Below, in pieces: positions 1-64,000 of a stretch of DNA of 64,000 bases. Every line of letters starts with the position of its first letter. The first letter of the stretch is position 1. The stretch is from Siccirubricoccus deserti (GTDB lineage: Bacteria; Pseudomonadota; Alphaproteobacteria; Acetobacterales; Acetobacteraceae), in NCBI RefSeq assembly GCF_014283215.1, contig NZ_JACOMF010000010.1, positions 1 to 64,000 on the forward strand. The letters are read 5' to 3'. The notes under the pieces are model-generated. The model made no database searches. It worked only from the letters and a program-made list of their open reading frames with translations, and was not told the DNA's origin. The position numbers and the translations under genes are program-made.

Positions 1-101
1 TCAGCTTCTGGGATTACCTCGGCGCCAGGCTCGGCATCCCAGGCCAAGCCAGCATCCCGTACTTGCCCGACTTGGTCCGGCAGCGCTGCCAGCCCGCCTG
101 A
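1..101 (+). mobile_element. 3' tail of a probable transposase gene (partial)
   Basis: Reading from base 3 gives an open frame of about 32 codons ending with TGA at 99-101. It contains FWDYLGARLGIPG and then LPDLVRQRC. This short tail resembles, from memory only, the C-terminal ends of transposases common in Rhodospirillales. The frame stops just before histidine-kinase sequence begins in another frame, as expected if an insertion sequence sits inside a kinase gene. The rest of the element lies upstream of the window, so its family, length and left end cannot be seen. The right end must fall between about 102 and 121. The assignment is tentative. Confidence 0.4.
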
Positions 102-121
102 CCACCACAGGTTTTGCCCCT

Positions 122-865
122 CTTACGCAAATTCTCCTCAACCTGCTGAGCAATGCGGTGAAATTCACGCCGGCGGGCGGCGAGGTCACGCTGCGCGCGT
201 CCCGGGCGCCGGCGGGTGCGCTGCGCCTCACCGTCACCGACACCGGCCCTGGCGTGCCGCCCGAGCTGCGCGACACCCTGTTCGGCGAGTTCATGCAGAG
301 CCGGCGGGCAAGCGCCGCCGGCGAGGGCACGGGGCTCGGCCTGGCGATCTGCACCGCCCTCGCCCGCGCCATGGGGGGAACGATGCAGCACGCGGCGGGG
401 CCGGATGGGCGGGGCAGTGCCTTCTCCGCGACCTTGCCGCTGCCGCCGGCGCGGCTGGAGGCGCCGCCGCCGCCCGCCGCCCCGGCGCGGCCGCTGCGCC
501 TGCTGGTCGTGGATGACGTCCGTCCCAACCAAATGGTGGCCCGCGCGCTGCTGGAGTCGGAGGGGCATGTGGTGACGGAGGCAGCGGATGGCGCCTCGGC
601 GGTCGAGGCGCTGCGCCGCGGCCCGCCGCCCGATGCGGTGCTGATGGATGTCGGCATGCCGGAGATGGACGGCCATGCCGCCACCATGCTGATCCGCGGG
701 TTGCAGGGCGCGGCCGGGCGCGTGCCGGTCATCGCGCTCACCGCCTATGCGATGCCGGAGGACATTGCCGCCAGCCGCGCCGCGGGCATGGACGGGCATC
801 TGAGCAAGCCGCTGGAGCGCGCGGTGCTGCTGGCGGAGCTGGCGCGGGTGGTGCCCGGGCGCTGA
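122..865 (+). pseudogene. Hybrid sensor histidine kinase/response regulator, 5' part missing
   Basis: This is the 3' part of a hybrid two-component kinase. In frame it shows an N-box (ILLNLLSNAVKFTP, from about 131), a G1 box (DTGPGVPPEL), a G2 box (GTGLGLAI), a Pro/Ala-rich linker, and a complete receiver domain with the acidic pair VVDD, the phospho-acceptor Asp at codon 647-649 (VLMDVGMPEMDG) and a Lys in LSKP. The phospho-His domain, any sensor domain and membrane segments are absent. Upstream the same frame stays open but encodes nothing kinase-like, and a transposase-like tail occupies frame 3. The gene is therefore probably truncated by an insertion. A GTG at 158 could restart translation but would give no functional kinase. 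Confidence 0.75.
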
Positions 866-893
866 CCGCCGCTGGCATGGTGCATGCCCGGCT

Positions 894-1391
894 ATGCCAT
901 CCCAAGCATGGAGCGGGTGGATCCCCAAACCCTCTCACCTTGGCTGGTTCCTCCAGGACTCCTCCGCACGGGCCTGGGCGGAGCCCTTCACCGGCCATCG
1001 GCCGCGCCTGGATGGTACCGGAGATGTTCTGCGATCTGGCGCGGCGGCCGGAACGCCCCTGCTTCGACTGGATCCTGATCGGGGACAGCAGCCATGTCGG
1101 CGACGCCTATGGCGGCTCGCGCGAGATCTGCCTGAAGCGCGGCCTGGCGGTGCCGCGGCAGGCCCCCGCCATCACCGCACCTTGATGGCCGCCGCCACCA
1201 GCCGCATCGACATCCTCCCCACCTTAGCCACCGAGGAGGTGGGCGGTGACGGCTCCTGTTCTCGATGAACGACGGCAGCCGCCGCAGCCTGGCCGAGGTG
1301 GCGGATGGGCTTCCCGGCGCTGCAACGCCGCGGCCTGACGCGGCGTGCCTATGCGCATGTGCGATTCCGGGACAATCTGCGGGAATTCTGA
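894..1391 (+). pseudogene. Degenerate NtaA/DmoA-type flavin-dependent monooxygenase
   Basis: The remains of a luciferase-like monooxygenase of the nitrilotriacetate monooxygenase component A family (normally about 440 residues) are spread over three frames. Frame 0 from 933 reads SHLGWFLQDSSARAWAEPFTGH. Frame +1 continues with IGRAWMVPEMF and GDSSHVGDAYGGSREICLKRG. Frame 0 resumes at about 1183 with LMAAATSRIDILPTL. The middle of the protein is then gone, and the C-terminus follows as NDGSRRSLAEVADGLP (frame 2, from 1265) and FPALQRRGLTRRAYAHVRFRDNLREF in frame 0, ending with TGA at 1389-1391. At least two single-base deletions, one large internal deletion and one further small indel are needed to explain this. 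It cannot encode an enzyme. The family match rests on recalled consensus patterns. Confidence 0.75.
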
Positions 1392-1479
1392 ACCCCGCGT
1401 GGTGCGGGGACGCACACCGTCCGGTGGGCGCCGCGGCATATGCCGCGGTGGCCTGAATCGGTCGGCCAAAGGAGGAAGC

Positions 1480-2451
1480 ATGGCCCCCCGCATCGTCATG
1501 ATGGACAGCGCCCTCAGCGCTGCCGAGATCGCCCGCGAATTGGCGCCCGCGGGCTTCGAGCTGGTGATCGCTCCCTTCGGCAGCCCGGAGTTCAAGGCCG
1601 CGGTGCCGACGGCGGATTTCCTGGTCGGCTTCGGCAACAAGGCGATCGACGCCGAATTCTACGCCGCGGCGCCGCACATCAAGCTGTTCCAGCTGCTCTC
1701 GGCCGGCTACGACACGGTGGACATCGAAGCCGCGCGCGGCGCCGGGGTGCCGGTCTGCAACAATGGCGGCGCCAACAGCACGGCGGTGTCCGAACACGCC
1801 ATCATGCTGATGCTGGCGACCTGCCGCCGCCTGGTCTGGCAGCATGAGAACGTCGCCTCCGGCCGTTGGCGCGGCAACGACCCGAGCCAGACGAAGCTCT
1901 ATGAGCTGCGGGACAAGGTGCTCGGCATCGTCGGGCTCGGCGCCATCGGCAAGAAGGTGGCGCGGCTGGCCAATGCCTTCGGCATGACGGTGCACTACTA
2001 CGACATCCGCCGCGTCTCCGAGGCCGAGGAGGACGCGCTCTCGGTCCGCTTCAAGCTGCTGAACGAGATCCTGCGCAACTCCGACATCGTCTCGCTGCAT
2101 GTGCCGCTGACCCCGGCCAGCAAGCACATGATTGGCGCCGCGGAACTGAAGCTGATGAAGCCGACCGCCTACATCATCAACACCTGCCGCGGCCCGGTGA
2201 TCGATGAGGTGGCGCTGACCGCGGCACTGTCGGATGGCGGCATCGCCGGCGCCGGCCTCGACGTCTTCGACCAGGAGCCGCCGCCGGCCGACAACCCGCT
2301 GTTCCGCCTGCCGAATGTGATCCTGACGCCGCATTTCGCCGGCCCCACCTGGGACAATCAGCAGGCCCGCTTCCGCAACGCCTTCGACAACTGCCAGCGG
2401 GTGGCGCGGGGCGAGAAGCCACTCTGGGTCATTCCCGAACTGGCGGGCTGA
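1480..2451 (+). CDS. D-isomer-specific 2-hydroxyacid dehydrogenase
   Basis: This is a 323-residue cytosolic NAD(P)-dependent dehydrogenase that interconverts a D-2-hydroxyacid and its 2-oxoacid. The start is the ATG at 1480, chosen because a strong AGGAGG lies at 1470-1475; the frame is open further upstream but without homology. The Rossmann motif GLGAIG is at residues 152-157. The catalytic triad of the family is in place: Arg237 in NTCRGPVID, Glu266 in DVFDQEP and His285 in LTPHFAGPTWD. The substrate (glycerate, phosphoglycerate, lactate or other) cannot be told. It stands alone between a pseudogene and the ars operon and ends just before a strong hairpin. Confidence 0.9.
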   Translation: MAPRIVMMDSALSAAEIARELAPAGFELVIAPFGSPEFKAAVPTADFLVGFGNKAIDAEFYAAAPHIKLFQLLSAGYDTVDIEAARGAGVPVCNNGGANSTAVSEHAIMLMLATCRRLVWQHENVASGRWRGNDPSQTKLYELRDKVLGIVGLGAIGKKVARLANAFGMTVHYYDIRRVSEAEEDALSVRFKLLNEILRNSDIVSLHVPLTPASKHMIGAAELKLMKPTAYIINTCRGPVIDEVALTAALSDGGIAGAGLDVFDQEPPPADNPLFRLPNVILTPHFAGPTWDNQQARFRNAFDNCQRVARGEKPLWVIPELAG

Positions 2452-2468
2452 ACCGGGTTTCCCAGGCA

Positions 2469-2490
2469 CCGGAGAGGGAAGCCTCTCCGG
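2469..2490 (+). terminator. Hairpin after the 2-hydroxyacid dehydrogenase gene
   Basis: A perfect 9-bp stem, CCGGAGAGG (2469-2477) with CCTCTCCGG (2482-2490), closes on a GAAG loop 17 bases after the dehydrogenase stop. No T-tract follows, so this is a probable but not textbook intrinsic terminator. It separates the dehydrogenase from the arsenic operon. Confidence 0.55.
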
Positions 2491-2493
2491 TAC

Positions 2494-2522
2494 TTGATCG
2501 CCTATATATTTCCATTATTTTA
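2494..2522 (+). promoter_or_regulatory. Putative promoter/ArsR operator of the ars operon
   Basis: An AT-rich patch stands out in GC-rich surroundings. TTGATC (2494-2499) and TATTTT (2516-2521), 16 bases apart, could serve as -35 and -10. The stretch TATATATT lies between them, where an autoregulating ArsR protein would be expected to bind. Transcription would start within a few bases of the arsR GTG. This is a position-based inference. Confidence 0.35.
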
Positions 2523-2527
2523 GAGGC

Positions 2528-2875
2528 GTGGAGAAATCAGCCGCCATCGCCGCCCTCTCGGCGCTTGCCCAGGAGTCCCGCCTTGATGCCTTCCGCCTGC
2601 TGGTGCAGGCGGGACCGGAGGGGATGCCGGCCGGCCAGATCGGCGGGCGGCTGGGCCTGCCCTCGGCGACCCTGTCCTTCCACCTGAACCAGCTCCGGCA
2701 GGCCGGCCTGGTCAGCTTCAGGCGGGAGGGGCGGTCGCTGATCTACCAGGCGGAGTTCCCGGCCATGACCGCGCTGGTCAGCTACCTGACGGAGAACTGC
2801 TGCCAGGGCGATCCCGCGGCCTGCGGCCTCAGCGCAGCGGCCTGCAACGACGCCAAGGAAGGAACCACCGCATGA
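2528..2875 (+). CDS. arsR: ArsR-family arsenic-responsive repressor
   Basis: A 115-residue winged-helix repressor. The helix-turn-helix lies around residues 36-65 (GQIGGRLGLPSATLSFHLNQLRQAGLV). Near the C-terminus the cysteines Cys91, Cys92, Cys99 and Cys106 (ENCCQG...ACG) form a likely As(III) site of the kind seen in many proteobacterial ArsR proteins. When As(III) binds, such repressors leave the operator and the operon is expressed. The start is the GTG at 2528; no ATG exists in frame upstream, and no properly spaced Shine-Dalgarno precedes it, so the message may be leaderless. The stop overlaps the arsC start by four bases (ATGA), which indicates translational coupling. Confidence 0.9.
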   Translation: MEKSAAIAALSALAQESRLDAFRLLVQAGPEGMPAGQIGGRLGLPSATLSFHLNQLRQAGLVSFRREGRSLIYQAEFPAMTALVSYLTENCCQGDPAACGLSAAACNDAKEGTTA

Positions 2876-3264
2876 CGGTCACCATCTACCACAACCCGGC
2901 CTGCAGCGCCTCGCGCAACGTCCTTGCCCTGATCCGCGAGAGCGGGGCGGAACCGCGGGTCATCGAGTATCTGAAGACCCCACCGGCTAGGGCCGAGTTG
3001 GCCGAGCTGATCCGCCGCATGGGCATCCCGGTGCGCGAGGTGCTGCGCCGGAAGGGCACGCCCTATGACGCGCTGAAGCTGGATGATCCGGCGCTGACGG
3101 ATGACGCGCTGCTGGATGCGATGACGGCGCACCCCATCCTCATCAACCGTCCGATCGTCGTCACGCCCCTCGGCGCGCGGCTCTGCCGCCCGTCGGAGAC
3201 AGTGTGGGACATCCTCCCCGCCTCGCCGGCGGACGGCACGCTGGCCGCGAAGCTCCCGGCATGA
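2872..3264 (+). CDS. arsC: Arsenate reductase, glutaredoxin-coupled type
   Basis: A 130-residue cytosolic enzyme reducing arsenate to arsenite so that it can be exported. It begins [15 protein letters not shown], with the catalytic cysteine at residue 11 in the classic HNPxCSxSR loop of the ArsC/Spx thioredoxin-fold family. The RPIVV segment near residue 95 is also typical, and its length is near the family norm of about 140. It is coupled at both ends: it overlaps arsR by four bases, and its stop overlaps the acr3 start (ATGA at 3261-3264). No arsH or arsM follows. Confidence 0.93.
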
Positions 3265-4345
3265 GCGAGGCCGCCACCGCCGCGCCGGACCAGGCGCCGG
3301 CCCTCGGACTGTTCGAGCGCTATCTCACCCTCTGGGTCGCGCTCTGCATCATCGCCGGCATCGGCCTCGGGCAGGCCATGCCGGACCTGTTCCAGGCGCT
3401 TGGCACGGAACAGTGGCGGAGGTCAACCTGCCGGTTGCCGTGCTGGTCTGGCTGATGATCGTCCCCATGCTGCTGAAGATCGACCTGGCGGCGCTGGGGC
3501 AGGTCGGCCACCATTGGCGCGGCATCGCCACGACGGTCGGAATCAACTGGCTGGTCAAGCCGTTTTCGATGGCGCTGCTGGGCTGGCTGTTCATCGGCCT
3601 GCTGTTCCGGCCCCATCTGCCGGCCGGGATGATCGACGGCTACATGGCTGGGCTGATCCTGCTGGCGGCGGCGCCCTGCACGGCGATGGTCTTCGTCTGG
3701 TCGAACCTGGTGGAGGGCGAACCGCATTTCACCCTGTCGCAGGTCGCACTGAACGACACGATCATGATCTTCGCTTTCGCGCCGATCGTGGCGCTGCTGC
3801 TCGGCCTGTCCTCGATCACGGTGCCCTGGGATACGCTGCTGCTCTCGGTCGTGCTCTATATCGTGGTGCCGGTGGTCGTGGCGCAGCTCTGGCGGCGCGG
3901 GCTGCTGGCCAAGGGCGGGCCGGCGGCGCTCGGCCGGACCTTGCGCCGTCTGGCGCCGCTGTCGCTCTCGGCGCTGCTGTTGACCCTGGTGCTGCTGTTC
4001 GGCCTGCAGGGCGAGCAGATCCTGCGCCAGCCCGCCGTCATCGCCATGCTGGCGGTGCCGATCCTGATCCAGGTCTACCTCAATGCCGGGCTGGCCTACT
4101 GGCTGAACCGCCGTCTCGGCGTCGCGTGGTGCGTGGCAGGGCCTTCGGCGCTGATCGGCGCCAGTAATTTCTTCGAACTGGCGGTGGCGACGGCCATCGC
4201 CCTGTTCGGCTTCCAGTCGGGCGCGGCGCTGGCCACGGTCGTCGGCGTGCTGGTGGAAGTGCCGGTCATGCTCTCCGTCGTGCACATCGTCCGGCGGTCG
4301 CGCGGCTGGTACGAACGCGGGGCCTTTCCGCGCCGCCCTGCCTAG
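3261..4345 (+). pseudogene. acr3: Acr3-family arsenite efflux permease, frameshifted
   Basis: This encodes the bile-acid/arsenite permease that pumps arsenite out across the inner membrane. Translation from the ATG at 3261 gives a normal N-terminus with the first membrane helix ([19 protein letters not shown]) and then runs out of frame after GTEQ near 3411, stopping at about 3455. The rest of Acr3 continues in another frame from 3413 ([20 protein letters not shown]) to 4345. That part includes the conserved Cys of AAPCTAMVFVWS, the ASNFFELAVA segment and the remaining helices. One missing G between 3411 and 3414 explains everything. A sequencing error, a real mutation, or separate translation of the second part from the GTG at 3413 all remain possible. 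arsC overlaps it upstream. Confidence 0.85.
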
Positions 4346-4400
4346 CAGCCCTTGAGGCCAGGCAGCCGCCTTCCGGTCGCGCCTGGACGCCGCGTCGATC

Positions 4401-4447
4401 GGCTGCAGCGGATTGCGGTCATGGCCGAACGCCAATCCGCTGCAGCC
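4401..4447. repeat. 15-bp perfect inverted repeat, possible terminator
   Basis: GGCTGCAGCGGATTG (4401-4415) is matched exactly by its reverse complement at 4433-4447, with a 17-base spacer. It lies 56 bases after the acr3 stop. A strong transcript hairpin here could end the ars operon, although no T-run follows. A protein-binding palindrome or the remnant of a small mobile repeat are alternatives. Confidence 0.5.
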
Positions 4448-4681
4448 TGCCGCTTGCAGGGCAGCCTGACGCTCCGGGGCGCTGACGCCTTGGCGGCCCG
4501 CTTTGGGTACGGGCACTCGCTTCCCTAGCCGCCTGCCGCCCCAGCCTGAGCAGGGGCGCCGCGCCAAAGGCCCTGCCCTGGCCTGTGACGCACAGCTCTC
4601 CCCCTGTGTCCCAACGCACCGACACGCTGCGACGCCTCGGCAACACTGCCGTGAGCTTGCCCCAATCTGGCCACAATCCAG

Positions 4682-4708
4682 TTGTGGCCTCACGCATTTT
4701 TGTATACT
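4682..4708 (+). promoter_or_regulatory. Candidate sigma-70 promoter of the ABC exporter gene
   Basis: TTGTGG (4682-4687) and TATACT (4703-4708) are separated by 15 bases, slightly short of the ideal, in an AT-richer patch just upstream of the gene at 4747. The -10 match is good. The call is positional only. Confidence 0.35.
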
Positions 4709-4746
4709 GCCTTCCTTCTGATTGTCGTTGCAAGGGAGTGCCCGCC

Positions 4747-6549
4747 TTGGCCCACACCAGACCGGACACCCCCTGCCCCACCCCGAACCAGAATCCCTTC
4801 CGCCGCACCTGGCGCATGGCGCGCGGCTGGTACACCTCGGAGGAACGAGCCGTCGCCTGGGGGCTGACCGCCGCCACCCTGGCGCTGACGGTGGCGCAGA
4901 TCGCCATCCTGCTCCGCGTCAACCTCTGGCACCGCGACTTCTTCAACGCCCTCGAACGCCGCAGCGACGCTGCCCTCGGCGGCCATGTCTGGCTGTTCCT
5001 GCTGCTCGCCGGGCTCAGCATGGCGGCCGCCGTCGCCCAGCTCTGGGCCCGGCAGATGCTGTCGCTGCGCTGGCGCCGCTGGCTGGTGCAGCATCTGCAG
5101 GACCGCTGGCTGCACAATGCAGGCCACTACCGCATGGGCCTGCTGCCGGATGCCGCCGACAACCCGGACCAGCGGATCAGCGAGAACACCCGCTGGGCGA
5201 CGGCGATGGCCGTCGACCTCGCCACCGCGCTGCTGAATGCGCTGCTCACCCTGGTCTCCTTCGCCAGCGTGCTGTGGATGCTGTCGGGCATCGTCCAGGT
5301 CGGCGGGGTCGCGGTACCCGGCAGCCTGGTCTTCGTTGCCATCGCCTATGCCATCATTGGCAGCCTTCTCACCTGGGCGATCGGGCGGCCGATGGTCGGG
5401 ATCAACATCGCCCGGAACCAGGCGGAATCCGACCATCGCTTCGCCCTGCTGCGGCTGCGCGAGAATGCCGAGGCGGTGGCGCTGAGCGGCGGCGCGGCGG
5501 ATGAGGCGCGCGGCCTCCGCCGCAGCTTCGGCCAGGTGGTGGAGGTGATGCACAGGCTGCTGCGGCGGGAGCGGCAGTTGATGTGGCTCGGCTCCGGCTA
5601 CGGCATGGTCGCCGCGGTGCTGCCACTACTGCTGGCCAGCCCGCGCTACTTCGCCGGCGCCCTGACCCTGGGTGCGCTGGTGCAACTCGCCCAGGCCTTC
5701 GTCTCGGTCACCGGCGCGCTCTCCTGGTTCCAGGAGCAATGGCCGCGGCTCGCCGATTGGCGCAGCCATGTCGAGCGGATCGTGGCGCTGGAGGATAGCC
5801 TGGATGCCGCCGCGGCGCTGGGCGAAGCCGGCGGGATCGTCGTGGAGGAGGTGGTGCCGGGGGAGGTTCCGGTGCTCGCCTTCACCGACCTGACCCTGCG
5901 CGCCCCCTGCGGCGCGGTGCTGGTCGAGGGCGCCGAGGCGACCATCCGCCCGGGCGAGAGGGTGCTGGTCCAGGGCCCGAGTGGCGCCGGCAAATCCACC
6001 CTGTTCCGTGCCGCCGCCGGTCTCTGGCCCTGGGGCGAGGGCGTCATCCGCCGGCCGTCCGCCTCCGCCGGGCTGATGCTGCTGCCGCAGCGCCCCTACC
6101 TGCCGCTGGGCACGCTGCGGGAGGCGGTGTGCTACCCGGCCGGCCCCGGGAGCTTCACCGAGGCCGCGGTGCGCGCCGCGCTGCTCCGCTGCGGCCTGCC
6201 GGCGCTGGCACCGCGGCTGGATGAGGCGGGACGCTGGGACCGGGTGCTGTCGCTAGGCGAACAGCAAAGGCTCGGCTTCGCCCGGCTGCTGCTGCACGCG
6301 CCGCGCTGGGTGCTGCTGGACGAGGCGACCTCGGCGCTGGATGAGGCCAGCGAGGCGGCGCTGATGCGGCTGTTCCAGGCGGAACTGGCCGGGACGGCGG
6401 TACTCTCGATCGGCCATCGCCCGGGGCTGGCGGCCTTCCACCACCGGGTCCTGCGGCTGGAGGGGCGGCGGCTGATCCCGGCCGAGGCGTTGCCGCGGCG
6501 GGTCCATTTGGGGCACGGGCGGGTGTTGGCGCTGGCGGCCATGGGGTAA
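4747..6549 (+). CDS. ABC transporter with fused membrane and ATPase domains (SbmA/YddA/ABCD type)
   Basis: A 600-residue half-transporter. A membrane domain of about six helices (roughly residues 20-330; RVNLWHRDFFNALERR is the typical start of the ABC_membrane_2 family) is followed by an ATPase domain. The ATPase has Walker A GPSGAGKST, an LPQRPYLPLGTLREAV Q-loop region, signature LSLGEQQRLGFARL and Walker B WVLLDEATSALDE. The family exports or imports peptides, antibiotics or fatty acyl compounds and works as a dimer in the inner membrane; the substrate here is unknown. The start chosen is the TTG at 4747 because AAGGGAG (4732-4738) is ideally spaced from it. A GTG at 4738 is in frame but abuts that site. 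Confidence 0.88.
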   Translation: MAHTRPDTPCPTPNQNPFRRTWRMARGWYTSEERAVAWGLTAATLALTVAQIAILLRVNLWHRDFFNALERRSDAALGGHVWLFLLLAGLSMAAAVAQLWARQMLSLRWRRWLVQHLQDRWLHNAGHYRMGLLPDAADNPDQRISENTRWATAMAVDLATALLNALLTLVSFASVLWMLSGIVQVGGVAVPGSLVFVAIAYAIIGSLLTWAIGRPMVGINIARNQAESDHRFALLRLRENAEAVALSGGAADEARGLRRSFGQVVEVMHRLLRRERQLMWLGSGYGMVAAVLPLLLASPRYFAGALTLGALVQLAQAFVSVTGALSWFQEQWPRLADWRSHVERIVALEDSLDAAAALGEAGGIVVEEVVPGEVPVLAFTDLTLRAPCGAVLVEGAEATIRPGERVLVQGPSGAGKSTLFRAAAGLWPWGEGVIRRPSASAGLMLLPQRPYLPLGTLREAVCYPAGPGSFTEAAVRAALLRCGLPALAPRLDEAGRWDRVLSLGEQQRLGFARLLLHAPRWVLLDEATSALDEASEAALMRLFQAELAGTAVLSIGHRPGLAAFHHRVLRLEGRRLIPAEALPRRVHLGHGRVLALAAMG

Positions 6550-6674
6550 GTGCCGGGGTCAGCCCCCAGATCCCGGCCGGGGTTTGGGCGGGGGCCTTCA
6601 AGGCGACGGCGGGGAAGCCGGGGGCTTCTCCTTCGCTGGCGCGACAGGAGACTCGCCATGGCGCCAGATGATGG

Positions 6675-7295
6675 ATGGACATGCGGTATCGGCTGGTGGT
6701 CTTCGATGTCGATGGGACGCTGGCAGACAGCTTCCCCTGGTTCGCCGGGGTGCTGAACAGCGTCGCCGACCGCTTCGGCTTCCGCCGCGTCAATGCCGCG
6801 GAACGGGACGCGCTGCGCCATTGCGACAGCCGCGAAATCCTCCGGCGGCTGCAGGTGCCGTCCTGGAAGCTGCCGCTCATCGCCATGCACATGCGGAAGC
6901 TGAAGGCGGAGGCGGTAATTCCGCTGTTCCCGGAGGTACCGCAGATGCTGGCGCGGCTGCAGGCGGCGGGGCTCACCCTCGGCATCGTCAGCTCAGACAG
7001 CGAGGCGAATATCCGGGCCGCGCTCGGGCCGGAGACGGCGGCGCGGATCGCGCATTGGGGCTGCGGCGCCGGGCTGTTCGGCAAGCCGGCGAAGCTGCGC
7101 CGCCTGGCGCGCCAAGCCGGGGTGGCGCCGGCGCTCTACATCGGCGATGAGCAGCGCGACGCCGAGGCGGCGGCCAAGGCCGGCTTCGCCTTCGGCGCCG
7201 TGCTCTGGGGCTATGCCAGCCCCGCCGCGCTGCTGGCCCAGTCTCCAGCCGAAGTCTTCGCCACGCCCGCAGACATCACCGCGCGCTTAGGCTGA
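6675..7295 (+). CDS. HAD-superfamily hydrolase, phosphoglycolate phosphatase-like
   Basis: A cytosolic phosphatase-like protein of about 206 residues. Motif I is FDVDGTLADS (residues 9-18, with both catalytic aspartates), motif II is IVSSDS, the lysine motif is GKPAKL, and motif IV is YIGDEQRDAEAA. An alpha-helical cap follows motif I, as in the Gph/PGP subfamily. The physiological phosphoester is not known. Starts at 6675 and 6681 are both possible, differing by two residues. It sits alone, about 125 bases after the ABC exporter. Confidence 0.85.
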   Translation: MDMRYRLVVFDVDGTLADSFPWFAGVLNSVADRFGFRRVNAAERDALRHCDSREILRRLQVPSWKLPLIAMHMRKLKAEAVIPLFPEVPQMLARLQAAGLTLGIVSSDSEANIRAALGPETAARIAHWGCGAGLFGKPAKLRRLARQAGVAPALYIGDEQRDAEAAAKAGFAFGAVLWGYASPAALLAQSPAEVFATPADITARLG

Positions 7296-7488
7296 ACCGC
7301 AAGGCTTCCGAAGCCCTTTGGTGAGGGGAGGAACGCTGCGCATGCAACCCGGCGTCGCCTCGGGGCCGTTGGCGCCTGAGCCGGTCCGTGGCGGAGGCCA
7401 GGGGGAACCCCGGAATTATGCCCTTGCCATCTGGAACCCTCCCATGTGGGAGGGGCGTTTCTCCTACCACAACAAGGGAGGAGACCGC

Positions 7489-7734
7489 ATGCGCAGGTTC
7501 ATCGTTCCGGCTGCCGCCCTGGCGGGAGCTCTGGCAACGGCGGGCGCCTTTGCCCAGGGCACGCAGCAGCCCCAAGGCGGCACGATGCAGCAGATGCCGA
7601 TGATGCAGGGTCAGGGCGGCATCATGGCGGGTGGCTGCCCGATGATGCAGCGGATGGCCGCGATGGACACCCGCCTCCGGCAGCTTGAGGAACGGGCGGG
7701 TATACCGACCCCGGCAACCCCGCCTGGCCGCTGA
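7489..7734 (+). CDS. Small secreted Met-rich protein of unknown function
   Basis: An 81-residue precursor. The first about 22 residues (MRRFIVPAAALAGALATAGAFA) are a clear Sec signal peptide. The mature part is rich in Gln, Gly and Met (QQMPMMQGQGG, GGCPMMQRMAAMD), with a single Cys, and ends in a short charged helix (TRLRQLEERAG) and a Pro-rich tail. A strong AGGGAGGAG at 7475-7483 fixes the start. Clustered methionines suggest Cu(I) or other soft-metal binding in the periplasm, but this is inference. It is followed 38 bases later by another Met-rich mini-gene. Confidence 0.7.
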   Translation: MRRFIVPAAALAGALATAGAFAQGTQQPQGGTMQQMPMMQGQGGIMAGGCPMMQRMAAMDTRLRQLEERAGIPTPATPPGR

Positions 7735-7772
7735 CCGGAAAGGGCGCCAGCCTGGAGTTCGGAAGACCGCGG

Positions 7773-7895
7773 ATGATGCATGGCGGGATGGAGGGGATGC
7801 ACTGGATGATGGGCGGCATGGGCCTGCTTGGGCTCATGCTGCTCGTTCTTCTCGTCCTCGGGATCGCGGCACTCATCCGGTATCTCCGCCGCTAA
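7773..7895 (+). CDS. 40-residue Met/His-rich single-helix membrane protein
   Basis: This tiny frame starts MMHGGMEGMHWMMGGMG, continues with one hydrophobic helix (LLGLMLLVLLVLGIAALI, residues about 18-35) and ends RYLRR, so the Met/His-rich N-terminus should face the periplasm. GGAAG eight bases upstream can serve as ribosome-binding site. It directly follows the secreted Met-rich protein and shares its unusual composition, which supports a common role, perhaps copper or silver handling. Proteins of this size and make-up are common beside metal-resistance genes, but none is seen here. Confidence 0.6.
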   Translation: MMHGGMEGMHWMMGGMGLLGLMLLVLLVLGIAALIRYLRR

Positions 7896-7955
7896 CCGGC
7901 TCTGGAGCCGACAGTCCCTGGCATGCTGCGGAGTAAATGGCGGCGCCCCTGTTTC

Positions 7956-8043
7956 CGTCATGGGCGGGCCTGACCCGCGCGCCCGGATATTCAGCAAATC
8001 CAGCCGGTCAGGGATGGCCGGGCCAAACCCGGCCATGACGAGG
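7956..8043. repeat. 88-bp dispersed palindromic repeat, copy 1
   Basis: The element begins CGTCATGGGCGGGCC and ends GGCCATGACGAGG, so its ends are inverted. Inside are two GC-rich arms around CCGGATATTCAGC. A second copy of exactly the same length with the same end sequences lies at 52534-52621. Such intergenic repeats are common in alphaproteobacteria and behave like REP/MITE elements. It lies between two convergently oriented genes, in a position suitable for transcription termination. Confidence 0.7.
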
Positions 8044-8084
8044 CGGTGGCGGTCACGAGCGCTGCCCGCGCTTCCCGCAGCCTG

Positions 8085-9281
8085 CTAGAGATCGACCTTA
8101 CCGGTATGCAGCCTCAGCCGCATATGGTCCGGCACCTCCTGCCCGGCATCCTCGAAGGCCTTGCGCAGCGCGCCCATGCTCGGGCCGAAGATGCCGCTGC
8201 GGTTCTCGCTGCACCATTCGCGGCTTTCGGCCGGCATCCGCAGCGAGCCCTGGAAGCGCGGCATGACCCAGCGGGCGAAGAGTTCGAAGCTGCGCAGCGT
8301 ATCCTCGCGATTGGCCCATTCATGGGCGCGGAACAGCACGCCGCCGGCGCCGCCCTCGGTATAGGCGAGCAGCCGCTCGATGCCCTTGGCGATGGTCTCC
8401 GGCGAGCCGACCAGCGTGGTGCCGGCCTTCAGCCCGTCGCCGAGCGGGTCCTCGCTGCGCATCGGCGGGCGACCCAGGGTCTCGCTGAAATAGGCCAGCG
8501 TCTCGGTCCGCTCGCCGCGGGCGACGTCGCGGAAGGCGCGCTCATCCTCCTCGGCGCAATGCATGTTGACGACGAGGCGCCAGCCGTCGCGGTCGAAGCG
8601 CTTGCCGTGCTTCTCCGCCTCCGCCTCGCCCTGGCGCCAGTATTCCGCCAGCTTGGCATTGCCGCCAGGGAGGCCGGCACCCAGCGACAACAGGCCGACC
8701 CCGTACTTGCCAGCGGTGAGCACGCCGGAGGGGGTGGTGGCGCTGGCCACCGCGATCGGGAAGTGCGGATAGGTGTAGGGGGCCAGATGCAGCCGGGCCT
8801 GGTTCAGCTCGAACCAGTCGGTCTTCATCGACACCGGTTCCTCGCAGGCCAGCAGCTGCATGATGGCGCCGAGGCTCTCATCCATCATCCGCCGCTGATC
8901 CTCGGCCTTGATGCCCATCATGTAGGCGTCGGAGACCAGCGCACCTGGGCCGCAGCCGAGCATCGCCCGGCCGCGCGTCATGTGGTCGAGCTGGACGAAG
9001 CGCTGGGCGACCAGGAAGGGGTGGTGGTAGGGCAGCGAGGTGACGCCGGAGCCGAGCATGATGTGCTTGGTCCGCTCCGCCGCCGCGCCGATGAAGATCT
9101 CCGGCGAGGCGATGATCTCCCAGCCGGCGGAATGATGCTCGCCGATCCATGCCTCGTCGTAGCCGAGGCTGTCGAGCCAGGAGACCAGTTCCAGGTCGCG
9201 GCCAAGGGCGAGGGTCGGGTTGTCGCCCACACGGTGGAACGGCGCCAGGAAGATGCCGAAGCGCAAGCCGCGATGGGCCAT
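8085..9281 (-). CDS. LLM-class flavin-dependent oxidoreductase
   Basis: A 398-residue bacterial-luciferase-like monooxygenase, expected to use reduced FMN (or F420 in other lineages) and oxygen. The N-terminus LRFGIFLAPFH, the EHHS motif (residues about 47-50), SGVTSLPYHHPFLVAQ and the Gly-rich RAMLGCGPGA are typical of the limonene 1,2-monooxygenase/alkanal monooxygenase group. The substrate is not deducible. It is monocistronic, with a palindrome and a GC-rich hairpin in its upstream region (9319-9359). Confidence 0.88.
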   Translation of the reverse strand: MAHRGLRFGIFLAPFHRVGDNPTLALGRDLELVSWLDSLGYDEAWIGEHHSAGWEIIASPEIFIGAAAERTKHIMLGSGVTSLPYHHPFLVAQRFVQLDHMTRGRAMLGCGPGALVSDAYMMGIKAEDQRRMMDESLGAIMQLLACEEPVSMKTDWFELNQARLHLAPYTYPHFPIAVASATTPSGVLTAGKYGVGLLSLGAGLPGGNAKLAEYWRQGEAEAEKHGKRFDRDGWRLVVNMHCAEEDERAFRDVARGERTETLAYFSETLGRPPMRSEDPLGDGLKAGTTLVGSPETIAKGIERLLAYTEGGAGGVLFRAHEWANREDTLRSFELFARWVMPRFQGSLRMPAESREWCSENRSGIFGPSMGALRKAFEDAGQEVPDHMRLRLHTGKVDL

Positions 9282-9318
9282 GGAGAACCGCCTTTCTTGG
9301 TTGGGACCAATTCCGGTA

Positions 9319-9359
9319 GCAGGCTAGCCTGCGATCGCCCCGGGTGGAAACCCGGGGCG
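9319..9359. repeat. 14-bp palindrome next to a perfect 10-bp hairpin
   Basis: GCAGGCTAGCCTGC (9319-9332) is a perfect palindrome. Right after it, CGCCCCGGGT (9336-9345) pairs with ACCCGGGGCG (9350-9359) around a GGAA loop. The pair lies between the divergent flavin oxidoreductase and the small gene at 9498. It could be an operator plus a leader hairpin, or a short dispersed repeat. Confidence 0.5.
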
Positions 9360-9497
9360 TGAACCGCCGGCTCGGCATTGTGTCGGGTCGGGGCAGGCGC
9401 CCGGTTGACTGGTCGCCGGCACGGGTTGTGTTCCAGCGCACGGCGGCCGCGGCGGCGTGGCGGCAAGGTCTCGGCATCAAGACCGGAGGAACCCGCC

Positions 9498-9662
9498 ATG
9501 GCCGCCACGATCACCCCCGCCACCGCCGCCCCGGCCCGCCGCAGCCTCCTCCGCCGGCTTCGCTGGTGGCTGCTGCGCCGCCGCAGCGAGGCAATCCTGC
9601 GCAGCCTGGAGCCGCGGCTGGGGCGCGCCGGCCGGATCGCGCCGGCGAGCCCCGGCGCCTGA
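9498..9662 (+). CDS. Small basic protein of unknown function (54 residues)
   Basis: A short frame with a good GGAGGA at 9485-9490 and an ATG at 9498. The product is strongly basic, with an RRSLLRRLRWWLLRRRSEAILRSL amphipathic helix in the middle and an Ala/Thr/Pro-rich start. No family was recognised. It might be a membrane-surface peptide. It ends four bases before the convergent beta-propeller gene. Coding is supported only by the ribosome site and composition. Confidence 0.45.
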   Translation: MAATITPATAAPARRSLLRRLRWWLLRRRSEAILRSLEPRLGRAGRIAPASPGA

Positions 9663-9666
9663 CCGC

Positions 9667-10821
9667 TCAGCGCGGCCGTTCGGCCGTACGCAGCGCGGCC
9701 GAGCCGCCGCCGACGCGGATGCGGGTGCCGGTATCGGTCAGCTTGCCGTCTTCGGCGACGCGCAGCACGGAGATGTCCTTCTCCACCATGTTGCCAACCA
9801 GCAGCGTCCTGCCGTCGTTGGAGAAGGCGGCGCCCTGCGACCAGGTGCCGACCCGCGCCTCCGACACCAGGCTCAGCCGGCCATTGTCGATCCGCAGCAG
9901 CCGGACCATGCCGGGTCCATGGAAGGGCGAGCCGGCCGGCTTGTTGGAGCCGTTCATCACCGTCACTGCCACATGCCGGTTGTCCGGGCTGACCATGATG
10001 CCTTCCGGCGTCTGGCCGACCGAAATGGTGTCGACGATGCGGAAGGGCTCGCGCTGCAGGTCGATGAGGCTGACGGTATCGGCATCGCCGGTGCCGCGGC
10101 CGATATTCGCCACCACCGCCCAGCGGCCATCGGCGGTGATCGCCAGCCCATAGGGGCGGACGCCCGTGGTGATCTCCCGGTCCAGCTTCACCACCCGGTC
10201 GCCCTCGATCCGCAGCAGGCTGACCGAATGGTCGCCGTAGCGGGTGACCAGGGCGTGCCGGCCGTCCGGGGTGAATTGCACGTGGCTGACCTCGGAGGAA
10301 ACCGGGCCGATCTCCACCTTGCCGGCCGGAGTCACCTGACCATTGGCGATGCGGTAGATGCTGACCGTGCCCTCCGCCCGGTTGGCGACCAGCGCCATGG
10401 TGCCGGCGCGGTTGATCGAAACCCCGGCCGGAGCGGCGCCGGTCGGCACGGTGGCGGCGACGCGCGGCGGGTTGGCGGTCAGGTCGATCACCGCCATGGT
10501 ATTGCCGGGGACGAGCTTCGAGGGATCGCCCGGGTCCCGCCGCTGGTTGGCGGTGACCAGGGCGAGGCGCTCGTCCGGGGTGACGGCGACCGAAACCGGC
10601 GGGCCGACGACGCTGGCCGGCACCTCGATCTCGGCGCGGACGGCCGGCGGGTTGGCCAAAAGGTCGATAACCGAGATTGTGTCCGGCGCCGGGTCGCGCA
10701 CCGTGCGGGTACTGCCGTTGTCCAGCACCACCTTGTTGTCATTGGCCGAAAGCACGAGTTGCGCTGGGGCAGTGCCGGCCAGGCCGAGCAGCGCCGCGCC
10801 AGCGAGCAGCAGGTGTTTCAT
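9667..10821 (-). CDS. Secreted YVTN/lactonase-type beta-propeller protein
   Basis: A 384-residue exported protein. Residues 1-20 (MKHLLLAGAALLGLAGTAPA) are a signal peptide. The rest is made of repeated blades such as VSVAVTPDERLALVTAN, PAGVSINRAGTMALVANR, HVQFTPDGRHALVTRYG and YGLAITADGRWAVVANIG, the pattern of seven-bladed YVTN/YncE-like propellers. Such proteins act as periplasmic scaffolds, DNA or metal binders, or lactonases; no catalytic residues can be assigned here. A GAGGAAT ribosome site precedes the ATG. It is monocistronic. Confidence 0.85.
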   Translation of the reverse strand: MKHLLLAGAALLGLAGTAPAQLVLSANDNKVVLDNGSTRTVRDPAPDTISVIDLLANPPAVRAEIEVPASVVGPPVSVAVTPDERLALVTANQRRDPGDPSKLVPGNTMAVIDLTANPPRVAATVPTGAAPAGVSINRAGTMALVANRAEGTVSIYRIANGQVTPAGKVEIGPVSSEVSHVQFTPDGRHALVTRYGDHSVSLLRIEGDRVVKLDREITTGVRPYGLAITADGRWAVVANIGRGTGDADTVSLIDLQREPFRIVDTISVGQTPEGIMVSPDNRHVAVTVMNGSNKPAGSPFHGPGMVRLLRIDNGRLSLVSEARVGTWSQGAAFSNDGRTLLVGNMVEKDISVLRVAEDGKLTDTGTRIRVGGGSAALRTAERPR

Positions 10822-11021
10822 TGCTCATTCCTCCCATTGGGGCAGTGCCCGGCCTGGGAGTGTCGGCGGTAGGGGGCCGTTGTGGCAGGGATGTGGGCGA
10901 TCATTGTTCCGTGATGGGCATGAGGCCCCATCGGCCACGATTGGGACCTGACACACTCATGCCGGCCCAGAGCGCCCCTGGCGGGGGTGCAGGGGGCAGC
11001 GCCTCCTGCTAGCCTCTCCCG

Positions 11022-11906
11022 ATGATCGGCATCGACTGGGGTACCTCCTCCTTCCGCGCCTATCGGCTCGCCGCCGGCGGCGCCATCCTCGACCGGGTGG
11101 AGAGCGCGGGCGGCATCCTGACGATCCCCTTGGGCGGCTTCCCCGCCGCCCTGCAGGCCGCCATCGGCCCCTGGCTGGCGCAGGGGGAAGCCCTGGTGCT
11201 GCTCTGCGGCATGGTCGGCAGCCGGCAAGGCTGGGTGGAGGCGCCCTATCTGCCCTGCCCGGCCGGCCCGGCCGAGATCGCCGCCGCCCTCACCCCGATC
11301 CCCCACCCCGATGCCCGCCTGTTGCTGGTCCCCGGCCTCACCTCCCGCGACGCCGCCGGCGTGCCGGATGTGATGCGTGGCGAGGAGACCAAGCTGGTCG
11401 GCCTGCTGGCCGAACTCGGCCCCGCCCCGGCGCTGCTCTGCCTGCCCGGCACCCACAGCAAATGGGCGCGGCTGGAGGGCGGAAGGATCACCCGCTTCAC
11501 CACCCAGATGACCGGCGAGCTGCGCGCCGTGCTGCTGGAGCACAGCATTCTCGGTCGCCTTGTCGAGCCCGGCCCGGGCAGCGACGCGGCCTTCCTGCGT
11601 GGCGTCCGGCGGGCCCGGCAGGGCGGCGGGCTGCTACACCAGGTCTTCGGCACCCGCGCCCTCGGGCTGCTGGGCGAGCTGGCGGCGGCGGAGACCGACG
11701 ACTACCTCTCCGGCCTGCTCATCGGTCATGAGGTCCGCGCCGTGGTGGAGGATGGCGCCCCGGCAGGACCCGTGCACCTGGCGGGGGCTGAAACCCTCTG
11801 CCGCCTCTATGCGCTGGCCTTCGAGGAATTCGGCCTGACGCACCGGCGGCACGACCCCGACATCGCCGCGCGCGGCCTGGCGATGATCGCGGAGACGCTG
11901 CAATGA
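11022..11906 (+). CDS. dgoK: 2-dehydro-3-deoxygalactonokinase
   Basis: A 294-residue cytosolic kinase phosphorylating 2-keto-3-deoxygalactonate in the De Ley-Doudoroff pathway of galactose/galactonate use. The N-terminal MIGIDWGTSSFRAYRL phosphate-binding motif, MRGEETKLVGLL and CLPGTHSKWARLEGG are diagnostic of DgoK. The length matches the family. It overlaps the following aldolase gene by four bases (ATGA), as in other dgo operons. The galactonate dehydratase and a DgoR-type regulator are not in the window. Confidence 0.93.
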   Translation: MIGIDWGTSSFRAYRLAAGGAILDRVESAGGILTIPLGGFPAALQAAIGPWLAQGEALVLLCGMVGSRQGWVEAPYLPCPAGPAEIAAALTPIPHPDARLLLVPGLTSRDAAGVPDVMRGEETKLVGLLAELGPAPALLCLPGTHSKWARLEGGRITRFTTQMTGELRAVLLEHSILGRLVEPGPGSDAAFLRGVRRARQGGGLLHQVFGTRALGLLGELAAAETDDYLSGLLIGHEVRAVVEDGAPAGPVHLAGAETLCRLYALAFEEFGLTHRRHDPDIAARGLAMIAETLQ

Positions 11907-12529
11907 CCGAGCCCAAGACCCTGGCGGATTGGCTCGCCCGCTGTCCCCTCATCGCCATCCTCCGCGGCATCACCCCGGATGAGGCGGTGCCGGTGGGGGA
12001 GGCGCTGGTCGAGGCCGGCGTCACCATCCTCGAGGTGCCGCTGAACTCGCCGGAGCCGGTCGAGAGCATCCGCCGCCTCGCCCGGCATTTCGCCGACCGC
12101 GCCCTGGTCGGGGCCGGCACGGTGATGACCGCGGCGCAGGTCGGCGAGGTGGCCGGCGCTGGCGGCCGGCTGTTGGTGACGCCGCACGCCGACCCGCTGC
12201 TGGTGCACGTCGCGAAAACCCGCCGCATGTTCACCGCCCCCGGCTTCTTCACCCCGGCGGAGGCTTTCGCGCTGCTGGAAGCCGGGGCCGATGCGCTGAA
12301 GCTGTTCCCGGCCGAGGCTGCCTCCCCTGCCGTGCTGAAGGCGCTGCTGGCGGTGCTGCCGAAGGGCACCGCGGTGGTGCCGGTCGGCGGCATGGCGGCG
12401 GAGAGCATCCCGGCCTGGCGCGCCGCCGGGGCGGCCGGCTTCGGAATCGGCTCGGCGCTCTACAAGCCGGGCGATGCGGCGGCGGTGGTCGGGCAACGGG
12501 CGCGGGCGCTGCGGGCCGCGCTCGGTTGA
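11903..12529 (+). CDS. dgoA: 2-dehydro-3-deoxy-6-phosphogalactonate aldolase
   Basis: A 208-residue class I aldolase of the KDPG/KDPGal family, splitting 2-keto-3-deoxy-6-phosphogalactonate into pyruvate and glyceraldehyde 3-phosphate. The Schiff-base lysine is Lys133 in ALKLFPAEA and the general base is Glu44 in ILEVPLNSP. RGITPDEAV and VPVGGM are the usual phosphate and substrate loops. Coupling to dgoK decides for the galactonate rather than the gluconate enzyme. It ends directly at a hairpin. Confidence 0.92.
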   Translation: MTEPKTLADWLARCPLIAILRGITPDEAVPVGEALVEAGVTILEVPLNSPEPVESIRRLARHFADRALVGAGTVMTAAQVGEVAGAGGRLLVTPHADPLLVHVAKTRRMFTAPGFFTPAEAFALLEAGADALKLFPAEAASPAVLKALLAVLPKGTAVVPVGGMAAESIPAWRAAGAAGFGIGSALYKPGDAAAVVGQRARALRAALG

Positions 12530-12573
12530 GCGCCGCGCCGGGGCGGTGCCGCGCGAAACCTCTGGCGCGGCGC
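12530..12573 (+). terminator. Hairpin after dgoA
   Basis: GCGCCGCGCC (12530-12539) pairs perfectly with GGCGCGGCGC (12564-12573); the 24-base loop can fold further. It begins immediately after the dgoA stop and probably ends or weakens transcription before the TRAP genes. There is no T-tract. Confidence 0.5.
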
Positions 12574-12653
12574 ACCGGTTTCGGGTGAAACCACCGCCAC
12601 GGTCGCCCGAGCCGTAACGATAATGCGTCTCAGAATGCCTGGGGGAACGCCCG

Positions 12654-13700
12654 ATGCTGCCTCGCCGCCACCTGCCGCGCCTTGCCCTGCTGGCCTCCCC
12701 CGCGCTGCTGCTCGGCCGCGGCGCCGCAGCGCAGGAGGTGACCTTGCGGCTGCACCACTTCCTGCCCGCCGTCTCCAACGTGCACCGCTACTTCCTGCAG
12801 CCCTGGGCGCAGAAGATCGCCAGCGAGAGCGGCAATCGCCTGCGCATCCAGATCTTTCCCTCCATGCAGCTCGGCGGCGCGCCGCCGCAGCTGTTCGACC
12901 AGGCACGGGACGGCGTCGCCGACATCATCTGGACCCTGCCCGGCAACACCCCCGGCCGCTTCCCACGCATCGAGGTGTTCGAGCTGCCCTTCGTCTCGCA
13001 CAAGCGGGCGATCGTGAACTGCCTCGCCATCCAGGAATTCGCCGACAAGCACCTGCGGGAGGAATTCCGGGAGGTCCATCCGCTCTGCGTCTGGGGCCAC
13101 GGCGAGGGGCTGATCCACAGCCGGCGCGAGGTGCGGACGATGGAGGATTTGCGCGGCCTGAAGCTGCGCTTCCCCTCCCGGCTGAACGGCGAGGCGCTGC
13201 GGGCGCTGGGTGCCGCCCCGGTCGGCATGCCGGTGCCGCAGGTGCCGGAGGCGCTGAGCCAGGGGGTGATCGACGGCGCGGTGGTGCCGTGGGAGGTGGT
13301 GCCCTCCATCAAGCTCCAGGAGATGGTGAAGCACCACACCGAGGTCCCTGGCAGCCCGACGCTCTACATCGCCACCTTCATCCTCGCCATGAACAAGGCG
13401 AAGTACGAGGGCTTGGCGCCCGAGCTGCGCGCCGTGCTGGATGCCAACAGCGGCGCCGCCGCCGCTCGCATGGCCGCTGTCCCCTGGGACGAGCGCAACC
13501 CGATGGTGGAGGCCGATGTGCGCCGCCGCGGCAACCAGGTCATCACCATCACCGAGGCAGAGAAGGCTCGCTGGATGGAGGCGACGAAGCCGGTGGTGGA
13601 TGGCTGGCTGGCCCAGGGCCGGGAGCGCGGGCTGGACGCGCCGGCACTGCTCGCAGAGGCCAGGGCGCTGATGGCGAAGCACGGCGCCGGCGTCACCTGA
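12654..13700 (+). CDS. dctP: TRAP transporter solute-binding protein
   Basis: A 348-residue periplasmic receptor of the DctP family. A signal peptide of about 27 residues (ending GRGAAAQ) precedes VTLRLHHFLPAVSNVHRYF. The family arginine lies in the LRGLKLRFPSRL region (about 165-177) and the VIDGAVVPWEVVPS hinge follows. It delivers an organic acid to the Q/M permease encoded just downstream. Its position between dgo and pca genes leaves open whether the ligand is an aromatic acid or a sugar acid. Transcription with pcaF makes protocatechuate or 4-hydroxybenzoate the better guess. Confidence 0.9.
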   Translation: MLPRRHLPRLALLASPALLLGRGAAAQEVTLRLHHFLPAVSNVHRYFLQPWAQKIASESGNRLRIQIFPSMQLGGAPPQLFDQARDGVADIIWTLPGNTPGRFPRIEVFELPFVSHKRAIVNCLAIQEFADKHLREEFREVHPLCVWGHGEGLIHSRREVRTMEDLRGLKLRFPSRLNGEALRALGAAPVGMPVPQVPEALSQGVIDGAVVPWEVVPSIKLQEMVKHHTEVPGSPTLYIATFILAMNKAKYEGLAPELRAVLDANSGAAAARMAAVPWDERNPMVEADVRRRGNQVITITEAEKARWMEATKPVVDGWLAQGRERGLDAPALLAEARALMAKHGAGVT

Positions 13701-13710
13701 CTCCGCGCCG

Positions 13711-14214
13711 GTGGACGACGATCGCGCGCCGACAGGCCCCATCGCCCGGCTCGGCCTGGCGCTGGCGCTGGCCGGCGGTACGGTGCTGCTGGCGACAGCG
13801 CTGCTCGCCACCTGGTCGGTGACGCAGCGCTGGATCACCAGCCAGCCGGTGCCGGGGGATTTCGAGCTGGTCTCGCTTGGCTCCGGCATCGCGGTGATGG
13901 GCTTCCTCGCCCATGGCACGCTGCGGCGGACCAACATCCTGGTGGACAGCTTCACGGGCTGGCTGCCGCGCGGCGTGACCCGGGCGATGGATGCATTCTG
14001 GACCCTGGTCTGGATGGCGGTGGCGGCGGTGCTGGCGGAACGGCTGCTGGTCGGCGCGCGGGAGACCTGGCGCAGCGGCACCACCACCATGGTGCTTGGC
14101 CTTCCGAGCTGGTGGGCGGTCGGGCTCGGCGCCTTGGGCTTCGCCGCGACGGCGCTGGCGGCGGGGTACTGGGCGCTGCGGCTGGCGCGGGGATCCAAGG
14201 GAACGCAGGGCTGA
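13711..14214 (+). CDS. dctQ: TRAP transporter small permease
   Basis: A 167-residue inner-membrane protein with four predicted helices, the small DctQ subunit that partners DctM. It starts at a GTG (13711) ten bases after the dctP stop. Helix 1 is LGLALALAGGTVLLATALLATWSV. The conserved FELVSLGSGIAVMGFLAHGTLRR segment with the basic end is typical. Its TGA overlaps the dctM ATG (TGATG). Confidence 0.88.
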   Translation: MDDDRAPTGPIARLGLALALAGGTVLLATALLATWSVTQRWITSQPVPGDFELVSLGSGIAVMGFLAHGTLRRTNILVDSFTGWLPRGVTRAMDAFWTLVWMAVAAVLAERLLVGARETWRSGTTTMVLGLPSWWAVGLGALGFAATALAAGYWALRLARGSKGTQG

Positions 14215-15539
14215 TGGCGCCTGAATTCCTGCTGGCGGCGACCGGCTTCGCGGCGCTGCTCGGGCTGATCGCGCTGCGCTGCCCGGTCGGGCTGGCGATG
14301 CTGCTGGTCGGCGCCGGCGGCTACATGTGGATCGTCGATACCGCGATCCTGCTGAACTACCTGAAGACCACGCCCTGGCACCTGTTTGCCAACTACACCC
14401 TCTCGGTCATTCCGCTGTTCATCCTGATGGGCGCGCTGGCGGAGCGCGGCGGGCTGGCGCGCGACCTCTTCGCCGCGGCGAATGCGCTGGTCGGCCACCG
14501 GCCCGGCGGCATGGCGATGAGCGTGATCGGCGCCTGCGCCTGCTTCGGCGCGGTCTGCGGCAGCAGCGTCGCCACCACCGCCACCTTCGGCCGGGCGGCG
14601 CTGCCGGAGTTGCGGCGCTACGGCTACGACCCCGGCCTCGCCACCGGCACCATCGCGGTGGGCGGCACCCTCGGCATCCTGATCCCGCCGAGCGTGATCC
14701 TGGTGGTCTATGCCATCAGCACGGAACAGAACATCGCCAAGCTGTTCATGGCGGCACTGGTGCCCGGCGTGCTGGCGATGCTGCTCTACATCCTGGCGAT
14801 CGCGCTGGTAGCGCGCTGGCGCCCTTCCCTGGCGCCTGCCGCCGCCCGGCCGGCCGGACCGGAGATGCAGGTGGCGATGCTGAACGCCATCCCGGTGCTG
14901 CTGATCGCCGTGGTGGTGGTCGGCGGCATCTATGGCGGCGTCTTCACCCCGACCGAAAGCGCCGCCATCGGCTGCGTCGCGACCCTCGCGGTCGGCGTGC
15001 TGCGCGGCACGCTGAAGCCGCGGCAGGTGCGGGAGGCGCTGCTGGCCACCGCCGAGACCACGGCGATGATCTTCGTCATCCTGCTCGGCGCCGAGGTGTT
15101 CAACGCATTCCTTGCCCTGACCTCGGCGCCGGAGCTGCTCGCGCTCTGGATCGGCGAGCAGGATGTCCCGCCGCTCGGCGTGCTGGCGCTGCTGCTGTTT
15201 ACCTACATCATCCTCGGCGCGGTGATGGATGAGTTGGCGATGATCCTGCTGACCCTGCCGATCTTCTTCCCGGTGGTGACGGCACTGGATTTCGGCCTTG
15301 CCAGCCCGGAGGAGACGGCGATCTGGTTTGGCATACTGGTGCTGGTGGTGGTCGGCATCGGGCTGACCGCGCCGCCGATCGGGCTGAATGTCTTCGTCAT
15401 CGCCTCCCTGGCGCGCGACGTGCCGATCGCCCGCACCTACCGCGGGGTGTTGCCCTTTCTCGGGATGGACCTGATCCGGCTGGCGATTTGCGTGGCGTTT
15501 CCGGGGCTCAGCCTGTGGCTGGTGCGGCTGCTGAGCTGA
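14214..15539 (+). CDS. dctM: TRAP transporter large permease
   Basis: A 441-residue membrane protein with about 12 helices, the sodium-coupled transport subunit of the TRAP system. GLMGALAERGGLARDLF-like and GAVCGSSVATTATFGRAALPEL motifs, ILIPPSVILVVYAI and the GVFTPTESAAIG signature mark DctM. The start at 14214 is set by overlap with the dctQ stop; the open frame further upstream is a shadow of dctQ. pcaF follows after 63 bases. Confidence 0.92.
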   Translation: MAPEFLLAATGFAALLGLIALRCPVGLAMLLVGAGGYMWIVDTAILLNYLKTTPWHLFANYTLSVIPLFILMGALAERGGLARDLFAAANALVGHRPGGMAMSVIGACACFGAVCGSSVATTATFGRAALPELRRYGYDPGLATGTIAVGGTLGILIPPSVILVVYAISTEQNIAKLFMAALVPGVLAMLLYILAIALVARWRPSLAPAAARPAGPEMQVAMLNAIPVLLIAVVVVGGIYGGVFTPTESAAIGCVATLAVGVLRGTLKPRQVREALLATAETTAMIFVILLGAEVFNAFLALTSAPELLALWIGEQDVPPLGVLALLLFTYIILGAVMDELAMILLTLPIFFPVVTALDFGLASPEETAIWFGILVLVVVGIGLTAPPIGLNVFVIASLARDVPIARTYRGVLPFLGMDLIRLAICVAFPGLSLWLVRLLS

Positions 15540-15602
15540 GTGTTGACCCGCCCGCGCCGGCGAGCGACTGTCCGGCCAAACGCCTGCTTGGGAGATGCCG
15601 CC

Positions 15603-16811
15603 ATGGCCGAAGCCTTCATCTGCGACGCCGTTCGCACGCCGATCGGGCGCTACGCCGGCGGCTTGGCCCCGGTCCGCACCGACGACCTCGGCGCCGTCCC
15701 GCTCAAGGCGCTGATGGCGCGCAACCCCGGCGTCGACTGGGCCGCGGTGGAGGATGTGATCTTCGGCTGCGCCAACCAGGCCGGTGAGGACAACCGCAAC
15801 GTCGCCCGCATGGCGCTGCTGCTGGCCGGGCTGCCCGACTCCATCGGCGGCAGCACCGTCAACCGGCTCTGCGGCTCCGGCATGGACGCCGTCGGCATCG
15901 CCGGCCGCGCCATCAAGGCCGGCGAGGCCGAGCTGATGATCGCCGGCGGAGTCGAGAGCATGACCCGCGCGCCCTATGTCCAGGGCAAGCAGGCCGAGGC
16001 CTTCGGCCGGGCGCCGGAGATCTACGACACCACCATCGGCTGGCGCTTCGTCAACCCGAAGATGAAATCGGCGCATGGCGTCGATTCCATGCCGGAGACT
16101 GCGGAGAATGTGGCGCAGGATTTCCAGATTAGCCGCGCCGACCAGGACGCCTTCGCCTGGCGCAGCCAGCAGCGCGCAGGCAAGGCGCAGGCCAGCGGCC
16201 GCTTTGCCCAGGAGATCGTCGCGGTGGAAATTCCTCGCCGCAAAGGCGACCCGGTCCGGGTCGAGCAGGACGAGCACCTCCGCCCCGACACCACGCTGGA
16301 AGCACTGGCGAAGCTGCCGACGCCGTTCCGCCGCGAAGGCGGCAGCGTCACCGCCGGCAATGCCTCGGGCGTCAACGACGGCGCCGCGGCATTGCTGGTG
16401 GCCAGCGAGGCGGCGGCCCGGGCCAATGGGCTGACGCCGCGCGCCCGCATCGTCGCTGTGGCGACCGCCGGCGTCGCGCCGCGCATCATGGGCTTCGGCC
16501 CCTCGCCGGCGACCCGGCGGGTGCTGGAAAAGGCCGGTCTCAAGCTCTCCGAGATCGATGTCATCGAGCTGAACGAGGCCTTCGCGGCGCAGGCGCTGGC
16601 GGTGACCCGCGACCTCGGCCTGCCGGACGACGCCGAGCATGTGAACCCGAATGGCGGCGCCATCGCCCTCGGCCATCCGCTCGGCATGTCCGGCGCCCGG
16701 CTGGTGCAGACCGCGGTGCAGGAGTTGCAAAACCGCAAGGCCCGCTACGCTCTGGCGACCATGTGCATCGGCGTCGGCCAGGGTATCGCCATGGTGATCG
16801 AACGCGTCTGA
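15603..16811 (+). CDS. pcaF: 3-oxoadipyl-CoA thiolase
   Basis: A 402-residue cytosolic thiolase for the last step of the beta-ketoadipate pathway, cleaving 3-oxoadipyl-CoA into succinyl-CoA and acetyl-CoA. The active-site residues are Cys90 (NRLCGSGMDAV), His358 (GGAIALGHPLGMSG) and Cys388 (MCIGVGQG). MAEAFICDAVRTPIGRYAGGLAPVRTDDL is the characteristic PcaF N-terminus, and the pca neighbours confirm the role over a general acetyl-CoA acetyltransferase. GGGAG ahead of the ATG at 15603 sets the start. Confidence 0.95.
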   Translation: MAEAFICDAVRTPIGRYAGGLAPVRTDDLGAVPLKALMARNPGVDWAAVEDVIFGCANQAGEDNRNVARMALLLAGLPDSIGGSTVNRLCGSGMDAVGIAGRAIKAGEAELMIAGGVESMTRAPYVQGKQAEAFGRAPEIYDTTIGWRFVNPKMKSAHGVDSMPETAENVAQDFQISRADQDAFAWRSQQRAGKAQASGRFAQEIVAVEIPRRKGDPVRVEQDEHLRPDTTLEALAKLPTPFRREGGSVTAGNASGVNDGAAALLVASEAAARANGLTPRARIVAVATAGVAPRIMGFGPSPATRRVLEKAGLKLSEIDVIELNEAFAAQALAVTRDLGLPDDAEHVNPNGGAIALGHPLGMSGARLVQTAVQELQNRKARYALATMCIGVGQGIAMVIERV

Positions 16812-16841
16812 AGCCAACACCGCCGGGAGGGAAGTGCCGCC

Positions 16842-17999
16842 ATGTTCTACCAGCTTGGTGACATCAGCGTGCATGCCGATGCACGGGGGCCGGCGAAGGC
16901 CCCCGCGGTGCTGCTGCTGCACTCCCTCGGCGCCACGCTGAACATGTGGGACCCGCAGGCGGAGGCGCTGGCGAAGCGCTACCGCGTCATCCGCATGGAC
17001 ATGCGGGGCCATGGGCTGACCGATGCGCCGCCCGGCCCCTACAGCATGGAGCGGCTGGCGCGGGACGGCTTGGCGCTACTCGATTCGCTCGGCGTGGACA
17101 AGGCGCATGTCGGCGGCGTCTCGATCGGCGGGCATATCGCCATGCGCATCGCGGCGCTGGCACCGCACCGCGTGCTGTCGCTGCTGCCCTGCGACACCGC
17201 CCTCGACTTCGGCGGCGCGGCCGCCTGGCAGGAAAGGATGGACATCGTCGCGGCCAAGGGCATCGCCGCTATCGCCGAGATGACCATGTCCCGCTGGGTG
17301 CTGGACCAGTCGCTGGCTTCCTCCCGTGGGTTGCGGCGAATGCTGCTCAGCACCGATCCGGCAGGCTGGCTCGGCTGCGCTGCGGCGCTGCGCGAGGTGA
17401 AGGGCGACGAGCTGCTGGGCCGGATCCATTGCCCGACCACGGTGGTGGTCGGCGACCGCGACCCCTCCACCACGCCGGAGGCGGCGAAGGCGATCCAGGC
17501 GGCGATCCCCGGCAGCAAGCTGGTGGTGATCGCCGAGGCGGCGCATATCCCCAACCTGGAGCGCGCCGAGGCGATGACGCGGGCGGTGCTCGGGCATCTC
17601 GATGCGGTCACGGCCCTGCCGGCCGATGCCGCTGCGGCCGGCATGGAGATGCGCCGCCGGATTCTCGGCGATGCGCATGTGGAGCGCTCCGAGGCGGGGA
17701 TGACGCCGCTCGATGCGCCGTTCCGCGAATTCATCCTGGAAGGCGTCTGGGGCAGGGTCTGGACCCGCCCGGGCCTCTCCTGGCGCGACCGCAGCCTGCT
17801 CTGCCTCGGCATGCTGGCCGCCCTCGGCCATCATGAGGAGTTCAGGCTGCATGTCCGCGCCACCCGCAACACCGGGGTGACGGCGGAGGAGATCGGCGAG
17901 GTGCTGCTGGCGGTCGCCGCCTATGGTGGGGTGCCGGCGGCCAATACCGCGTTGCGCATCGCCAAGGAAACCCTGCGCGAGATGGAAGGGGTGCCATGA
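16842..17999 (+). CDS. pcaL: 3-oxoadipate enol-lactonase/4-carboxymuconolactone decarboxylase fusion
   Basis: A 385-residue bifunctional enzyme. Residues 1-255 are an alpha/beta hydrolase (PcaD): the oxyanion-hole LLLHSLGATLNMW, the nucleophile elbow GGVSIGGHIAMR (Ser near 97), Asp in VVVGDRDPSTTPEAA and His in EAAHIPNLERAEAM. Residues about 260-385 are a carboxymuconolactone decarboxylase (PcaC) domain, with RPGLSWRDRSLLCLGMLAALGHHEEFRLHVRATRNTGV split between helices. It converts 4-carboxymuconolactone to 3-oxoadipate in two steps. It overlaps pcaH by four bases. Confidence 0.93.
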   Translation: MFYQLGDISVHADARGPAKAPAVLLLHSLGATLNMWDPQAEALAKRYRVIRMDMRGHGLTDAPPGPYSMERLARDGLALLDSLGVDKAHVGGVSIGGHIAMRIAALAPHRVLSLLPCDTALDFGGAAAWQERMDIVAAKGIAAIAEMTMSRWVLDQSLASSRGLRRMLLSTDPAGWLGCAAALREVKGDELLGRIHCPTTVVVGDRDPSTTPEAAKAIQAAIPGSKLVVIAEAAHIPNLERAEAMTRAVLGHLDAVTALPADAAAAGMEMRRRILGDAHVERSEAGMTPLDAPFREFILEGVWGRVWTRPGLSWRDRSLLCLGMLAALGHHEEFRLHVRATRNTGVTAEEIGEVLLAVAAYGGVPAANTALRIAKETLREMEGVP

Positions 18000-18709
18000 C
18001 CACGTCCGACCAGCCAGGTTACCGCCCGGCCGCCCCCGGCAGCCAGCCGCCACTCGACGCGCCGGCCTATGGCAGCACCCACAAGCGCCACCCGAAGCAG
18101 CCGCCGCTGCGCATCGCCGCCACCCTGACCGAAACCAGCGCACCACGAATGTCGGCCGGGCTCTACCCCTCCCACGCGGAGCTGGCGAAGGGGCCAGGGT
18201 GGGAGGCGCAGGGCGAGCGCATCATCGTCGCCGGCCGGGTACTGGACGAGGATGGCCGCCCGCTGCGCGGCACCATGGTCGAGATCTGGCAGGCCAATGC
18301 CGCCGGCCGCTACAACCATGAGCGCGACCGGCATGACGCGCCGCTCGATCCCAATTTCAAGGGCGAGGGCCGGATCTTCACCGATGCCGAGGGTTGGTAC
18401 CGCTTCACCACCATCCGCCCCGGCGCCTATCCCTGGCGCAACCACCACAATGCCTGGCGGCCGGTGCACATCCACTACTCGGTCTTCGGCGCCGGCTTCG
18501 CCCAGCGGCTGGTCACCCAGATGTATTTCCCCGGCGACCCGCTGCTGCCAATCGACCCGGTGTTCATGGCGATACCGGATGCGGCGGCGCGGGACCGGCT
18601 GGTGGCGCGCTTCGACCTCGACATCGCCGAGCCGGAATACGCGCTGGGCTACCGCTTCGACATCGTGCTGCGCGGCCGCGCGGCAACGCCGATGGAGAAC
18701 CCCGCGTGA
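17996..18709 (+). CDS. pcaH: Protocatechuate 3,4-dioxygenase beta chain
   Basis: A 237-residue intradiol ring-cleaving dioxygenase subunit that carries the catalytic Fe(III). All four ligands are visible: Tyr106 (GRYNHERD), Tyr145 (RPGAYPWRN), His158 and His160 (PVHIHYSVFG). The length equals that of characterised PcaH proteins (about 239). It forms (alpha-beta) protomers with PcaG and opens protocatechuate to 3-carboxy-cis,cis-muconate. It overlaps pcaL upstream and pcaG downstream. Confidence 0.96.
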   Translation: MTTSDQPGYRPAAPGSQPPLDAPAYGSTHKRHPKQPPLRIAATLTETSAPRMSAGLYPSHAELAKGPGWEAQGERIIVAGRVLDEDGRPLRGTMVEIWQANAAGRYNHERDRHDAPLDPNFKGEGRIFTDAEGWYRFTTIRPGAYPWRNHHNAWRPVHIHYSVFGAGFAQRLVTQMYFPGDPLLPIDPVFMAIPDAAARDRLVARFDLDIAEPEYALGYRFDIVLRGRAATPMENPA

Positions 18710-19266
18710 CCGATGAGCCACGCTTCGGCCTGACCGCCACCGCCTCGCAGACCGCGGGCCCGTTCTGGCACCTGATCGACTTTCCCGCCTGGGCCGACCT
18801 GCTGCGCGCCGATGGTCCGAATGCCGAGGTGGCTGGCGAGCGCATCATCCTGACCGGCCGCATCACCGATGGTGACGGCGCCCCCTGCCCTGACATGATG
18901 GTGGAGCTGTGGCAGGCCGATCCCGCCGGCAGCTACGAGGGCGCGTTCAACGGCTTCGGCCGCTGCGCCACCGACGACGACGGCATGTTCCGCTTCACCA
19001 CTTTGAAGCCCGGTCCGGTGCGCGCCGCCGGCAATGCCTTCCAGGCGCCGCATGTGGCGCTGACCCTCTTTGCCCGCGGCCTGCTGCACCACCTCGTCAC
19101 CCGCCTCTACTTCGCCGGCGAGGCGCTGAACGAGCAGGATCCGGTGCTCTCCGCCGTACCGCCCATCCGCCGCGCCACCCTGATCGCACAGCCGGAGGGC
19201 GCCGGGGTGTGGCGCCTCGACATCCGGCTGCAGGGTGAGCGCGAGACCGTCTTCCTGGAAGTCTGA
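18706..19266 (+). CDS. pcaG: Protocatechuate 3,4-dioxygenase alpha chain
   Basis: A 186-residue partner of PcaH. It has the same fold (TASQTAGPFWHL, DMMVELWQADPAGSY, FRFTTLKPGPV, APHVALTLFARGLLHHLVTRLYF) but, as in all alpha chains, lacks the iron ligands. The start is the GTG at 18706, which overlaps the pcaH stop (GTGA). The frame is open much further upstream but that part is a shadow of pcaH. Confidence 0.95.
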   Translation: MTDEPRFGLTATASQTAGPFWHLIDFPAWADLLRADGPNAEVAGERIILTGRITDGDGAPCPDMMVELWQADPAGSYEGAFNGFGRCATDDDGMFRFTTLKPGPVRAAGNAFQAPHVALTLFARGLLHHLVTRLYFAGEALNEQDPVLSAVPPIRRATLIAQPEGAGVWRLDIRLQGERETVFLEV

Positions 19267-19271
19267 CCGAT

Positions 19272-20618
19272 ATGCCCGTGAACCCTGCCGACAGCCCCGT
19301 CCTCGGCGCCCTCTACGGCACCGACGCCATGCGCGCCGTGATGGGCGAGATGGTCTTCCTGCAACGCATGCTGGATGTGGAGGCGGCGCTGGCCCGGGCC
19401 CAGGCCGGGCTCGGCATCATCCCGGCCGAGGCCGCCACGGCCATCACCGCCGCCGCCGACGCCTCCCGCCTGGACCTGCCGGCGCTGGCCTCCGCCACCC
19501 GCAACACCGGCTATCCGGTGGTCGGGCTGGTGAAACAGCTCTCCGCGCTGGCAGGGGAAGAGGCCGGTCGCTGGACCCATTGGGGCGCCACCACCCAGGA
19601 CATCATGGACACCGCGGTCGTGCTGCAGCTCCGCGACGGGCTGGTGCTGATCGAGGCCGAGTTGGCGGCGGTGAACGCCGGCTTCGCCCGGATGGCGGCG
19701 GCGCATCGCGGCACCGTCATGGCCGGGCGCACCCATCTGCAGCACGCACTGCCGGTCACCTTCGGGTACAAGGTGGCAGTCTGGCTCAGCCCGCTGCTGA
19801 CCATGGCGGAGCGGCTGGCGCAGCTGCGGCCGCGGGTGCTGAAGCTGCAATTCGGCGGCGCGGCGGGGACGCTGGCCTCCCTCGGCGACCAGGGGCTGGC
19901 GGTGCAGACGGCGTTGGGACGTGAGCTGGGGCTCGCCGTGCCGGACATCACCTGGCATGTGGCGCGGGACGGCTTCGCCGAGACGGTGAGCGTCCTCGGC
20001 CTGCTTTGCGGTGCGCTGTCGAAGGTCGCGACCGACGTCATCCTGCTGATGCAGACCGAGGTGGCCGAGGTAGCGGAGCCCTACCAGCAAGGCCGCGGCG
20101 GCTCCTCCACCATGCCGCAGAAGCGCAACCCGATCTCCTGCGAATACATCATCGCCCAGAGCCGCGGCGTGCATGCGCTGGTGCCGCAAATGCTGGCGGC
20201 GATGGCGCATGACCAGGAACGTGGCACCGGCCCCTGGCAGGCCGAGCCGCTGGCGGTGGGCCAGGCCTTCCTGCTGGCGCACGGCGCTCTGGCCGCAACG
20301 CGGGTGCTGGCCGAGGGGCTGGTGGTGGACACCGCACGGATGCGCCGCAATCTCGACAGCACCAGCGGGCTGATCATGGCCGAGGCTGTGATGATGGGCC
20401 TCGCGCCCGTGCTCGGCCGTGGCGAAGCGCATCACGTCGTCAACCACGCCTGCGACCTGGCGCTGGCCAAGGGTGTGCCGCTGGCCGAGGCGCTCGGGCG
20501 CGACGCCAGGGTGGCGGCGAAGCTGCCGCCCGAGGCACTGACCCGGCTGACCGACCCGGCCGGCTATCTTGGCGAGGCGGGCGCCTTCGTCGACCGGGTG
20601 TTGGCGCGGCAGCAATAG
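19272..20618 (+). CDS. pcaB: 3-carboxy-cis,cis-muconate cycloisomerase
   Basis: A 448-residue member of the fumarase/aspartase superfamily, converting 3-carboxymuconate into 4-carboxymuconolactone. The superfamily signature GSSTMPQKRNPISCE is at about residues 277-291. TRHWGATTQDIMD-like WTHWGATTQDIMDTA and GRTHLQHALPVTFG are the substrate-binding regions. It closes the operon, five bases after pcaG. No pcaIJ transferase or pcaQ/pcaR regulator is adjacent. Confidence 0.95.
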   Translation: MPVNPADSPVLGALYGTDAMRAVMGEMVFLQRMLDVEAALARAQAGLGIIPAEAATAITAAADASRLDLPALASATRNTGYPVVGLVKQLSALAGEEAGRWTHWGATTQDIMDTAVVLQLRDGLVLIEAELAAVNAGFARMAAAHRGTVMAGRTHLQHALPVTFGYKVAVWLSPLLTMAERLAQLRPRVLKLQFGGAAGTLASLGDQGLAVQTALGRELGLAVPDITWHVARDGFAETVSVLGLLCGALSKVATDVILLMQTEVAEVAEPYQQGRGGSSTMPQKRNPISCEYIIAQSRGVHALVPQMLAAMAHDQERGTGPWQAEPLAVGQAFLLAHGALAATRVLAEGLVVDTARMRRNLDSTSGLIMAEAVMMGLAPVLGRGEAHHVVNHACDLALAKGVPLAEALGRDARVAAKLPPEALTRLTDPAGYLGEAGAFVDRVLARQQ

Positions 20619-21027
20619 TGGCGGAAGGCTATGGGTTGGGCGACAGCACCCAATTTGCTACTTTTAAGTAACAAACTACCGATTCGATATCGCCCCGAAT
20701 AGGTTCTGGTGCCCGCGCCGGCGATGTGCCGCCTGGCCAGCGGCTGGGTCATGCCTTGTGGCGCAGGGTTCCGGCAGGCGAAAGCTGCAGCCTTCAAAGC
20801 CATGGAGCGCCTTCGGGCTGACCATACCGGTCAGTCTGTCGTCGTGCTCTTGAAGCATGTGGCTCCAGGGCAGTTCCATGCAGTCCGTTTCCAACCAATG
20901 TGAAACTACCCCGCCAAACGTTGCAATTTCGACTATTTTTGGCTCACAAAACTAAAGCGCACGATTGTTTTAATGTCATGAATGCAATTTTTGGGCTGAA
21001 TTGGCTCAAGTTCATAGAAGAACAATC
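20619..21027. other. AT-rich intergenic region between pcaB and the GGDEF/EAL gene
   Basis: About 410 bases whose ends are much richer in A and T than the neighbourhood. At the left is the interrupted palindrome TTGCTACTT-TT-AAGTAACAA (20655-20674, one mismatch), a candidate operator or terminator. The right 150 bases (from about 20880) are AT-rich and probably hold the promoter of the gene at 21028. The middle has short open frames on both strands, including 20709-20903 (+), but no good ribosome site or recognisable family. Confidence 0.5.
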
Positions 21028-23070
21028 ATGCAAGATACCAGCCCTGCCACAACGGCGAGCAGCCGGATGTGGGCTGCCTCCATGTCTAGCCCTATGCGGC
21101 GCAGCCTTTCCACAAAGGACGCATACCTGCTGCTTGCCCTGACCCTTGCCGTACTGCTCCTGGCTATCGGCGGGGCACTGCTGAATGAGCGCGCCGCGGC
21201 TTGGGTGCTGCGGGCCGATGCGGAGGCGGCGGGGCGGGCCTGGGCACAGGCCCTGGATCATGCGTTGGGCGAGGAACTGCCGTTGCTGCTGGCGGGCGAG
21301 GAACCCTCGGCAGGCGCACGGGCCGCCCTGGCCCAGGCGCAGCGCGGCGGCGACGTCTACCGCTTCCAATTGTTCAACCGATCGGGTGAGTTGGTCTTCG
21401 TCTCCGATAACCCTCATGCGCTGCGCGGGCAGCAGGAGTCGCTCGCCGCGCACCTCGGCAGCAGCGAGGCGGCAAATCGGCTGCTCACGGGCGGCGCGCA
21501 GGTGCATGCCGGCCATGGCCACCCGCCGGATCGCCCCGGCTACTACACCGAGGCCTATGTGCCGACCTGGCGGGGCGGCGAGCAGATTGGTGTCGCCGAA
21601 GTCTATCTGGACCAGTCCGCGAAACACGAGCTGTACCACCGCGCCTTCCTGTTCATCGAATTCGGCATCGCCGGGCTGATGCTGCTGGCCGGGCTGCTGC
21701 CGGTCTTCGTGGCCTGGCGCCGCACCTGCCAGCGTCGGGTCGCGGAATGCCGCGCGGAATTCCTCGCCACCCATGATGCGCTCACCAGGCTGCCCAACCG
21801 TCGTCGAATGTTGGAGGTGGTCGCGGGGGTGATGCACCGCCCCGACCAAGACGGCACGGTGGCACTGCTGCTGGTCAATCTCGATCGCTTCGGGACAGCG
21901 AATGACCTGCATGGCCGCGCAGCCGGCGACGCGCTGCTGCAGGAGGTCGCGCAGCGGCTGCGCGGCGTTGCCCTGGCCGCGGATACCGTGGCGCGGGTCG
22001 GTGGCGATGAATTCGCTGTGCTTGCCACCTTGAGGGGCGATGGCCGGGACGCGGCCGCCGGTCTCGCCGGCCGGCTGGTGGCGGCGCTAGACCGGCCCTT
22101 TGCATTGGACAGCGGCACCCTTCGGCTCGGCTGCAGCATCGGGATCGCGCTGACCACCTGGGACATCCACCTGCCCGAGACGCTGATGCGCCACGCCGCC
22201 CGGGCGCTGGCCCGGGCCAAGGCGGCGGGCCGGGGGTGCTTCCGCATCTTCGATGCCGGCATCGATACCTGCCTGCAGCAGCGTGTCCGGTTCGAGGCAG
22301 AGCTGCGCTGCGCCATCGGCCGCGACGAGCTGGTACCGCATTTCCAGCCAGTGGTGGACTTGGCCACCCGCCAGCTCCTGGGCTTCGAGATGCTGGCCCG
22401 CTGGCCGCATCCGACGCGGGGCATGGTGCCGCCGACGGAGTTCATTGCCCTGGCCGAGGACCTCGGCCTGATCGCCGAACTCACCGAGAACCTGCTGCGC
22501 CGCGCCTGTCGCGAAGCCGCTGCCTGGCCGCAGGAATTGCCCGTCGCGGTGAACGTCTCCGCCCTGCTGCTGCAGAGCCCCGCGCTGGGCGAGACGGTGC
22601 GGGCGGTGCTGGAGGAGACCCGGCTGCCGCCGCATCGGCTGGAGATCGAGCTGACCGAGAGCATGCTGATCGAGAATTTCGACCTGGCGCGGGAGCTGGC
22701 TGACAGCCTGGCGGCGCTCGGCGTCCGCCTCGCGCTGGATGATTTCGGCACCGGCTATTCCAGCCTCGCCCGGCTGCATGCGCTGCCCTTTGCCAAGCTG
22801 AAGATCGATGCAAGCTTCGTCCGCGCGATGACGCGCGACGCCGACAGCTACAAGATCGTCGCCGCGGTGATCGGCCTCGGCCGCAGCCTGCTGCTGCAGA
22901 CGGTCGCCGAAGGGGTGGAGGAGCCCGCCCAGGTGGAAGCCCTGGTCGGGCTTGGCTGCGACAGCGGCCAGGGCTGGCTGTTCGGCCGCCCGGTGCCGGC
23001 CGAGGCGGTGCCCGCGCTGATCCTGCAGGCGATGCCCTCGCTGCTGCGGAACGGCCGGCACCATACCTAG
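21028..23070 (+). CDS. Membrane-bound GGDEF/EAL cyclic-di-GMP protein
   Basis: A 680-residue inner-membrane signalling protein. Helix 1 (about 33-52) and helix 2 (about 206-230) enclose a periplasmic sensor region of about 150 residues without a recognised fold. The GGDEF domain has an intact GGDEF at about 326-330 but no RxxD inhibitory site five residues before it. The EAL domain has FEMLARWPHP in place of FEALLRW, plus DDFGTGYSSL, KIDASFV and AEGVEE, so the main metal and catalytic residues appear present. It may make, degrade or sense c-di-GMP. The start is the ATG at 21028; a TTG at 21001 is in frame. The preceding AT-rich DNA suggests its own promoter. Confidence 0.9.
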   Translation: MQDTSPATTASSRMWAASMSSPMRRSLSTKDAYLLLALTLAVLLLAIGGALLNERAAAWVLRADAEAAGRAWAQALDHALGEELPLLLAGEEPSAGARAALAQAQRGGDVYRFQLFNRSGELVFVSDNPHALRGQQESLAAHLGSSEAANRLLTGGAQVHAGHGHPPDRPGYYTEAYVPTWRGGEQIGVAEVYLDQSAKHELYHRAFLFIEFGIAGLMLLAGLLPVFVAWRRTCQRRVAECRAEFLATHDALTRLPNRRRMLEVVAGVMHRPDQDGTVALLLVNLDRFGTANDLHGRAAGDALLQEVAQRLRGVALAADTVARVGGDEFAVLATLRGDGRDAAAGLAGRLVAALDRPFALDSGTLRLGCSIGIALTTWDIHLPETLMRHAARALARAKAAGRGCFRIFDAGIDTCLQQRVRFEAELRCAIGRDELVPHFQPVVDLATRQLLGFEMLARWPHPTRGMVPPTEFIALAEDLGLIAELTENLLRRACREAAAWPQELPVAVNVSALLLQSPALGETVRAVLEETRLPPHRLEIELTESMLIENFDLARELADSLAALGVRLALDDFGTGYSSLARLHALPFAKLKIDASFVRAMTRDADSYKIVAAVIGLGRSLLLQTVAEGVEEPAQVEALVGLGCDSGQGWLFGRPVPAEAVPALILQAMPSLLRNGRHHT

Positions 23071-23090
23071 GCCCGGATCAAGTTCCAGCG

Positions 23091-24053
23091 CTACTCCGGC
23101 TTGATATCGGCGACCCGCACCACCTCGGTCCAGCGCGCCACCTCGGCGGCGATATGCGCCGCGAATTCGGCCGGCGTGCTGGTGCGCGGCGCGATGCCCT
23201 GGCGCTCCATCGCCGCGCGTATGTCCGGCAGCGCCATGGCCCGCAGCACCGCGCCATGCAGCCGCGCCACCACCGGCGCCGGCAGCCGCGCCGGACCGAG
23301 GATGCCGCCCCAGCTCGTCGCCTCGAAGCCGGGGAAGCCCTGCTCGGCGATGGTCGGCAGTTCCGGCGCCTGCGGCACCCGCTCGATCGAGGTCACCGCG
23401 ATGCCGCGGATCCGCCCATCCCGCACCTGCGGCAGCACCACCGGCGCGGTGTCCATGATGACCGGGATCTGTCCGGCGACGACTGCGGTGATCGACAGCT
23501 GCCCGCCCCGGAAGGCGACGTTCACCCAGTTGATCCCGGCCAGGGTGCCAAGCTGCGCCAGGGTAAGGTGCGGCGCCGAGCCGATGCCGCCGGTGGCGTA
23601 GTTCACCTCCCCCGGCTTGGCCCGTGCATGGGCGATCAGCTCCTGCAGGTTCCGCTCCGGGAAGCCGGGATGCAGCCCCATCACCATCGGCACCGAGGAG
23701 ACCAACGAGATCGGTGTGAAATCGGCCACCGAATCGTAGTTGAGCCGGCGGCCATAGAGCGCCTGGTTCAGCGCATTCGGCCCGGCGTTGCCCATCAGCA
23801 GGGTGGTGCCGTCGGGCGCGCTGCGGGCCACCAGCTCGGCGGCGATGCCGCCATTGGCGCCAGGGCGGTTCTCCACCACCACGGTCTGGTTCAGCAGCTC
23901 GCCCAAAGGCTGCGCCAGCAGCCGGGCGATGACGTCACTGGCGCCGCCCGGCGGATAGGGCACCACCATGCGGATGCTCCGCACCTCCTGCGCCAGCGCC
24001 GGCCGGGCCAGTGCGGCGCCGGCGAGGCCGAGGATCCCGCGCCGGCGCATCAC
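23091..24053 (-). CDS. Bug/TctC-family tripartite tricarboxylate solute-binding protein
   Basis: A 320-residue periplasmic binding protein. A signal peptide (ending ARPALAQ, about residue 22) is followed by IRMVVPYPPGGASDVIARL, VENRPGANG and DYATGGIGSAPHL-like VNYATGGIGSAPHLT, the marks of the Bug family that binds carboxylates. No TctA/TctB membrane genes lie nearby, as is common for these orphan receptors. Its start overlaps the stop of the dioxygenase gene upstream by four bases, so the two are probably one operon and the ligand may be the dioxygenase substrate. Confidence 0.9.
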   Translation of the reverse strand: MMRRRGILGLAGAALARPALAQEVRSIRMVVPYPPGGASDVIARLLAQPLGELLNQTVVVENRPGANGGIAAELVARSAPDGTTLLMGNAGPNALNQALYGRRLNYDSVADFTPISLVSSVPMVMGLHPGFPERNLQELIAHARAKPGEVNYATGGIGSAPHLTLAQLGTLAGINWVNVAFRGGQLSITAVVAGQIPVIMDTAPVVLPQVRDGRIRGIAVTSIERVPQAPELPTIAEQGFPGFEATSWGGILGPARLPAPVVARLHGAVLRAMALPDIRAAMERQGIAPRTSTPAEFAAHIAAEVARWTEVVRVADIKPE

Positions 24054-25090
24054 GCCGCCCTCTGGGCGAGAATCTGGCGCGCGGTGCGGCCATGGTTGCC
24101 GAAGCGGGTGAAGCCGAAGCGCAGCGTCTCGTTCTCGATCCGCCGTGCGGAATCATCCTGCAGCCAGAGCCGCAGCATGTGCCGCCTGCGGTCCGGCTCG
24201 GGGTGGTCCTCGTAGCCGCGGCGGGCGTGGAAGACAGTGTAGTTATTGGCAAATTCGATGTCGCCCGGCCTGAGGTGGAACTCCAGCAGCAGCGCCGGGT
24301 CGAGCGCGACCCGGTCGAGGAAGTCGAGCGCCGCCTTGCCCTGCGGGCTGAGCGGGATGCCGGTGCGGCGCTCGCCTCGGGTGATGTAGGAGCGGGCGTA
24401 GCGGGCGCTGACGGTGCCGTCCGCCGCCGTGGCGAAGACCGGAATGGGACCGCTGACCGCCGGCTCGCCTGGCCCTTCCTCGCCCTTGCGGTCGTAGGGG
24501 AAGCCGACATGCAGCAGGGGCAGGTATTCAGGATGCTCGGCCAGGATGCGGTTGTAGATCGACAGCGCGCTGGTCAGCAGCGTCGCCCCGCCGGATTTCG
24601 CCTGGCGCAGGCAGAACAGGCCGACCAGGTCGGAGTTGTCGCAATGCATCGACAGCTCGGCATTCACCTGATAGGCGCGCACATCTCCGGCGTAAGGCAG
24701 GCCGCGGTCGTAGACCCCGGCGATCAGTTCCGAGGCGGCGTTCTGGGTGATGGCCTCGCCGAGGTGGGTGCCGATACCCCAGAACAGCAGCCGCGCCTCG
24801 GCTTCGGAGTAGCGTTCCACCGGCAGGCCCTGCAGCACCGCGACGCCGCGCCCGGTGGTGAGCTGCGCCCGGACATCGGCCAGCAACCCCGCCCATTCCG
24901 GCAGCGGGAAATCCGCCCGGGTCACCTGCGGGAACTCGAGGCCACGCGCCTTCACCCCGGCAAGGGCGCGGTCGAGGGCCGCGATGTGCAGCGGTGTCAG
25001 CGGCAGGCGCCAACGCGAATCCGCTTCCATCTCCGCACGGGTCCAGGCGGCGGGTTCGGTGATGGGCGTGCGGCGGGGTTCCCCGGCCAT
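24050..25090 (-). CDS. TauD/TfdA-family Fe(II)/2-oxoglutarate dioxygenase
   Basis: A 346-residue cytosolic non-haem iron oxygenase. The metal triad is His149 and Asp151 (SMHCDNSD) plus His288 (NNYTVFHARRGYED). The 2-oxoglutarate-binding Arg is probably in RRRHMLRLWL shortly after. QGLPVERYSEAEARLLFWGIGTHLG is a hallmark of the clade of TauD-like proteins found next to transporter genes. The substrate is unknown. The Bug gene follows with a four-base overlap, which suggests uptake and hydroxylation of one compound. Confidence 0.88.
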   Translation of the reverse strand: MAGEPRRTPITEPAAWTRAEMEADSRWRLPLTPLHIAALDRALAGVKARGLEFPQVTRADFPLPEWAGLLADVRAQLTTGRGVAVLQGLPVERYSEAEARLLFWGIGTHLGEAITQNAASELIAGVYDRGLPYAGDVRAYQVNAELSMHCDNSDLVGLFCLRQAKSGGATLLTSALSIYNRILAEHPEYLPLLHVGFPYDRKGEEGPGEPAVSGPIPVFATAADGTVSARYARSYITRGERRTGIPLSPQGKAALDFLDRVALDPALLLEFHLRPGDIEFANNYTVFHARRGYEDHPEPDRRRHMLRLWLQDDSARRIENETLRFGFTRFGNHGRTARQILAQRAA

Positions 25091-25178
25091 CCTGATTCCT
25101 CCCGATCATCCGCCTTCGGTGGTACCCGAGGCGATTGCCGGGATGGTCGCGCCAAATGCTGCGCGATGGCAAGGGCTT

Positions 25179-25205
25179 GCTCCCTCCCCCACCGGGGGAG
25201 GGAGC
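25179..25205. terminator. Perfect 12-bp hairpin after the molybdenum hydroxylase genes
   Basis: GCTCCCTCCCCC (25179-25190) pairs exactly with GGGGGAGGGAGC (25194-25205) across a three-base loop. It lies eight bases beyond the stop of the medium subunit gene (minus strand) and before the dioxygenase start, so it most likely ends the three-subunit operon. A T-tract is lacking. Confidence 0.65.
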
Positions 25206-25213
25206 CTCGGGTC

Positions 25214-26008
25214 TCAGCCGGCCGCGGTGACCGCCCGCTTGGCCATGACGGTGACGAGATGGGCGCGGTATTCGGCGCTGCCATGGATGTCGCCGTTGAG
25301 GCCATCGGCACTCTGCTTCACCGCACCGACGGAATCAGCCGACCAGTTGGCAGTGAGAGCCTTTTCCATATCCGCCTGGCGGAAGACGCCGGGGCCGGCG
25401 CCGTTGATCACCACGCGGATGCCGGACTTGGTCTTGGCCACGAAGGCACCGGCCATGACGTAGCGGCTGGCCGGGTTGCGCATCTTGGCGTAGCCGGCCT
25501 TCTCGGGAATGGGGAATTCCACCGCGATAAGCAGCTCGCCCGGCTCCAGCGCCGTGGTGAACATGCCCTGGAAGAAATCGTCCGCGGCGATGCGGCGCTT
25601 GTCGGTCACCACCGTCGCGTCCAGCGCCAGCACCGCCGCGGGGTAATCCGCCGCCGGGTCGTTGTTAGCGACGCTGCCGCCAATGGTGCCGCGATTGCGC
25701 ACCTGGATGTCGCCGATGCCGCTGGCAAGCTGCGCCAGCGCGGGGATCGCCGCCTGCACCTCGGGGCTGTTGGCCACGTCCATGTGCTTCGTCAGCGCGC
25801 CGATGACGAGCTTGTCGCCTTGCCGCTTCACACCCTTCAGCTCGGCGATGCCGGAGAGGTCGACCACGGCGGTCGGCTTGTTGAGCCGGTGCTTCAGCGC
25901 CGGCAGCAGGGTCTGGCCGCCGGAGATCGGCCGCGCATCGGGGTCGGCGGAGAGAATCTTCACCGCATCCGCGACGGAGGTCGGCTTGTGGTAGGCGAAA
26001 TCATACAT
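25214..26008 (-). CDS. coxM: Molybdenum hydroxylase FAD subunit (CoxM family)
   Basis: A 264-residue FAD-binding subunit of a xanthine dehydrogenase/CO dehydrogenase-type enzyme. MYDFAYHKPTSVADAV is the usual N-terminus. ARPISGGQTLLPAL (about 32-45) and TIGGSVANNDPAADYPA are the two FAD-binding loops. The ATG at 26008 is preferred over one seven codons upstream because GAGGGGAG lies seven bases before it. It passes electrons from the iron-sulfur subunit to the acceptor. It is last in the S-L-M order. Confidence 0.9.
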   Translation of the reverse strand: MYDFAYHKPTSVADAVKILSADPDARPISGGQTLLPALKHRLNKPTAVVDLSGIAELKGVKRQGDKLVIGALTKHMDVANSPEVQAAIPALAQLASGIGDIQVRNRGTIGGSVANNDPAADYPAAVLALDATVVTDKRRIAADDFFQGMFTTALEPGELLIAVEFPIPEKAGYAKMRNPASRYVMAGAFVAKTKSGIRVVINGAGPGVFRQADMEKALTANWSADSVGAVKQSADGLNGDIHGSAEYRAHLVTVMAKRAVTAAG

Positions 26009-26089
26009 CTCTGAACTCCCCTCGATCATGCACCAGCCGATGGGCGCCTCCGGGCCAAGGCCCTCCGGCGGCCGGCTGGCCGGTGTCAG

Positions 26090-28474
26090 CTATTCGGCGG
26101 CCAGCCTCTGTCCGGCATGGATGATGCCCCAGATCTTCTGCGGCGTCGCGGGCATCTCGACATGCCGCACGCCGTAGCCCTTCAACGCATCCACCACGGC
26201 GTTCATCACCGCCGGAGGGGAGCCGATGGCGCCCACCTCGCCGCAGCCCTTCACCCCTAGCGGGTTGTGGGTGCAGAGGGTCGTGTGGGTCGCCACCCCG
26301 ACCGGGGGCAGGTCCTCCGCCCGCGGCAGGCAGTAGTCCATCATCGAGCCGGACAGTAGCTGGCCGTCGCTGTCGTAGACCGCAGCCTCCAGCAGCGCCT
26401 GGCCGATGCCCTGGGCGACGCCGCCCTGCACCTGGCCTTCGACGATCATTGGATTGATCACCCGGCCGACATCGTCAACGGCGGTGAATTTCATCACCGT
26501 GACATGGCCGGTGTCCGGGTCGATCTCCACCTCGGCGATGTGGCAGCCGCCGGGGTAGGTGAAGTTCTTCGGATCGTAGAAGGCGGTCTCTTCTAGACCG
26601 GGCTCGATCTCCTCGATCGGGTAGTTATGCGGCACATAGGCGGCGAGGCTGATCTCAGCCAGTGCCTTGGTGCGGTCGGTGCCGGCGACGCGGAAGGTGC
26701 CGCGGTCGAATTCAATGTCCTCGACCGAGGCTTCCATTAGATGAGCGGCGATCTTCTTGCCCTTGGCAATGATCTTGTCCATCGCCTTGACCATGGCGCT
26801 GCCGCCGACCGCGAGGCTGCGGCTGCCATAGGTGCCCATGCCGAAGGGCACCTTGGCGGTGTCGCCATGCACCACATCCACCTGCGCCACCGGCACGCCG
26901 AGCCGGTCGGCGACGAGCTGGGCGAAGGTCGTTTCATGCCCCTGGCCGTGGCTGTGCGCGCCGGTGAGCACGGTGACGCTGCCGGTCGGATGCACCCGGA
27001 TGGTGCCGACCTCATAAAGCCCCGCCCGTGCGCCGAGCGAGCCGACGACGGCGGAGGGCGCGATGCCACAAGCCTCCAGATAGGTCGAGCAGCCGATGCC
27101 GCGCAGCTTGCCCTTCGCCGCGGCGGCCTGGCGGCGCGCCTCGAAGCCAGCCCAGTCACTCGCGGCCAGGGCGGCATCCAGGGTCGCGGTGTAGTCGCCG
27201 CTGTCGTACTGCAGCGCGACCGGGGTCTGGTAGGGGAAGGCATCGGTCGGGATGAAGTTGCGGCGGCGGATCTCGACGCGGTCGATCCCGGTCTCGGCAG
27301 CGGCGATATCGACCAACCGCTCCAGCAGATAGGTCGCCTCCGGCCGCCCGGCACCGCGATAGGCATCTACCGGGACGGTGTTGGTGAAAACCGCCTTCAC
27401 CTCGCAGTAGATGGTCGGCGTGGTGTACACCCCGGCCAGCAGGGTGGCGTAGAGGTAGGTTGGCACGCAGGGCGCGAAGGTGGAGAGATAGGCGCCCATA
27501 TTGGCCTCGGTATGCACCCGGAGGCCGAGGAATTTGCCGTTCGCATCCAGTGCCAGGGCGCATTTCGTCACATGGTCGCGGCCATGCGCATCCGACATGA
27601 AGCTCTCAGTGCGCTCGCAGGTCCATTTCACCGGGCGGCCGAGCTTGCCGGCGGCCCAGGTGACGATCGCCTCCTCGGCATAATGGTAGATCTTGGAGCC
27701 GAAGCCACCGCCGACATCGGGTGCGACCACGCGCAGCTTCGATTCCGGAATCTGCAGGACGAAGGCGCCCATCAGCAGCCGGATCACATGCGGGTTCTGG
27801 CTGGTGGTGTAGAGCGTGTAGTCGCCGCTGGTGCTGTCGAACTCACCGATCGCCGCGCGTGGCTCCATGGCGTTGGCGATCAGCCGGTTGTTGGTGGTCT
27901 CGAACTCCACCACCTTGGCGGCGGCGGCGAAGGCGGCGTCGTTCACCGCCTTGTCGCCGATATGCCAGTCGTAGCAGAGGTTGCCGGCGACCCCGTCATG
28001 AATCGCCGCGGCGCCGGGCGCCTGCGCCGCCGCCATGGTAGCGGCGGCCGGCAGCACCTCGTATTCCACCTGGATCGCCTCGGCGGCATCCTTGGCCTGG
28101 CCGCGGCTCTCGGCGATGACCACCGCGACCTGGTCGCCGACATGGCGGACCTTGCCCTCGGCCAGCATCGGGTGCCGCGGCTCCGCCATCGGCGAGCCGT
28201 CCTTATTGTGGATCTGCCAGCCACAGGGAATGCTGCCGAGGGCGGCCGTGTCAGCGCCGGTGTAGATCGCCACCACCCCGGGCATAGCCGCCGCCGCCGC
28301 GGTATCCAATACGACGATCCGGGCATGGGCATGCGGGCTGCGCAGGATATAGGCATAGGCCTGGCCCGGCCGGTTGATGTCATCCGTGTACTGGCCGCGG
28401 CCGGAGAGGAAGCGCAGGTCCTCCTTGCGCTTCACGCTGGCGCCAATGCCCTCGAAGGGTGTCACCGCATTCAT
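26090..28474 (-). CDS. coxL: Molybdenum hydroxylase large subunit, form II (CoxL-like)
   Basis: A 794-residue molybdopterin-cytosine-dinucleotide subunit. [16 protein letters not shown] and the C-terminal [21 protein letters not shown] (catalytic Glu) are conserved. The active-site loop reads AYRGAGR (about residues 369-375), the form II signature, not the AYXCSFR of true CO dehydrogenases. The real substrate is therefore probably an aromatic, heterocyclic or aldehyde compound. Accessory genes (coxDEFG) are absent. The family label CoxL describes homology only. Confidence 0.9.
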
Positions 28475-28597
28475 CGTTCTGGCCTCCCCACCCGGTCCGG
28501 CCGGGGCGGACCCGCCCGCACGGCTTCCGGACCCTTATGATCCTCCGGCCTTTGCGGCCGTTGGGGCACGCCGCCACGGCGGCGCGCCCGACCGCGG

Positions 28598-29101
<504 letters not shown>

Positions 29102-29213
29102 CCCGCGCCTCCCCAGAATTGCGTGCAGCGGCGCGACCAAGATGCCGCGCATCTTCGGAAAGGTCGCCCCGCCCCCGGCTTCCGTCAAGCGTCAGGACGG
29201 GGCATCCGGCGGA

Positions 29214-29579
29214 TCAGGGCCGCGGTCCGGTCGGCGGCACGCTGCCGCCGGGCCGGTGCGGGGTGAGGCGAGCTGGCGGCGGGGCGGCGGAAGGCGCCGG
29301 GATCAGCCGCTTGCGGCCGCGCGTCATCAGCACCAGCACCCCCAGCACCACCGTGCCAAGCGGCCAGAGGGTCCAGAGCAGGGCCAGGGTCTGGGCGCCG
29401 AACAGCCCCGCCCCCATCGCCACCTCCGGGTCCGGCCCGGTGACATAGGTGCCGACCAGGGCACAGGTGCCGAGGATGCCGAGCAGCATCGCCAGGTGAA
29501 ACAGCAGGAAAGCCCATTTGACGATGCGGCCGAAGCGGCTCCGGCGTTCCCGCACCTCCAGCATGACCGGCTCGGTCAC
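29214..29579 (-). CDS. Small membrane protein of unknown function
   Basis: A 121-residue protein with two hydrophobic helices (WAFLLFHLAMLLGILGTCALVG, about 22-43, and TLALLWTLWPLGTVVLGVLVLM, about 64-85), a basic RGRKR after the second, and a long Pro-rich tail. No named family was recognised. It lies 95 bases after dppF on the same strand, so it may be the last gene of the transporter operon, but nothing links it functionally. Confidence 0.7.
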   Translation of the reverse strand: MTEPVMLEVRERRSRFGRIVKWAFLLFHLAMLLGILGTCALVGTYVTGPDPEVAMGAGLFGAQTLALLWTLWPLGTVVLGVLVLMTRGRKRLIPAPSAAPPPARLTPHRPGGSVPPTGPRP

Positions 29580-29674
29580 GCCCGGCCCCGTCCGGTCTGG
29601 TCTGCCATGGCCCTCTCCGCGATTCGCCGCCGATGCTGCCCGGAATGCGGCAGCCCCGGAAGCCGCTGCGTCCC

Positions 29675-30708
<1,034 letters not shown>

Positions 30709-30712
<4 letters not shown>

Positions 30713-31701
30713 GCCGCGAGGGCCCCTTCCTTCATGGCGTAGTGGCAGGCCGCGACATGGCCCGGCGCCTTCTCCTCCAGCGCCGGTGCCACCTGGATGC
30801 AGAGCTCGGTGCTGTGCGGGCAGCGGCTGGCGAAGACGCAGCCGGGGATCTTCTGCTTCAGGCTCGGCACCAGGCCGGGGATCTCGGCCAGCCGTGTCTC
30901 CTCCCCATGCAGCGAGGAGCCGAGCTTCGGCATCGAGCCCAGCAGCCCCTGGGTGTAGGGGTGGCGCGGGGTGCGGAACAGCGGCCCGACCGCCGCCTCC
31001 TCCACCTTGCGCCCGGCGTACATCACGACCACCCGTTCCGCCACCTCGGCCACCACGCCGAGGTCGTGGGTGATCAGCACGATGGCGGCGCCGACGCGGT
31101 GCTTCAGGTCGCGCATCAGCTCCAGGATCTGCGCCTGGATGGTGACGTCGAGGGCGGTCGTCGGCTCATCGGCGATCAGCAGCTTCGGGTTGCAGGCGAG
31201 CGCGATGGCGATCATCACCCGCTGCCGCATGCCGCCCGAAAGCTGGTGCGGATATTCCCGCACCCGCCGCGCCGGCTCTGGGATGCCGACCAGGGTCAGC
31301 ATCTCGACCGCCTTCTCCTCGGCCTCCTTGGCGTTCAGCCCCTGGTGCAGCCTCAGCGTCTCGCCGATTTGCCGCCCCACGGTCAGCACCGGGTTCAGCG
31401 AGGTCATCGGCTCCTGGAAGATCATGCTGATCTCGTTGCCGCGGATGCCGCGCATCTCGCGGTCCGAGAGCTCGAGCAGGTTGCGCCCCTCGAAGCGGAT
31501 GGCGCCGGCGATCTTGCCCGGCGGCTCGGGGATGAGCCGCAGGATGGACATGGCGGTGACGGATTTGCCGCAGCCGCTCTCGCCCACGATGGCCAGCGTC
31601 TCCCCGGCATTGACCGAGAAGGACACGCCGTCCACCGCGCGGTTGACCCCGTCCGGCGTGCGGAAATGGGTCTGCAGGTTGTCGACCTCGAGAAGCGCCA
31701 T
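30709..31701 (-). CDS. dppD: Oligopeptide/dipeptide ABC transporter ATP-binding protein, DppD/OppD type
   Basis: A 330-residue ATPase. Walker A is [12 protein letters not shown], the Q-loop is in [19 protein letters not shown], the signature is [15 protein letters not shown] and Walker B is [12 protein letters not shown]. The C-terminal [16 protein letters not shown] is the oligopeptide-family cysteine motif. It follows dppC after four bases and overlaps dppF. Substrate range is set by the binding proteins upstream. Confidence 0.93.
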
Positions 31702-31705
31702 GCGG

Positions 31706-32635
31706 TTAAAGCCTCTTCGCCATGCGGGGATCGAGCGCGTCGCGCAGCCCGTCGCCCAGCAGGTTCACCGCCAGCACGGTGATGGACAGGAAGATCGCCG
31801 GGAAGAAGACGATGTAGGGCTTCACCTGCCACAGCGCCCTGCCCTCCGCCATGATGTTCCCCCAGGAGGGGATGATCGGCGGCGTGCCGGCGCCGATGAA
31901 GGAGAGGATGGCCTCGACGATCATCGCGCTGGCGCAGATGTAGGTGGCCTGCACGGTGATCGGCGCCAGGGTGTTGGGCAGGATGTGCCGCCAGATGATC
32001 ACCGGCGTGCGGGTGCCGGCTGCGACCGCCGCATCGACATAGGGTTGTTCCCTGAGCGACAGCACCACGCCGCGCACCAGCCGGGAGACGCGGGGGATCT
32101 CCGCGATGGTGATGGCGATGATGACGTTCTGCACGCTGCCGCGGGTCAGCGCCATCAGCGCGATCGCCAGCAGGATCGGCGGGATGGACATCATCCCGTC
32201 CATGATCCGCATGATGATGCTGTCCGCCCAGCGGACGAAGCCGGAGATGAGGCCGATGGTCAACCCGATGACCGAGGAGAGCAACGCCACGGAGAAGCCG
32301 ACCAGCAGCGACACCCGGGTGCCGTAGAGCACGCGGGAGTAGACGTCCCGCCCCAGCATGTCGGTGCCGAACCAGTACATTGCGGAAGGCTCGCGGGTCC
32401 GCCGCGCCGGCGCCAGCGCGGTCGGGTCGGTGGTGAAGAGCAGCGGTGCGAAGATCGCGATCGCCAGCATCACCAGCAGCAGTCCGGCGCCGGCAACAAT
32501 GGTCGGGTTGCGCCGGAGGAAACCGAGGAAGCCGCGGCGCGGCTTCACCGGCGGCAGCACATCCGGCATCGGGGGGGCGGCGGCGACGTCCCGCGACGTC
32601 AGCGCAGCCGGGGCAACTACGGTCGCTGAAGCCAT
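31706..32635 (-). CDS. dppC: ABC transporter permease, DppC type
   Basis: A 309-residue inner-membrane permease. A Pro/Ala-rich cytosolic start is followed by helix 1 ([23 protein letters not shown]) and the usual six-helix core. The EAA-loop region reads [27 protein letters not shown]. The motif [25 protein letters not shown] is the DppC/OppC N-terminal hallmark. Its ATG overlaps the dppB stop (TGATG). The much longer upstream extension in this frame is a shadow of dppB. Confidence 0.92.
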
Positions 32636-33576
32636 CAGTAGCGGATCCTCGGGTCGAACAGGGTGTACAGCAGGTCGATCGCCAGGTTGACCAGGACGTA
32701 GACGAAGCTGAACAGCAGGATGACGCCCTGGATCACCGGGTAGTCCCGCCGCAGGATCGCATCCACCGTCAGCCGGCCCAGGCCGGGAATGGCGAAGACG
32801 CTTTCGGTGACGACCGCGCCGCCGATCAGCAGCGCCACGCCGATGCCGATGACGGTGACGATCGGCACCGCGGCGTTCTTCAGCGCGTGCAGGAACAGGA
32901 TGCTGCGCTGGCCGGCGCCCTTGGCCCGGGCGGTGCGGATGTAGTCCTGCTGCAGCACTTCCAGCATCGTTGCCCGGGTGATCCGGGCAATCAGCGCGAT
33001 GTAGACGCCGCCCAGCGCGATGGCCGGCAGGATGAGGTTCTCCAGCCAGGGGAAGAAGCCGTTGGAGAAGGCAGTGTAGCCCTGCACCGGCAGCCAGTCG
33101 AGTTCCAGCGCGAAGACATAGGCCAGCACATAGCCGACGACGAAGACCGGCACAGAGAAGCCGAGCACCGCGAAGCCCATTACCGCGCGGTCGATCCAGG
33201 TCCCCTGCTTCCAGGCCGCCACCACGCCCATCGGCACGGCGATGCTGACCGCAAGGCAGAGGGTCAGGACCATCAGCGACAGGGTCGGTTCGATCCGCTG
33301 CTGGATCATCGTCGTCACCGGCAGGTTGGTGAAAATCGAGACGCCCATGTCGCCTTGCAGGATGCGGAACAGCCATTCGCCGAAGCGCACCAGGAAGGGC
33401 CGGTCGAGGCCGAGGGATTCGCGGATGCGCTCCACGTCCTGCGGCGTCGCCTGGTCGCCGGCGATCACCGCCGCCGGATCACCGGGCGCTATGTAGAGCA
33501 GCGAGAAGACAAAGAGCGCGACAATGGCCATGACCGGAATGGTGGCCAGGACGCGACGGACAATATAGGCGAACAT
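32635..33576 (-). CDS. dppB: ABC transporter permease, DppB type
   Basis: A 313-residue permease with six helices. It starts MFAYIVRRVLATIPVMAIVALFVFSLLYIAPGDPA, the classic DppB N-terminus. DYIRTARAKGAGQRSILFLHALKNA is the EAA loop contacting the ATPases. It begins 95 bases after the nearest binding-protein gene, so a read-through operon is likely. Confidence 0.93.
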   Translation of the reverse strand: MFAYIVRRVLATIPVMAIVALFVFSLLYIAPGDPAAVIAGDQATPQDVERIRESLGLDRPFLVRFGEWLFRILQGDMGVSIFTNLPVTTMIQQRIEPTLSLMVLTLCLAVSIAVPMGVVAAWKQGTWIDRAVMGFAVLGFSVPVFVVGYVLAYVFALELDWLPVQGYTAFSNGFFPWLENLILPAIALGGVYIALIARITRATMLEVLQQDYIRTARAKGAGQRSILFLHALKNAAVPIVTVIGIGVALLIGGAVVTESVFAIPGLGRLTVDAILRRDYPVIQGVILLFSFVYVLVNLAIDLLYTLFDPRIRY

Positions 33577-33671
33577 ATCAATGTGCCTTCACATGGCCGG
33601 CCGATGCATGGTGCCGGGCCGGATGGTCCGGTGCCGCTCGGACGGATGCTGCTCGGGGCGCAGCGGCGCGC

Positions 33672-35273
33672 TCATGCTTTCGCGACGCCCCAGAAGAACG
33701 GCAGCGGGCCCTTCTGAATGCCGGTAACGTTGCGCCGCCAAGCCTGGTAGCCGAGGAAGAAGCCGGTCGGCGCATAGACCACGTTCTCCAGCGCCAGGCG
33801 ATTGACCTTGCCGATCGCCGCCTTCTCCGAAGCGAGGTCCGGCGCGGCGAACCATTCGCTGATGGCGGCATCCACCGCCGGGGCGGAGGGCCAGCCGAAC
33901 CATGCATTCTCGCCTGTGGCGCGGATGGCGTTGTAGCTCGCCGGGTTTACGCAATCGGCGCCGGCGTGCCAGGTGTGGAACATCGACCAGCCGCCCTGGC
34001 CGGGCGGGTTCTTCATGGCGCGGCGCTGGCCGACCGTGCCCCAGTCGGTGGCGATGAAATCGACATTCATGCCGAGCCGCTTCAGCAGGTCGGCAGTCAC
34101 GTCGCCGAACGCCTTGGTGATCGACTGGTCCTGCGCCACCACGCAGATCACCGGCTCGCCCTTGTAGCCGCTCTCGGCCAGCAGCTTCTTCGCCGCGTCG
34201 ATGTTGCGCGGCCCCTTCAGGATCTCGCCGCCTTCCTCCGAGTAGAGCGGCGTGCCCGGGGTGAAGTAGCCCGGCAGCGCTTTCCACAGGTCGGTGTCGT
34301 CGCCCACGAGCGCCCGCATGTAGTCTTCCTGGCTCATCGCCATCAGCACCGCGCGACGGACGCCGACATTGTTGAACGGCGGGTGGAGGTGGTTCATCCG
34401 GAAGCTGCCGATGTTGCCGAGCGGATCGGCGATGTCGACAGCGATGTTCCGGTTGCGCTTCAGAGTCGGCACCAGATCGGTGATCGGATTCTCCCACCAG
34501 TCGATCTCGCCGTTCTGCAGCGCCGCCGAGGCCGTCGCCGCATCCGGCATGATCAGCCACTCCACCCGGTCCACCATCATGCGCTTGGCGCCCGCCAGCC
34601 AGGTGCCGGCATCGCTGCGCGGCACGTAGCCATCGAATTTCTGGAACACCGCCTTGGCGCCCGGCACCCATTCGTTGCGCACGAAGCGCATCGGGCCGCT
34701 GCCGACATACTCGCTGATCTGGGTGAAGCTGTCGGTCCTGGCGATCCGCTCCGGCATGATAAAGCAGCAGGGCGTGCCGACCTTGGCGAGGGCGAAGCGC
34801 AGCTTCGGATAGGGGCTCTTCAGCACCCAGCGCACGGTGCGGTCATCCGCCGCCACCAGCTCGTTCTGGATGGCCTTCAGCATCTGGCCCATCGGGTCGC
34901 GCGGCATCCAGCGGGTGATGCTGGCGACCACGTCCTTCGCCAGCACCTTCTCGCCGTCATGGAAGCGCAACCCGTCGCGCAGCTTGATCGTCCAGGTGAG
35001 GCCGTCGGAGGAAACGGTGTCGCCCTCGACCATCTGCGGTTGCGGCTCGAGCTTCTCGTCGACGCCGTAGAGCGTGTCCCACACCATCGCCGAGGCGTTG
35101 CGGACAACGTACTGGGTGCCCCAGATGGGGTCGAAATTCGCCAGATTGGCCTGGGGAACGAAACGCAGGGTGCGTGCCGCCGTGCCCTGGGACAGTGCCG
35201 GCGCCGGCATGCCCGCCGTGGCGCCGAGTGCGCCGGCCGCGGCCGCCGCCTTCAGGAGATTCCTGCGATCCAT
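33672..35273 (-). CDS. ABC solute-binding protein, family 5 (array member 1)
   Basis: A 533-residue periplasmic receptor, the one next to dppB and so the probable original partner of this transporter. The signal has a twin-arginine look (MDRRNLLKAAAAAG, cleavage after about ALSQ). Typical family-5 regions follow: LRFVPQANLANFDPIW, LRFHDGEKVLAKD, CCFIMPERIARTD and NHLHPPFNN. DWWENPITDL and VDFIATDWGTVGQRR carry probable pocket residues. It lacks a lipobox. The ligand could be a peptide or another small polar compound. Confidence 0.9.
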   Translation of the reverse strand: MDRRNLLKAAAAAGALGATAGMPAPALSQGTAARTLRFVPQANLANFDPIWGTQYVVRNASAMVWDTLYGVDEKLEPQPQMVEGDTVSSDGLTWTIKLRDGLRFHDGEKVLAKDVVASITRWMPRDPMGQMLKAIQNELVAADDRTVRWVLKSPYPKLRFALAKVGTPCCFIMPERIARTDSFTQISEYVGSGPMRFVRNEWVPGAKAVFQKFDGYVPRSDAGTWLAGAKRMMVDRVEWLIMPDAATASAALQNGEIDWWENPITDLVPTLKRNRNIAVDIADPLGNIGSFRMNHLHPPFNNVGVRRAVLMAMSQEDYMRALVGDDTDLWKALPGYFTPGTPLYSEEGGEILKGPRNIDAAKKLLAESGYKGEPVICVVAQDQSITKAFGDVTADLLKRLGMNVDFIATDWGTVGQRRAMKNPPGQGGWSMFHTWHAGADCVNPASYNAIRATGENAWFGWPSAPAVDAAISEWFAAPDLASEKAAIGKVNRLALENVVYAPTGFFLGYQAWRRNVTGIQKGPLPFFWGVAKA

Positions 35274-35452
35274 CGTTGTTTTGCCCCCAGCTCCCAGCCG
35301 GGCAGCGTTCCGCGCGCCCGGTTAGCCATCAACCTGCCTCAGCCTTGAGCATTGCGCCAGCGTTGACCATTCCACATCATGGCTGGCACCGCCAAGGCGT
35401 CGGCCTCGCCGCCGGGCTTGCACGCAGCGTGCCAGCCCGCGGCGCGCCGGCC

Positions 35453-37027
35453 TCAGCCCCGCCGCACGCCCCAGAACAACGGCGGCCCGCCGGTGACCAG
35501 CCCGCTGAGGCTGCGCCGGTAGGCCATTGGCGGCCGGAGCAGGCCTAGCGGCACGAAGGGCACCTCCTCCCAGACCAGCCGCTGCATCTCCTCGGCAATG
35601 CGCTTGGCCGCGGGCAGGTCGGCGGCCTCGAACCAGGCCTCGCGCAGCGCCTCCCGGCGCGGGCTGGTGGCCCAGCCGATCCAACCCGCATTGCCGCGCA
35701 GCGGCTGGTGGCTGCCGGGCACCGAGACCTCGAACCCCTCCCAGGTGGTGCAGAAGATGTTCCAGCCGCCCTGCTCCGGCGGGTCCTTCTTCGCGCGGCG
35801 CTGCACCAGCGTGCCCCAGTCCATCACCTGCAGGTCGACATTCATGCCGATCCGCCGCAGCGTGTCGGCAGCGACCGCGGCCAGCGCGCCGAGGGTGGGG
35901 AAATCGCCCGGCGAGAGGATCACCACCTTCCGGTTGCGGTAGCCGGCAGCGGCCAGCGCCCGCTTCGCCGCCTCCGGGTCGCGCGGTCCGGTCAGCACCT
36001 CGAGCCCCGCATCATTCGCCAGCGGGGTGCCCGGGGTGAAGGCGCCGGCCGGCACCTGCCACTGCGCCTGGTCCTCGCCGAGCGCCGCCGCCATGAAGGC
36101 GCGCTGCTCGATCGCCGGGAGGATGGCGCGGCGGACGGCCGGGTTGTCGAACGGCGGGTGCAGGTGGTTGAACCGCAACATGCCGAGCGCACCGGCGCCG
36201 TTCACCACCTCGATGGCGATGTCGCGGCTGCCTCGCAGCACTGGCAGCAGATCCGCCAGCGGGGTCTCCCACCAGTCGATCTCATTCGCCTGCAGCGCCG
36301 CGGCGGCGGCGGCCGGGTCGGGCAGGATGCGCCATTCGACGCGGTCGAAATGCACCGGCTTGCCGCCGGCCAGGAAATCCGCCGGCTCGTCGCGCGGCAC
36401 GTAATGCGTGTTACGCTCATAGACCACGAAGCTGCCCGGCACCCACTCCGCCTGACGGAAGCGGAAGGGCCCGCTGCCGATGGCCTCGGTGACCGGGGTG
36501 ACGGGGTCGGTCCTCGCCAGCCGCTCCGGCATGATGGCGCAGATGTTGGCGGCGGGCTTGCCCAGCGCCCAGGCCAGGCCGGGCCAGGGCTTCTTCAGGA
36601 GGATCTCGATGCGGTCGTCGGCCGGCGCCCGCATTTCCTGCAGCAGCGCGTCCAGCCGTTGGCCAAGCATGTCGCGCTTCGACCAGCGGGCGATGGAGGC
36701 GATGCAGTCCCGCGCCCGCACCGGCTCGCCGTCGTGGAAGCGCAGTTCCGGCCGCAGGGTGATGCTATGGGCCAGGCCATCGGCCGAGACCTCGTGCTGC
36801 GCCGCCATCTGCGGCTTCGGCCGGAAATCCTTTCCCAACCCGAACAGCGTGTCATAGACCATCAGCCCGTGGTTGCGGGTCACGGTGGTGGTGGCCGCGA
36901 CCGGGTCGATGGTGCCGAGGCTGCCCGCCGGCACGAAGCGCAGGGTGCGGGCGCTGCTCTGCGCGGCCGCAAGGCGCGGTGCCGCAAGCGCCAGGGCGCT
37001 GCCCTGCAACAGGCTCCGACGGTGCAT
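35453..37027 (-). CDS. ABC solute-binding protein, family 5 (array member 2)
   Basis: A 524-residue receptor. The ATG at 37027 (MHRRSLLQGSALALAAPRLAAAQ) with a GGAGGGG ribosome site is chosen; the frame is open upstream but only with Arg/Pro-rich nonsense. It keeps the array motifs (LRFHDGEPVRARD, NHLHPPFDN, VMDWGTLVQRRAKK) but its N-terminus reads RFVPAGSLGTIDPV instead of VPQANL, and it is the most divergent in the middle. It lies 179 bases upstream of member 1, the widest gap in the array. Confidence 0.9.
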   Translation of the reverse strand: MHRRSLLQGSALALAAPRLAAAQSSARTLRFVPAGSLGTIDPVAATTTVTRNHGLMVYDTLFGLGKDFRPKPQMAAQHEVSADGLAHSITLRPELRFHDGEPVRARDCIASIARWSKRDMLGQRLDALLQEMRAPADDRIEILLKKPWPGLAWALGKPAANICAIMPERLARTDPVTPVTEAIGSGPFRFRQAEWVPGSFVVYERNTHYVPRDEPADFLAGGKPVHFDRVEWRILPDPAAAAAALQANEIDWWETPLADLLPVLRGSRDIAIEVVNGAGALGMLRFNHLHPPFDNPAVRRAILPAIEQRAFMAAALGEDQAQWQVPAGAFTPGTPLANDAGLEVLTGPRDPEAAKRALAAAGYRNRKVVILSPGDFPTLGALAAVAADTLRRIGMNVDLQVMDWGTLVQRRAKKDPPEQGGWNIFCTTWEGFEVSVPGSHQPLRGNAGWIGWATSPRREALREAWFEAADLPAAKRIAEEMQRLVWEEVPFVPLGLLRPPMAYRRSLSGLVTGGPPLFWGVRRG

Positions 37028-37157
37028 CAGGCTTTCCCCTCCGGGCGACCCGCAGATCCCGGGCGCGGGGCGTGCTTGCCCCAGCCCGGGGCGCGGCGCA
37101 ACCGGATGCGGCCGCGACGGTGACCTTGGCTCCACGAGCGCCTCCGACGGCCTCGGA

Positions 37158-38732
37158 TCAGCCCTTGGCGAGGTTCCAGAATACCGTCGCCGGTGCGCGG
37201 AACACCCCGGTGACATTGCGCCGCCAGGCCGAGGGCTGCCAGTAGAAGCCGAGCGGGATGTAGGGCAGCACCTCCATGGCGCGGCGGTTCAGCGCATCGC
37301 CGACCTGCTTCTGCCCGGCGGCGTCGGGCGCCTCGATCCAGGCCTGGCGCAGCCGCTCGATCTCGGCATCCTCCGGCCAGCCGAACCAGGCGTTGCTGCC
37401 GTTGGCGCGGAGGAACAGGTGAAACACCGGCAGTGCCAGCGACTGGCCGGAGGAGGTGGTGTGGATGATGCTCCAGCCGCCTCGTTCCACCGGCTCCTTG
37501 CTGACCCGCCGCTGCACCAGCGTGCCCCAGTCGGCGGCGACCAGTTCCAGGTTCATCCCGAGCCGGGTCAGCAGGTCGGCGGTGACCATCGACAGTGCGT
37601 TGATCTGCGGATAGTCGCCGGGTGCCACCAGCACCACCTTCTCGCCGGCATAGCCGACGTCCTTCAGCACGGCGCGGGCGCGGTCGATGTTCCGTACCTT
37701 GAGGATGTCGCTGCCGGCTTCGGTCGCCAGCGCGGTGCCGCAGGTGAAGACGCCCTCGCAGGCCTCCCAGCCGTCGCGCTCATTGCCGGCCACGGCGCGC
37801 ATGTAGTCGCGCTGATCCACCGCCATGGCGACGGCACGGCGGATGCCGGGGTTGTTGAACGGCGGGTGCAGGTGGTTGAAGCGGCAGATGCCATAGGTGC
37901 CGTCCAGCAACCGTTGCTGCACCACCAGCTCGCGGTTCCGTCGCAGCAGCGGCAGCAGATCGTGCAGCGGATATTCCCAGTAATCCTGCTCGCCGGTGAC
38001 CATGGCATTCGCGGCGGTGGCGGAATCCGGGATGATGGTCCACTCGACCCGGTCGAGACGCGGCGCGCGGCCACCGGCCAGACCGTCCACCGGCTCCTGC
38101 CGCGGCACGTAGCCATCGAATTTGGCCCAGAGGGCGCGCTGACCGGGATTCCATTCGTCCGCAAGGAAGCGGAACGGCCCGCTGCCCACCGCCTCCCGCA
38201 CCTGCTGGAAGGCGTCGGTGCTGGCGATCCGCTCCGGCATGATGAAGCAGGGGAACTGGGTCTGGCCGAGCGCCATGGTCAACAGCGGCACCGGCTTGTG
38301 CAGCCGGAAGCGGAAGCGGCGGTCATCCAGCGCCTCGACCTCGGCGACACTGGGCTGCAGCACCTGCATGAAGGGGTCGCGCCGCGCCCATCGCTTGATG
38401 CTGGCGACGCAATCCTTCGCCAGTACCTTCTCCCCGTCATGAAAGCGCAAGCCCTGGCGCAGGGTGAAATTCCAAGTGAGGCCATCTGCCTCGGTGGTCC
38501 AGCCCTCCACCATCTGCGGCCTGATCTCGCCCTTAGCGTCCTGGGCGCAGAGCTGGTCGTAGATCAGGAAGGCGTGGTTGCGGGTGACCACCGCGGTGGT
38601 CCAGACCGGATCAAGGCTGGTGAGGTTGGCCTGCGGCACCACGCGCAGGGTGCGCGCGGCACTGCCCTGGGCAAAGGCCGGGGCCGGCAGGGCGGTGGCG
38701 GCGGCGAGGCCGAACAGGGTGCGGCGCTGCAT
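37158..38732 (-). CDS. ABC solute-binding protein, family 5 (array member 3)
   Basis: A 524-residue receptor starting MQRRTLFGLAAATALPAPAFAQ (RR motif, Ala-x-Ala type cleavage). The mature part begins LRVVPQANLTSLDPVWTTAVVTRNHAFLIYDQL. RFHDGEKVLAKD and KFDGYVPR resemble member 1 more than the others. NHLHPPFNN is present. The ATG at 38732 is preferred because the signal peptide begins there; an upstream ATG adds 16 residues without signal character. Confidence 0.9.
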   Translation of the reverse strand: MQRRTLFGLAAATALPAPAFAQGSAARTLRVVPQANLTSLDPVWTTAVVTRNHAFLIYDQLCAQDAKGEIRPQMVEGWTTEADGLTWNFTLRQGLRFHDGEKVLAKDCVASIKRWARRDPFMQVLQPSVAEVEALDDRRFRFRLHKPVPLLTMALGQTQFPCFIMPERIASTDAFQQVREAVGSGPFRFLADEWNPGQRALWAKFDGYVPRQEPVDGLAGGRAPRLDRVEWTIIPDSATAANAMVTGEQDYWEYPLHDLLPLLRRNRELVVQQRLLDGTYGICRFNHLHPPFNNPGIRRAVAMAVDQRDYMRAVAGNERDGWEACEGVFTCGTALATEAGSDILKVRNIDRARAVLKDVGYAGEKVVLVAPGDYPQINALSMVTADLLTRLGMNLELVAADWGTLVQRRVSKEPVERGGWSIIHTTSSGQSLALPVFHLFLRANGSNAWFGWPEDAEIERLRQAWIEAPDAAGQKQVGDALNRRAMEVLPYIPLGFYWQPSAWRRNVTGVFRAPATVFWNLAKG

Positions 38733-38816
38733 GGTCTCAGAGCCTCCGTATGGCCGGGCGAAGGATGAAGCCGGCGGCATGGCGGGGCCAGGCGCGGCAC
38801 CGCCATGCCGCCCCGC

Positions 38817-40397
38817 TCATGCCCGGCGGATGTTCCAGAAGATCGCCAACCCACGCACCCGGTCCACCAGGTCGCGGCGCACCGCGGTCTGCGAGCGGTA
38901 GGCACCGACCGGGATGTAGGGCAGTTCCTGCATCGCCAGCACCTGCATCTCCCGCGCCAGCGCCTTCCGCTGATCGAGGGTCGGCGCCTCGAACCAGGCG
39001 TCACGCAGGGCTTCGAGGCGCGGGATGTCCGGCCAGCCGAACCAGGCGCCGGCGCCATTGGCGCGCAATGTCGGGTTGGTCGCCGGGGTCAGGAAATCCA
39101 TCGAGCTGAAGGCGTACATGGAAACACTCCAGCCGCCGCGCTCCAACGGCTCCTTGCTGGTGCGCCGCTGCACCACCGTGCCCCAGTCGGTCAGCGCCGC
39201 ATCGAGGTTGACGCCGAGCCGGCGGAACAGATCGAGCGCCATCTGGGTCAGCGCCGAGGGCACCAATATGTCGGTCGGCCCCAGCAGCCGGATCTGCTGG
39301 TTGGTGTACCCCGCCTCCTTCAGCAGGGCGCGGGCACGGTCGAGGCTGCGTGGGCCGCGCAGCGGCTCCAGCCCGACATCGCTCGCCATCGGCCCGCCGG
39401 GGGTGAAGAAGCCGGCATCGGTCTGGTAGAGCGCAGGGTCGGTGCCGACCGCCGCCTGCATGAAGCTCTCCTGATCGATCGCCGGCAGCAGGGCGCGGCG
39501 CATCGCCGCCTTGTCGAAGGGCGGCTGCAGGTGGTTGAAGCGCATCAGCGCCATCATCGGCAGCGGGTCGATCGGCTCGATGGCGATGCCGCGGTTGCGG
39601 CGGAGAAGCTGCTGGATCTCCGGCGGCGGCTGCTCGTACCAGTCGATCTCGCCGGCCTGCATCGCCGCCGAAGCGGTGGCGGCATCCGGGATGATCTTCC
39701 ACTCCACCCGGTCGAAATGCGCCAGCTTCGGCCCTGCGGTGTAGCCGCTGGCGGCCACCGGGGTCGGGCTGTAGACCTCGTTGCGGGCGAAGGCGGCGCC
39801 GCTGCCGGAGACGAACTCATCGGCCAGGAAGCGATAGGGGCCGCTGCCCATCACCTCACGGAGCTGGGTGAAGGGATCGGTCTTCGCCAGCCGCTCCGGC
39901 ATGATGAAGCAGGGCGGCGCGACCGGCGAGGCCAGCGCCTCGATCAGCAGCGGAAAGGCACGCTTCAGGCGGAATTGCAACCGCCGGTCGTCCGGCGCCG
40001 AAATCTCCTCGACCAGCGGCGCCAGCTTCTGGCCCATGGCGTGGCGGCGCATCCAGCGGGTGACGCTGGCCGCCGCATCGCGCGCCAGCACGGGCGCGCC
40101 ATCATGGAAGCGCAAGCCCTCGCGCAGGGTGATGGTAACGCGGCGGCCGTCCTCCTCCTCGACATGGCCCGCCGCCATCTGCGGCCGCGGGCGGAACTCC
40201 GCGTCGCTGCCGTAGAGCGTGTCATAGACCATGTAGCCCATGTTCCGGGTGACGTTGGACGTCGTCCAGATCGGGTCGAGTGCCGAGAGATCCGCCTGCG
40301 GGACGAAGCGCAGCACCCGGCCGCGCTGCGCCAGAGCCAGGCGCACCAGCGCCGCGGCAGCCGCCGCGCCGCCCAGCAATCCACGACGTCGCATCAT
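38817..40397 (-). CDS. ABC solute-binding protein, family 5 (array member 4)
   Basis: A 526-residue receptor with signal MMRRRGLLGGAAAAAALVRLALAQ. It is a close sister of member 5: both have EQPPPEIQQLLRRNR, RRVTITLREGL and PMASDVGLEPL-type segments. Here the conserved NHLHPPF reads NHLQPPFDK, the only His-to-Gln change in the array. Its start overlaps the stop of member 5 by four bases, the tightest join in the cluster, as expected after a recent tandem duplication. Confidence 0.9.
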   Translation of the reverse strand: MMRRRGLLGGAAAAAALVRLALAQRGRVLRFVPQADLSALDPIWTTSNVTRNMGYMVYDTLYGSDAEFRPRPQMAAGHVEEEDGRRVTITLREGLRFHDGAPVLARDAAASVTRWMRRHAMGQKLAPLVEEISAPDDRRLQFRLKRAFPLLIEALASPVAPPCFIMPERLAKTDPFTQLREVMGSGPYRFLADEFVSGSGAAFARNEVYSPTPVAASGYTAGPKLAHFDRVEWKIIPDAATASAAMQAGEIDWYEQPPPEIQQLLRRNRGIAIEPIDPLPMMALMRFNHLQPPFDKAAMRRALLPAIDQESFMQAAVGTDPALYQTDAGFFTPGGPMASDVGLEPLRGPRSLDRARALLKEAGYTNQQIRLLGPTDILVPSALTQMALDLFRRLGVNLDAALTDWGTVVQRRTSKEPLERGGWSVSMYAFSSMDFLTPATNPTLRANGAGAWFGWPDIPRLEALRDAWFEAPTLDQRKALAREMQVLAMQELPYIPVGAYRSQTAVRRDLVDRVRGLAIFWNIRRA

Positions 40398-41974
40398 GCC
40401 CTCCGCAGCCCCCAATAGATGGCGAAGCCGGGCACCCGGCCCGTGAGGTTCCGCCGCAGCGCGGTCATCGCCATGTAGGCGCCGACCGGGATGTAGGGCA
40501 GTTCCTCCATCGCCACCGTCTGGATGTCGCGGCAGATGCGCTGCTGCGCCGCGACATCGGGGGCATCGAACCAGGCATCGCGCAGTTCCTCGATCCGCGG
40601 GATGCTCGGCCAACCTGGCCAAGCCGCAGTGCCGTTGCCGCGCAACGGCGTATGCCCGGCAGGGTCGAGGAATTCGAAAGAGGAGAAGGAGGTGTAGAGC
40701 ACACTCCAGCCGCCCTTCTCCAGCGGCTCGCGGCTGGTGCGGCGCTGCACCACGGTACCCCAGTCGCTCAGCGCGACATCGACGTTCATCCCGAGCCGGC
40801 GGAACATGTCGGCGCCCACCTGGGTCATCGCCGAGGGAGCAAGGATGTCGGTCGGGCCGATCAGCCGCATCGGCTGGTCGGTGTAGCCGGCCTCCTTCAG
40901 CAGCGCGCGGGCGCGGTCGACGCTGCGCGGGCTGGTCAGCGGCCCGAGGCCGACATCGCTCGCCATCGGCGTGCCCGGCGTGAAGAAGCCGACGCCGGTG
41001 CGGATCATCGCCGGATCAGTCCCGACGACCGCCGCCATGTAGTCGGACTGGTCGACCGCCGGCAGGATCGCCTGGCGCAGCCGCTTGTCGCTGAAGGGCG
41101 GGTGCAGGTGGTTGAAGCGGAGGATGCCGGTCAGCGGCAGAGGATCGATCGGCTCGATGACAACCTGCCGGTTGCGGCGGAGAAGCTGCTGGATCTCCGG
41201 CGGCGGCTGCTCGAACCAGTCGATCTCGCCCTGCTGCAGGGCGGCCGCCGAGGTCGCGGCATCGGTGATGATGCGCCATTCCACCCGGTCGAAATGCACC
41301 ACCTTCGGCCCGGCGGTCAGGCTCGGCTCGCCCTGCGGCACCGGCACGTAGTCCGGGTTGCGCTCATAGACGATGAGGCTGCCGGAGTTGAACTCGTCCT
41401 GCTTGAAGCGGAACGGGCCGCTGCCGGTGGGGTCGCGGATCTGCTGGAAGGGATCGGTCTTCGCCACCCGCTCCGGCATGATGAAGCAGACCGGGTTGGT
41501 CGGCGAGGCGAGCCCATGCACCAGCATCGGGAAGGGGCGCTTCAGGCGGAACACCAGGCGCCGGTCGTCCGGCGCCTCGATCGCGTCGAGCACGGCTTCG
41601 AGCTTCTGGCCGGTCGGGTTGCGCTTCATCCAACGCTGGATGCTGGCGGCGCAATCCGCCGCCCGCACCGGCGCGCCGTCATGGAATTTCAGCCCCTCGC
41701 GCAAGGTGATGGTGACGCGCCGGCCGTCTTCCTCCGCCAGATGCCCCGCCGCCATCTGTGGCTGCGGGCGGAACTGCGCATCCAGGCCGAACAGCGTGTC
41801 ATAGACCATGAACCCATGGTTCCGCGTGATGTTCGCGGTGGTCCAGATCGGGTCGATGCTGGTCAGGTTCGCCTGCGGCACCATGCGCAGCACGCGCGCC
41901 TGCGCTGGTTGCCCGATGGCAATGCCTGGCAGCGCGGCGACCGTGGCGCCGGCGAGGAGGGTGCGTCTTTGCAT
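40394..41974 (-). CDS. ABC solute-binding protein, family 5 (array member 5)
   Basis: A 526-residue receptor with signal MQRRTLLAGATVAALPGIAIGQ. It begins LRMVPQANLTSIDPIWTTANITRNHGFMVYDTLFGLDAQF. NHLHPPFSD, DWFEQPPPEIQQLLRRNR and DWGTVVQRRTSREP pair it with member 4. Only seven bases separate it from the stop of member 6, so 6, 5 and 4 must be cotranscribed. Confidence 0.9.
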   Translation of the reverse strand: MQRRTLLAGATVAALPGIAIGQPAQARVLRMVPQANLTSIDPIWTTANITRNHGFMVYDTLFGLDAQFRPQPQMAAGHLAEEDGRRVTITLREGLKFHDGAPVRAADCAASIQRWMKRNPTGQKLEAVLDAIEAPDDRRLVFRLKRPFPMLVHGLASPTNPVCFIMPERVAKTDPFQQIRDPTGSGPFRFKQDEFNSGSLIVYERNPDYVPVPQGEPSLTAGPKVVHFDRVEWRIITDAATSAAALQQGEIDWFEQPPPEIQQLLRRNRQVVIEPIDPLPLTGILRFNHLHPPFSDKRLRQAILPAVDQSDYMAAVVGTDPAMIRTGVGFFTPGTPMASDVGLGPLTSPRSVDRARALLKEAGYTDQPMRLIGPTDILAPSAMTQVGADMFRRLGMNVDVALSDWGTVVQRRTSREPLEKGGWSVLYTSFSSFEFLDPAGHTPLRGNGTAAWPGWPSIPRIEELRDAWFDAPDVAAQQRICRDIQTVAMEELPYIPVGAYMAMTALRRNLTGRVPGFAIYWGLRRA

Positions 41975-41981
41975 GGTGGCA

Positions 41982-43574
41982 TCACACCTTTTTCAGGGAC
42001 CAGAACAATGGCATCCCTTTTGGAACATCCGCCAGACTGCGGCGATAGGCCGTCGATTGGAAATACTGGCCGAGCGGCAGGGTCGGCGCCTCCTCGAAGG
42101 CAAGCTGCTGCATCTCGCGCGCGATCGCCTGTTGCCTGGGCAGATCGGCAGCGTCGAACCAACCCTGCCGCAACGTCTCCAGCCGCGGCGAGGTCGCCCA
42201 GCCCCACCAGCCGTCGCCGCCATTGCCGCGGATCGGCTGGTTGACGCCAGGGTTGATGACGTCGAGCCCGGTCCAGAAGTTGAAGAAGATGCTCCAGCCG
42301 CCTTTCTCCGGCGGCTCCCGGCTGGCGCGGCGGGCAACGACGCTGCCCCAGTCGGTCGCCACGAAATCGACGTTCATCCCGGCCCGCCGCAGCATGTCGT
42401 TGCCGACCTGGCCGAGCGCGTTCAAGGTCGGGAAATCGGTCGCCGCCAGCAGCACCACCTTCTCGCCCTTGTAGCCTGCCGCCTCGATCTCCCGCTTCAC
42501 CTTGTCGAAGTCGCGCGGACCCTTCAGCACCTCGAGCCCGACGTCGCTGGCCATCGGCGTCTCCGGCGGAAAGAAGCCGACATTCTCGCGCCACAGGCTA
42601 CGGTCGGTGCCGGTGACGGCGGTCATGTAGTCGGCTTGGCTGACCGCCCCCATCAGCGCCCGGCGGATGCGCGGATTGTCGAAGGGCGGGTGCAGGTGGT
42701 TGAACCGGCCCCAGCCGACCAGCCCGGTCGGGTTCGGCAGGTCGATGGCGATGTTGCGATTGCGCCGCAACAGCGGCAGCAGATCGGAGGTCGGCACCTC
42801 CCACCAATCCGTCTCGCCATTCTGCAGCGCCGCCGCGGCGGTGGAGGAATCCGGCGTGACGATCCATTCGACCCGGTCGAGGTTCACCCGCTTCGGTCCG
42901 GCGGTCCAGCTTGCCGTGCCCTCCTCGCGCGGCAGATAGCCGGCAAATTTCTCGTAGACGAAGCGGCTGCCCTGCACCCGCTCATCCGCCTTGAAGCGGA
43001 ACGGGCCGCTGCCGACCATCTCCGGCACCTGTCGGGCCGGGTCGGTCTGCGCCAGCCGTTCCGGCATGATGAAGCAGCAGGGGGTGACCAGGCTGCCGAG
43101 CGCCTCGGCCAGCAGCGGGAACGGCCGCTTCAGCCGAAAGACCAGGCTACGATCGTCCGCCGCCGACATCTCGTCGAGCCGGGCGAGCAGTTCCTGGCCC
43201 AGCGGGTGCCGCCCAGCCCAGCGGCGGATCGAGGCGATGCAATCCTTCGCCCGCACCGGCTCGCCATCATGGAATTGCAGGCCGGGGCGCAGAGTGATGG
43301 TCCAACGCCGGCCATCTTCCTCGATGCGATGCCCCCCGGCCATCTGCGGCTGGATGCGGAAATCGGCATCCATGCCGTAGAGCGTGTCGAACACCATGAA
43401 GCCGTGGTGCCGGCTGACATAGGCGGTGGTGACGATCGGGTCGAGGATGCCGAGGTCGGACTGCGGAATGAACCGCAGGACCCGCGCCGCCGCCGGCTGG
43501 GCCAGCGCGGCGCGCGGCAAGGCCAGGACGGTGCCGGCAGCGGCAGCGCCGCGCAGCAGGTCTCGACGGTCCAT
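41982..43574 (-). CDS. ABC solute-binding protein, family 5 (array member 6)
   Basis: A 530-residue receptor with signal MDRRDLLRGAAAAGTVLALPRAALAQ. Its mature start is LRFIPQSDLGILDPIVTTAYVSRHHGFM. GFFPPETPMASDVGLEVL, AGYKGEKVVLL and RASREPPEKGGWS are shared almost word for word with member 7. QSDL replaces the QANL of members 1, 3 and 5 in the N-terminal strand that lines the pocket entrance. Confidence 0.9.
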   Translation of the reverse strand: MDRRDLLRGAAAAGTVLALPRAALAQPAAARVLRFIPQSDLGILDPIVTTAYVSRHHGFMVFDTLYGMDADFRIQPQMAGGHRIEEDGRRWTITLRPGLQFHDGEPVRAKDCIASIRRWAGRHPLGQELLARLDEMSAADDRSLVFRLKRPFPLLAEALGSLVTPCCFIMPERLAQTDPARQVPEMVGSGPFRFKADERVQGSRFVYEKFAGYLPREEGTASWTAGPKRVNLDRVEWIVTPDSSTAAAALQNGETDWWEVPTSDLLPLLRRNRNIAIDLPNPTGLVGWGRFNHLHPPFDNPRIRRALMGAVSQADYMTAVTGTDRSLWRENVGFFPPETPMASDVGLEVLKGPRDFDKVKREIEAAGYKGEKVVLLAATDFPTLNALGQVGNDMLRRAGMNVDFVATDWGSVVARRASREPPEKGGWSIFFNFWTGLDVINPGVNQPIRGNGGDGWWGWATSPRLETLRQGWFDAADLPRQQAIAREMQQLAFEEAPTLPLGQYFQSTAYRRSLADVPKGMPLFWSLKKV

Positions 43575-43679
43575 GATGCTCTCCCCGAGGCCACGCTGCG
43601 GTGACCATTGCGGGGAGTGAAGCCCAGCCCGGACGCCGCCGCAAGCAGCCGCGCCCGGTGCGCGCCGGTCAGCTCCCGG

Positions 43680-45269
43680 TCATGTCTTGGTCACGTTCCA
43701 GAACAGCGGCAGGCCGCCGAGCACGTTGCTGACATTGCGGCGATAGGCCCAGGGCTGGAAATACTGGCCAACCGGCAGGTAGGGCACCTCGCGGAAGGCC
43801 TCGGCCTGGATCTCGGCGGCAAGCTTCTTCTGCGCCTCGACGTCGGGCGCCTCGAGCCAGGCGTTCCGTAATTCCTCAAGCTTCGGCATGGTCGGCCAGC
43901 CGAACCAGCTGTTCAGCCCGTTGCCGCGCAGGCCGAGATGCGTCGCCGGACTGAAGAAGTCGAGCCCGGTGAAGAAGGTGAAGAAGACGCTCCACCCGCC
44001 CTTCTCCGGCGGCTCGCGGCTGGCCCGGCGCTGCACAACACTGCCCCAGTCGGTCGAGACATAGTCGACGTTCATGCCGGCCCGCACCAGCATGTCGCGC
44101 CCGACCTGCGCCATGGCGTTCAGCGAGGGGAAGTCGGAGGCGGCGATGAGCACCACCTTCTCACCCTTGTAGCCGGCGGCGGCCAGGTCGCGCTTGACCT
44201 TGTCGAGGTCGCGCGGACTGGTCAGCGCCTCCAGCCCGACGGTGTTCGCCATCGGCGTGTCCGGCGGGAAGAAGCCGACACCCTCGCGGTAGTTGGACGG
44301 GTCGGTGCCGATGACCGCCGACATGTAGTCCGCCTGCTGCACCGCGCCGAGCAGGGCGCGGCGGATCGCCGGGTTGTTGAAGGGCGGGTGCAGGTGGTTG
44401 AAGCGGCAGAGGCCGAGCAGCCCGGTCGGGTCGTAGATCTCGACATTCAGGTTCCGGTTGCGGCGGAGCAGCGGCAGCAGATCGGCGGTCGGCTGCTCCC
44501 ACCAGTCCATCTCGCCGGATTGCAGCGCGCCGGCGGCGGTGGAGGCGTCGGGGATCACCTGCCATTCCACCCGGTCGACATGCACCTGCTTCGGCCCGGC
44601 GGTCCAGGACGGGGTGCCGGATTCGCGCGGGCGATAGTCCGGGTTGCGCTCATAGACCAGACGGCTGCCGGCGATCCGCTCATCCGCCTTGAAGCGGAAG
44701 GGGCCGGAGCCGACGATCTCGCGGATCGCCGTATTGGCGTCGGTCCGGGCGATCCGCTCCGGCATGATGAAGGGCACCGGCGAACTCGGCTTGGCCAGCG
44801 CGTCCAGCAACAGGGCGAAGGGGCGCTTCAGCCGGAAGGTGAAGCTGCGATCGTCATTCGCCACGATCTCGTCGGTCGCCGCCATCAGCGCCTGGCCAAG
44901 CGCGTCGCGCTGCGCCCAGCGCTTGATCGAGGCGACGCAATCCTTCGCCCGCACCGGCTCGCCATCGGTGAAGCGGAGGCCGGGGCGGAGGGTGATGGTG
45001 ACCCGCCTTCCGCCATCCTCCACCACATGGCCCTCGGCCATCTGCGGTTGCGGCTTGAAGTCGGCATCCAGGCCATAAAGCGTGTCGTACAGCAGGAAGG
45101 CGTGGTGCCGCGTGACATAGGCGGTGGTGATGATTGGATCGATCACCGCGACATCCGACTGCGGGATGAACTTCAGCACCCGGCTGCCCGGCGACTGAGC
45201 GAGGCCCGGCAACGCCAGCGGGGTTGCGGCAACCCCGGCGGCGCCGAGGAGAAGGCTGCGACGTTGCAT
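43680..45269 (-). CDS. ABC solute-binding protein, family 5 (array member 7)
   Basis: A 529-residue receptor, first in the direction of transcription. The ATG at 45269 gives the signal MQRRSLLLGAAGVAATPLALPGLAQ; the frame runs about 150 codons further upstream without similarity. LKFIPQSDVAVIDPIITTAYVTRHHAFLLYDTLYGLDADF and NHLHPPFNN are typical. It is the sister of member 6, separated by 105 bases. A promoter for the whole transporter cluster should lie upstream, in 45270-45615. Confidence 0.9.
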   Translation of the reverse strand: MQRRSLLLGAAGVAATPLALPGLAQSPGSRVLKFIPQSDVAVIDPIITTAYVTRHHAFLLYDTLYGLDADFKPQPQMAEGHVVEDGGRRVTITLRPGLRFTDGEPVRAKDCVASIKRWAQRDALGQALMAATDEIVANDDRSFTFRLKRPFALLLDALAKPSSPVPFIMPERIARTDANTAIREIVGSGPFRFKADERIAGSRLVYERNPDYRPRESGTPSWTAGPKQVHVDRVEWQVIPDASTAAGALQSGEMDWWEQPTADLLPLLRRNRNLNVEIYDPTGLLGLCRFNHLHPPFNNPAIRRALLGAVQQADYMSAVIGTDPSNYREGVGFFPPDTPMANTVGLEALTSPRDLDKVKRDLAAAGYKGEKVVLIAASDFPSLNAMAQVGRDMLVRAGMNVDYVSTDWGSVVQRRASREPPEKGGWSVFFTFFTGLDFFSPATHLGLRGNGLNSWFGWPTMPKLEELRNAWLEAPDVEAQKKLAAEIQAEAFREVPYLPVGQYFQPWAYRRNVSNVLGGLPLFWNVTKT

Positions 45270-45615
45270 GGGTAACCGTTCCCGTGTTGGTGAAGCCGGC
45301 GCAGGGGAACCCCATCCACCCGCGAAACGCAAGAGGTGACAGCCCGATCGCTGCGGCGGCACTGCCTTACGGCGTGCTTGCCGCAACACGGTCACAACTC
45401 CGGCGCATGATGACCATGAAGAGGAGCCCTTGCCGCATGCCACAACCGATCCGTTCCGGAAGCTCTGGGCGCATTTCCGATGCCGCGGCGCCATGCGCCG
45501 AGGAACGTGACCGCGCCGCTGCCGCGGAGCCATGCCGGATGCGGTGTCGTCACCACGCCGTGGTTTGTTTGCGCCGCAGCGTCCGCGTAGACAATGGCCT
45601 ACCAGGATGCCCTGC
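45270..45615. other. Divergent promoter region between the binding-protein array and the polysaccharide genes
   Basis: About 345 bases between two divergent clusters. It must hold the promoters of both, but no clear -35/-10 pair or operator was recognised on either strand. A 131-codon frame on the plus strand (45224-45619) has an Arg/Cys-rich composition and overlaps the start of array member 7, so it is not accepted as a gene. Confidence 0.5.
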
Positions 45616-46077
45616 ATGACCGTCGTTTCCTCCCCCGCCGCCCAGCCTGAGCGGCCGCTTGCGCGGCTCGCCGGCGAATTTTGCCGCTTCGGTGCGGTCG
45701 GTGTCGTTGGCTTCATGGTGGATGCCGCGGTGCTGACTGCCGGCCTTGCCCTGGGCCTCGGCCCCTGGCTTGGCCGGATCTTATCCTATGTCACCGCAGC
45801 GAGCACGACCTTCGCGCTGAACCGCGCCTGGACCTATCGCGCGGCCCCGCGCGATGCGGTGGCGCGGCGCTGGGCGATGTTCCTCGTGGTGAATCTCGTT
45901 GGATTCCTCTGCAACTATGGCACCTACGCCGCACTGATGACGACCGTGCCGCTGGTCGCAGCGAACCCGGTGCTCGGGGTCGCCGCAGGTTCGCTGGCCG
46001 GCCTGGCAGGCAATTTCCTGCTCAGCCGGCGCTACGTCTTCACCCCGGGCGGCCAGCGCCGCCCGCTCGCCATCTGA
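45616..46077 (+). CDS. GtrA-family membrane protein
   Basis: A 153-residue inner-membrane protein with four helices, of the GtrA/DPMS2 family that assists flipping or use of polyprenyl-phosphate sugars. FCRFGAVGVVGFMVDAAVL (helix 1), SYVTAASTTFALNRAWTY and GNFLLSRRYVF are family landmarks. The ATG at 45616 is preferred over 45607 because AGGA sits eight bases before it. It opens a surface-polysaccharide gene group. Confidence 0.85.
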   Translation: MTVVSSPAAQPERPLARLAGEFCRFGAVGVVGFMVDAAVLTAGLALGLGPWLGRILSYVTAASTTFALNRAWTYRAAPRDAVARRWAMFLVVNLVGFLCNYGTYAALMTTVPLVAANPVLGVAAGSLAGLAGNFLLSRRYVFTPGGQRRPLAI

Positions 46078-46177
46078 TGATCATGCCGACGGGTGCCATG
46101 TCCGACGTCCTGCGCCCTAGCCTCACCCTGATCCCCAGGACGCCAACCCGGCGGCGTCCCTCCGTGGTGCACTTCGC

Positions 46178-47698
46178 ATGGATGGTCTGATGCCCAGTGA
46201 CCCCGGTAGCAAGGACGCGCAGCTGGTTCCCGCCGTCGGCGATGCCGGCTGGGCCGGCTTTGCCAGTGGCGGGCGGACGGCTGCGAAACGCCGCGGGCCA
46301 GGCTGGCGCTTCGCCGGCCCCCTGCCGCCGGCCGTGGTCGCCAGCCTGGTCGCCGCGCTCGATATGGCGGCAACGGCGCTGGGCGGGCTGGTCCTGCATA
46401 CGGTGCCGCTGCGGCGCGGACCGCCCTCGCCTGAGCTGATCGGCTTCGTTGCCCTGCTGGTGCCCTGCGTCGGCGCCGCCATCGGCGCCTATGGCCCTGC
46501 CCGGCTGCTCGGCGGCCGCCGGGCCGGAATGGCGGCGCTGACCGCGCTGGTAGTGGGCGTCGGCGGGATGATCCTGGCGGCCGCCGCGCTCGGCGCCGGC
46601 AGCAATTTCCGCCCGGTGATGGCAGCGCTGTGGGTCGGCTTGGCGGCACCGCCGCTGCTGGCCGGACGGGCCGCCGCCGGCTGGGGGCTGCGCGCGGTCG
46701 CCGGCCGCGCCCAGCAACGCGCCGTGCTGGTGGGCAGCGGACCGCAGGCTGCCCGCTTCGCCGCGGCGGTCCGGCAGCAGCCGGATGCCGCCTTACGGTT
46801 GATCGGCCTTGCCGATGATCGCGCACCCCACATGGCCGCGCCGGCCAGTGACTGGGGCGGCCTGCCCCATCTCGGCGGGCTGGATACCCTCTGCAGCCTG
46901 ATCCGCCGCGGCGTGGTGGACCAGGTGATCCTCGCCTTGCCCTGGACCGACGAGGACCGGGTTGCCGCAGTCATGCGGGTGCTCGGCGACTATCCGGTCG
47001 ATGTCCGGCTGGCGCCCGACCTGCTGGCGTATCGTTGCGGCGGCGAGGCGGAGCGGCTACGCCTGCTGCGGCTGGCCGACCGGCCGATCAGCGGCTGGGC
47101 GGCGGTGGTGAAGGCGGTCGAGGACTATACGCTGGCGATCGGCGCCATCGCCGTCGCGGCGCTGCCGATGGCGCTGATCGCGCTGGCCATCCGGCTCGAC
47201 AGCCCGGGGCCGGTGCTGTTCCGCCAGCGCCGCACCGGCTTCAACAACCGCGACTTCTACGTGCTGAAATTCCGCACAATGTATGTCGAGGCGACCGATC
47301 ACGAAGCGGTCCGCCAGGTGGTGAGTGGCGATCCCCGGGTGACCCGGATCGGCGCCATCCTGCGGCGCACCTCGCTGGATGAGTTGCCGCAGGTGTTCAA
47401 CGTGCTGAAGGGCGAGATGTCCTTCATCGGTCCGCGGCCGCACGCCCCGGGCACTCGCGCCGGCGGCCGGCCGTTCGAGCAGGTGGTCGCCCGCTACGCC
47501 GCCCGGCACAAGGTGAAGCCGGGGCTGACCGGCCTCGCCCAGGTTCGCGGCTGGCGCGGCCCGACCGAGACCGAGGAGAAACTAATTCGTCGAGTCGAAA
47601 GCGATCTGGAGTATATCGAGACCTGGTCGCCCTGGCTCGATTTCACGATCCTCGTGCGGACCCTGCTGGCGGTGGCGCGGATGCGCAACGCCTGCTGA
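46178..47698 (+). CDS. Polyprenyl glycosylphosphotransferase (WcaJ/ExoY type)
   Basis: A 506-residue membrane enzyme that starts exopolysaccharide repeat-unit synthesis by moving a sugar phosphate onto undecaprenyl phosphate. The N-terminal half has about four helices and a CoA-binding-like domain (AVLVGSGPQAARFAAAVRQ). After a helix at about 316-335 comes the catalytic domain: SPGPVLFRQRRTGFNNRDFYVLKFRTMY, RRTSLDELPQVFNVLKGEMSFIGPRPH and KPGLTGLAQVRGWRG. The sugar is unknown. The partner GT genes follow directly. Confidence 0.9.
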   Translation: MDGLMPSDPGSKDAQLVPAVGDAGWAGFASGGRTAAKRRGPGWRFAGPLPPAVVASLVAALDMAATALGGLVLHTVPLRRGPPSPELIGFVALLVPCVGAAIGAYGPARLLGGRRAGMAALTALVVGVGGMILAAAALGAGSNFRPVMAALWVGLAAPPLLAGRAAAGWGLRAVAGRAQQRAVLVGSGPQAARFAAAVRQQPDAALRLIGLADDRAPHMAAPASDWGGLPHLGGLDTLCSLIRRGVVDQVILALPWTDEDRVAAVMRVLGDYPVDVRLAPDLLAYRCGGEAERLRLLRLADRPISGWAAVVKAVEDYTLAIGAIAVAALPMALIALAIRLDSPGPVLFRQRRTGFNNRDFYVLKFRTMYVEATDHEAVRQVVSGDPRVTRIGAILRRTSLDELPQVFNVLKGEMSFIGPRPHAPGTRAGGRPFEQVVARYAARHKVKPGLTGLAQVRGWRGPTETEEKLIRRVESDLEYIETWSPWLDFTILVRTLLAVARMRNAC

Positions 47699-47722
47699 CC
47701 CGGATGCCCGCAGGAGAGACTT

Positions 47723-48721
47723 GTGCCCGACACCCACGCCGAGGCCCGCCCTGGACCGCTGCCCGCGGGGCTGGGGGCCTCGCCCCGAATCGCCGTCCTG
47801 ATCCCCTGCTACAACGAGGCGGTGGCGATTCCGCGCGTCATCGCCGCCTTCCGGGCGGCGCTGCCGGGCACGGCGATCCATGTCTACGACAATAACTCGA
47901 AGGACGAGACGGTGGCGGTGGCACGCGCGGCCGGCGCTGTGGTGCGCAGCGAGCAGCTGCAGGGCAAGGGCCATGTGGTCCGCCGCATGTTCGCCGACAT
48001 CGAGGCCGATGCCTATGTCCTGGTCGATGGCGATGACACCTATGACGCCGCCGCCGCGCCGGAGATGCTGCGCCGGCTGTTCGCCGAGCGCCTGGACATG
48101 GTGACCGGCGTTCGGGTCACGCCGGAGGAGGCGGCGGCGGCCGCCTACCGCCCCGGCCACCAGCTCGGCAATGCGGTGCTGACCGGCATGGTCCGGCGGG
48201 TATTCGGCGACCGGATCAGCGACATGCTCTCGGGCTACCGCGTCTTCTCCCGCCGCTTCGTGAAGAGCTTCCCGGCATTGGCCTCCGGCTTCGAGACGGA
48301 GACCGAGTTCACCGTCCATGCGCTGGAGCTGAAGATGCCGGTGGGCGAGGTGCGGAGCATCTACAAGGAACGCCCGGCCGGCTCGGCCAGCAAGCTGAAC
48401 ACCTACCGGGACGGCTTCCGCATCCTGCGGACCATCATCATCCTGGTGCAGCGGGAGCGGCCATTGATGTTCTTCTCCATCTCCGGCGCCGCGATGCTGG
48501 CGGTCGCGGTGCTGCTGGCGGTGCCGCTGCTGCGGACCTTCCTGGAAACCGGGCTGGTGCCGCGGCTGCCGACCGCGGTGCTCTCGACCGGGCTGGCGCT
48601 GCTGTCCTTCCTCGCCTTCGCCTGCGGGCTGATCCTCGATACCGTCACCCGCGGCCGGCAGGAGGCCAAGCGGATTGCCTACCTCGCCATCCCCGGCCCC
48701 GATTTCGACAGCCCCGCATGA
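47723..48721 (+). CDS. Family 2 glycosyltransferase with C-terminal membrane helices
   Basis: A 332-residue GT-A transferase. It starts at GTG 47723 after AGGAG. AVLIPCYNEAVAIPRVIAAF and VDGDDTYDA (DxD-type metal motif) belong to the DPM/GtrB-like GT2 group. Two C-terminal helices (PLMFFSISGAAMLAVAVLLAVPLL and LSTGLALLSFLAFACGLIL) anchor it to the membrane. Together with the GtrA protein it may make a polyprenyl-phosphate sugar donor. Its stop overlaps the next gene (ATGA). Confidence 0.88.
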   Translation: MPDTHAEARPGPLPAGLGASPRIAVLIPCYNEAVAIPRVIAAFRAALPGTAIHVYDNNSKDETVAVARAAGAVVRSEQLQGKGHVVRRMFADIEADAYVLVDGDDTYDAAAAPEMLRRLFAERLDMVTGVRVTPEEAAAAAYRPGHQLGNAVLTGMVRRVFGDRISDMLSGYRVFSRRFVKSFPALASGFETETEFTVHALELKMPVGEVRSIYKERPAGSASKLNTYRDGFRILRTIIILVQRERPLMFFSISGAAMLAVAVLLAVPLLRTFLETGLVPRLPTAVLSTGLALLSFLAFACGLILDTVTRGRQEAKRIAYLAIPGPDFDSPA

Positions 48722-49782
48722 GCCTGCCGCCCTACCCCCCGCCCACCCATGTCGCCGGCGCCGCCGGACCCGCCGCCGCGGCGTACGCCGCGGATGTGGT
48801 GATCCTCGCGCTGGACCGGGCGGAGGAGACGATCGAGGCCATCGCCTCGGCGCGGGCGCAGCGGGGGGTGAGCCGGCACGTCTGGATCGCCGACCAGGGC
48901 AGCCGGCCGGAGAACCTCGCCCTGCTGGCCCAGGCGGTGGAAGGCGCCGCCGATGCCACGCTGGTGCGGCTGGACCGCAATTGGGGCGTCGCCGGCGGGC
49001 GCAACCGGGCGACCGCGCTCGGCCGTGGCCGGGTGGTCTTCGCCCTCGACAACGACGCCGAATTCGCCACCACGACGACCCTGGCCGAGGCGGTGCGGGC
49101 GCTGGAGGCGGCGCCGGACCTCGCCGCCATCGGCTGCCGCATCCTGGTGCATGCGACAGGGGCCGACGACCTCTCCTCCTGGGGCTACCCCGCCCCCCTG
49201 CTGCCGCGCGCCGGCGAGAGCTTCGACGCCTGCACCTTCGTCGGCGCCGGCCATGCGATCCGCCGGCAGGATTTCGAGGCGGTGGGCGGTTACGACGACC
49301 GGCTGTTCTTCTGCTGGGAGGAGTTCGACTTCGCGCTCCGCGCCATCAACCGCGGGCGCCGCATCCGCTACCGCGGCGACATCACGGTGCGCCACAAGGT
49401 CTCCGGCGAGCACCGCTTCGCCTGGTCCGGCACCCGCTGGTTCCACTTCGTCCGCAACCGGATCTACATCGGGCTGAAGTACGGCGATGCGGCGCTGGCG
49501 CTGCTGCCGCGCTTTCTGGCCTATCAGGTGAAGGGCGCCCGCAACGGCGTGCTGGCGCAGGGGTTGCGGGCCGGGCCGGCGGCGCTGCGGTTGGCGCGGC
49601 GATACCGCGCCGAGCAGGGCGGCCTCGACATCCTCACCCCGGCGGCGCGCGACTACCTGCGGCGCAATGACGCGGCGCATCGCGGCAGCCTCGGCGCCCG
49701 GCTGCGGGCGGAGGTGCTGGCAGCGCTGCCCAAGGCTCAGGCTGCCCAGGAAGCACCGAGGGACAGCGGCAGCCCGACGTAA
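48718..49782 (+). CDS. Family 2 glycosyltransferase
   Basis: A 354-residue soluble or peripheral transferase. VVILALDRAEETIEAIAS, LVRLDRNWGVAGGRNRA and FALDNDAEF (DxD-like) form the nucleotide-sugar site. GAGHAIRRQDFEAVGGYDDRLFFCWEEFDFALR is typical of rhamnosyl/N-acetylglucosaminyl GT2 enzymes. A long basic C-terminus follows. The gene is coupled to the previous one, and its last 46 bases overlap the convergent pobA gene. Confidence 0.87.
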   Translation: MSLPPYPPPTHVAGAAGPAAAAYAADVVILALDRAEETIEAIASARAQRGVSRHVWIADQGSRPENLALLAQAVEGAADATLVRLDRNWGVAGGRNRATALGRGRVVFALDNDAEFATTTTLAEAVRALEAAPDLAAIGCRILVHATGADDLSSWGYPAPLLPRAGESFDACTFVGAGHAIRRQDFEAVGGYDDRLFFCWEEFDFALRAINRGRRIRYRGDITVRHKVSGEHRFAWSGTRWFHFVRNRIYIGLKYGDAALALLPRFLAYQVKGARNGVLAQGLRAGPAALRLARRYRAEQGGLDILTPAARDYLRRNDAAHRGSLGARLRAEVLAALPKAQAAQEAPRDSGSPT

Positions 49783-50933
49783 TTCTCCGCCAGGGTCAGC
49801 GAGGCGGCCGGCGAACGGCAGACGTAATCCAGTTCGGCAAGCTGCAGCCTGTGCTCGAAACCGTCGTCGCCGTCGAAGCGGTGCAGCATCGACGTCATCC
49901 ACCAGGAGAAGCGCTGCGCCTTCCACACCCGGGCCAGGGCGGTGGTCGAATAGGCATCCAGCAGCGCGCTGCCGCGGCCGTGGCAGAACGCCTCCAGCGC
50001 CCGCGCCAGGACGCGGATGTCGGCGACCGCGAGATTCATCCCCTTGGCGCCGGTCGGCGGCACGATATGCGCCGCGTCGCCGGCCAGGAACAGCCTGCCG
50101 TGGCGCATCGGCTCCACCACGAAGCTGCGCATGCCGGTGATGCCCTTCTGCAGGATCGGACCTTCCTGCACCTGCGCCACCCCGTCGCGCCGGGCCATCC
50201 GCGCATGCAGCTCCGCCCAGATCCGGTCATCCGACCAGGCAGCGATATCCTCATCCGGCCGGCATTGCAGGTAGTGCCGCGCCAGCGTCTCGCTGCGCAT
50301 GGTGGCGAGGGCGAAGCCGCGCTCGTGCCGGGCGTAGATCAGCTCATGCGAGGCCGGCCGCGCGGCGGCGAGGATGCCGAGCCAGGCGAAGGGGTAGACC
50401 CGCTCATAGGCGCGCAGCACGCCGGCGGGGATGCTGTCGCGGCAGATGCCGTGGAAGCCGTCGCAGCCGGCGATGACATCGCAGCGCAGCACCCGCGCCT
50501 GGCCGTCATGCAGGAAGGAGATGCTGGGATGCTCGGTATCGGCATCGTGCACCGCGGTGTCCGCCACCTCGAACAGCAACGGCCCGCCATGGGAAAGCCG
50601 GGCGGCGATGAGGTCCTTCACCACCTCCTGCTGGCCGTAGATGGTCACCCGCCTGCCGGTCAGCCCCTGCAGATCGATGCGGTGGCCCTGGCCGTCGAAG
50701 CGCAGTTCGATCCCGGAGTGCGGCAGCCCCTCCCGGTGCAGCCGGTCGCCGACGCCGGTCTCGGTCAGCACGTCGACCGTGCCCTGTTCCAGCAACCCGG
50801 CGCGGACCCGTTCCTCGACATAGGCGCGGGAGCGGCTCTCCAGCACCACGCTCTCGATCCCGGCAAGGTGCAGCAGATGCGCCAGCAGCAGCCCCGCCGG
50901 GCCGGCACCCACGATTCCCACCTGCGTCCGCAT
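49737..50933 (-). CDS. pobA: 4-hydroxybenzoate 3-monooxygenase
   Basis: A 398-residue flavoprotein converting 4-hydroxybenzoate, NADPH and oxygen to protocatechuate, the substrate of PcaHG encoded elsewhere in the window. The FAD motif GIVGAGPAGL is near residue 7, and LESRSRAYVEERVRAGLLEQGTVDVL is nearly invariant in PobA. CDGFHG and FLAGDAAHIVPPTGAKGMNLA are the other flavin contacts. The start at 50933 (MRTQVG) matches the family; the frame extends further upstream. No pobR regulator is adjacent. The GST gene is transcribed divergently 106 bases away. Confidence 0.95.
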   Translation of the reverse strand: MRTQVGIVGAGPAGLLLAHLLHLAGIESVVLESRSRAYVEERVRAGLLEQGTVDVLTETGVGDRLHREGLPHSGIELRFDGQGHRIDLQGLTGRRVTIYGQQEVVKDLIAARLSHGGPLLFEVADTAVHDADTEHPSISFLHDGQARVLRCDVIAGCDGFHGICRDSIPAGVLRAYERVYPFAWLGILAAARPASHELIYARHERGFALATMRSETLARHYLQCRPDEDIAAWSDDRIWAELHARMARRDGVAQVQEGPILQKGITGMRSFVVEPMRHGRLFLAGDAAHIVPPTGAKGMNLAVADIRVLARALEAFCHGRGSALLDAYSTTALARVWKAQRFSWWMTSMLHRFDGDDGFEHRLQLAELDYVCRSPAASLTLAENYVGLPLSLGASWAA

Positions 50934-51039
50934 CGCCCTGGTTCCCATCTCCCGCCTCACTCTGCCGCTTTGGTACCGGACAGCAAGGGTTTGCGCCGCT
51001 GCCGGCGGCAGGCCAGGATTGCCGCCGGAGGACCCTGCC

Positions 51040-51735
51040 ATGGCCCGCATGATGTACGACCTCGCCGGTGCCGATCCGGCGCTGCGCTTCAGCCCTTTCT
51101 GCTGGCGCACTCGCCTCGCCCTGGCGCACAAGGGGCTGGAGGTGGAGACCATCCCCTGGCGCTTCACCGAGACCGAGACCATCGCCTTCTCCGGCCAGGG
51201 GCTGGTGCCGGTGCTGGTCGAGGACGGCACGGTGGTGTCGGATTCCTGGGCCATCGCCTGCTGGCTGGAGGAACGCTACCCGGACCGGCCCAGCCTGTTC
51301 GGCGCCGCCGCCGGCCAGGCGGTGACGCGCTTCGTCAACTCCTGGGCCGACAGCGTGCTGCACCCCTGGATCGCCCGCATGGTGGTGCGCGACATCCTCG
51401 ACGTCATCAAGCCGGAGCACCGGCCCTATTTCCGCGAAAGCCGCGAGAAGCGCTTCGGCACCACGCTGGAAGCCTGGGTGGCGGAGCGGGAGGCGCTGCT
51501 ACCGGAGTTCCGCAAGGCGCTGCAGCCGGTGCGGCTGACCCTGCGCGGCCAGCCCTGGCTGGCCGGCGCCACCCCTGGCTACGCCGACTACATCGTCTTC
51601 GGCGCCTTCCAATGGGCCCGCTGCGTCAGCCCTTTCCGGCTGCTGGAGGCGGATGACCCGGTGCATGGCTGGCGCGGCCGGATGCTCGATCTGTTCGACG
51701 GGCTTGCGGGCCGCGCCCCGGGGCACGAGGTTTGA
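51040..51735 (+). CDS. Glutathione S-transferase, LigE beta-etherase-like
   Basis: A 231-residue GST. The N-terminal thioredoxin fold has SPFCWRTRLALAHKGLEVE, VPVLVEDGTVVSDSWAIACWLEERYPDRP and then an all-helical domain. The C-W-R-T arrangement and the DSW...YPDRP segment resemble LigE/LigP enzymes that break beta-aryl ethers of lignin with glutathione. Its position divergent to pobA supports a role with plant aromatics, but the activity is not proven by sequence. GGAGGA precedes the ATG at 51040. Confidence 0.85.
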   Translation: MARMMYDLAGADPALRFSPFCWRTRLALAHKGLEVETIPWRFTETETIAFSGQGLVPVLVEDGTVVSDSWAIACWLEERYPDRPSLFGAAAGQAVTRFVNSWADSVLHPWIARMVVRDILDVIKPEHRPYFRESREKRFGTTLEAWVAEREALLPEFRKALQPVRLTLRGQPWLAGATPGYADYIVFGAFQWARCVSPFRLLEADDPVHGWRGRMLDLFDGLAGRAPGHEV

Positions 51736-51755
51736 CGCAAAGCAGGAGAACGGCG

Positions 51756-52514
51756 ATGGACGACCGGACGGAAGCGGGCGCGGCATGCGGCCCGGACGGC
51801 TGCGCGGTGCCGGCGGAGACCACGATGGCGCTGCCGCTGGCGCGGGCGCCGTCCCGCATCGACATCATCTCCGACGCCATCTGCCCCTGGTGCTGGGTCG
51901 GCAAGCGTAACCTGGAGGGCGCGCTGGCCCTGCTGGCGGTGGAGGGCGAGCGGTTCGAGATCCATTGGCGGCCGTTCCAGCTCAACCCCGACATGCCCCG
52001 CGAGGGGGTGGAGCGGGCGTCCTACCGCGCGGCGAAGTTCGGCAGCGCCGAGCGCTCGGCGGAGGCGGATGCCCGGGTCGCCGCCGCCGGCCAGGCCGCG
52101 GGGCTGGAGTTCCGCCATGCGCTGATGCTGCGCACGCCGAACACCATCGATGCCCACCGGCTGATCCGCCTTGCCGGAGAGCACGGCCCGGCGATGCAGG
52201 ATGCGGTGGTGGAGGCGCTGTTCCAGGCCTATTTCCACAATGGCCGCGACATCGGCAGCCACGCCGTGCTGGCGGAGATCGCCGGCGGGGCCGGGCTGGA
52301 TGCGGCCGAGGCCGCCAGCGTCCTCGCCACCGACGCCGGCGAGGCCGAGGTCCGGCAGGAGGATGCCGGCTTCCGCCGCGCGGGCCTCTCCGGCGTACCG
52401 ACCTTCGCACTGGAAGGCCATGTGGTGTTCAGCGGCGCCATGCCACCCGAGCAGATGGCTGAGGCTTTCCGCCGCGGCCTGGCGATCCTGCGGGAGCGCG
52501 CCAAGGCGGCGTAG
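51756..52514 (+). CDS. DsbA-family (FrnE/HCCA isomerase-like) oxidoreductase
   Basis: A 252-residue thioredoxin-fold protein. IDIISDAICPWCWVGKRNLEGAL carries the CPWC pair (Cys43 and Cys46), and GVPTFALEGHVVFSGA is the cis-Pro region. It has no signal peptide, so it acts in the cytosol, like FrnE. The Cys-containing start (AACGPDGCAVPA) adds two extra cysteines, which is unusual. AGGAG eight bases before ATG 51756 fixes the start; a TTG at 51732 is in frame. It follows the GST by 20 bases, so both may handle thiols. Confidence 0.85.
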   Translation: MDDRTEAGAACGPDGCAVPAETTMALPLARAPSRIDIISDAICPWCWVGKRNLEGALALLAVEGERFEIHWRPFQLNPDMPREGVERASYRAAKFGSAERSAEADARVAAAGQAAGLEFRHALMLRTPNTIDAHRLIRLAGEHGPAMQDAVVEALFQAYFHNGRDIGSHAVLAEIAGGAGLDAAEAASVLATDAGEAEVRQEDAGFRRAGLSGVPTFALEGHVVFSGAMPPEQMAEAFRRGLAILRERAKAA

Positions 52515-52533
52515 GCTACGCCTCTCCCCTCCC

Positions 52534-52621
52534 CGTCGTGCACGGGCTTGGCCCGTGCATCCGGATAACCAGCGAAAGCGGGCGTTGGGGGATGTCTGGA
52601 TCAACTCCGGCCATGACGAGG
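52534..52621. repeat. 88-bp dispersed palindromic repeat, copy 2
   Basis: Same length and same ends (CGTCGTGCACGGGC...GGCCATGACGAGG) as the copy at 7956-8043, with CCGGATA and AGC in matching places. The left arm GCACGGGCTTGGCCCGTGC is itself a strong hairpin. It lies between two convergent genes, as the first copy does, and may terminate both. Confidence 0.7.
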
Positions 52622-52627
52622 AGGGGC

Positions 52628-53368
52628 CTAATACGTCGCCCGGCCGCCCGAGACGTCGAAGACGCCGCCCGTCGAGAAGCTGCAATCGGCGCTGGCCAGC
52701 CAGCAGACCAGGGCGGCGATCTCCTCCACCTGGGCGAAGCGGCCGGCCGGGATCTTCGACAGCATGTAGCTGATCTGCTGCTCGGTCATCTGCTTGAAGA
52801 TGTCGGTCCTGGCCGCCGCCGGGGTCACGCAATTCACCCGCACATCGGTCGTCGCCAATTCCTTGCCCAGCGACTTGGTCAGGCCGATCACCCCCGCCTT
52901 GGCCGCGGAATAGGCCGCCGCATTGGGGTTGCCCTCCTTGCCGGCGATGGAGGCGATGTTGACGATCCGGCCGTAATTGCGCGCCCGCATCCCCGGCACC
53001 ACGGCGCGGCAGCAGAGAAAGACGCCGGTCAGGTCGATGTCGATCACCTGCTTCCAGGCGGCGACCGGATAGGCTTCGACCGGCGCGTTCGGCCCGGTGA
53101 TGCCGGCATTCGCCACCAATATGTCGACCGGCCCGAGCGCCGCCTCGGTGGCACCGAGGGCGGCGGCGATCGCCTCCTCATCGGTCACGTCCACCCTGGC
53201 GGCGAAGCCGCCGAGCCGGGCGGCGACGGCTTGCGCCTCGGCGAGGTCCACATCCCAGAGGGCGACCCGGGCACCGCTGGCGGTGGCGCGCTCGGCAATG
53301 GCGAGGCCGATGCCGCGGGCGCCACCGGTGACGACCGCGACGCGGCCCCTGAGATCGAGTGCGTTCAT
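52628..53368 (-). CDS. Short-chain dehydrogenase/reductase (FabG-like)
   Basis: A 246-residue NAD(P)-dependent oxidoreductase. The cofactor motif is GGARGIGLAIAER (about residues 15-27), NAG is in VANAGITGP, and the catalytic Ser-Tyr-Lys lie in NIASIAGKEGNPNAAAYSAAKAG. TALWDVDLAEAQ-like ALWDVDLAEAQAVA with Asp after strand 2 favours NAD. It may be a 3-oxoacyl-ACP or sugar/steroid-type reductase; the context does not say. It stands alone, 28 bases upstream of the acpS stop in the same orientation as the rel operon. Confidence 0.88.
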   Translation of the reverse strand: MNALDLRGRVAVVTGGARGIGLAIAERATASGARVALWDVDLAEAQAVAARLGGFAARVDVTDEEAIAAALGATEAALGPVDILVANAGITGPNAPVEAYPVAAWKQVIDIDLTGVFLCCRAVVPGMRARNYGRIVNIASIAGKEGNPNAAAYSAAKAGVIGLTKSLGKELATTDVRVNCVTPAAARTDIFKQMTEQQISYMLSKIPAGRFAQVEEIAALVCWLASADCSFSTGGVFDVSGGRATY

Positions 53369-53396
53369 GGCATGCCTCCCGTGTTCCGGGAGGAGA

Positions 53397-53822
53397 TTAG
53401 GCGGCGTCCGAAGCCGCGGCCAGCGGCACCGCGGAGATGATCACCACTGCGCTGGCATAGGGGTATTCATCGGTCATCGTCAGATCGATGCGCGCTTCAT
53501 ACCCCGCAGGCACCAGCCGGGCCAGCCGTGCCGCGGCGCCGCCGGTGAGTTGCAGGGTCGGCTGGCCGCTCTTCAGGTTTACCACGCCGAGGTCGCGGAA
53601 GAAGACGCCGGCCCGGAAGCCGGTGCCGAGCGCCTTTGACGCCGCCTCCTTCGCCGCGAAGCGCTTGGCGTAGGTGGCGGCGCGGATGCGTTCGGTCCGT
53701 CGCTCCGCCTTGGCGCGCTCCAGCGGGGTGAAGACGCGGCTGATGAACCGCTCGCCGTGGCGGGCGATGGTCTGCTCGATGCGGCGGATGTCGACCGTGT
53801 CGTTGCCGATGCCAAGGATCAT
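53397..53822 (-). CDS. acpS: Holo-[acyl-carrier-protein] synthase
   Basis: A 141-residue enzyme adding 4'-phosphopantetheine to acyl carrier protein. [16 protein letters not shown] has the metal-binding Asp, and [14 protein letters not shown] has the second metal ligand Glu. Family length is 120-140. Its ATG overlaps the rel stop (ATGA at 53819-53822), so it is translationally coupled to the (p)ppGpp enzyme, an arrangement widely seen in alphaproteobacteria. Confidence 0.95.
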
Positions 53823-56125
53823 CCGCGTGCGCGTTCCACCCGAAGATTGTCGGCCGGGGCGCGCAGCGCGGCCATGATGCGCTCCAGGTGGCGGAGGTCG
53901 GTGACCTCCACATCCAACGCCACCTCCAAAGACTCCGCGTCGCGGTTCTGCACTTTCAGCCCGGTCACGATGCCATCCTGCTGCGCCACGGATTCGGTCA
54001 GCGCCGCCAGCGCCGATTGGCGGGTGCGGGTCTCGACCAGGATCCGGCCTATGCGGCCGCCGCCCACCGTCTCGTCCCAGTCGACGTCCAGAAAGCGTTC
54101 CGGCGTCGCCGCGAAATTCTCCAATGTGTGGCAATTCGCGGCGTGGATGGTCACGCCCTTGCCAGTGGTGACGATGCCGATGATCCGCTCGCCCGGCAGC
54201 GGATGGCAGCAGCCGGCGAAATGATACGGCATGCCGCTGACCAGGCCGGTGATCGGAATGCCGCCGTGGCCGAGCGACCGCGACCGGTCGCCCGGCCGGT
54301 CCAGCCTGCCGAGCAGCGGGCCGGCGCCGATCCGGCCGCGCGGCCGGGCCAGCGGCAGCGCATCGCTGGCGCGTGGCGGGATGCGCAACTCCGGCACCGC
54401 CGCATGCACCACCTCGCGCGGCGCCAGGGAGCCGGAGCCGACCGCCAGGAACAGCTCGTCCAAACCCGGCTGCTTCAGAGCTTTCAGCGCGCCTTCCAGC
54501 AGCTTCTCGGTGAAGTCCAGCCCTTCCTGGCGGAACGCCTTGGCGATGGCGGCGCGGCCGGATTGCTGATGCTCCTCGCGCTGCCTTGCATGAACGAAGC
54601 GGCGGATGCGGGCGCGCGCCTTGCCGGTGACGACAAAGCGTTCCCAGCCCGGGTTCGGCTGGCCGCCGCGGGCGGTGATGATCTCGACCTGATCGCCATT
54701 CTCCAGCTGGTGGCGCAGCGGGACGATCTTGCCGTTGACCCTGGCGCCGACACAGGTGTCGCCGACCTGACTGTGGACCTCATAGGCGAAATCCACCGGC
54801 GTCGCGCCGCGCGGCAGCTCGATCAGGTCGCCCTTGGGCGAGAAGCAGAAGACCAGGTCGCGATGCAGCTCGAGCTTGGTGTGGTCGAGGAATTCCTGCG
54901 CGCCCTCGGCATTCTCCAGGATGTCGAGCAGCGCCCGCACCCACGGGTAGCGCCGCGCGCTGCCGCCGGCGGCGACCTCCGGCCCCTGCTTGTAGATCCA
55001 GTGCGCGGCGACGCCGTATTCGGCGACCTCATGCATCTCCCGCGTGCGGATCTGCACCTCGATCTTGGCGTTGCGCCGTTCCGGCACCGTCACCCCGGTG
55101 TGCAGGGATTGGTAGCCGTTGGTCTTCGGCGTGCTGATGTAGTCCTTGAACCGGCCGGGAACTACCCGATAGGCATCGTGCACCGCGCCGAGCGCGGCGT
55201 AGCAGGAGGCACGGTCCTCGACCAGGACGCGGAAGGCCATGACGTCCGAGAGCGCCTCGAAGGCCACGTTCTTCTTCTGCATCTTGCGCCAGATGGAATA
55301 GGGCGACTTCTCCCGCCCCGTCACGTCCAGCGCCTGGATGCCATGCGCCGCCAGCACCCGCTTCAGATCCTGCTCGATCTCGCGGATCAGATCCGCACCC
55401 TGGCCGCGCAGGAAGGTCAGCCGCGCCGCGATGGTCTGCCGCGCCTCCGGGTGCAGCTCCTGGAAGGAGAGGGTTTCCAGCTCGGTTTTCAGCGCATCCA
55501 TGCCGATGCGCTCGGCCAGCGGGGTGAAGATCTCCAGCGTCTCGCGCGCCGTCTTCCGTCGCTTCTCCGGCTTCGGCACGAAATGCAGGGTGCGCATGTT
55601 GTGCAGCCGGTCGGCCAGCTTGACCAGCAGGACGCGGATGTCCTCGCTCATCGCCAGCACCAGCTTGCGGAGGTTCTCCGCCTGCTTGGTGCCTTCCGAT
55701 TGCAGCTCGATCCGGGTCAGCTTGGTGACGCCGTCAACCAGCCGCGCCACCTCGGCGCCGAATTGCCGCTCGATCTCCTTGAGGCCGACGGCGGTGTCCT
55801 CGGCCACGTCATGCAGCAGCGCGGTGATGATGGTGGCGCTGTCCAGCCGGTAATCGGCCAGGATGCCGGCAACGGCGAGGGGGTGGGTGATATAGGGCTC
55901 GCCGTTCTCGCGCGTCTGCCCGATGGAGGCATGCGCCTCGGCGGCGAATATGCCGGCGCGCTCGATCAATGCGATATCGACGCGCGGATCGTAGGCCCTC
56001 ACGCGCTGGGCAAGCGCGCCCGCCTCGGCAATGCCGGGAACAGGTGGCGGCGCCAGCCCGGCGGCAACTCCTTCCGGTGCGCGCGGCACCGGCGCCTGCA
56101 GCGGCCCGGTGTCGCGCGAGGTCAA
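53819..56125 (-). CDS. rel: Bifunctional (p)ppGpp synthetase/hydrolase
   Basis: A 768-residue Rel/SpoT enzyme controlling the stringent response. The hydrolase domain keeps the HD motif ([13 protein letters not shown]) and [14 protein letters not shown]. The synthetase has [22 protein letters not shown] and [20 protein letters not shown]. The TGS domain ([28 protein letters not shown]) and a C-terminal ACT domain follow. The start is a TTG at 56123-56125, with a perfect AGGAGG at 56131-56136 five bases away that overlaps the rpoZ stop; no ATG with a ribosome site is available. An N-terminal Pro-rich extension of about 40 residues precedes the usual Rel start. Confidence 0.93.
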
Positions 56126-56135
56126 TCCGCCCTCC

Positions 56136-56537
56136 TCAGCGACGCGCGCCGCCGCCCAGCTCTGCGGCGATCGCCGCCTCGATATCGTCGGGCGACATGT
56201 CGTCGAGGCCGCCGGCCTCGGCCGGCAGCTCCTCATTCACATCCATAACGCCAAAGATGTTCTCGTCGGTGGCGATGAGGTCGAGTACCTCTTCCTCCGC
56301 CGGCTCCGGCTCGGGGGCGCGCTGCAGCGACTTGATCAGGTCGGCCTCGATCGCATCGAGCGGAATGGTCTCCTCGGCGATCTCGCGCAGGGCAACAACC
56401 GGGTTCTTGTCGTTGTCGCGGTCGATCGAAAGCTCCTCGCCGCGGCCGATGTTGCGGGCCCGCTGGGCGGCCAGCAGCACCAGCTCGAAGCGGTTGGGGA
56501 TCTTGACAATGCAGTCTTCGACGGTGACGCGCGCCAT
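56136..56537 (-). CDS. rpoZ: RNA polymerase omega subunit
   Basis: A 133-residue omega subunit. [30 protein letters not shown] is diagnostic. The acidic C-terminal tail (about residues 75-133, many Glu and Asp) is longer than in E. coli but usual in alphaproteobacteria. The start is ATG 56537. It is followed by rel, and linking omega to the (p)ppGpp enzyme is biologically apt because omega forms part of the ppGpp site on RNA polymerase. Confidence 0.95.
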
Positions 56538-56732
56538 GACGGCCTCGTGCGGTAAGGGCAACGCCGCGGCAACGGCGTACCGGCTTCTAGGAGAACCTTC
56601 CAGATAGCCAGGGTGGCCGGGAAATGCAAGCTCTATGCCGCACTGCGGCAAACGCCGCCCCTCCCGCCGTGGCCGGCAGGCATGGCGAGGGGGGGCGCCC
56701 CGACGGACGCCCTGCCGTGGTGGCCGGCGCGG

Positions 56733-57272
56733 CTACTTCGGCGCCAGCACCATGATCATCTGCCGGTTCTCCAGCCGCGGCATCTGTTCGACCTTGATGG
56801 TCTCGCCCAGCTCGGTCCGGATCCGCTCCAGCACCTTGATGCCGAGGTCCTGGTGCGCCATCTCGCGGCCGCGGAAGCGTAGCGTGACCTTCACCTTGTC
56901 GCCCTCGCCGATGAAGCCCTTCATCTGGCGCATCTTGACGTCATAGTCATGGTCGTCGATGTTCGGCCGGACCTTGACTTCCTTGATCTCGACGACCTTC
57001 TGCCGCTTGCGGGCCTCGTTGGCCTTCTTCTGCTGCTCGTATTTGTACTTGCCGTAGTCGGTAATCTTGCAAACCGGCGGCACGGCGTTCGGGCTGATCT
57101 CCAGCAGATCCATGCCTACCTCGAAGGCGCGCAGCATCGCCTCCCGGGCCGACATGACACCGATCATCTCGCCGTTCTCGTCAATCAGCCGCACCTGCGG
57201 GACGCGGATGTCCTCGTTGACCCGCGGGCCGTCGCGGGTCGGCGGCTGATTGGAAATGGGGCCTCGTGCTAT
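56733..57272 (-). CDS. infC: Translation initiation factor IF-3
   Basis: A 179-residue factor that binds the 30S subunit and proofreads start codons. [27 protein letters not shown] is the N-domain, [19 protein letters not shown] the linker and [34 protein letters not shown] the C-domain. The best start is an ATA at 57270-57272 placed six bases after AGGAG (57279-57283); it gives the standard length of about 180. An ATG 45 bases upstream is in frame but has no ribosome site. Rare start codons serve autoregulation of infC in other bacteria. rpmI and rplT do not follow. Confidence 0.93.
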
Positions 57273-57338
57273 GGTCGTCTCCTGTCGCTGTTCATCTTGA
57301 CATGCCGCTGAAGGCAAGCCTCATTTATGGCGCGTGCC

Positions 57339-59297
57339 TCACGCCGGTGCAACCACCGGCGTGGCTGCCGCCAAATCGGGCGGGGTCGCCTCGCGCGCCA
57401 GGGTTGCGACCGCCTCGGCCAGCGGCAGGGTCGCCTGCTCCCGCCCTGGCAGCCGGCGCAGCACCAGACTGCGCTCCTCCGCCTCCCGCCGGCCGACCAC
57501 CGCAAGCACCGGCACGCGCTGATCGATATGATCCACCACCTTGCGGTTGATCTTCTCGTTCCTGAGATCGAGTTCCACCCGCAGCCCGGCCGCCTGCAGC
57601 GCCGCCGCGGCCTCCCGAGCGAAATCATCGGCATCCGAGACAATGGTGGTCACCACCACCTGCACCGGCGCCAGCCATAGCGGGAAGCGCCCCGCATGCT
57701 GCTCAATCAGGATGCCGATGAAGCGCTCGAAGCTGCCGAGAATGGCCCGGTGCAGCATTACCGGACGCTTTCGGCTGCCGTTCTCGGCCACGTATTCCGC
57801 GTCCAGCCGCTCCGGCATCACGAAATCCACCTGCAAGGTGCCGCATTGCCAGTCGCGGCCGATGGCGTCGCGCAGGACGAATTCCAGCTTCGGGCCGTAG
57901 AAGGCGCCCTCCCCCGGGTTCACCACGTAATCGACGCCAGCGATCCGGCAGGCTTCGCGCAGCGCACCCTCGGCCTGATCCCAGACCGCATCGGTGCCGG
58001 CGCGGACCGCCGGGCGGTCGCTGAACTTCACCCGGAACTCGCTGAAGCCGAGGTCGCGGTAGATGCCGGACAGCAGGTCGACGAAGCGCACCGTCTCCTC
58101 GGCAATCTGCTCCTCGGTGCAGAAGATATGCGCGTCATCCTGGGTGAAGGCGCGTACCCGCATGATGCCGTGCAACGCGCCGGAGGGCTCGTAGCGGTGG
58201 CAGCTGCCGAACTCCGCCATTCGCAACGGCAGCTCGCGGTAGCTGCGCAGGCCCTGGTTGAAGATCTGCACATGGCAGGGGCAGTTCATCGGCTTCAGCG
58301 CGAGGATGCGGTCCTTCTCATCCTCGTCCTCGACCCGGGCGATGAACATGTTCTCGCGGAACTTCTCCCAATGGCCGGAGGCTTCCCACAGCTTGCGGTC
58401 CACCAGCTGCGGCGTCCGGACCTCCTGGTAGCCGGTCACGTCCAGCCGGCGGCGCATGTAGTCCTCCAGCGCCCGGTACAGCTTCCAGCCCTTGGGGTGC
58501 CAGAAGACGCTGCCGGCCGCCTCCTCCTGCATGTGGAAGAGATGCATCTCGCGGCCGATCTTGCGGTGGTCGCGCTTCTCGGCCTCCTCCAGCTGGTGCA
58601 GATAGGCGTCGAGCTCCTTCTGGTCGCGCCAGGCGGTGCCGTAGATGCGGCTCAGCATGGCGTTGCGGTGGTCGCCCCGCCAATAGGCCCCGGCCACCTT
58701 CATCAGCTTGAAGGCGGTGCCGACATCGCCGGTGCCGCGCATGTGCGGGCCGCGGCAGAGGTCCACCCACTCGCCCTGGCTGTAGAGGCTGATCTCCTCG
58801 GTCGCCGGCAGGTCCCGGATGAGCTGCGCCTTGTACTTCTCGCCCTTCGCCTCGAAGAAGCCGATAGCCTCCTCGCGCGGCAGCACGCTGCGCACGAAGG
58901 GGCTGTTGCGAGCGATGATCTCCCGCATCTTCGCCTCGATGGCAGCGAAATCCTCCGGGGTGAAGGGCTCGTTGCGGGCGAAGTCGTAGTAGAAGCCGTT
59001 CTCGATCGCCGGGCCGATGGTGACCTGGGTGCCGGGAAACAGCGCCTGCACCGCCTCGGCCAGCACATGGGCGGCGTCATGGCGGATCAGTTCCAGCGCC
59101 TCGGGGTCGCGACGGGTGATGAAGCGCAGGCTGGCATCGCGGTCGATGCTGGCCGAGAGGTCGCGGGTCACCCCATCGACCTGCATGGCCAGTGCCGCGC
59201 GGGCGAGGCCGGGGCCGATCGCCGCCGCGACGGTGGTGCCCGTCACCGGCCCGTCGAAGGCGCGGACGGAACCGTCGGGTAGGGTGATCGCAGGCAT
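57339..59297 (-). CDS. thrS: Threonyl-tRNA synthetase
   Basis: A 652-residue class II synthetase. It has an N-terminal TGS domain ([13 protein letters not shown]), the editing domain with [11 protein letters not shown] and CRGPH, and a catalytic core with zinc ligands in [12 protein letters not shown] and motif 3 in [15 protein letters not shown]. An anticodon-binding C-terminal domain follows. ATG 59297 starts the TGS domain correctly; upstream sequence in frame is not part of it. It lies 66 bases upstream of infC, the conserved thrS-infC order. Confidence 0.96.
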
Positions 59298-59398
59298 CGC
59301 TGGGCAAGCTCCGGATGAAGGCGGCGGACCATGGGAAGCCGGACGCCCGGCGTCAAGCCGCGCTTGCCCTCGGCCGCCGGCAGGATCATGGATGCTGG

Positions 59399-60736
59399 AT
59401 GCAAATCCCGCCGGAGCCGCGCCGCGCCGCACTCTATCTGGACTTCGATAATGTGTTCTCCACCCTGGCCGGGCTGGACGAGGCGGTGGCATGGCATTTC
59501 GCCAGCGACCCCGGGCGCTGGCTGGCGGCGCTGGCCGCGGGCCTCGGGGGCGACCGGCCGCGCCGGCTGCTGGTCCGCCGCTGCTACCTGAACCCGGCCG
59601 GCTGGACCGAGCCGGAGCCGGGCGGGCCGCTGGCCAGCTGGCTCGGCCAGCCGCGGCTCTACTTCAGCCGGTTCCGCGCCGATTTCACCCGGGCCGGCTT
59701 CGAGGTGGTGGATTGCCCGCGGCTCGCCCGGCTGAAGAACGGCGCCGACATCCAGATGGCGCTCGACATCGCCGATGCGCTGCACCACCCGACGCGGTTC
59801 GAGGAATTCCTCATCCTGTCGGGCGACAGCGACTTCACCCCGCTGCTGCACCGGCTCAGGGCACATGACCGGCTGAGCCTGCTGGCGGCGCAGGGCGTCT
59901 CGGCCCAGGCGCTGCGGGCGGCGGCGGATGCGGTGATTCCGCTGGTCGATCTGGCCGAGACGGCGTTGCCGGAAGACCGCGCGGCGCCCGCCGAGCCGCC
60001 AAAGCTAGAGGCCGGTGCGGCCGCGCCGCCGCCCGACCCGGCCGAGCCGGCCGCCCAGCGCGCCGCCATCCTGGCCCTGCTGCGGCAGGAGGTGGCCGGG
60101 GCACCGGGCCCGCTGCACCTGCCGGCGCTCGGCAAGCGGATCCACCTGGCGCTCGGTGGCTGGGTCCGCGCCTCCCGCTTCGGCGGCGCCGGCACCCTCG
60201 CCAAGCTGCTGGAGGGGGCGGAGGATCTGGCGCTGGAGGCTGGGCCGGGCGGCGGCTGGCTGTATGACCCGCAGCGGCACGACCGTCCCTCGCTCAGCCA
60301 GCCCGGACTACTGCCGGACGATCCGCTGGAGGCGGTGCTGGCGGAGTTGCGGCTGGCGTTGCGGGACTTGCCGGAATTGCCCCGCCTTGGCGCCGCGGAG
60401 CTGGAATTCGCCCTGCACGGGCTGGCCGGGTTGCTGCCGCTGCCCGGTCCGCCGGAGCCGGCGCAGGCCGAGGCACTGGCGGCGGAGGCCGGCGCCACCG
60501 GGCTCGACCTGCCGGCGCGTGCGGTGGTGGCGCTGGTGGCCTGGCTGCAGCGCGCCCGGCTGGACTGGCGCCAGCCGCCCGAGCCCGAGGCGGCGGCCCG
60601 GCTCGGCCGGGCGTTCTATGCCGAGCTCACCCGCGCCGCCGCCGCCGCGGGGCTGCGCCTGCCGGAGACCGCGCTGGCGCTGCTGCGGGACTGGGTGGGG
60701 CTGGCGACGCGGCGCGAGGCGGCGGTGGAGGCATAA
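59399..60736 (+). CDS. NYN-domain (LabA-like) protein with LOTUS/OST-HTH domain
   Basis: A 445-residue protein. Residues about 9-190 are a PIN-like NYN domain with acidic residues in YLDFDNVFS (Asp15, Asp17), [12 protein letters not shown] (Asp117, Asp123) and [11 protein letters not shown] (Asp143, Asp145), the expected metal site of an RNase. Residues about 220-290 ([46 protein letters not shown]) look like a LOTUS domain that binds RNA. The final 150 residues are Ala/Leu-rich helices of unknown role. It is probably an RNA-processing or RNA-decay factor. It is divergent from thrS. Confidence 0.8.
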
Positions 60737-60806
60737 CCGCCGCTGCCGCTTGGCGAGGCGGCGGCGGAGCGCTACCCAGGCCTTGTCCTGGGGAGAATGC
60801 CGCCAC

Positions 60807-62435
60807 ATGCCGACCGCCGCCGAACGCATCGTCGAATTCCTGGCCGCGCAAGGCATCGACCGCGCCTTCTGCGTCCCGGGCGAGAGCTACATCGCCCTGC
60901 TGGACGCGTTGCACGCCAACAACCGGATGGACCTCGTCACCTGCCGGTCCGAGGGCGGCGCCGGCTTCATGGCGGTGGCGGATGCCAAGCTCACCGGCCT
61001 GCCCGGCGTGGTGCTGGTCTCGCGCGGCCCCGGCGCCTGCAACGCCGGCATCGCGGTGCATACGGCCGAACAGGATGCGGTGCCGCTGATCCTGCTGGTC
61101 GGCCAGGTGGAGAAGCGCGACCTGCGCCGCAACGCCTTCCAGGAGATCGACTACGCCAACATGTTCCGCGGCGTGGCGAAATGGGTGGGCGAGGCGACCG
61201 ACCCCGACCAGGCGCCGGAGCTGATCGCCCGCGCCTTCGCCATGGCGATGGGCGGCGTCCCCGGCCCGGTGGTGCTCTCGCTGCCCGAGGATGTGCTGGC
61301 AATGCAATGCGCCGCGCCGGCGCTGCCGGCGACCCTGCCCGCGCCCCTCGCCCCGGCACCGGCCGACACCGCCCGGCTGGCGGCGCTGCTGCGGACGGCG
61401 GAACGGCCGATCCTGCTGGCAGGGCATGGCTTCGAATCCGCAGCCGGCCGGGCCGCGCTGCAAGGCTTCGCCGAGGCCTGGCAGCTGCCGGTCGCCGTCT
61501 CCTTCCGCCGCCAGGACCTGTTTCCCAACAGCCATCCGCTCTATGCCGGCGATCTCGGGCTGCGCAATCCGGATGACCAACGCGCCGCCTTCGCCGAGGC
61601 CGATCTGGTGGTCGCATTGGGCACCAGGCTGACCGACATCACCACCCAGGGCTGGAGCTGGCCGGCCGCCGGGCAGCGGCTGGTGCATGTCTGCGCCGAC
61701 CCGCGCTTCCTCGGCTGGCTGTTCCCGGCCGAGCTGGCCCTGGCAGCCGATGCCCAGGCGACCATCGCGGCGCTGGCGGCCCACGCCCCGGGGGCGCCGG
61801 CAGGACGGGCCGACTGGGCCCGGCGGCTGCATGCGCTGCATGTGGCGGATTGCCAGGTGGCGCCCGGCCGATTCGCCGATGGCGTCGCCTTCGCCGAGGT
61901 GGCGAAGCTGATCGAACGGGTGGCGCCGGCGGATGCCATCGTTACCCTGGATGCCGGCACCTTCGGTGCGCCCTTCTATCGCAAGACTGCCTGGACGCCG
62001 CCGCAGCGCCTGCTGGCCCCGGTTTCCGGCGCCATGGGTTTCGGCGTGCCGGCCGCCGTCGCCGCGGCGCTGCGCTGCCCGGGGCGGCCGGTGATCGGGC
62101 TGGTCGGCGATGGCGGTGCGCTGATGACCGGCGGCGAGCTCGCCGTGGCGGTGGCGCGTGGCGCGGCGCTGAAGCTGGTTCTCTCCGACAACGGCAGCTA
62201 CGCCAGCATCCGCATCCATCAGGAGAAGGCGCATCCCGGCCGGGTTTCCGGCACCAGCCTCATCAACCCGGATTTCGCCCAATGGTGCGCCGCCTTCCGG
62301 GTGCCGGTGACACAGGTGGAGAGCAACGCCGATTTCCCGGCGCTGGAAGCGGCACTGCGCACGCCCGGCCCGGCGGCGATCGTGGTGCGCACCTCGCTGG
62401 AGGCGGTGCTGCCGCGGCGGCTGGCGGCGGAGTAG
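60807..62435 (+). CDS. Thiamine-diphosphate-dependent enzyme, acetolactate synthase-like
   Basis: A 542-residue three-domain ThDP enzyme. The catalytic Glu is in CRSEGGAGFMA (about residue 50), the middle domain follows, and the ThDP/Mg motif is GDGGALMTGGELAVAVARGAALKLVLSDN. It lacks a regulatory subunit gene next door, so it is more likely a decarboxylase, carboligase or lyase of a catabolic pathway than biosynthetic AHAS. The ATG at 60807 starts the standard MPTAAERIVEFLAAQG. The long frame upstream is a shadow of the preceding gene. Confidence 0.88.
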   Translation: MPTAAERIVEFLAAQGIDRAFCVPGESYIALLDALHANNRMDLVTCRSEGGAGFMAVADAKLTGLPGVVLVSRGPGACNAGIAVHTAEQDAVPLILLVGQVEKRDLRRNAFQEIDYANMFRGVAKWVGEATDPDQAPELIARAFAMAMGGVPGPVVLSLPEDVLAMQCAAPALPATLPAPLAPAPADTARLAALLRTAERPILLAGHGFESAAGRAALQGFAEAWQLPVAVSFRRQDLFPNSHPLYAGDLGLRNPDDQRAAFAEADLVVALGTRLTDITTQGWSWPAAGQRLVHVCADPRFLGWLFPAELALAADAQATIAALAAHAPGAPAGRADWARRLHALHVADCQVAPGRFADGVAFAEVAKLIERVAPADAIVTLDAGTFGAPFYRKTAWTPPQRLLAPVSGAMGFGVPAAVAAALRCPGRPVIGLVGDGGALMTGGELAVAVARGAALKLVLSDNGSYASIRIHQEKAHPGRVSGTSLINPDFAQWCAAFRVPVTQVESNADFPALEAALRTPGPAAIVVRTSLEAVLPRRLAAE

Positions 62436-62521
62436 TCACCAACCGCGTTGCAGACCGGAAGAATGCCGGATAGCGTCCCGTAACGATGGCGCGTACCGCG
62501 CCCACTCGGAGGAGGGATAGC

Positions 62522-63382
62522 GTGGCGCGTTCCAACGGTTGCGGCACTCTGATTGCTGCGTTTCTCCTGCTGCTGGCGAGCCTCCCGGCCCTCGCCGAGA
62601 CCCGCCTCGAACGGGGCCGCTATCTGGTGGAGACCATCGCGGCCTGCGGCAATTGCCACACGCCGCAGGGCCCGAACGGCCCCCTGCCCGGCAAGGCCCT
62701 GGCCGGCAACCAGGTGATCGAGGACAATCCCGCCTTCCGCGCGGTCGCCTCCAACATCACGCCGGACCGCCGCACCGGCATCGGCGCCTGGACCGATGCG
62801 CAGATCGCCCGCGCCATCCGCGAGGGCATCCGCCCCGATGGCTCGGTGATCGGCCCACCGATGCCGATAGCCTGGTACCGCGACCTGGCGGATGAGGATG
62901 TGGCGGCGATGGTCGCCTATTTGCGGAGCATCCCCGCGGTCGCCAATGTCTCGGAGAAATCGACCTACCGGATGCCGCTGCCGCCGAACTACGGCCCGCC
63001 AGTCGGCCGGGTGGTGGCGCCGCCGCGCAGCGATATGGTGCGCTACGGCGCCTATCTGGCCGGGCCGGTCGGCCATTGCATGGAATGCCACACCCCCTTC
63101 GGCGCCCCGGGGCAGCGCGACCTGGAGCGGCTGGGGGTCGGCGGTCAGCCCTTCGAGGGCCCCTGGGGCGTCTCGGTCGCCGCCAACATCACCCCCGGTC
63201 GGGCCACCGGCCTCGGCGGTTGGAGCGATGCGGAGATCGAGCGGGCGATCCGCCGCGGCGTTTCGCAGGACGGGAGGCAGTTGTTCCCGCCGATGCCCTT
63301 CGGCCATTACGCCCGCATCTCCACCCCGGATATGGCGGCGCTGATCGCCTACCTTCGCAGCCTGCCGCCAGTGGAGCGGTAA
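62522..63382 (+). CDS. Secreted dihaem cytochrome c
   Basis: A 286-residue periplasmic electron carrier. The signal peptide ends at about residue 26 (LASLPALAE). The two haem sites are CGNCH (Cys42, Cys45, His46) and CMECH (Cys186, Cys189, His190), with likely Met ligands in GPPMPIAWY and FPPMPFGHY. The paired-domain design resembles the cytochrome subunits of periplasmic alcohol and aldehyde dehydrogenases in acetic acid bacteria. The start is GTG 62522 behind a strong GGAGGAGGG. It could take electrons from a dehydrogenase encoded elsewhere. Confidence 0.9.
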   Translation: MARSNGCGTLIAAFLLLLASLPALAETRLERGRYLVETIAACGNCHTPQGPNGPLPGKALAGNQVIEDNPAFRAVASNITPDRRTGIGAWTDAQIARAIREGIRPDGSVIGPPMPIAWYRDLADEDVAAMVAYLRSIPAVANVSEKSTYRMPLPPNYGPPVGRVVAPPRSDMVRYGAYLAGPVGHCMECHTPFGAPGQRDLERLGVGGQPFEGPWGVSVAANITPGRATGLGGWSDAEIERAIRRGVSQDGRQLFPPMPFGHYARISTPDMAALIAYLRSLPPVER

Positions 63383-63503
63383 AGCAGGCGCAGGCTGGCC
63401 TTATGCGGCCAACATGAAGGTCCTGGTCCGGAACCATGCGCTGCGCGCCGGGCTTGCCAGCCCATCCGGCGGGTCCTAATCCGGGGGCCGGAGGATTAAC
63501 CCC

Positions 63504-64000
63504 ATGGACCAGCCCCTCATCGCCAGTGATCCGCATGCCGAGATTCGCGAGGAGGTCGCCAAGCTCTGCGCCCGCTTCCCTGGCGAATACTGGCGCAAGG
63601 TAGACCGCGAGCGGGCCTATCCGACCGATTTCGTCAAGGCGCTGACCGAGGGCGGCTGGCTCGGCGCGCTGATCCCGGAGGAGTACGGCGGCGCCGGGCT
63701 GCCGCTGTCCGCCGCGGCGGCGATCCTCGAGGAGATCCACCGCTCCGGCGGCAATGCCGGCGCCTGCCACGCCCAGATGTACATCATGGGGACGATCCTG
63801 AAGCACGGCAGCCCGGAGCAGAAGAAGCGCTACCTGCCCGGCATCGCCTCCGGCGCGCTGCGCCTGCAGGCTTTCGGCGTGACCGAGCCGACCAGTGGCA
63901 CCGACACCACCGCGCTGCGCACCGTGGCGAAGCGCGATGGCGACAATTACATCGTCAACGGCCAGAAGATCTGGACCAGCCGGGCGGAGCATTCCGACCT
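63504..64000 (+). CDS. Acyl-CoA dehydrogenase (partial, runs off the window)
   Basis: The first 165 codons of an acyl-CoA dehydrogenase, a FAD enzyme that introduces a 2,3 double bond into acyl-CoA. EYWRKVDRERAYPTDFVKALTEGGWLGALIPEEYGGAGLPLSAAAAILEEI is the N-terminal helical domain. AFGVTEPTSGTDTTALRTVAKRDGDNYIVNGQKIWTSRAEHSDL is the FAD-binding beta domain. GGAGG precedes ATG 63504. The catalytic Glu would lie beyond the window, so the chain-length class cannot be told. Confidence 0.92.
   Translation, partial: MDQPLIASDPHAEIREEVAKLCARFPGEYWRKVDRERAYPTDFVKALTEGGWLGALIPEEYGGAGLPLSAAAAILEEIHRSGGNAGACHAQMYIMGTILKHGSPEQKKRYLPGIASGALRLQAFGVTEPTSGTDTTALRTVAKRDGDNYIVNGQKIWTSRAEHSD

Follow-up and report, generated by a model that had tools for sequence, protein, structure and literature searches.

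Seven binding-protein genes and one transporter

The first 64,000 nucleotides of contig NZ_JACOMF010000010.1 of Siccirubricoccus deserti (hereafter the window) raise the question of why one dppBCDF-like transporter should be preceded by seven genes for solute-binding proteins, when a 2025 paper on Pseudomonas aeruginosa, as excerpted, still gives one binding protein per Dpp transporter as the rule elsewhere (PMC12728205). The seven family-5 genes (S1 to S7, positions 33672-45269), all on the minus strand, lead into a single dppBCDF-like set, as a reading of the sequence alone had claimed, and both the coordinates and the Pfam matches agree with it: each protein matches PF00496 (SBP_bac_5) along the entire domain in one long stretch, with E-values of 4e-55 to 3e-64. 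The features of the locus are:

45532..46077, plus strand, gtrA-like gene, divergent, bounding the array (PF04138)
43680..45269, minus strand, S7, 529 residues, class C, opening the array (PF00496)
41982..43574, minus strand, S6, 530 residues, class C, paralogue of S7 (65%) (PF00496)
40394..41974, minus strand, S5, 526 residues, class B (PF00496)
38817..40397, minus strand, S4, 526 residues (525 from the second ATG), class B (PF00496)
37158..38732, minus strand, S3, 524 residues, class D (PF00496)
35453..37027, minus strand, S2, 524 residues, class E (PF00496)
35419..35434, minus strand, sigma-54 (-24/-12) promoter element TGGCACG-N5-TGCA, which begins 161 bases before S1
35329..35361, minus strand, second conserved block upstream of S1, an inverted repeat of the TGCC-N9-GGCA type (here TGCT-N9-GGCA), a possible operator
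33672..35273, minus strand, S1, 533 residues, class A, adjoining the permease genes (PF00496)
32635..33576, minus strand, dppB-like permease with scoop motif AGDQA (PF00528, PF19300)
31706..32635, minus strand, dppC-like permease, ATG at 32635 (PF00528, PF12911)
30709..31701, minus strand, dppD-like ATPase (PF00005, PF08352)
29675..30712, minus strand, dppF-like ATPase
29214..29579, minus strand, small hydrophobic protein in the dppF-coxS interval, no Pfam match
28598..29188, minus strand, coxS-like [2Fe-2S] subunit, start codon uncertain (PF01799, PF00111)
26090..28474, minus strand, coxL-like molybdenum subunit, form II, with AYRGAGR (PF01315, PF02738, PF20256)
25214..26029, minus strand, coxM-like FAD subunit (PF00941)

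The locus has the PF00496 binding protein, the pair of BPD_transp_1 permeases and the pair of ABC ATPases that mark a peptide/opine/nickel ABC importer. The claimed spacing was obtained again (a 4-base overlap of S5 and S4, then gaps of 7, 84, 95 (S1 to dppB), 105, 130 and 179), and dppB, dppC, dppD and dppF, which come next, are separated or overlap by a few bases. S4/S5 and S6/S7, proposed as sister pairs, are each 65% identical, as against 45-56% for every other pair. The motifs NHL(H/Q)PPF and DWG(T/S) occur in all seven proteins as described, whereas FHDG, said to be common to all, is found in six, S7 having FTDG. An assembly artefact is unlikely, because two further genomes (L114, L115) have collinear six-gene arrays embedded in contigs of 5.4 and 5.5 Mb, and arrays of this kind recur in many independent assemblies.

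Conserved order and age of the array

Related loci were collected with a dppB scan, of which the best 80 of at least 584 relatives were kept, and eight truncated or merged binding-protein reads were excluded before trees and classes were made. Classes were defined as identity clusters at two cuts (0.38 and 0.42) and then by class HMMs from the 0.38 set, the labels in L095, L097, L100 and L108 being weak. Of 55 distinct multi-gene loci, which span many genera and contain from two to nine binding-protein genes, 54 keep the class order (F)-C-B-D-E-A followed by BCDF; the window has the series C-C-B-B-D-E-A. Tree support (SH-aLRT, without bootstrap) is 100 for classes A, B, D and E, and 91 for class C together with L102_p2. 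The best matches of the window's proteins in other genomes are 81-87% identical, compared to 45-65% among the paralogues of the array. Judged from these comparisons, the array is an old collinear locus of the Acetobacteraceae and not a recent burst of duplication. The proposal that it grew by repeated duplication therefore holds insofar as tandem duplication built it; recent growth does not fit, as the classes and both sister pairs are older than the split of several genera.

Class A is also the class that stands alone with dppB in Rhizobiales. On whether a single-gene state was the ancestor of the array, the trees differ. In the binding-protein trees, which like the DppB tree are quick ones made without bootstrap (the 197-row tree excluding near-duplicate loci and most Rhizobiales), class A of Rhizobiales nests within that of Acetobacteraceae; holding the Acetobacteraceae core as one group, defined once the tree had been seen, gives an AU p of 0.03. 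In the DppB tree, by contrast, a branch with a support of 39 has the whole of that core to one side.

Promoter element and transcription units

The consensus of sigma-54 promoters is TGGCAC-N5-TTGC at -24/-12, with GG and GC at set spacing. In arrays, 45 of 54 class A genes have an element of this kind in the 300 bases before them, and so do 24 of the 39 class A genes that stand alone (the other 9 and 15, respectively, are unmatched); for array genes of the remaining classes the figure is 4 of 165, and for random windows 55 of 5820. The pattern was picked after the alignment was seen, and the count omits L031, which shares a contig with L111. In the class A elements the first T of TTGC is frequently replaced by G, A or C; RpoN sites for comparison are found in PMC13207237, as excerpted. 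The genome has rpoN and four strong matches to activator domains, and the conserved element together with rpoN fits a sigma-54 promoter. Within the window alone, sigma-54-type patterns are no commoner than chance.

The gap before class A genes is long whatever gene precedes (medians 163.5-221), and median gaps are tight for B>D (14.5), D>E (13) and B>B (0.5); the window's gaps of 84 before S3 and 130 before S2 are wider than usual at these places. The distances that had been called operon-like are as claimed, but one simple operon is not what the sigma-54 element and the conserved long gap before S1 indicate. Since the element precedes class A genes and so seldom those of other classes, A-BCDF(-cox) is probably a separate transcription unit. 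We infer a transcript structure in which S1-dppBCDF-coxSLM would be transcribed from the sigma-54 promoter upstream of S1, while transcription of the upstream binding-protein genes probably starts elsewhere and could read through. Consensus scans gave no sigma-70-type sites, where 0.8 were expected; terminator-like sites numbered 12 (6.6 expected, standard deviation 2.9), none of them in the gaps between array genes. RNAalifold found no RNA structure in the conserved block upstream of S1 (29 sequences, picked by regular expression from 55), and no conserved promoter was seen upstream of the first array gene in 14 loci.

A molybdenum hydroxylase downstream of the transporter

The genes that follow dppF have the S-L-M subunit order and the AYRGAGR motif of form II CO dehydrogenase-like hydroxylases, the function of which is still termed uncertain (PMC7645674, as excerpted). 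Where at least 1500 bases follow dppF and dppF is at least 60% identical, coxSLM comes after dppF in 36 of 37 multi-gene loci, versus 1 of 34 single-gene loci, which is largely a contrast of lineages, single-gene loci being mostly from Rhizobiales and arrays from Acetobacteraceae. The exception among the arrays is L046, without the hydroxylase. The small hydrophobic protein between dppF and coxS is present in 14 of the loci examined. The TauD gene (24050-25090) was rejected as a member of the operon: it is unmatched in the relatives' flanks, which stop 2-3 kb past coxM. No joint locus of a form II hydroxylase and a multi-receptor ABC importer was found among the listings of the literature search.

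Ligand-binding residues and predicted structures

The two ends of a dipeptide are bound in E. coli DppA by R383 (peptide carboxylate) and D436 (peptide amino group), according to the excerpted text of PMC12136057. None of the seven window proteins has Arg at the place of R383, next to which the alignment has a gap, or Asp at the aligned column of D436. Six have Asp or Glu one residue later, so that, given a one-position shift in the true alignment, the peptide amino group might still be bound; the D/E-xxx-P pattern of DppA is likewise present in six, S3 having Ser in place of Asp/Glu. The partners of R383 and D436 in the DppB scoop, E41 and R42, read D and Q in the array permeases: the motif, AGERG in E. 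coli, is AGDQA in all 56 array entries in which it is readable (two of them one contig) and in 40 of 41 such single-gene entries. The Gly-Asp-Asn pocket motif, kept in P. aeruginosa (PMC12728205, as excerpted), is absent at the aligned place in all seven, and the NCBIfam equivalog for DppA gives them at most 45.3 bits (cut-off 1005). The term Dpp-type, used in the sequence-only reading, is unproven as a statement of substrate, because the aligned places lack the dipeptide-binding residues of DppA. The imported compounds are probably not plain dipeptides.

The models of S1 and S3 have mean pLDDT values of 89.4 and 89.5, and the PDB matches listed for both are binding proteins of the family-5 fold. 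Among the nearest solved structures are AapF, described with a signalling molecule, and the Bordetella bronchiseptica binding protein 8vdx, which belongs to the same subfamily, is 41-44% identical and matches the S1 model with Z 43.5. The one literature match for "8VDX" is a 2023 paper on muscle, which predates the 2024 PDB release, and was taken as chance.

A shared permease and the alternatives

The genome encodes a single close DppB of this kind, any other DppB being at most 44% identical over the full length or 49% over one partial stretch, and the closest kin of the window's binding proteins sit in orthologous arrays beside an orthologous permease. What the sequence-only reading had named as refuting it, a closest homologue of each binding protein beside a different permease, is thus not what is seen, and its view that a single permease is served by a menu of binding proteins explains the locus most economically. 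As the same type of array recurs in the same order in many related bacteria, a stable set of different receptors probably shares one membrane pump. Several receptors of differing specificity feeding one permease is the best model: each binding protein would catch its own ligands and then dock on the single permease. In this model the locus is a multi-receptor ABC importer of long standing, from the peptide/opine/nickel superfamily, with a core of the class A protein S1, the DppBCDF-like permease and ATPases and the form II coxSLM hydroxylase under sigma-54 control, accessory receptors of classes C, C, B, B, D and E encoded upstream, and cargo that is probably not dipeptide; we favour this model with some confidence. 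Some imported compounds may be substrates of the hydroxylase. A bolder version, in which class-specific receptors inherited in order across Acetobacteraceae, with members lost or doubled, bring non-peptide compounds (e.g., N-heterocyclic or aldehyde-type) through one sigma-54-controlled permease to one promiscuous hydroxylase as a modular front end, is unlikely. The locus itself offers a concrete lead to the function of the adjoining form II hydroxylase, the substrate of which may emerge from screening seven binding proteins.

An ordinary di/tripeptide importer, in which many binding proteins only widen the range of peptides (as for P. aeruginosa DppA1-4) and coxSLM is a bystander, seems rather unlikely; the DppBCDF layout, the family-5 fold, the D/E-xxx-P pattern and the P. 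aeruginosa precedent (PMC12728205, PMC4206461, as excerpted) speak for it, and it is opposed by the absence of Arg at the R383 place and of Asp at the aligned D436 place in all seven, the changed scoop, the low DppA score and the adjoining coxSLM genes. It is very unlikely that the upstream genes mainly provide dosage or are drifting spares, with the permease served by class A only, even though class A occurs in nearly all loci and E, D or C are absent from many, members of some arrays are short or interrupted (L116, L117 and L118 have pieces too short to class) and one member in G024 carries an inner TAG. Against this stand the class order kept across genera, dN/dS values of 0.20-0.38 for S1 to S7 versus same-genus orthologues, indicating purifying selection, class-specific conserved residues (e.g., S1 columns 85, 225, 283 and 441) and paralogues that are just 45-65% identical. 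Some binding proteins in general feed chemoreceptors or sensor kinases, and the signalling molecule of AapF would suit such a role for some of the upstream proteins; the sensing system that had been suggested is nevertheless hardly to be expected here, no sensor, chemoreceptor or regulator being present among the neighbouring ORFs tested against Pfam, a subset of the neighbours. Two ORFs near 21-23 kb had no match in the Pfam search.

Comparison with known systems

Several binding proteins per permease had been put forward as the best candidate for something undescribed, but the arrangement is already known (PMC4206461, PMC12728205 and PMC5736914, each as excerpted). The multi-receptor principle is that of P. 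aeruginosa DppA1-4 and Borrelia OppA, and what is new is the order, the sigma-54 unit and the link to a hydroxylase. Like the present locus, P. aeruginosa has several family-5 binding proteins (DppA1-A5) beside one dppBCDF, with distinct measured ligand profiles and, in the excerpts of PMC12728205 and PMC4206461, no di/tripeptide found for DppA5. However, four of them are at the locus and DppA5 is elsewhere, whereas arrays here reach nine in a fixed class order, and that operon holds a porin, a peptidase and a regulator instead of the sigma-54 element and coxSLM. Borrelia burgdorferi OppA1-A5 likewise include tandem binding proteins (three chromosomal) that share ATPases, with operonic and individual promoters, but the system has two permeases, fewer tandem genes and peptides as substrate, and the excerpts of PMC5736914 make no mention of a hydroxylase. 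E. coli GsiABCD and NikABCDE belong to the same superfamily. Among named NCBIfam models, GsiB or NikA matches each of S1 to S7 best, with scores far below the family cut-offs; in the regions examined, either system has a single binding protein. Because arrays of different length with a fixed class order exist naturally in many genera, the sharing of one permease by paralogous receptors, and their competition for it, become testable by comparison.

The binding-protein array and its permease

The seven consecutive minus-strand genes S7 to S1 (33672-45269), of which S1 adjoins dppB, lie where the sequence-only reading had placed them, with the same lengths, gaps and overlaps, and are followed directly 3' by dppB, dppC, dppD and dppF, the single transporter set into which they had been said to run. 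All seven products matched PF00496 in a Pfam search. Two of the motifs proposed as common to the array, NHL(H/Q)PPF and DWG(T/S), are present in every member; the third, FHDG, is present in six, S7 having FTDG in its place. Arginines R3 and R4, near the N-terminal start, are kept in all seven and likewise throughout a 35-row alignment, but S1 alone passes the NCBI Tat-signal model; on these sequence features, Tat export of the seven is likely. Identity between paralogues within the array is 45-56%, reaching 65% in the sister pairs S4/S5 and S6/S7. Upstream of the array lies a divergent plus-strand group encoding GtrA, a sugar transferase and two glycosyltransferases (45532-49782), which is partly kept beside the array in relatives.

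The S. deserti genome encodes one close DppB; no other exceeds 44% identity along its full length, or 49% within a single partial stretch. It contains six more members of the binding-protein subfamily, scoring 496-778 bits:

G000 C210, C35, C46, C265, C266 and C217 (loci L131-L136), extra subfamily members

In the 10-12 kb read around each, homologues of dppB, C, D and F are absent near five of these, and the sixth has nearby only a distant ATPase (31%). The six extra members may use the same permease as the array.

Conservation of the array in other genomes

Searched with a profile built from the seven proteins (E up to 1e-100), 89 of 150 genomes sampled from the same family contained the subfamily. 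Among the best 80 of at least 584 relatives retrieved with dppB as query, a single subfamily gene precedes dppB in Rhizobiales loci (Bradyrhizobium, Bosea, Methylobacterium and others) and mostly several in Acetobacteraceae loci, with one in the Acetobacteraceae MAG locus L076 and a few contigs too short to judge. Further reading covered 20 regions from 19 genomes, 18 of these regions being other loci of this kind. Arrays have six genes (L114, L115), seven (L111 and the window), eight (L121) or nine (L112, in a genome of the window's own genus), these sizes being lower bounds because contig ends or the 10-kb limit of the flank truncate many loci, and the counts exclude eight broken or merged reads.

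Clustering of 197 binding proteins defined classes A-F, and a 79-row tree gave support of 100 to A, B, D and E, class C being weaker (91 with L102_p2 inside, 89 with F). By class-model scoring, the order F-C-B-D-E-A toward dppB is kept in 54 of 55 distinct multi-gene loci (55 of 56 in the raw count, which entered one contig twice); the sole exception, L097, is itself weakly classed. The window reads C-C-B-B-D-E-A. Best identities in other genomes are 81-87% for S1-S4 and, by BLAST, 81-85% for S5-S7, closer than those between paralogues, the S4/S5 and S6/S7 splits are older in the 79-row tree than the separation of several genera, and dN/dS is 0.20-0.38 against same-genus orthologues. On these comparisons the array is a set of long inheritance from which members have been lost and in which others have been doubled locally. 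Within some arrays there are short or interrupted binding-protein genes (L116, L117, L118; G024 C12 234832-236409), which may reflect loss in progress or assembly error.

A sigma-54-type element before class A

Whatever the class of the upstream neighbour, a long gap separates it from class A (medians: E>A 163.5, D>A 167, C>A 183, B>A 221), and gaps after C and F are long too (C>B 92, F>C 98, C>C 102.5, F>B 106.5); tight junctions are B>D (14.5), D>E (13) and B>B (0.5). The window has C>B at 7, and its B>D (84) and D>E (130) gaps are wider than the medians. Two conserved features occupy its gap before class A:

35419-35434, putative -24/-12 sigma-54 element, TGGCACG-N5-TGCA
35329-35361, minus strand, second conserved block between this element and S1, an inverted repeat of the type TGCC-N9-GGCA, in which RNA structure was looked for and none found

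The pattern TGGCA(C/T)-N6-TGC(A/T), picked after viewing the alignment, occurs within 300 bases of 45/54 array and 24/39 single class A genes, against 4/165 array genes of other classes and 55/5820 random windows as controls. The stricter TGGCACG form, within 400 bases, is found for 35/55 array and 4/39 single class A genes. Within the window alone, sigma-54-type patterns are no commoner than chance; it is conservation across loci that argues for the element. Locus L096, scored as a miss, carries TGGCATGGCGCTTGC before a G. RpoN is encoded once in the S. deserti genome, and the activator-domain matches there comprise four strong and four weak ones. For Bradyrhizobium sp. DOA9, the excerpted part of PMC13207237 lists RpoN sites of like form, and from sequence alone the class A gene of that strain (L085) has TGGCATACCATTTGCT 88 bases upstream.

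Association with a molybdenum hydroxylase

Downstream of dppF the gene order is a small hydrophobic gene, then coxS, coxL and coxM, with two further genes beyond coxM:

29214-29579, minus strand, small hydrophobic protein between dppF and coxS, no Pfam match
24050-25090, minus strand, TauD dioxygenase
23091-24053, minus strand, TctC-type receptor

Genes similar to the small hydrophobic gene (44-72% identity) occur in 14 of the loci compared. CoxL contains AYRGAGR, which together with the subunit order S-L-M marks form II CO dehydrogenase, a putative enzyme whose function is uncertain (PMC7645674, in excerpt). In 71 loci the sequence extends 1500 bases or more past dppF. Of these, the hydroxylase adjoins dppF in 36 of the 37 that have at least two binding proteins and in 1 of the 34 that have one. 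Because this contrast is for the most part one between Acetobacteraceae and Rhizobiales, the 71 loci are not independent cases. The sole one-binding-protein locus with the hydroxylase, L044, is on a contig that ends inside the array. The array without an adjacent molybdenum hydroxylase, L046 (F-C-B-A), is a natural test case. A TctC-like ORF (55-56%) also lies 3' of coxM in two Belnapia loci (L031, L032), in which TauD had no match beyond coxM.

Possible ligands

In E. coli DppA, the dipeptide ends are held by R383 and D436, whose pairing partners in the DppB scoop are E41 and R42 (PMC12136057, in excerpt). Alignment to E. coli DppA, GsiB and NikA placed Arg at R383 in 0/7 array proteins and Asp at D436 in 0/7, and the array DppB has D and Q where E. 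coli has E41 and R42. According to excerpts of PMC12728205, Gly-Asp-Asn is kept in P. aeruginosa DppA1-5, yet DppA5 bound no di- or tripeptide there, so a protein with this motif need not be one that binds peptides. With an acidic residue one place after the D436 position, in a D/E-xxx-P pattern, in six of the seven, the array proteins may still bind peptides. S3 has Ser at this place, as have at least 19 of 37 class D rows (the regular expression misread some rows). Predicted structures of S1 and S3 (pLDDT 89.4 and 89.5) best matched 8vdx of Bordetella bronchiseptica (Z 43.5 for S1), followed at similar scores by AapF and by sialic-acid, opine, nickel and dipeptide binders; with so many binder types scoring alike, the modelled fold does not choose a ligand.

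Proposed working and related systems

Most likely, a sigma-54-controlled core would consist of class A and the permease, and probably also of the hydroxylase, and the upstream classes would let the same permease take up more kinds of ligand; transcription may also read through from S7 to coxM. The principle of several receptors for one permease has precedents in P. aeruginosa DppA1-4 (PMC4206461, PMC12728205) and Borrelia OppA1-3 (PMC5736914). Among the top-ranked matches in the open-access literature, no fixed-order array of this size, no internal sigma-54 element in such an array and no link of the hydroxylase with such an array was found. Elsewhere in the same taxonomic class, counting strong matches, tandem subfamily genes occur near a related dppB at L141 (four, 5588-17455) and at L142, L143 and L144 (two each).
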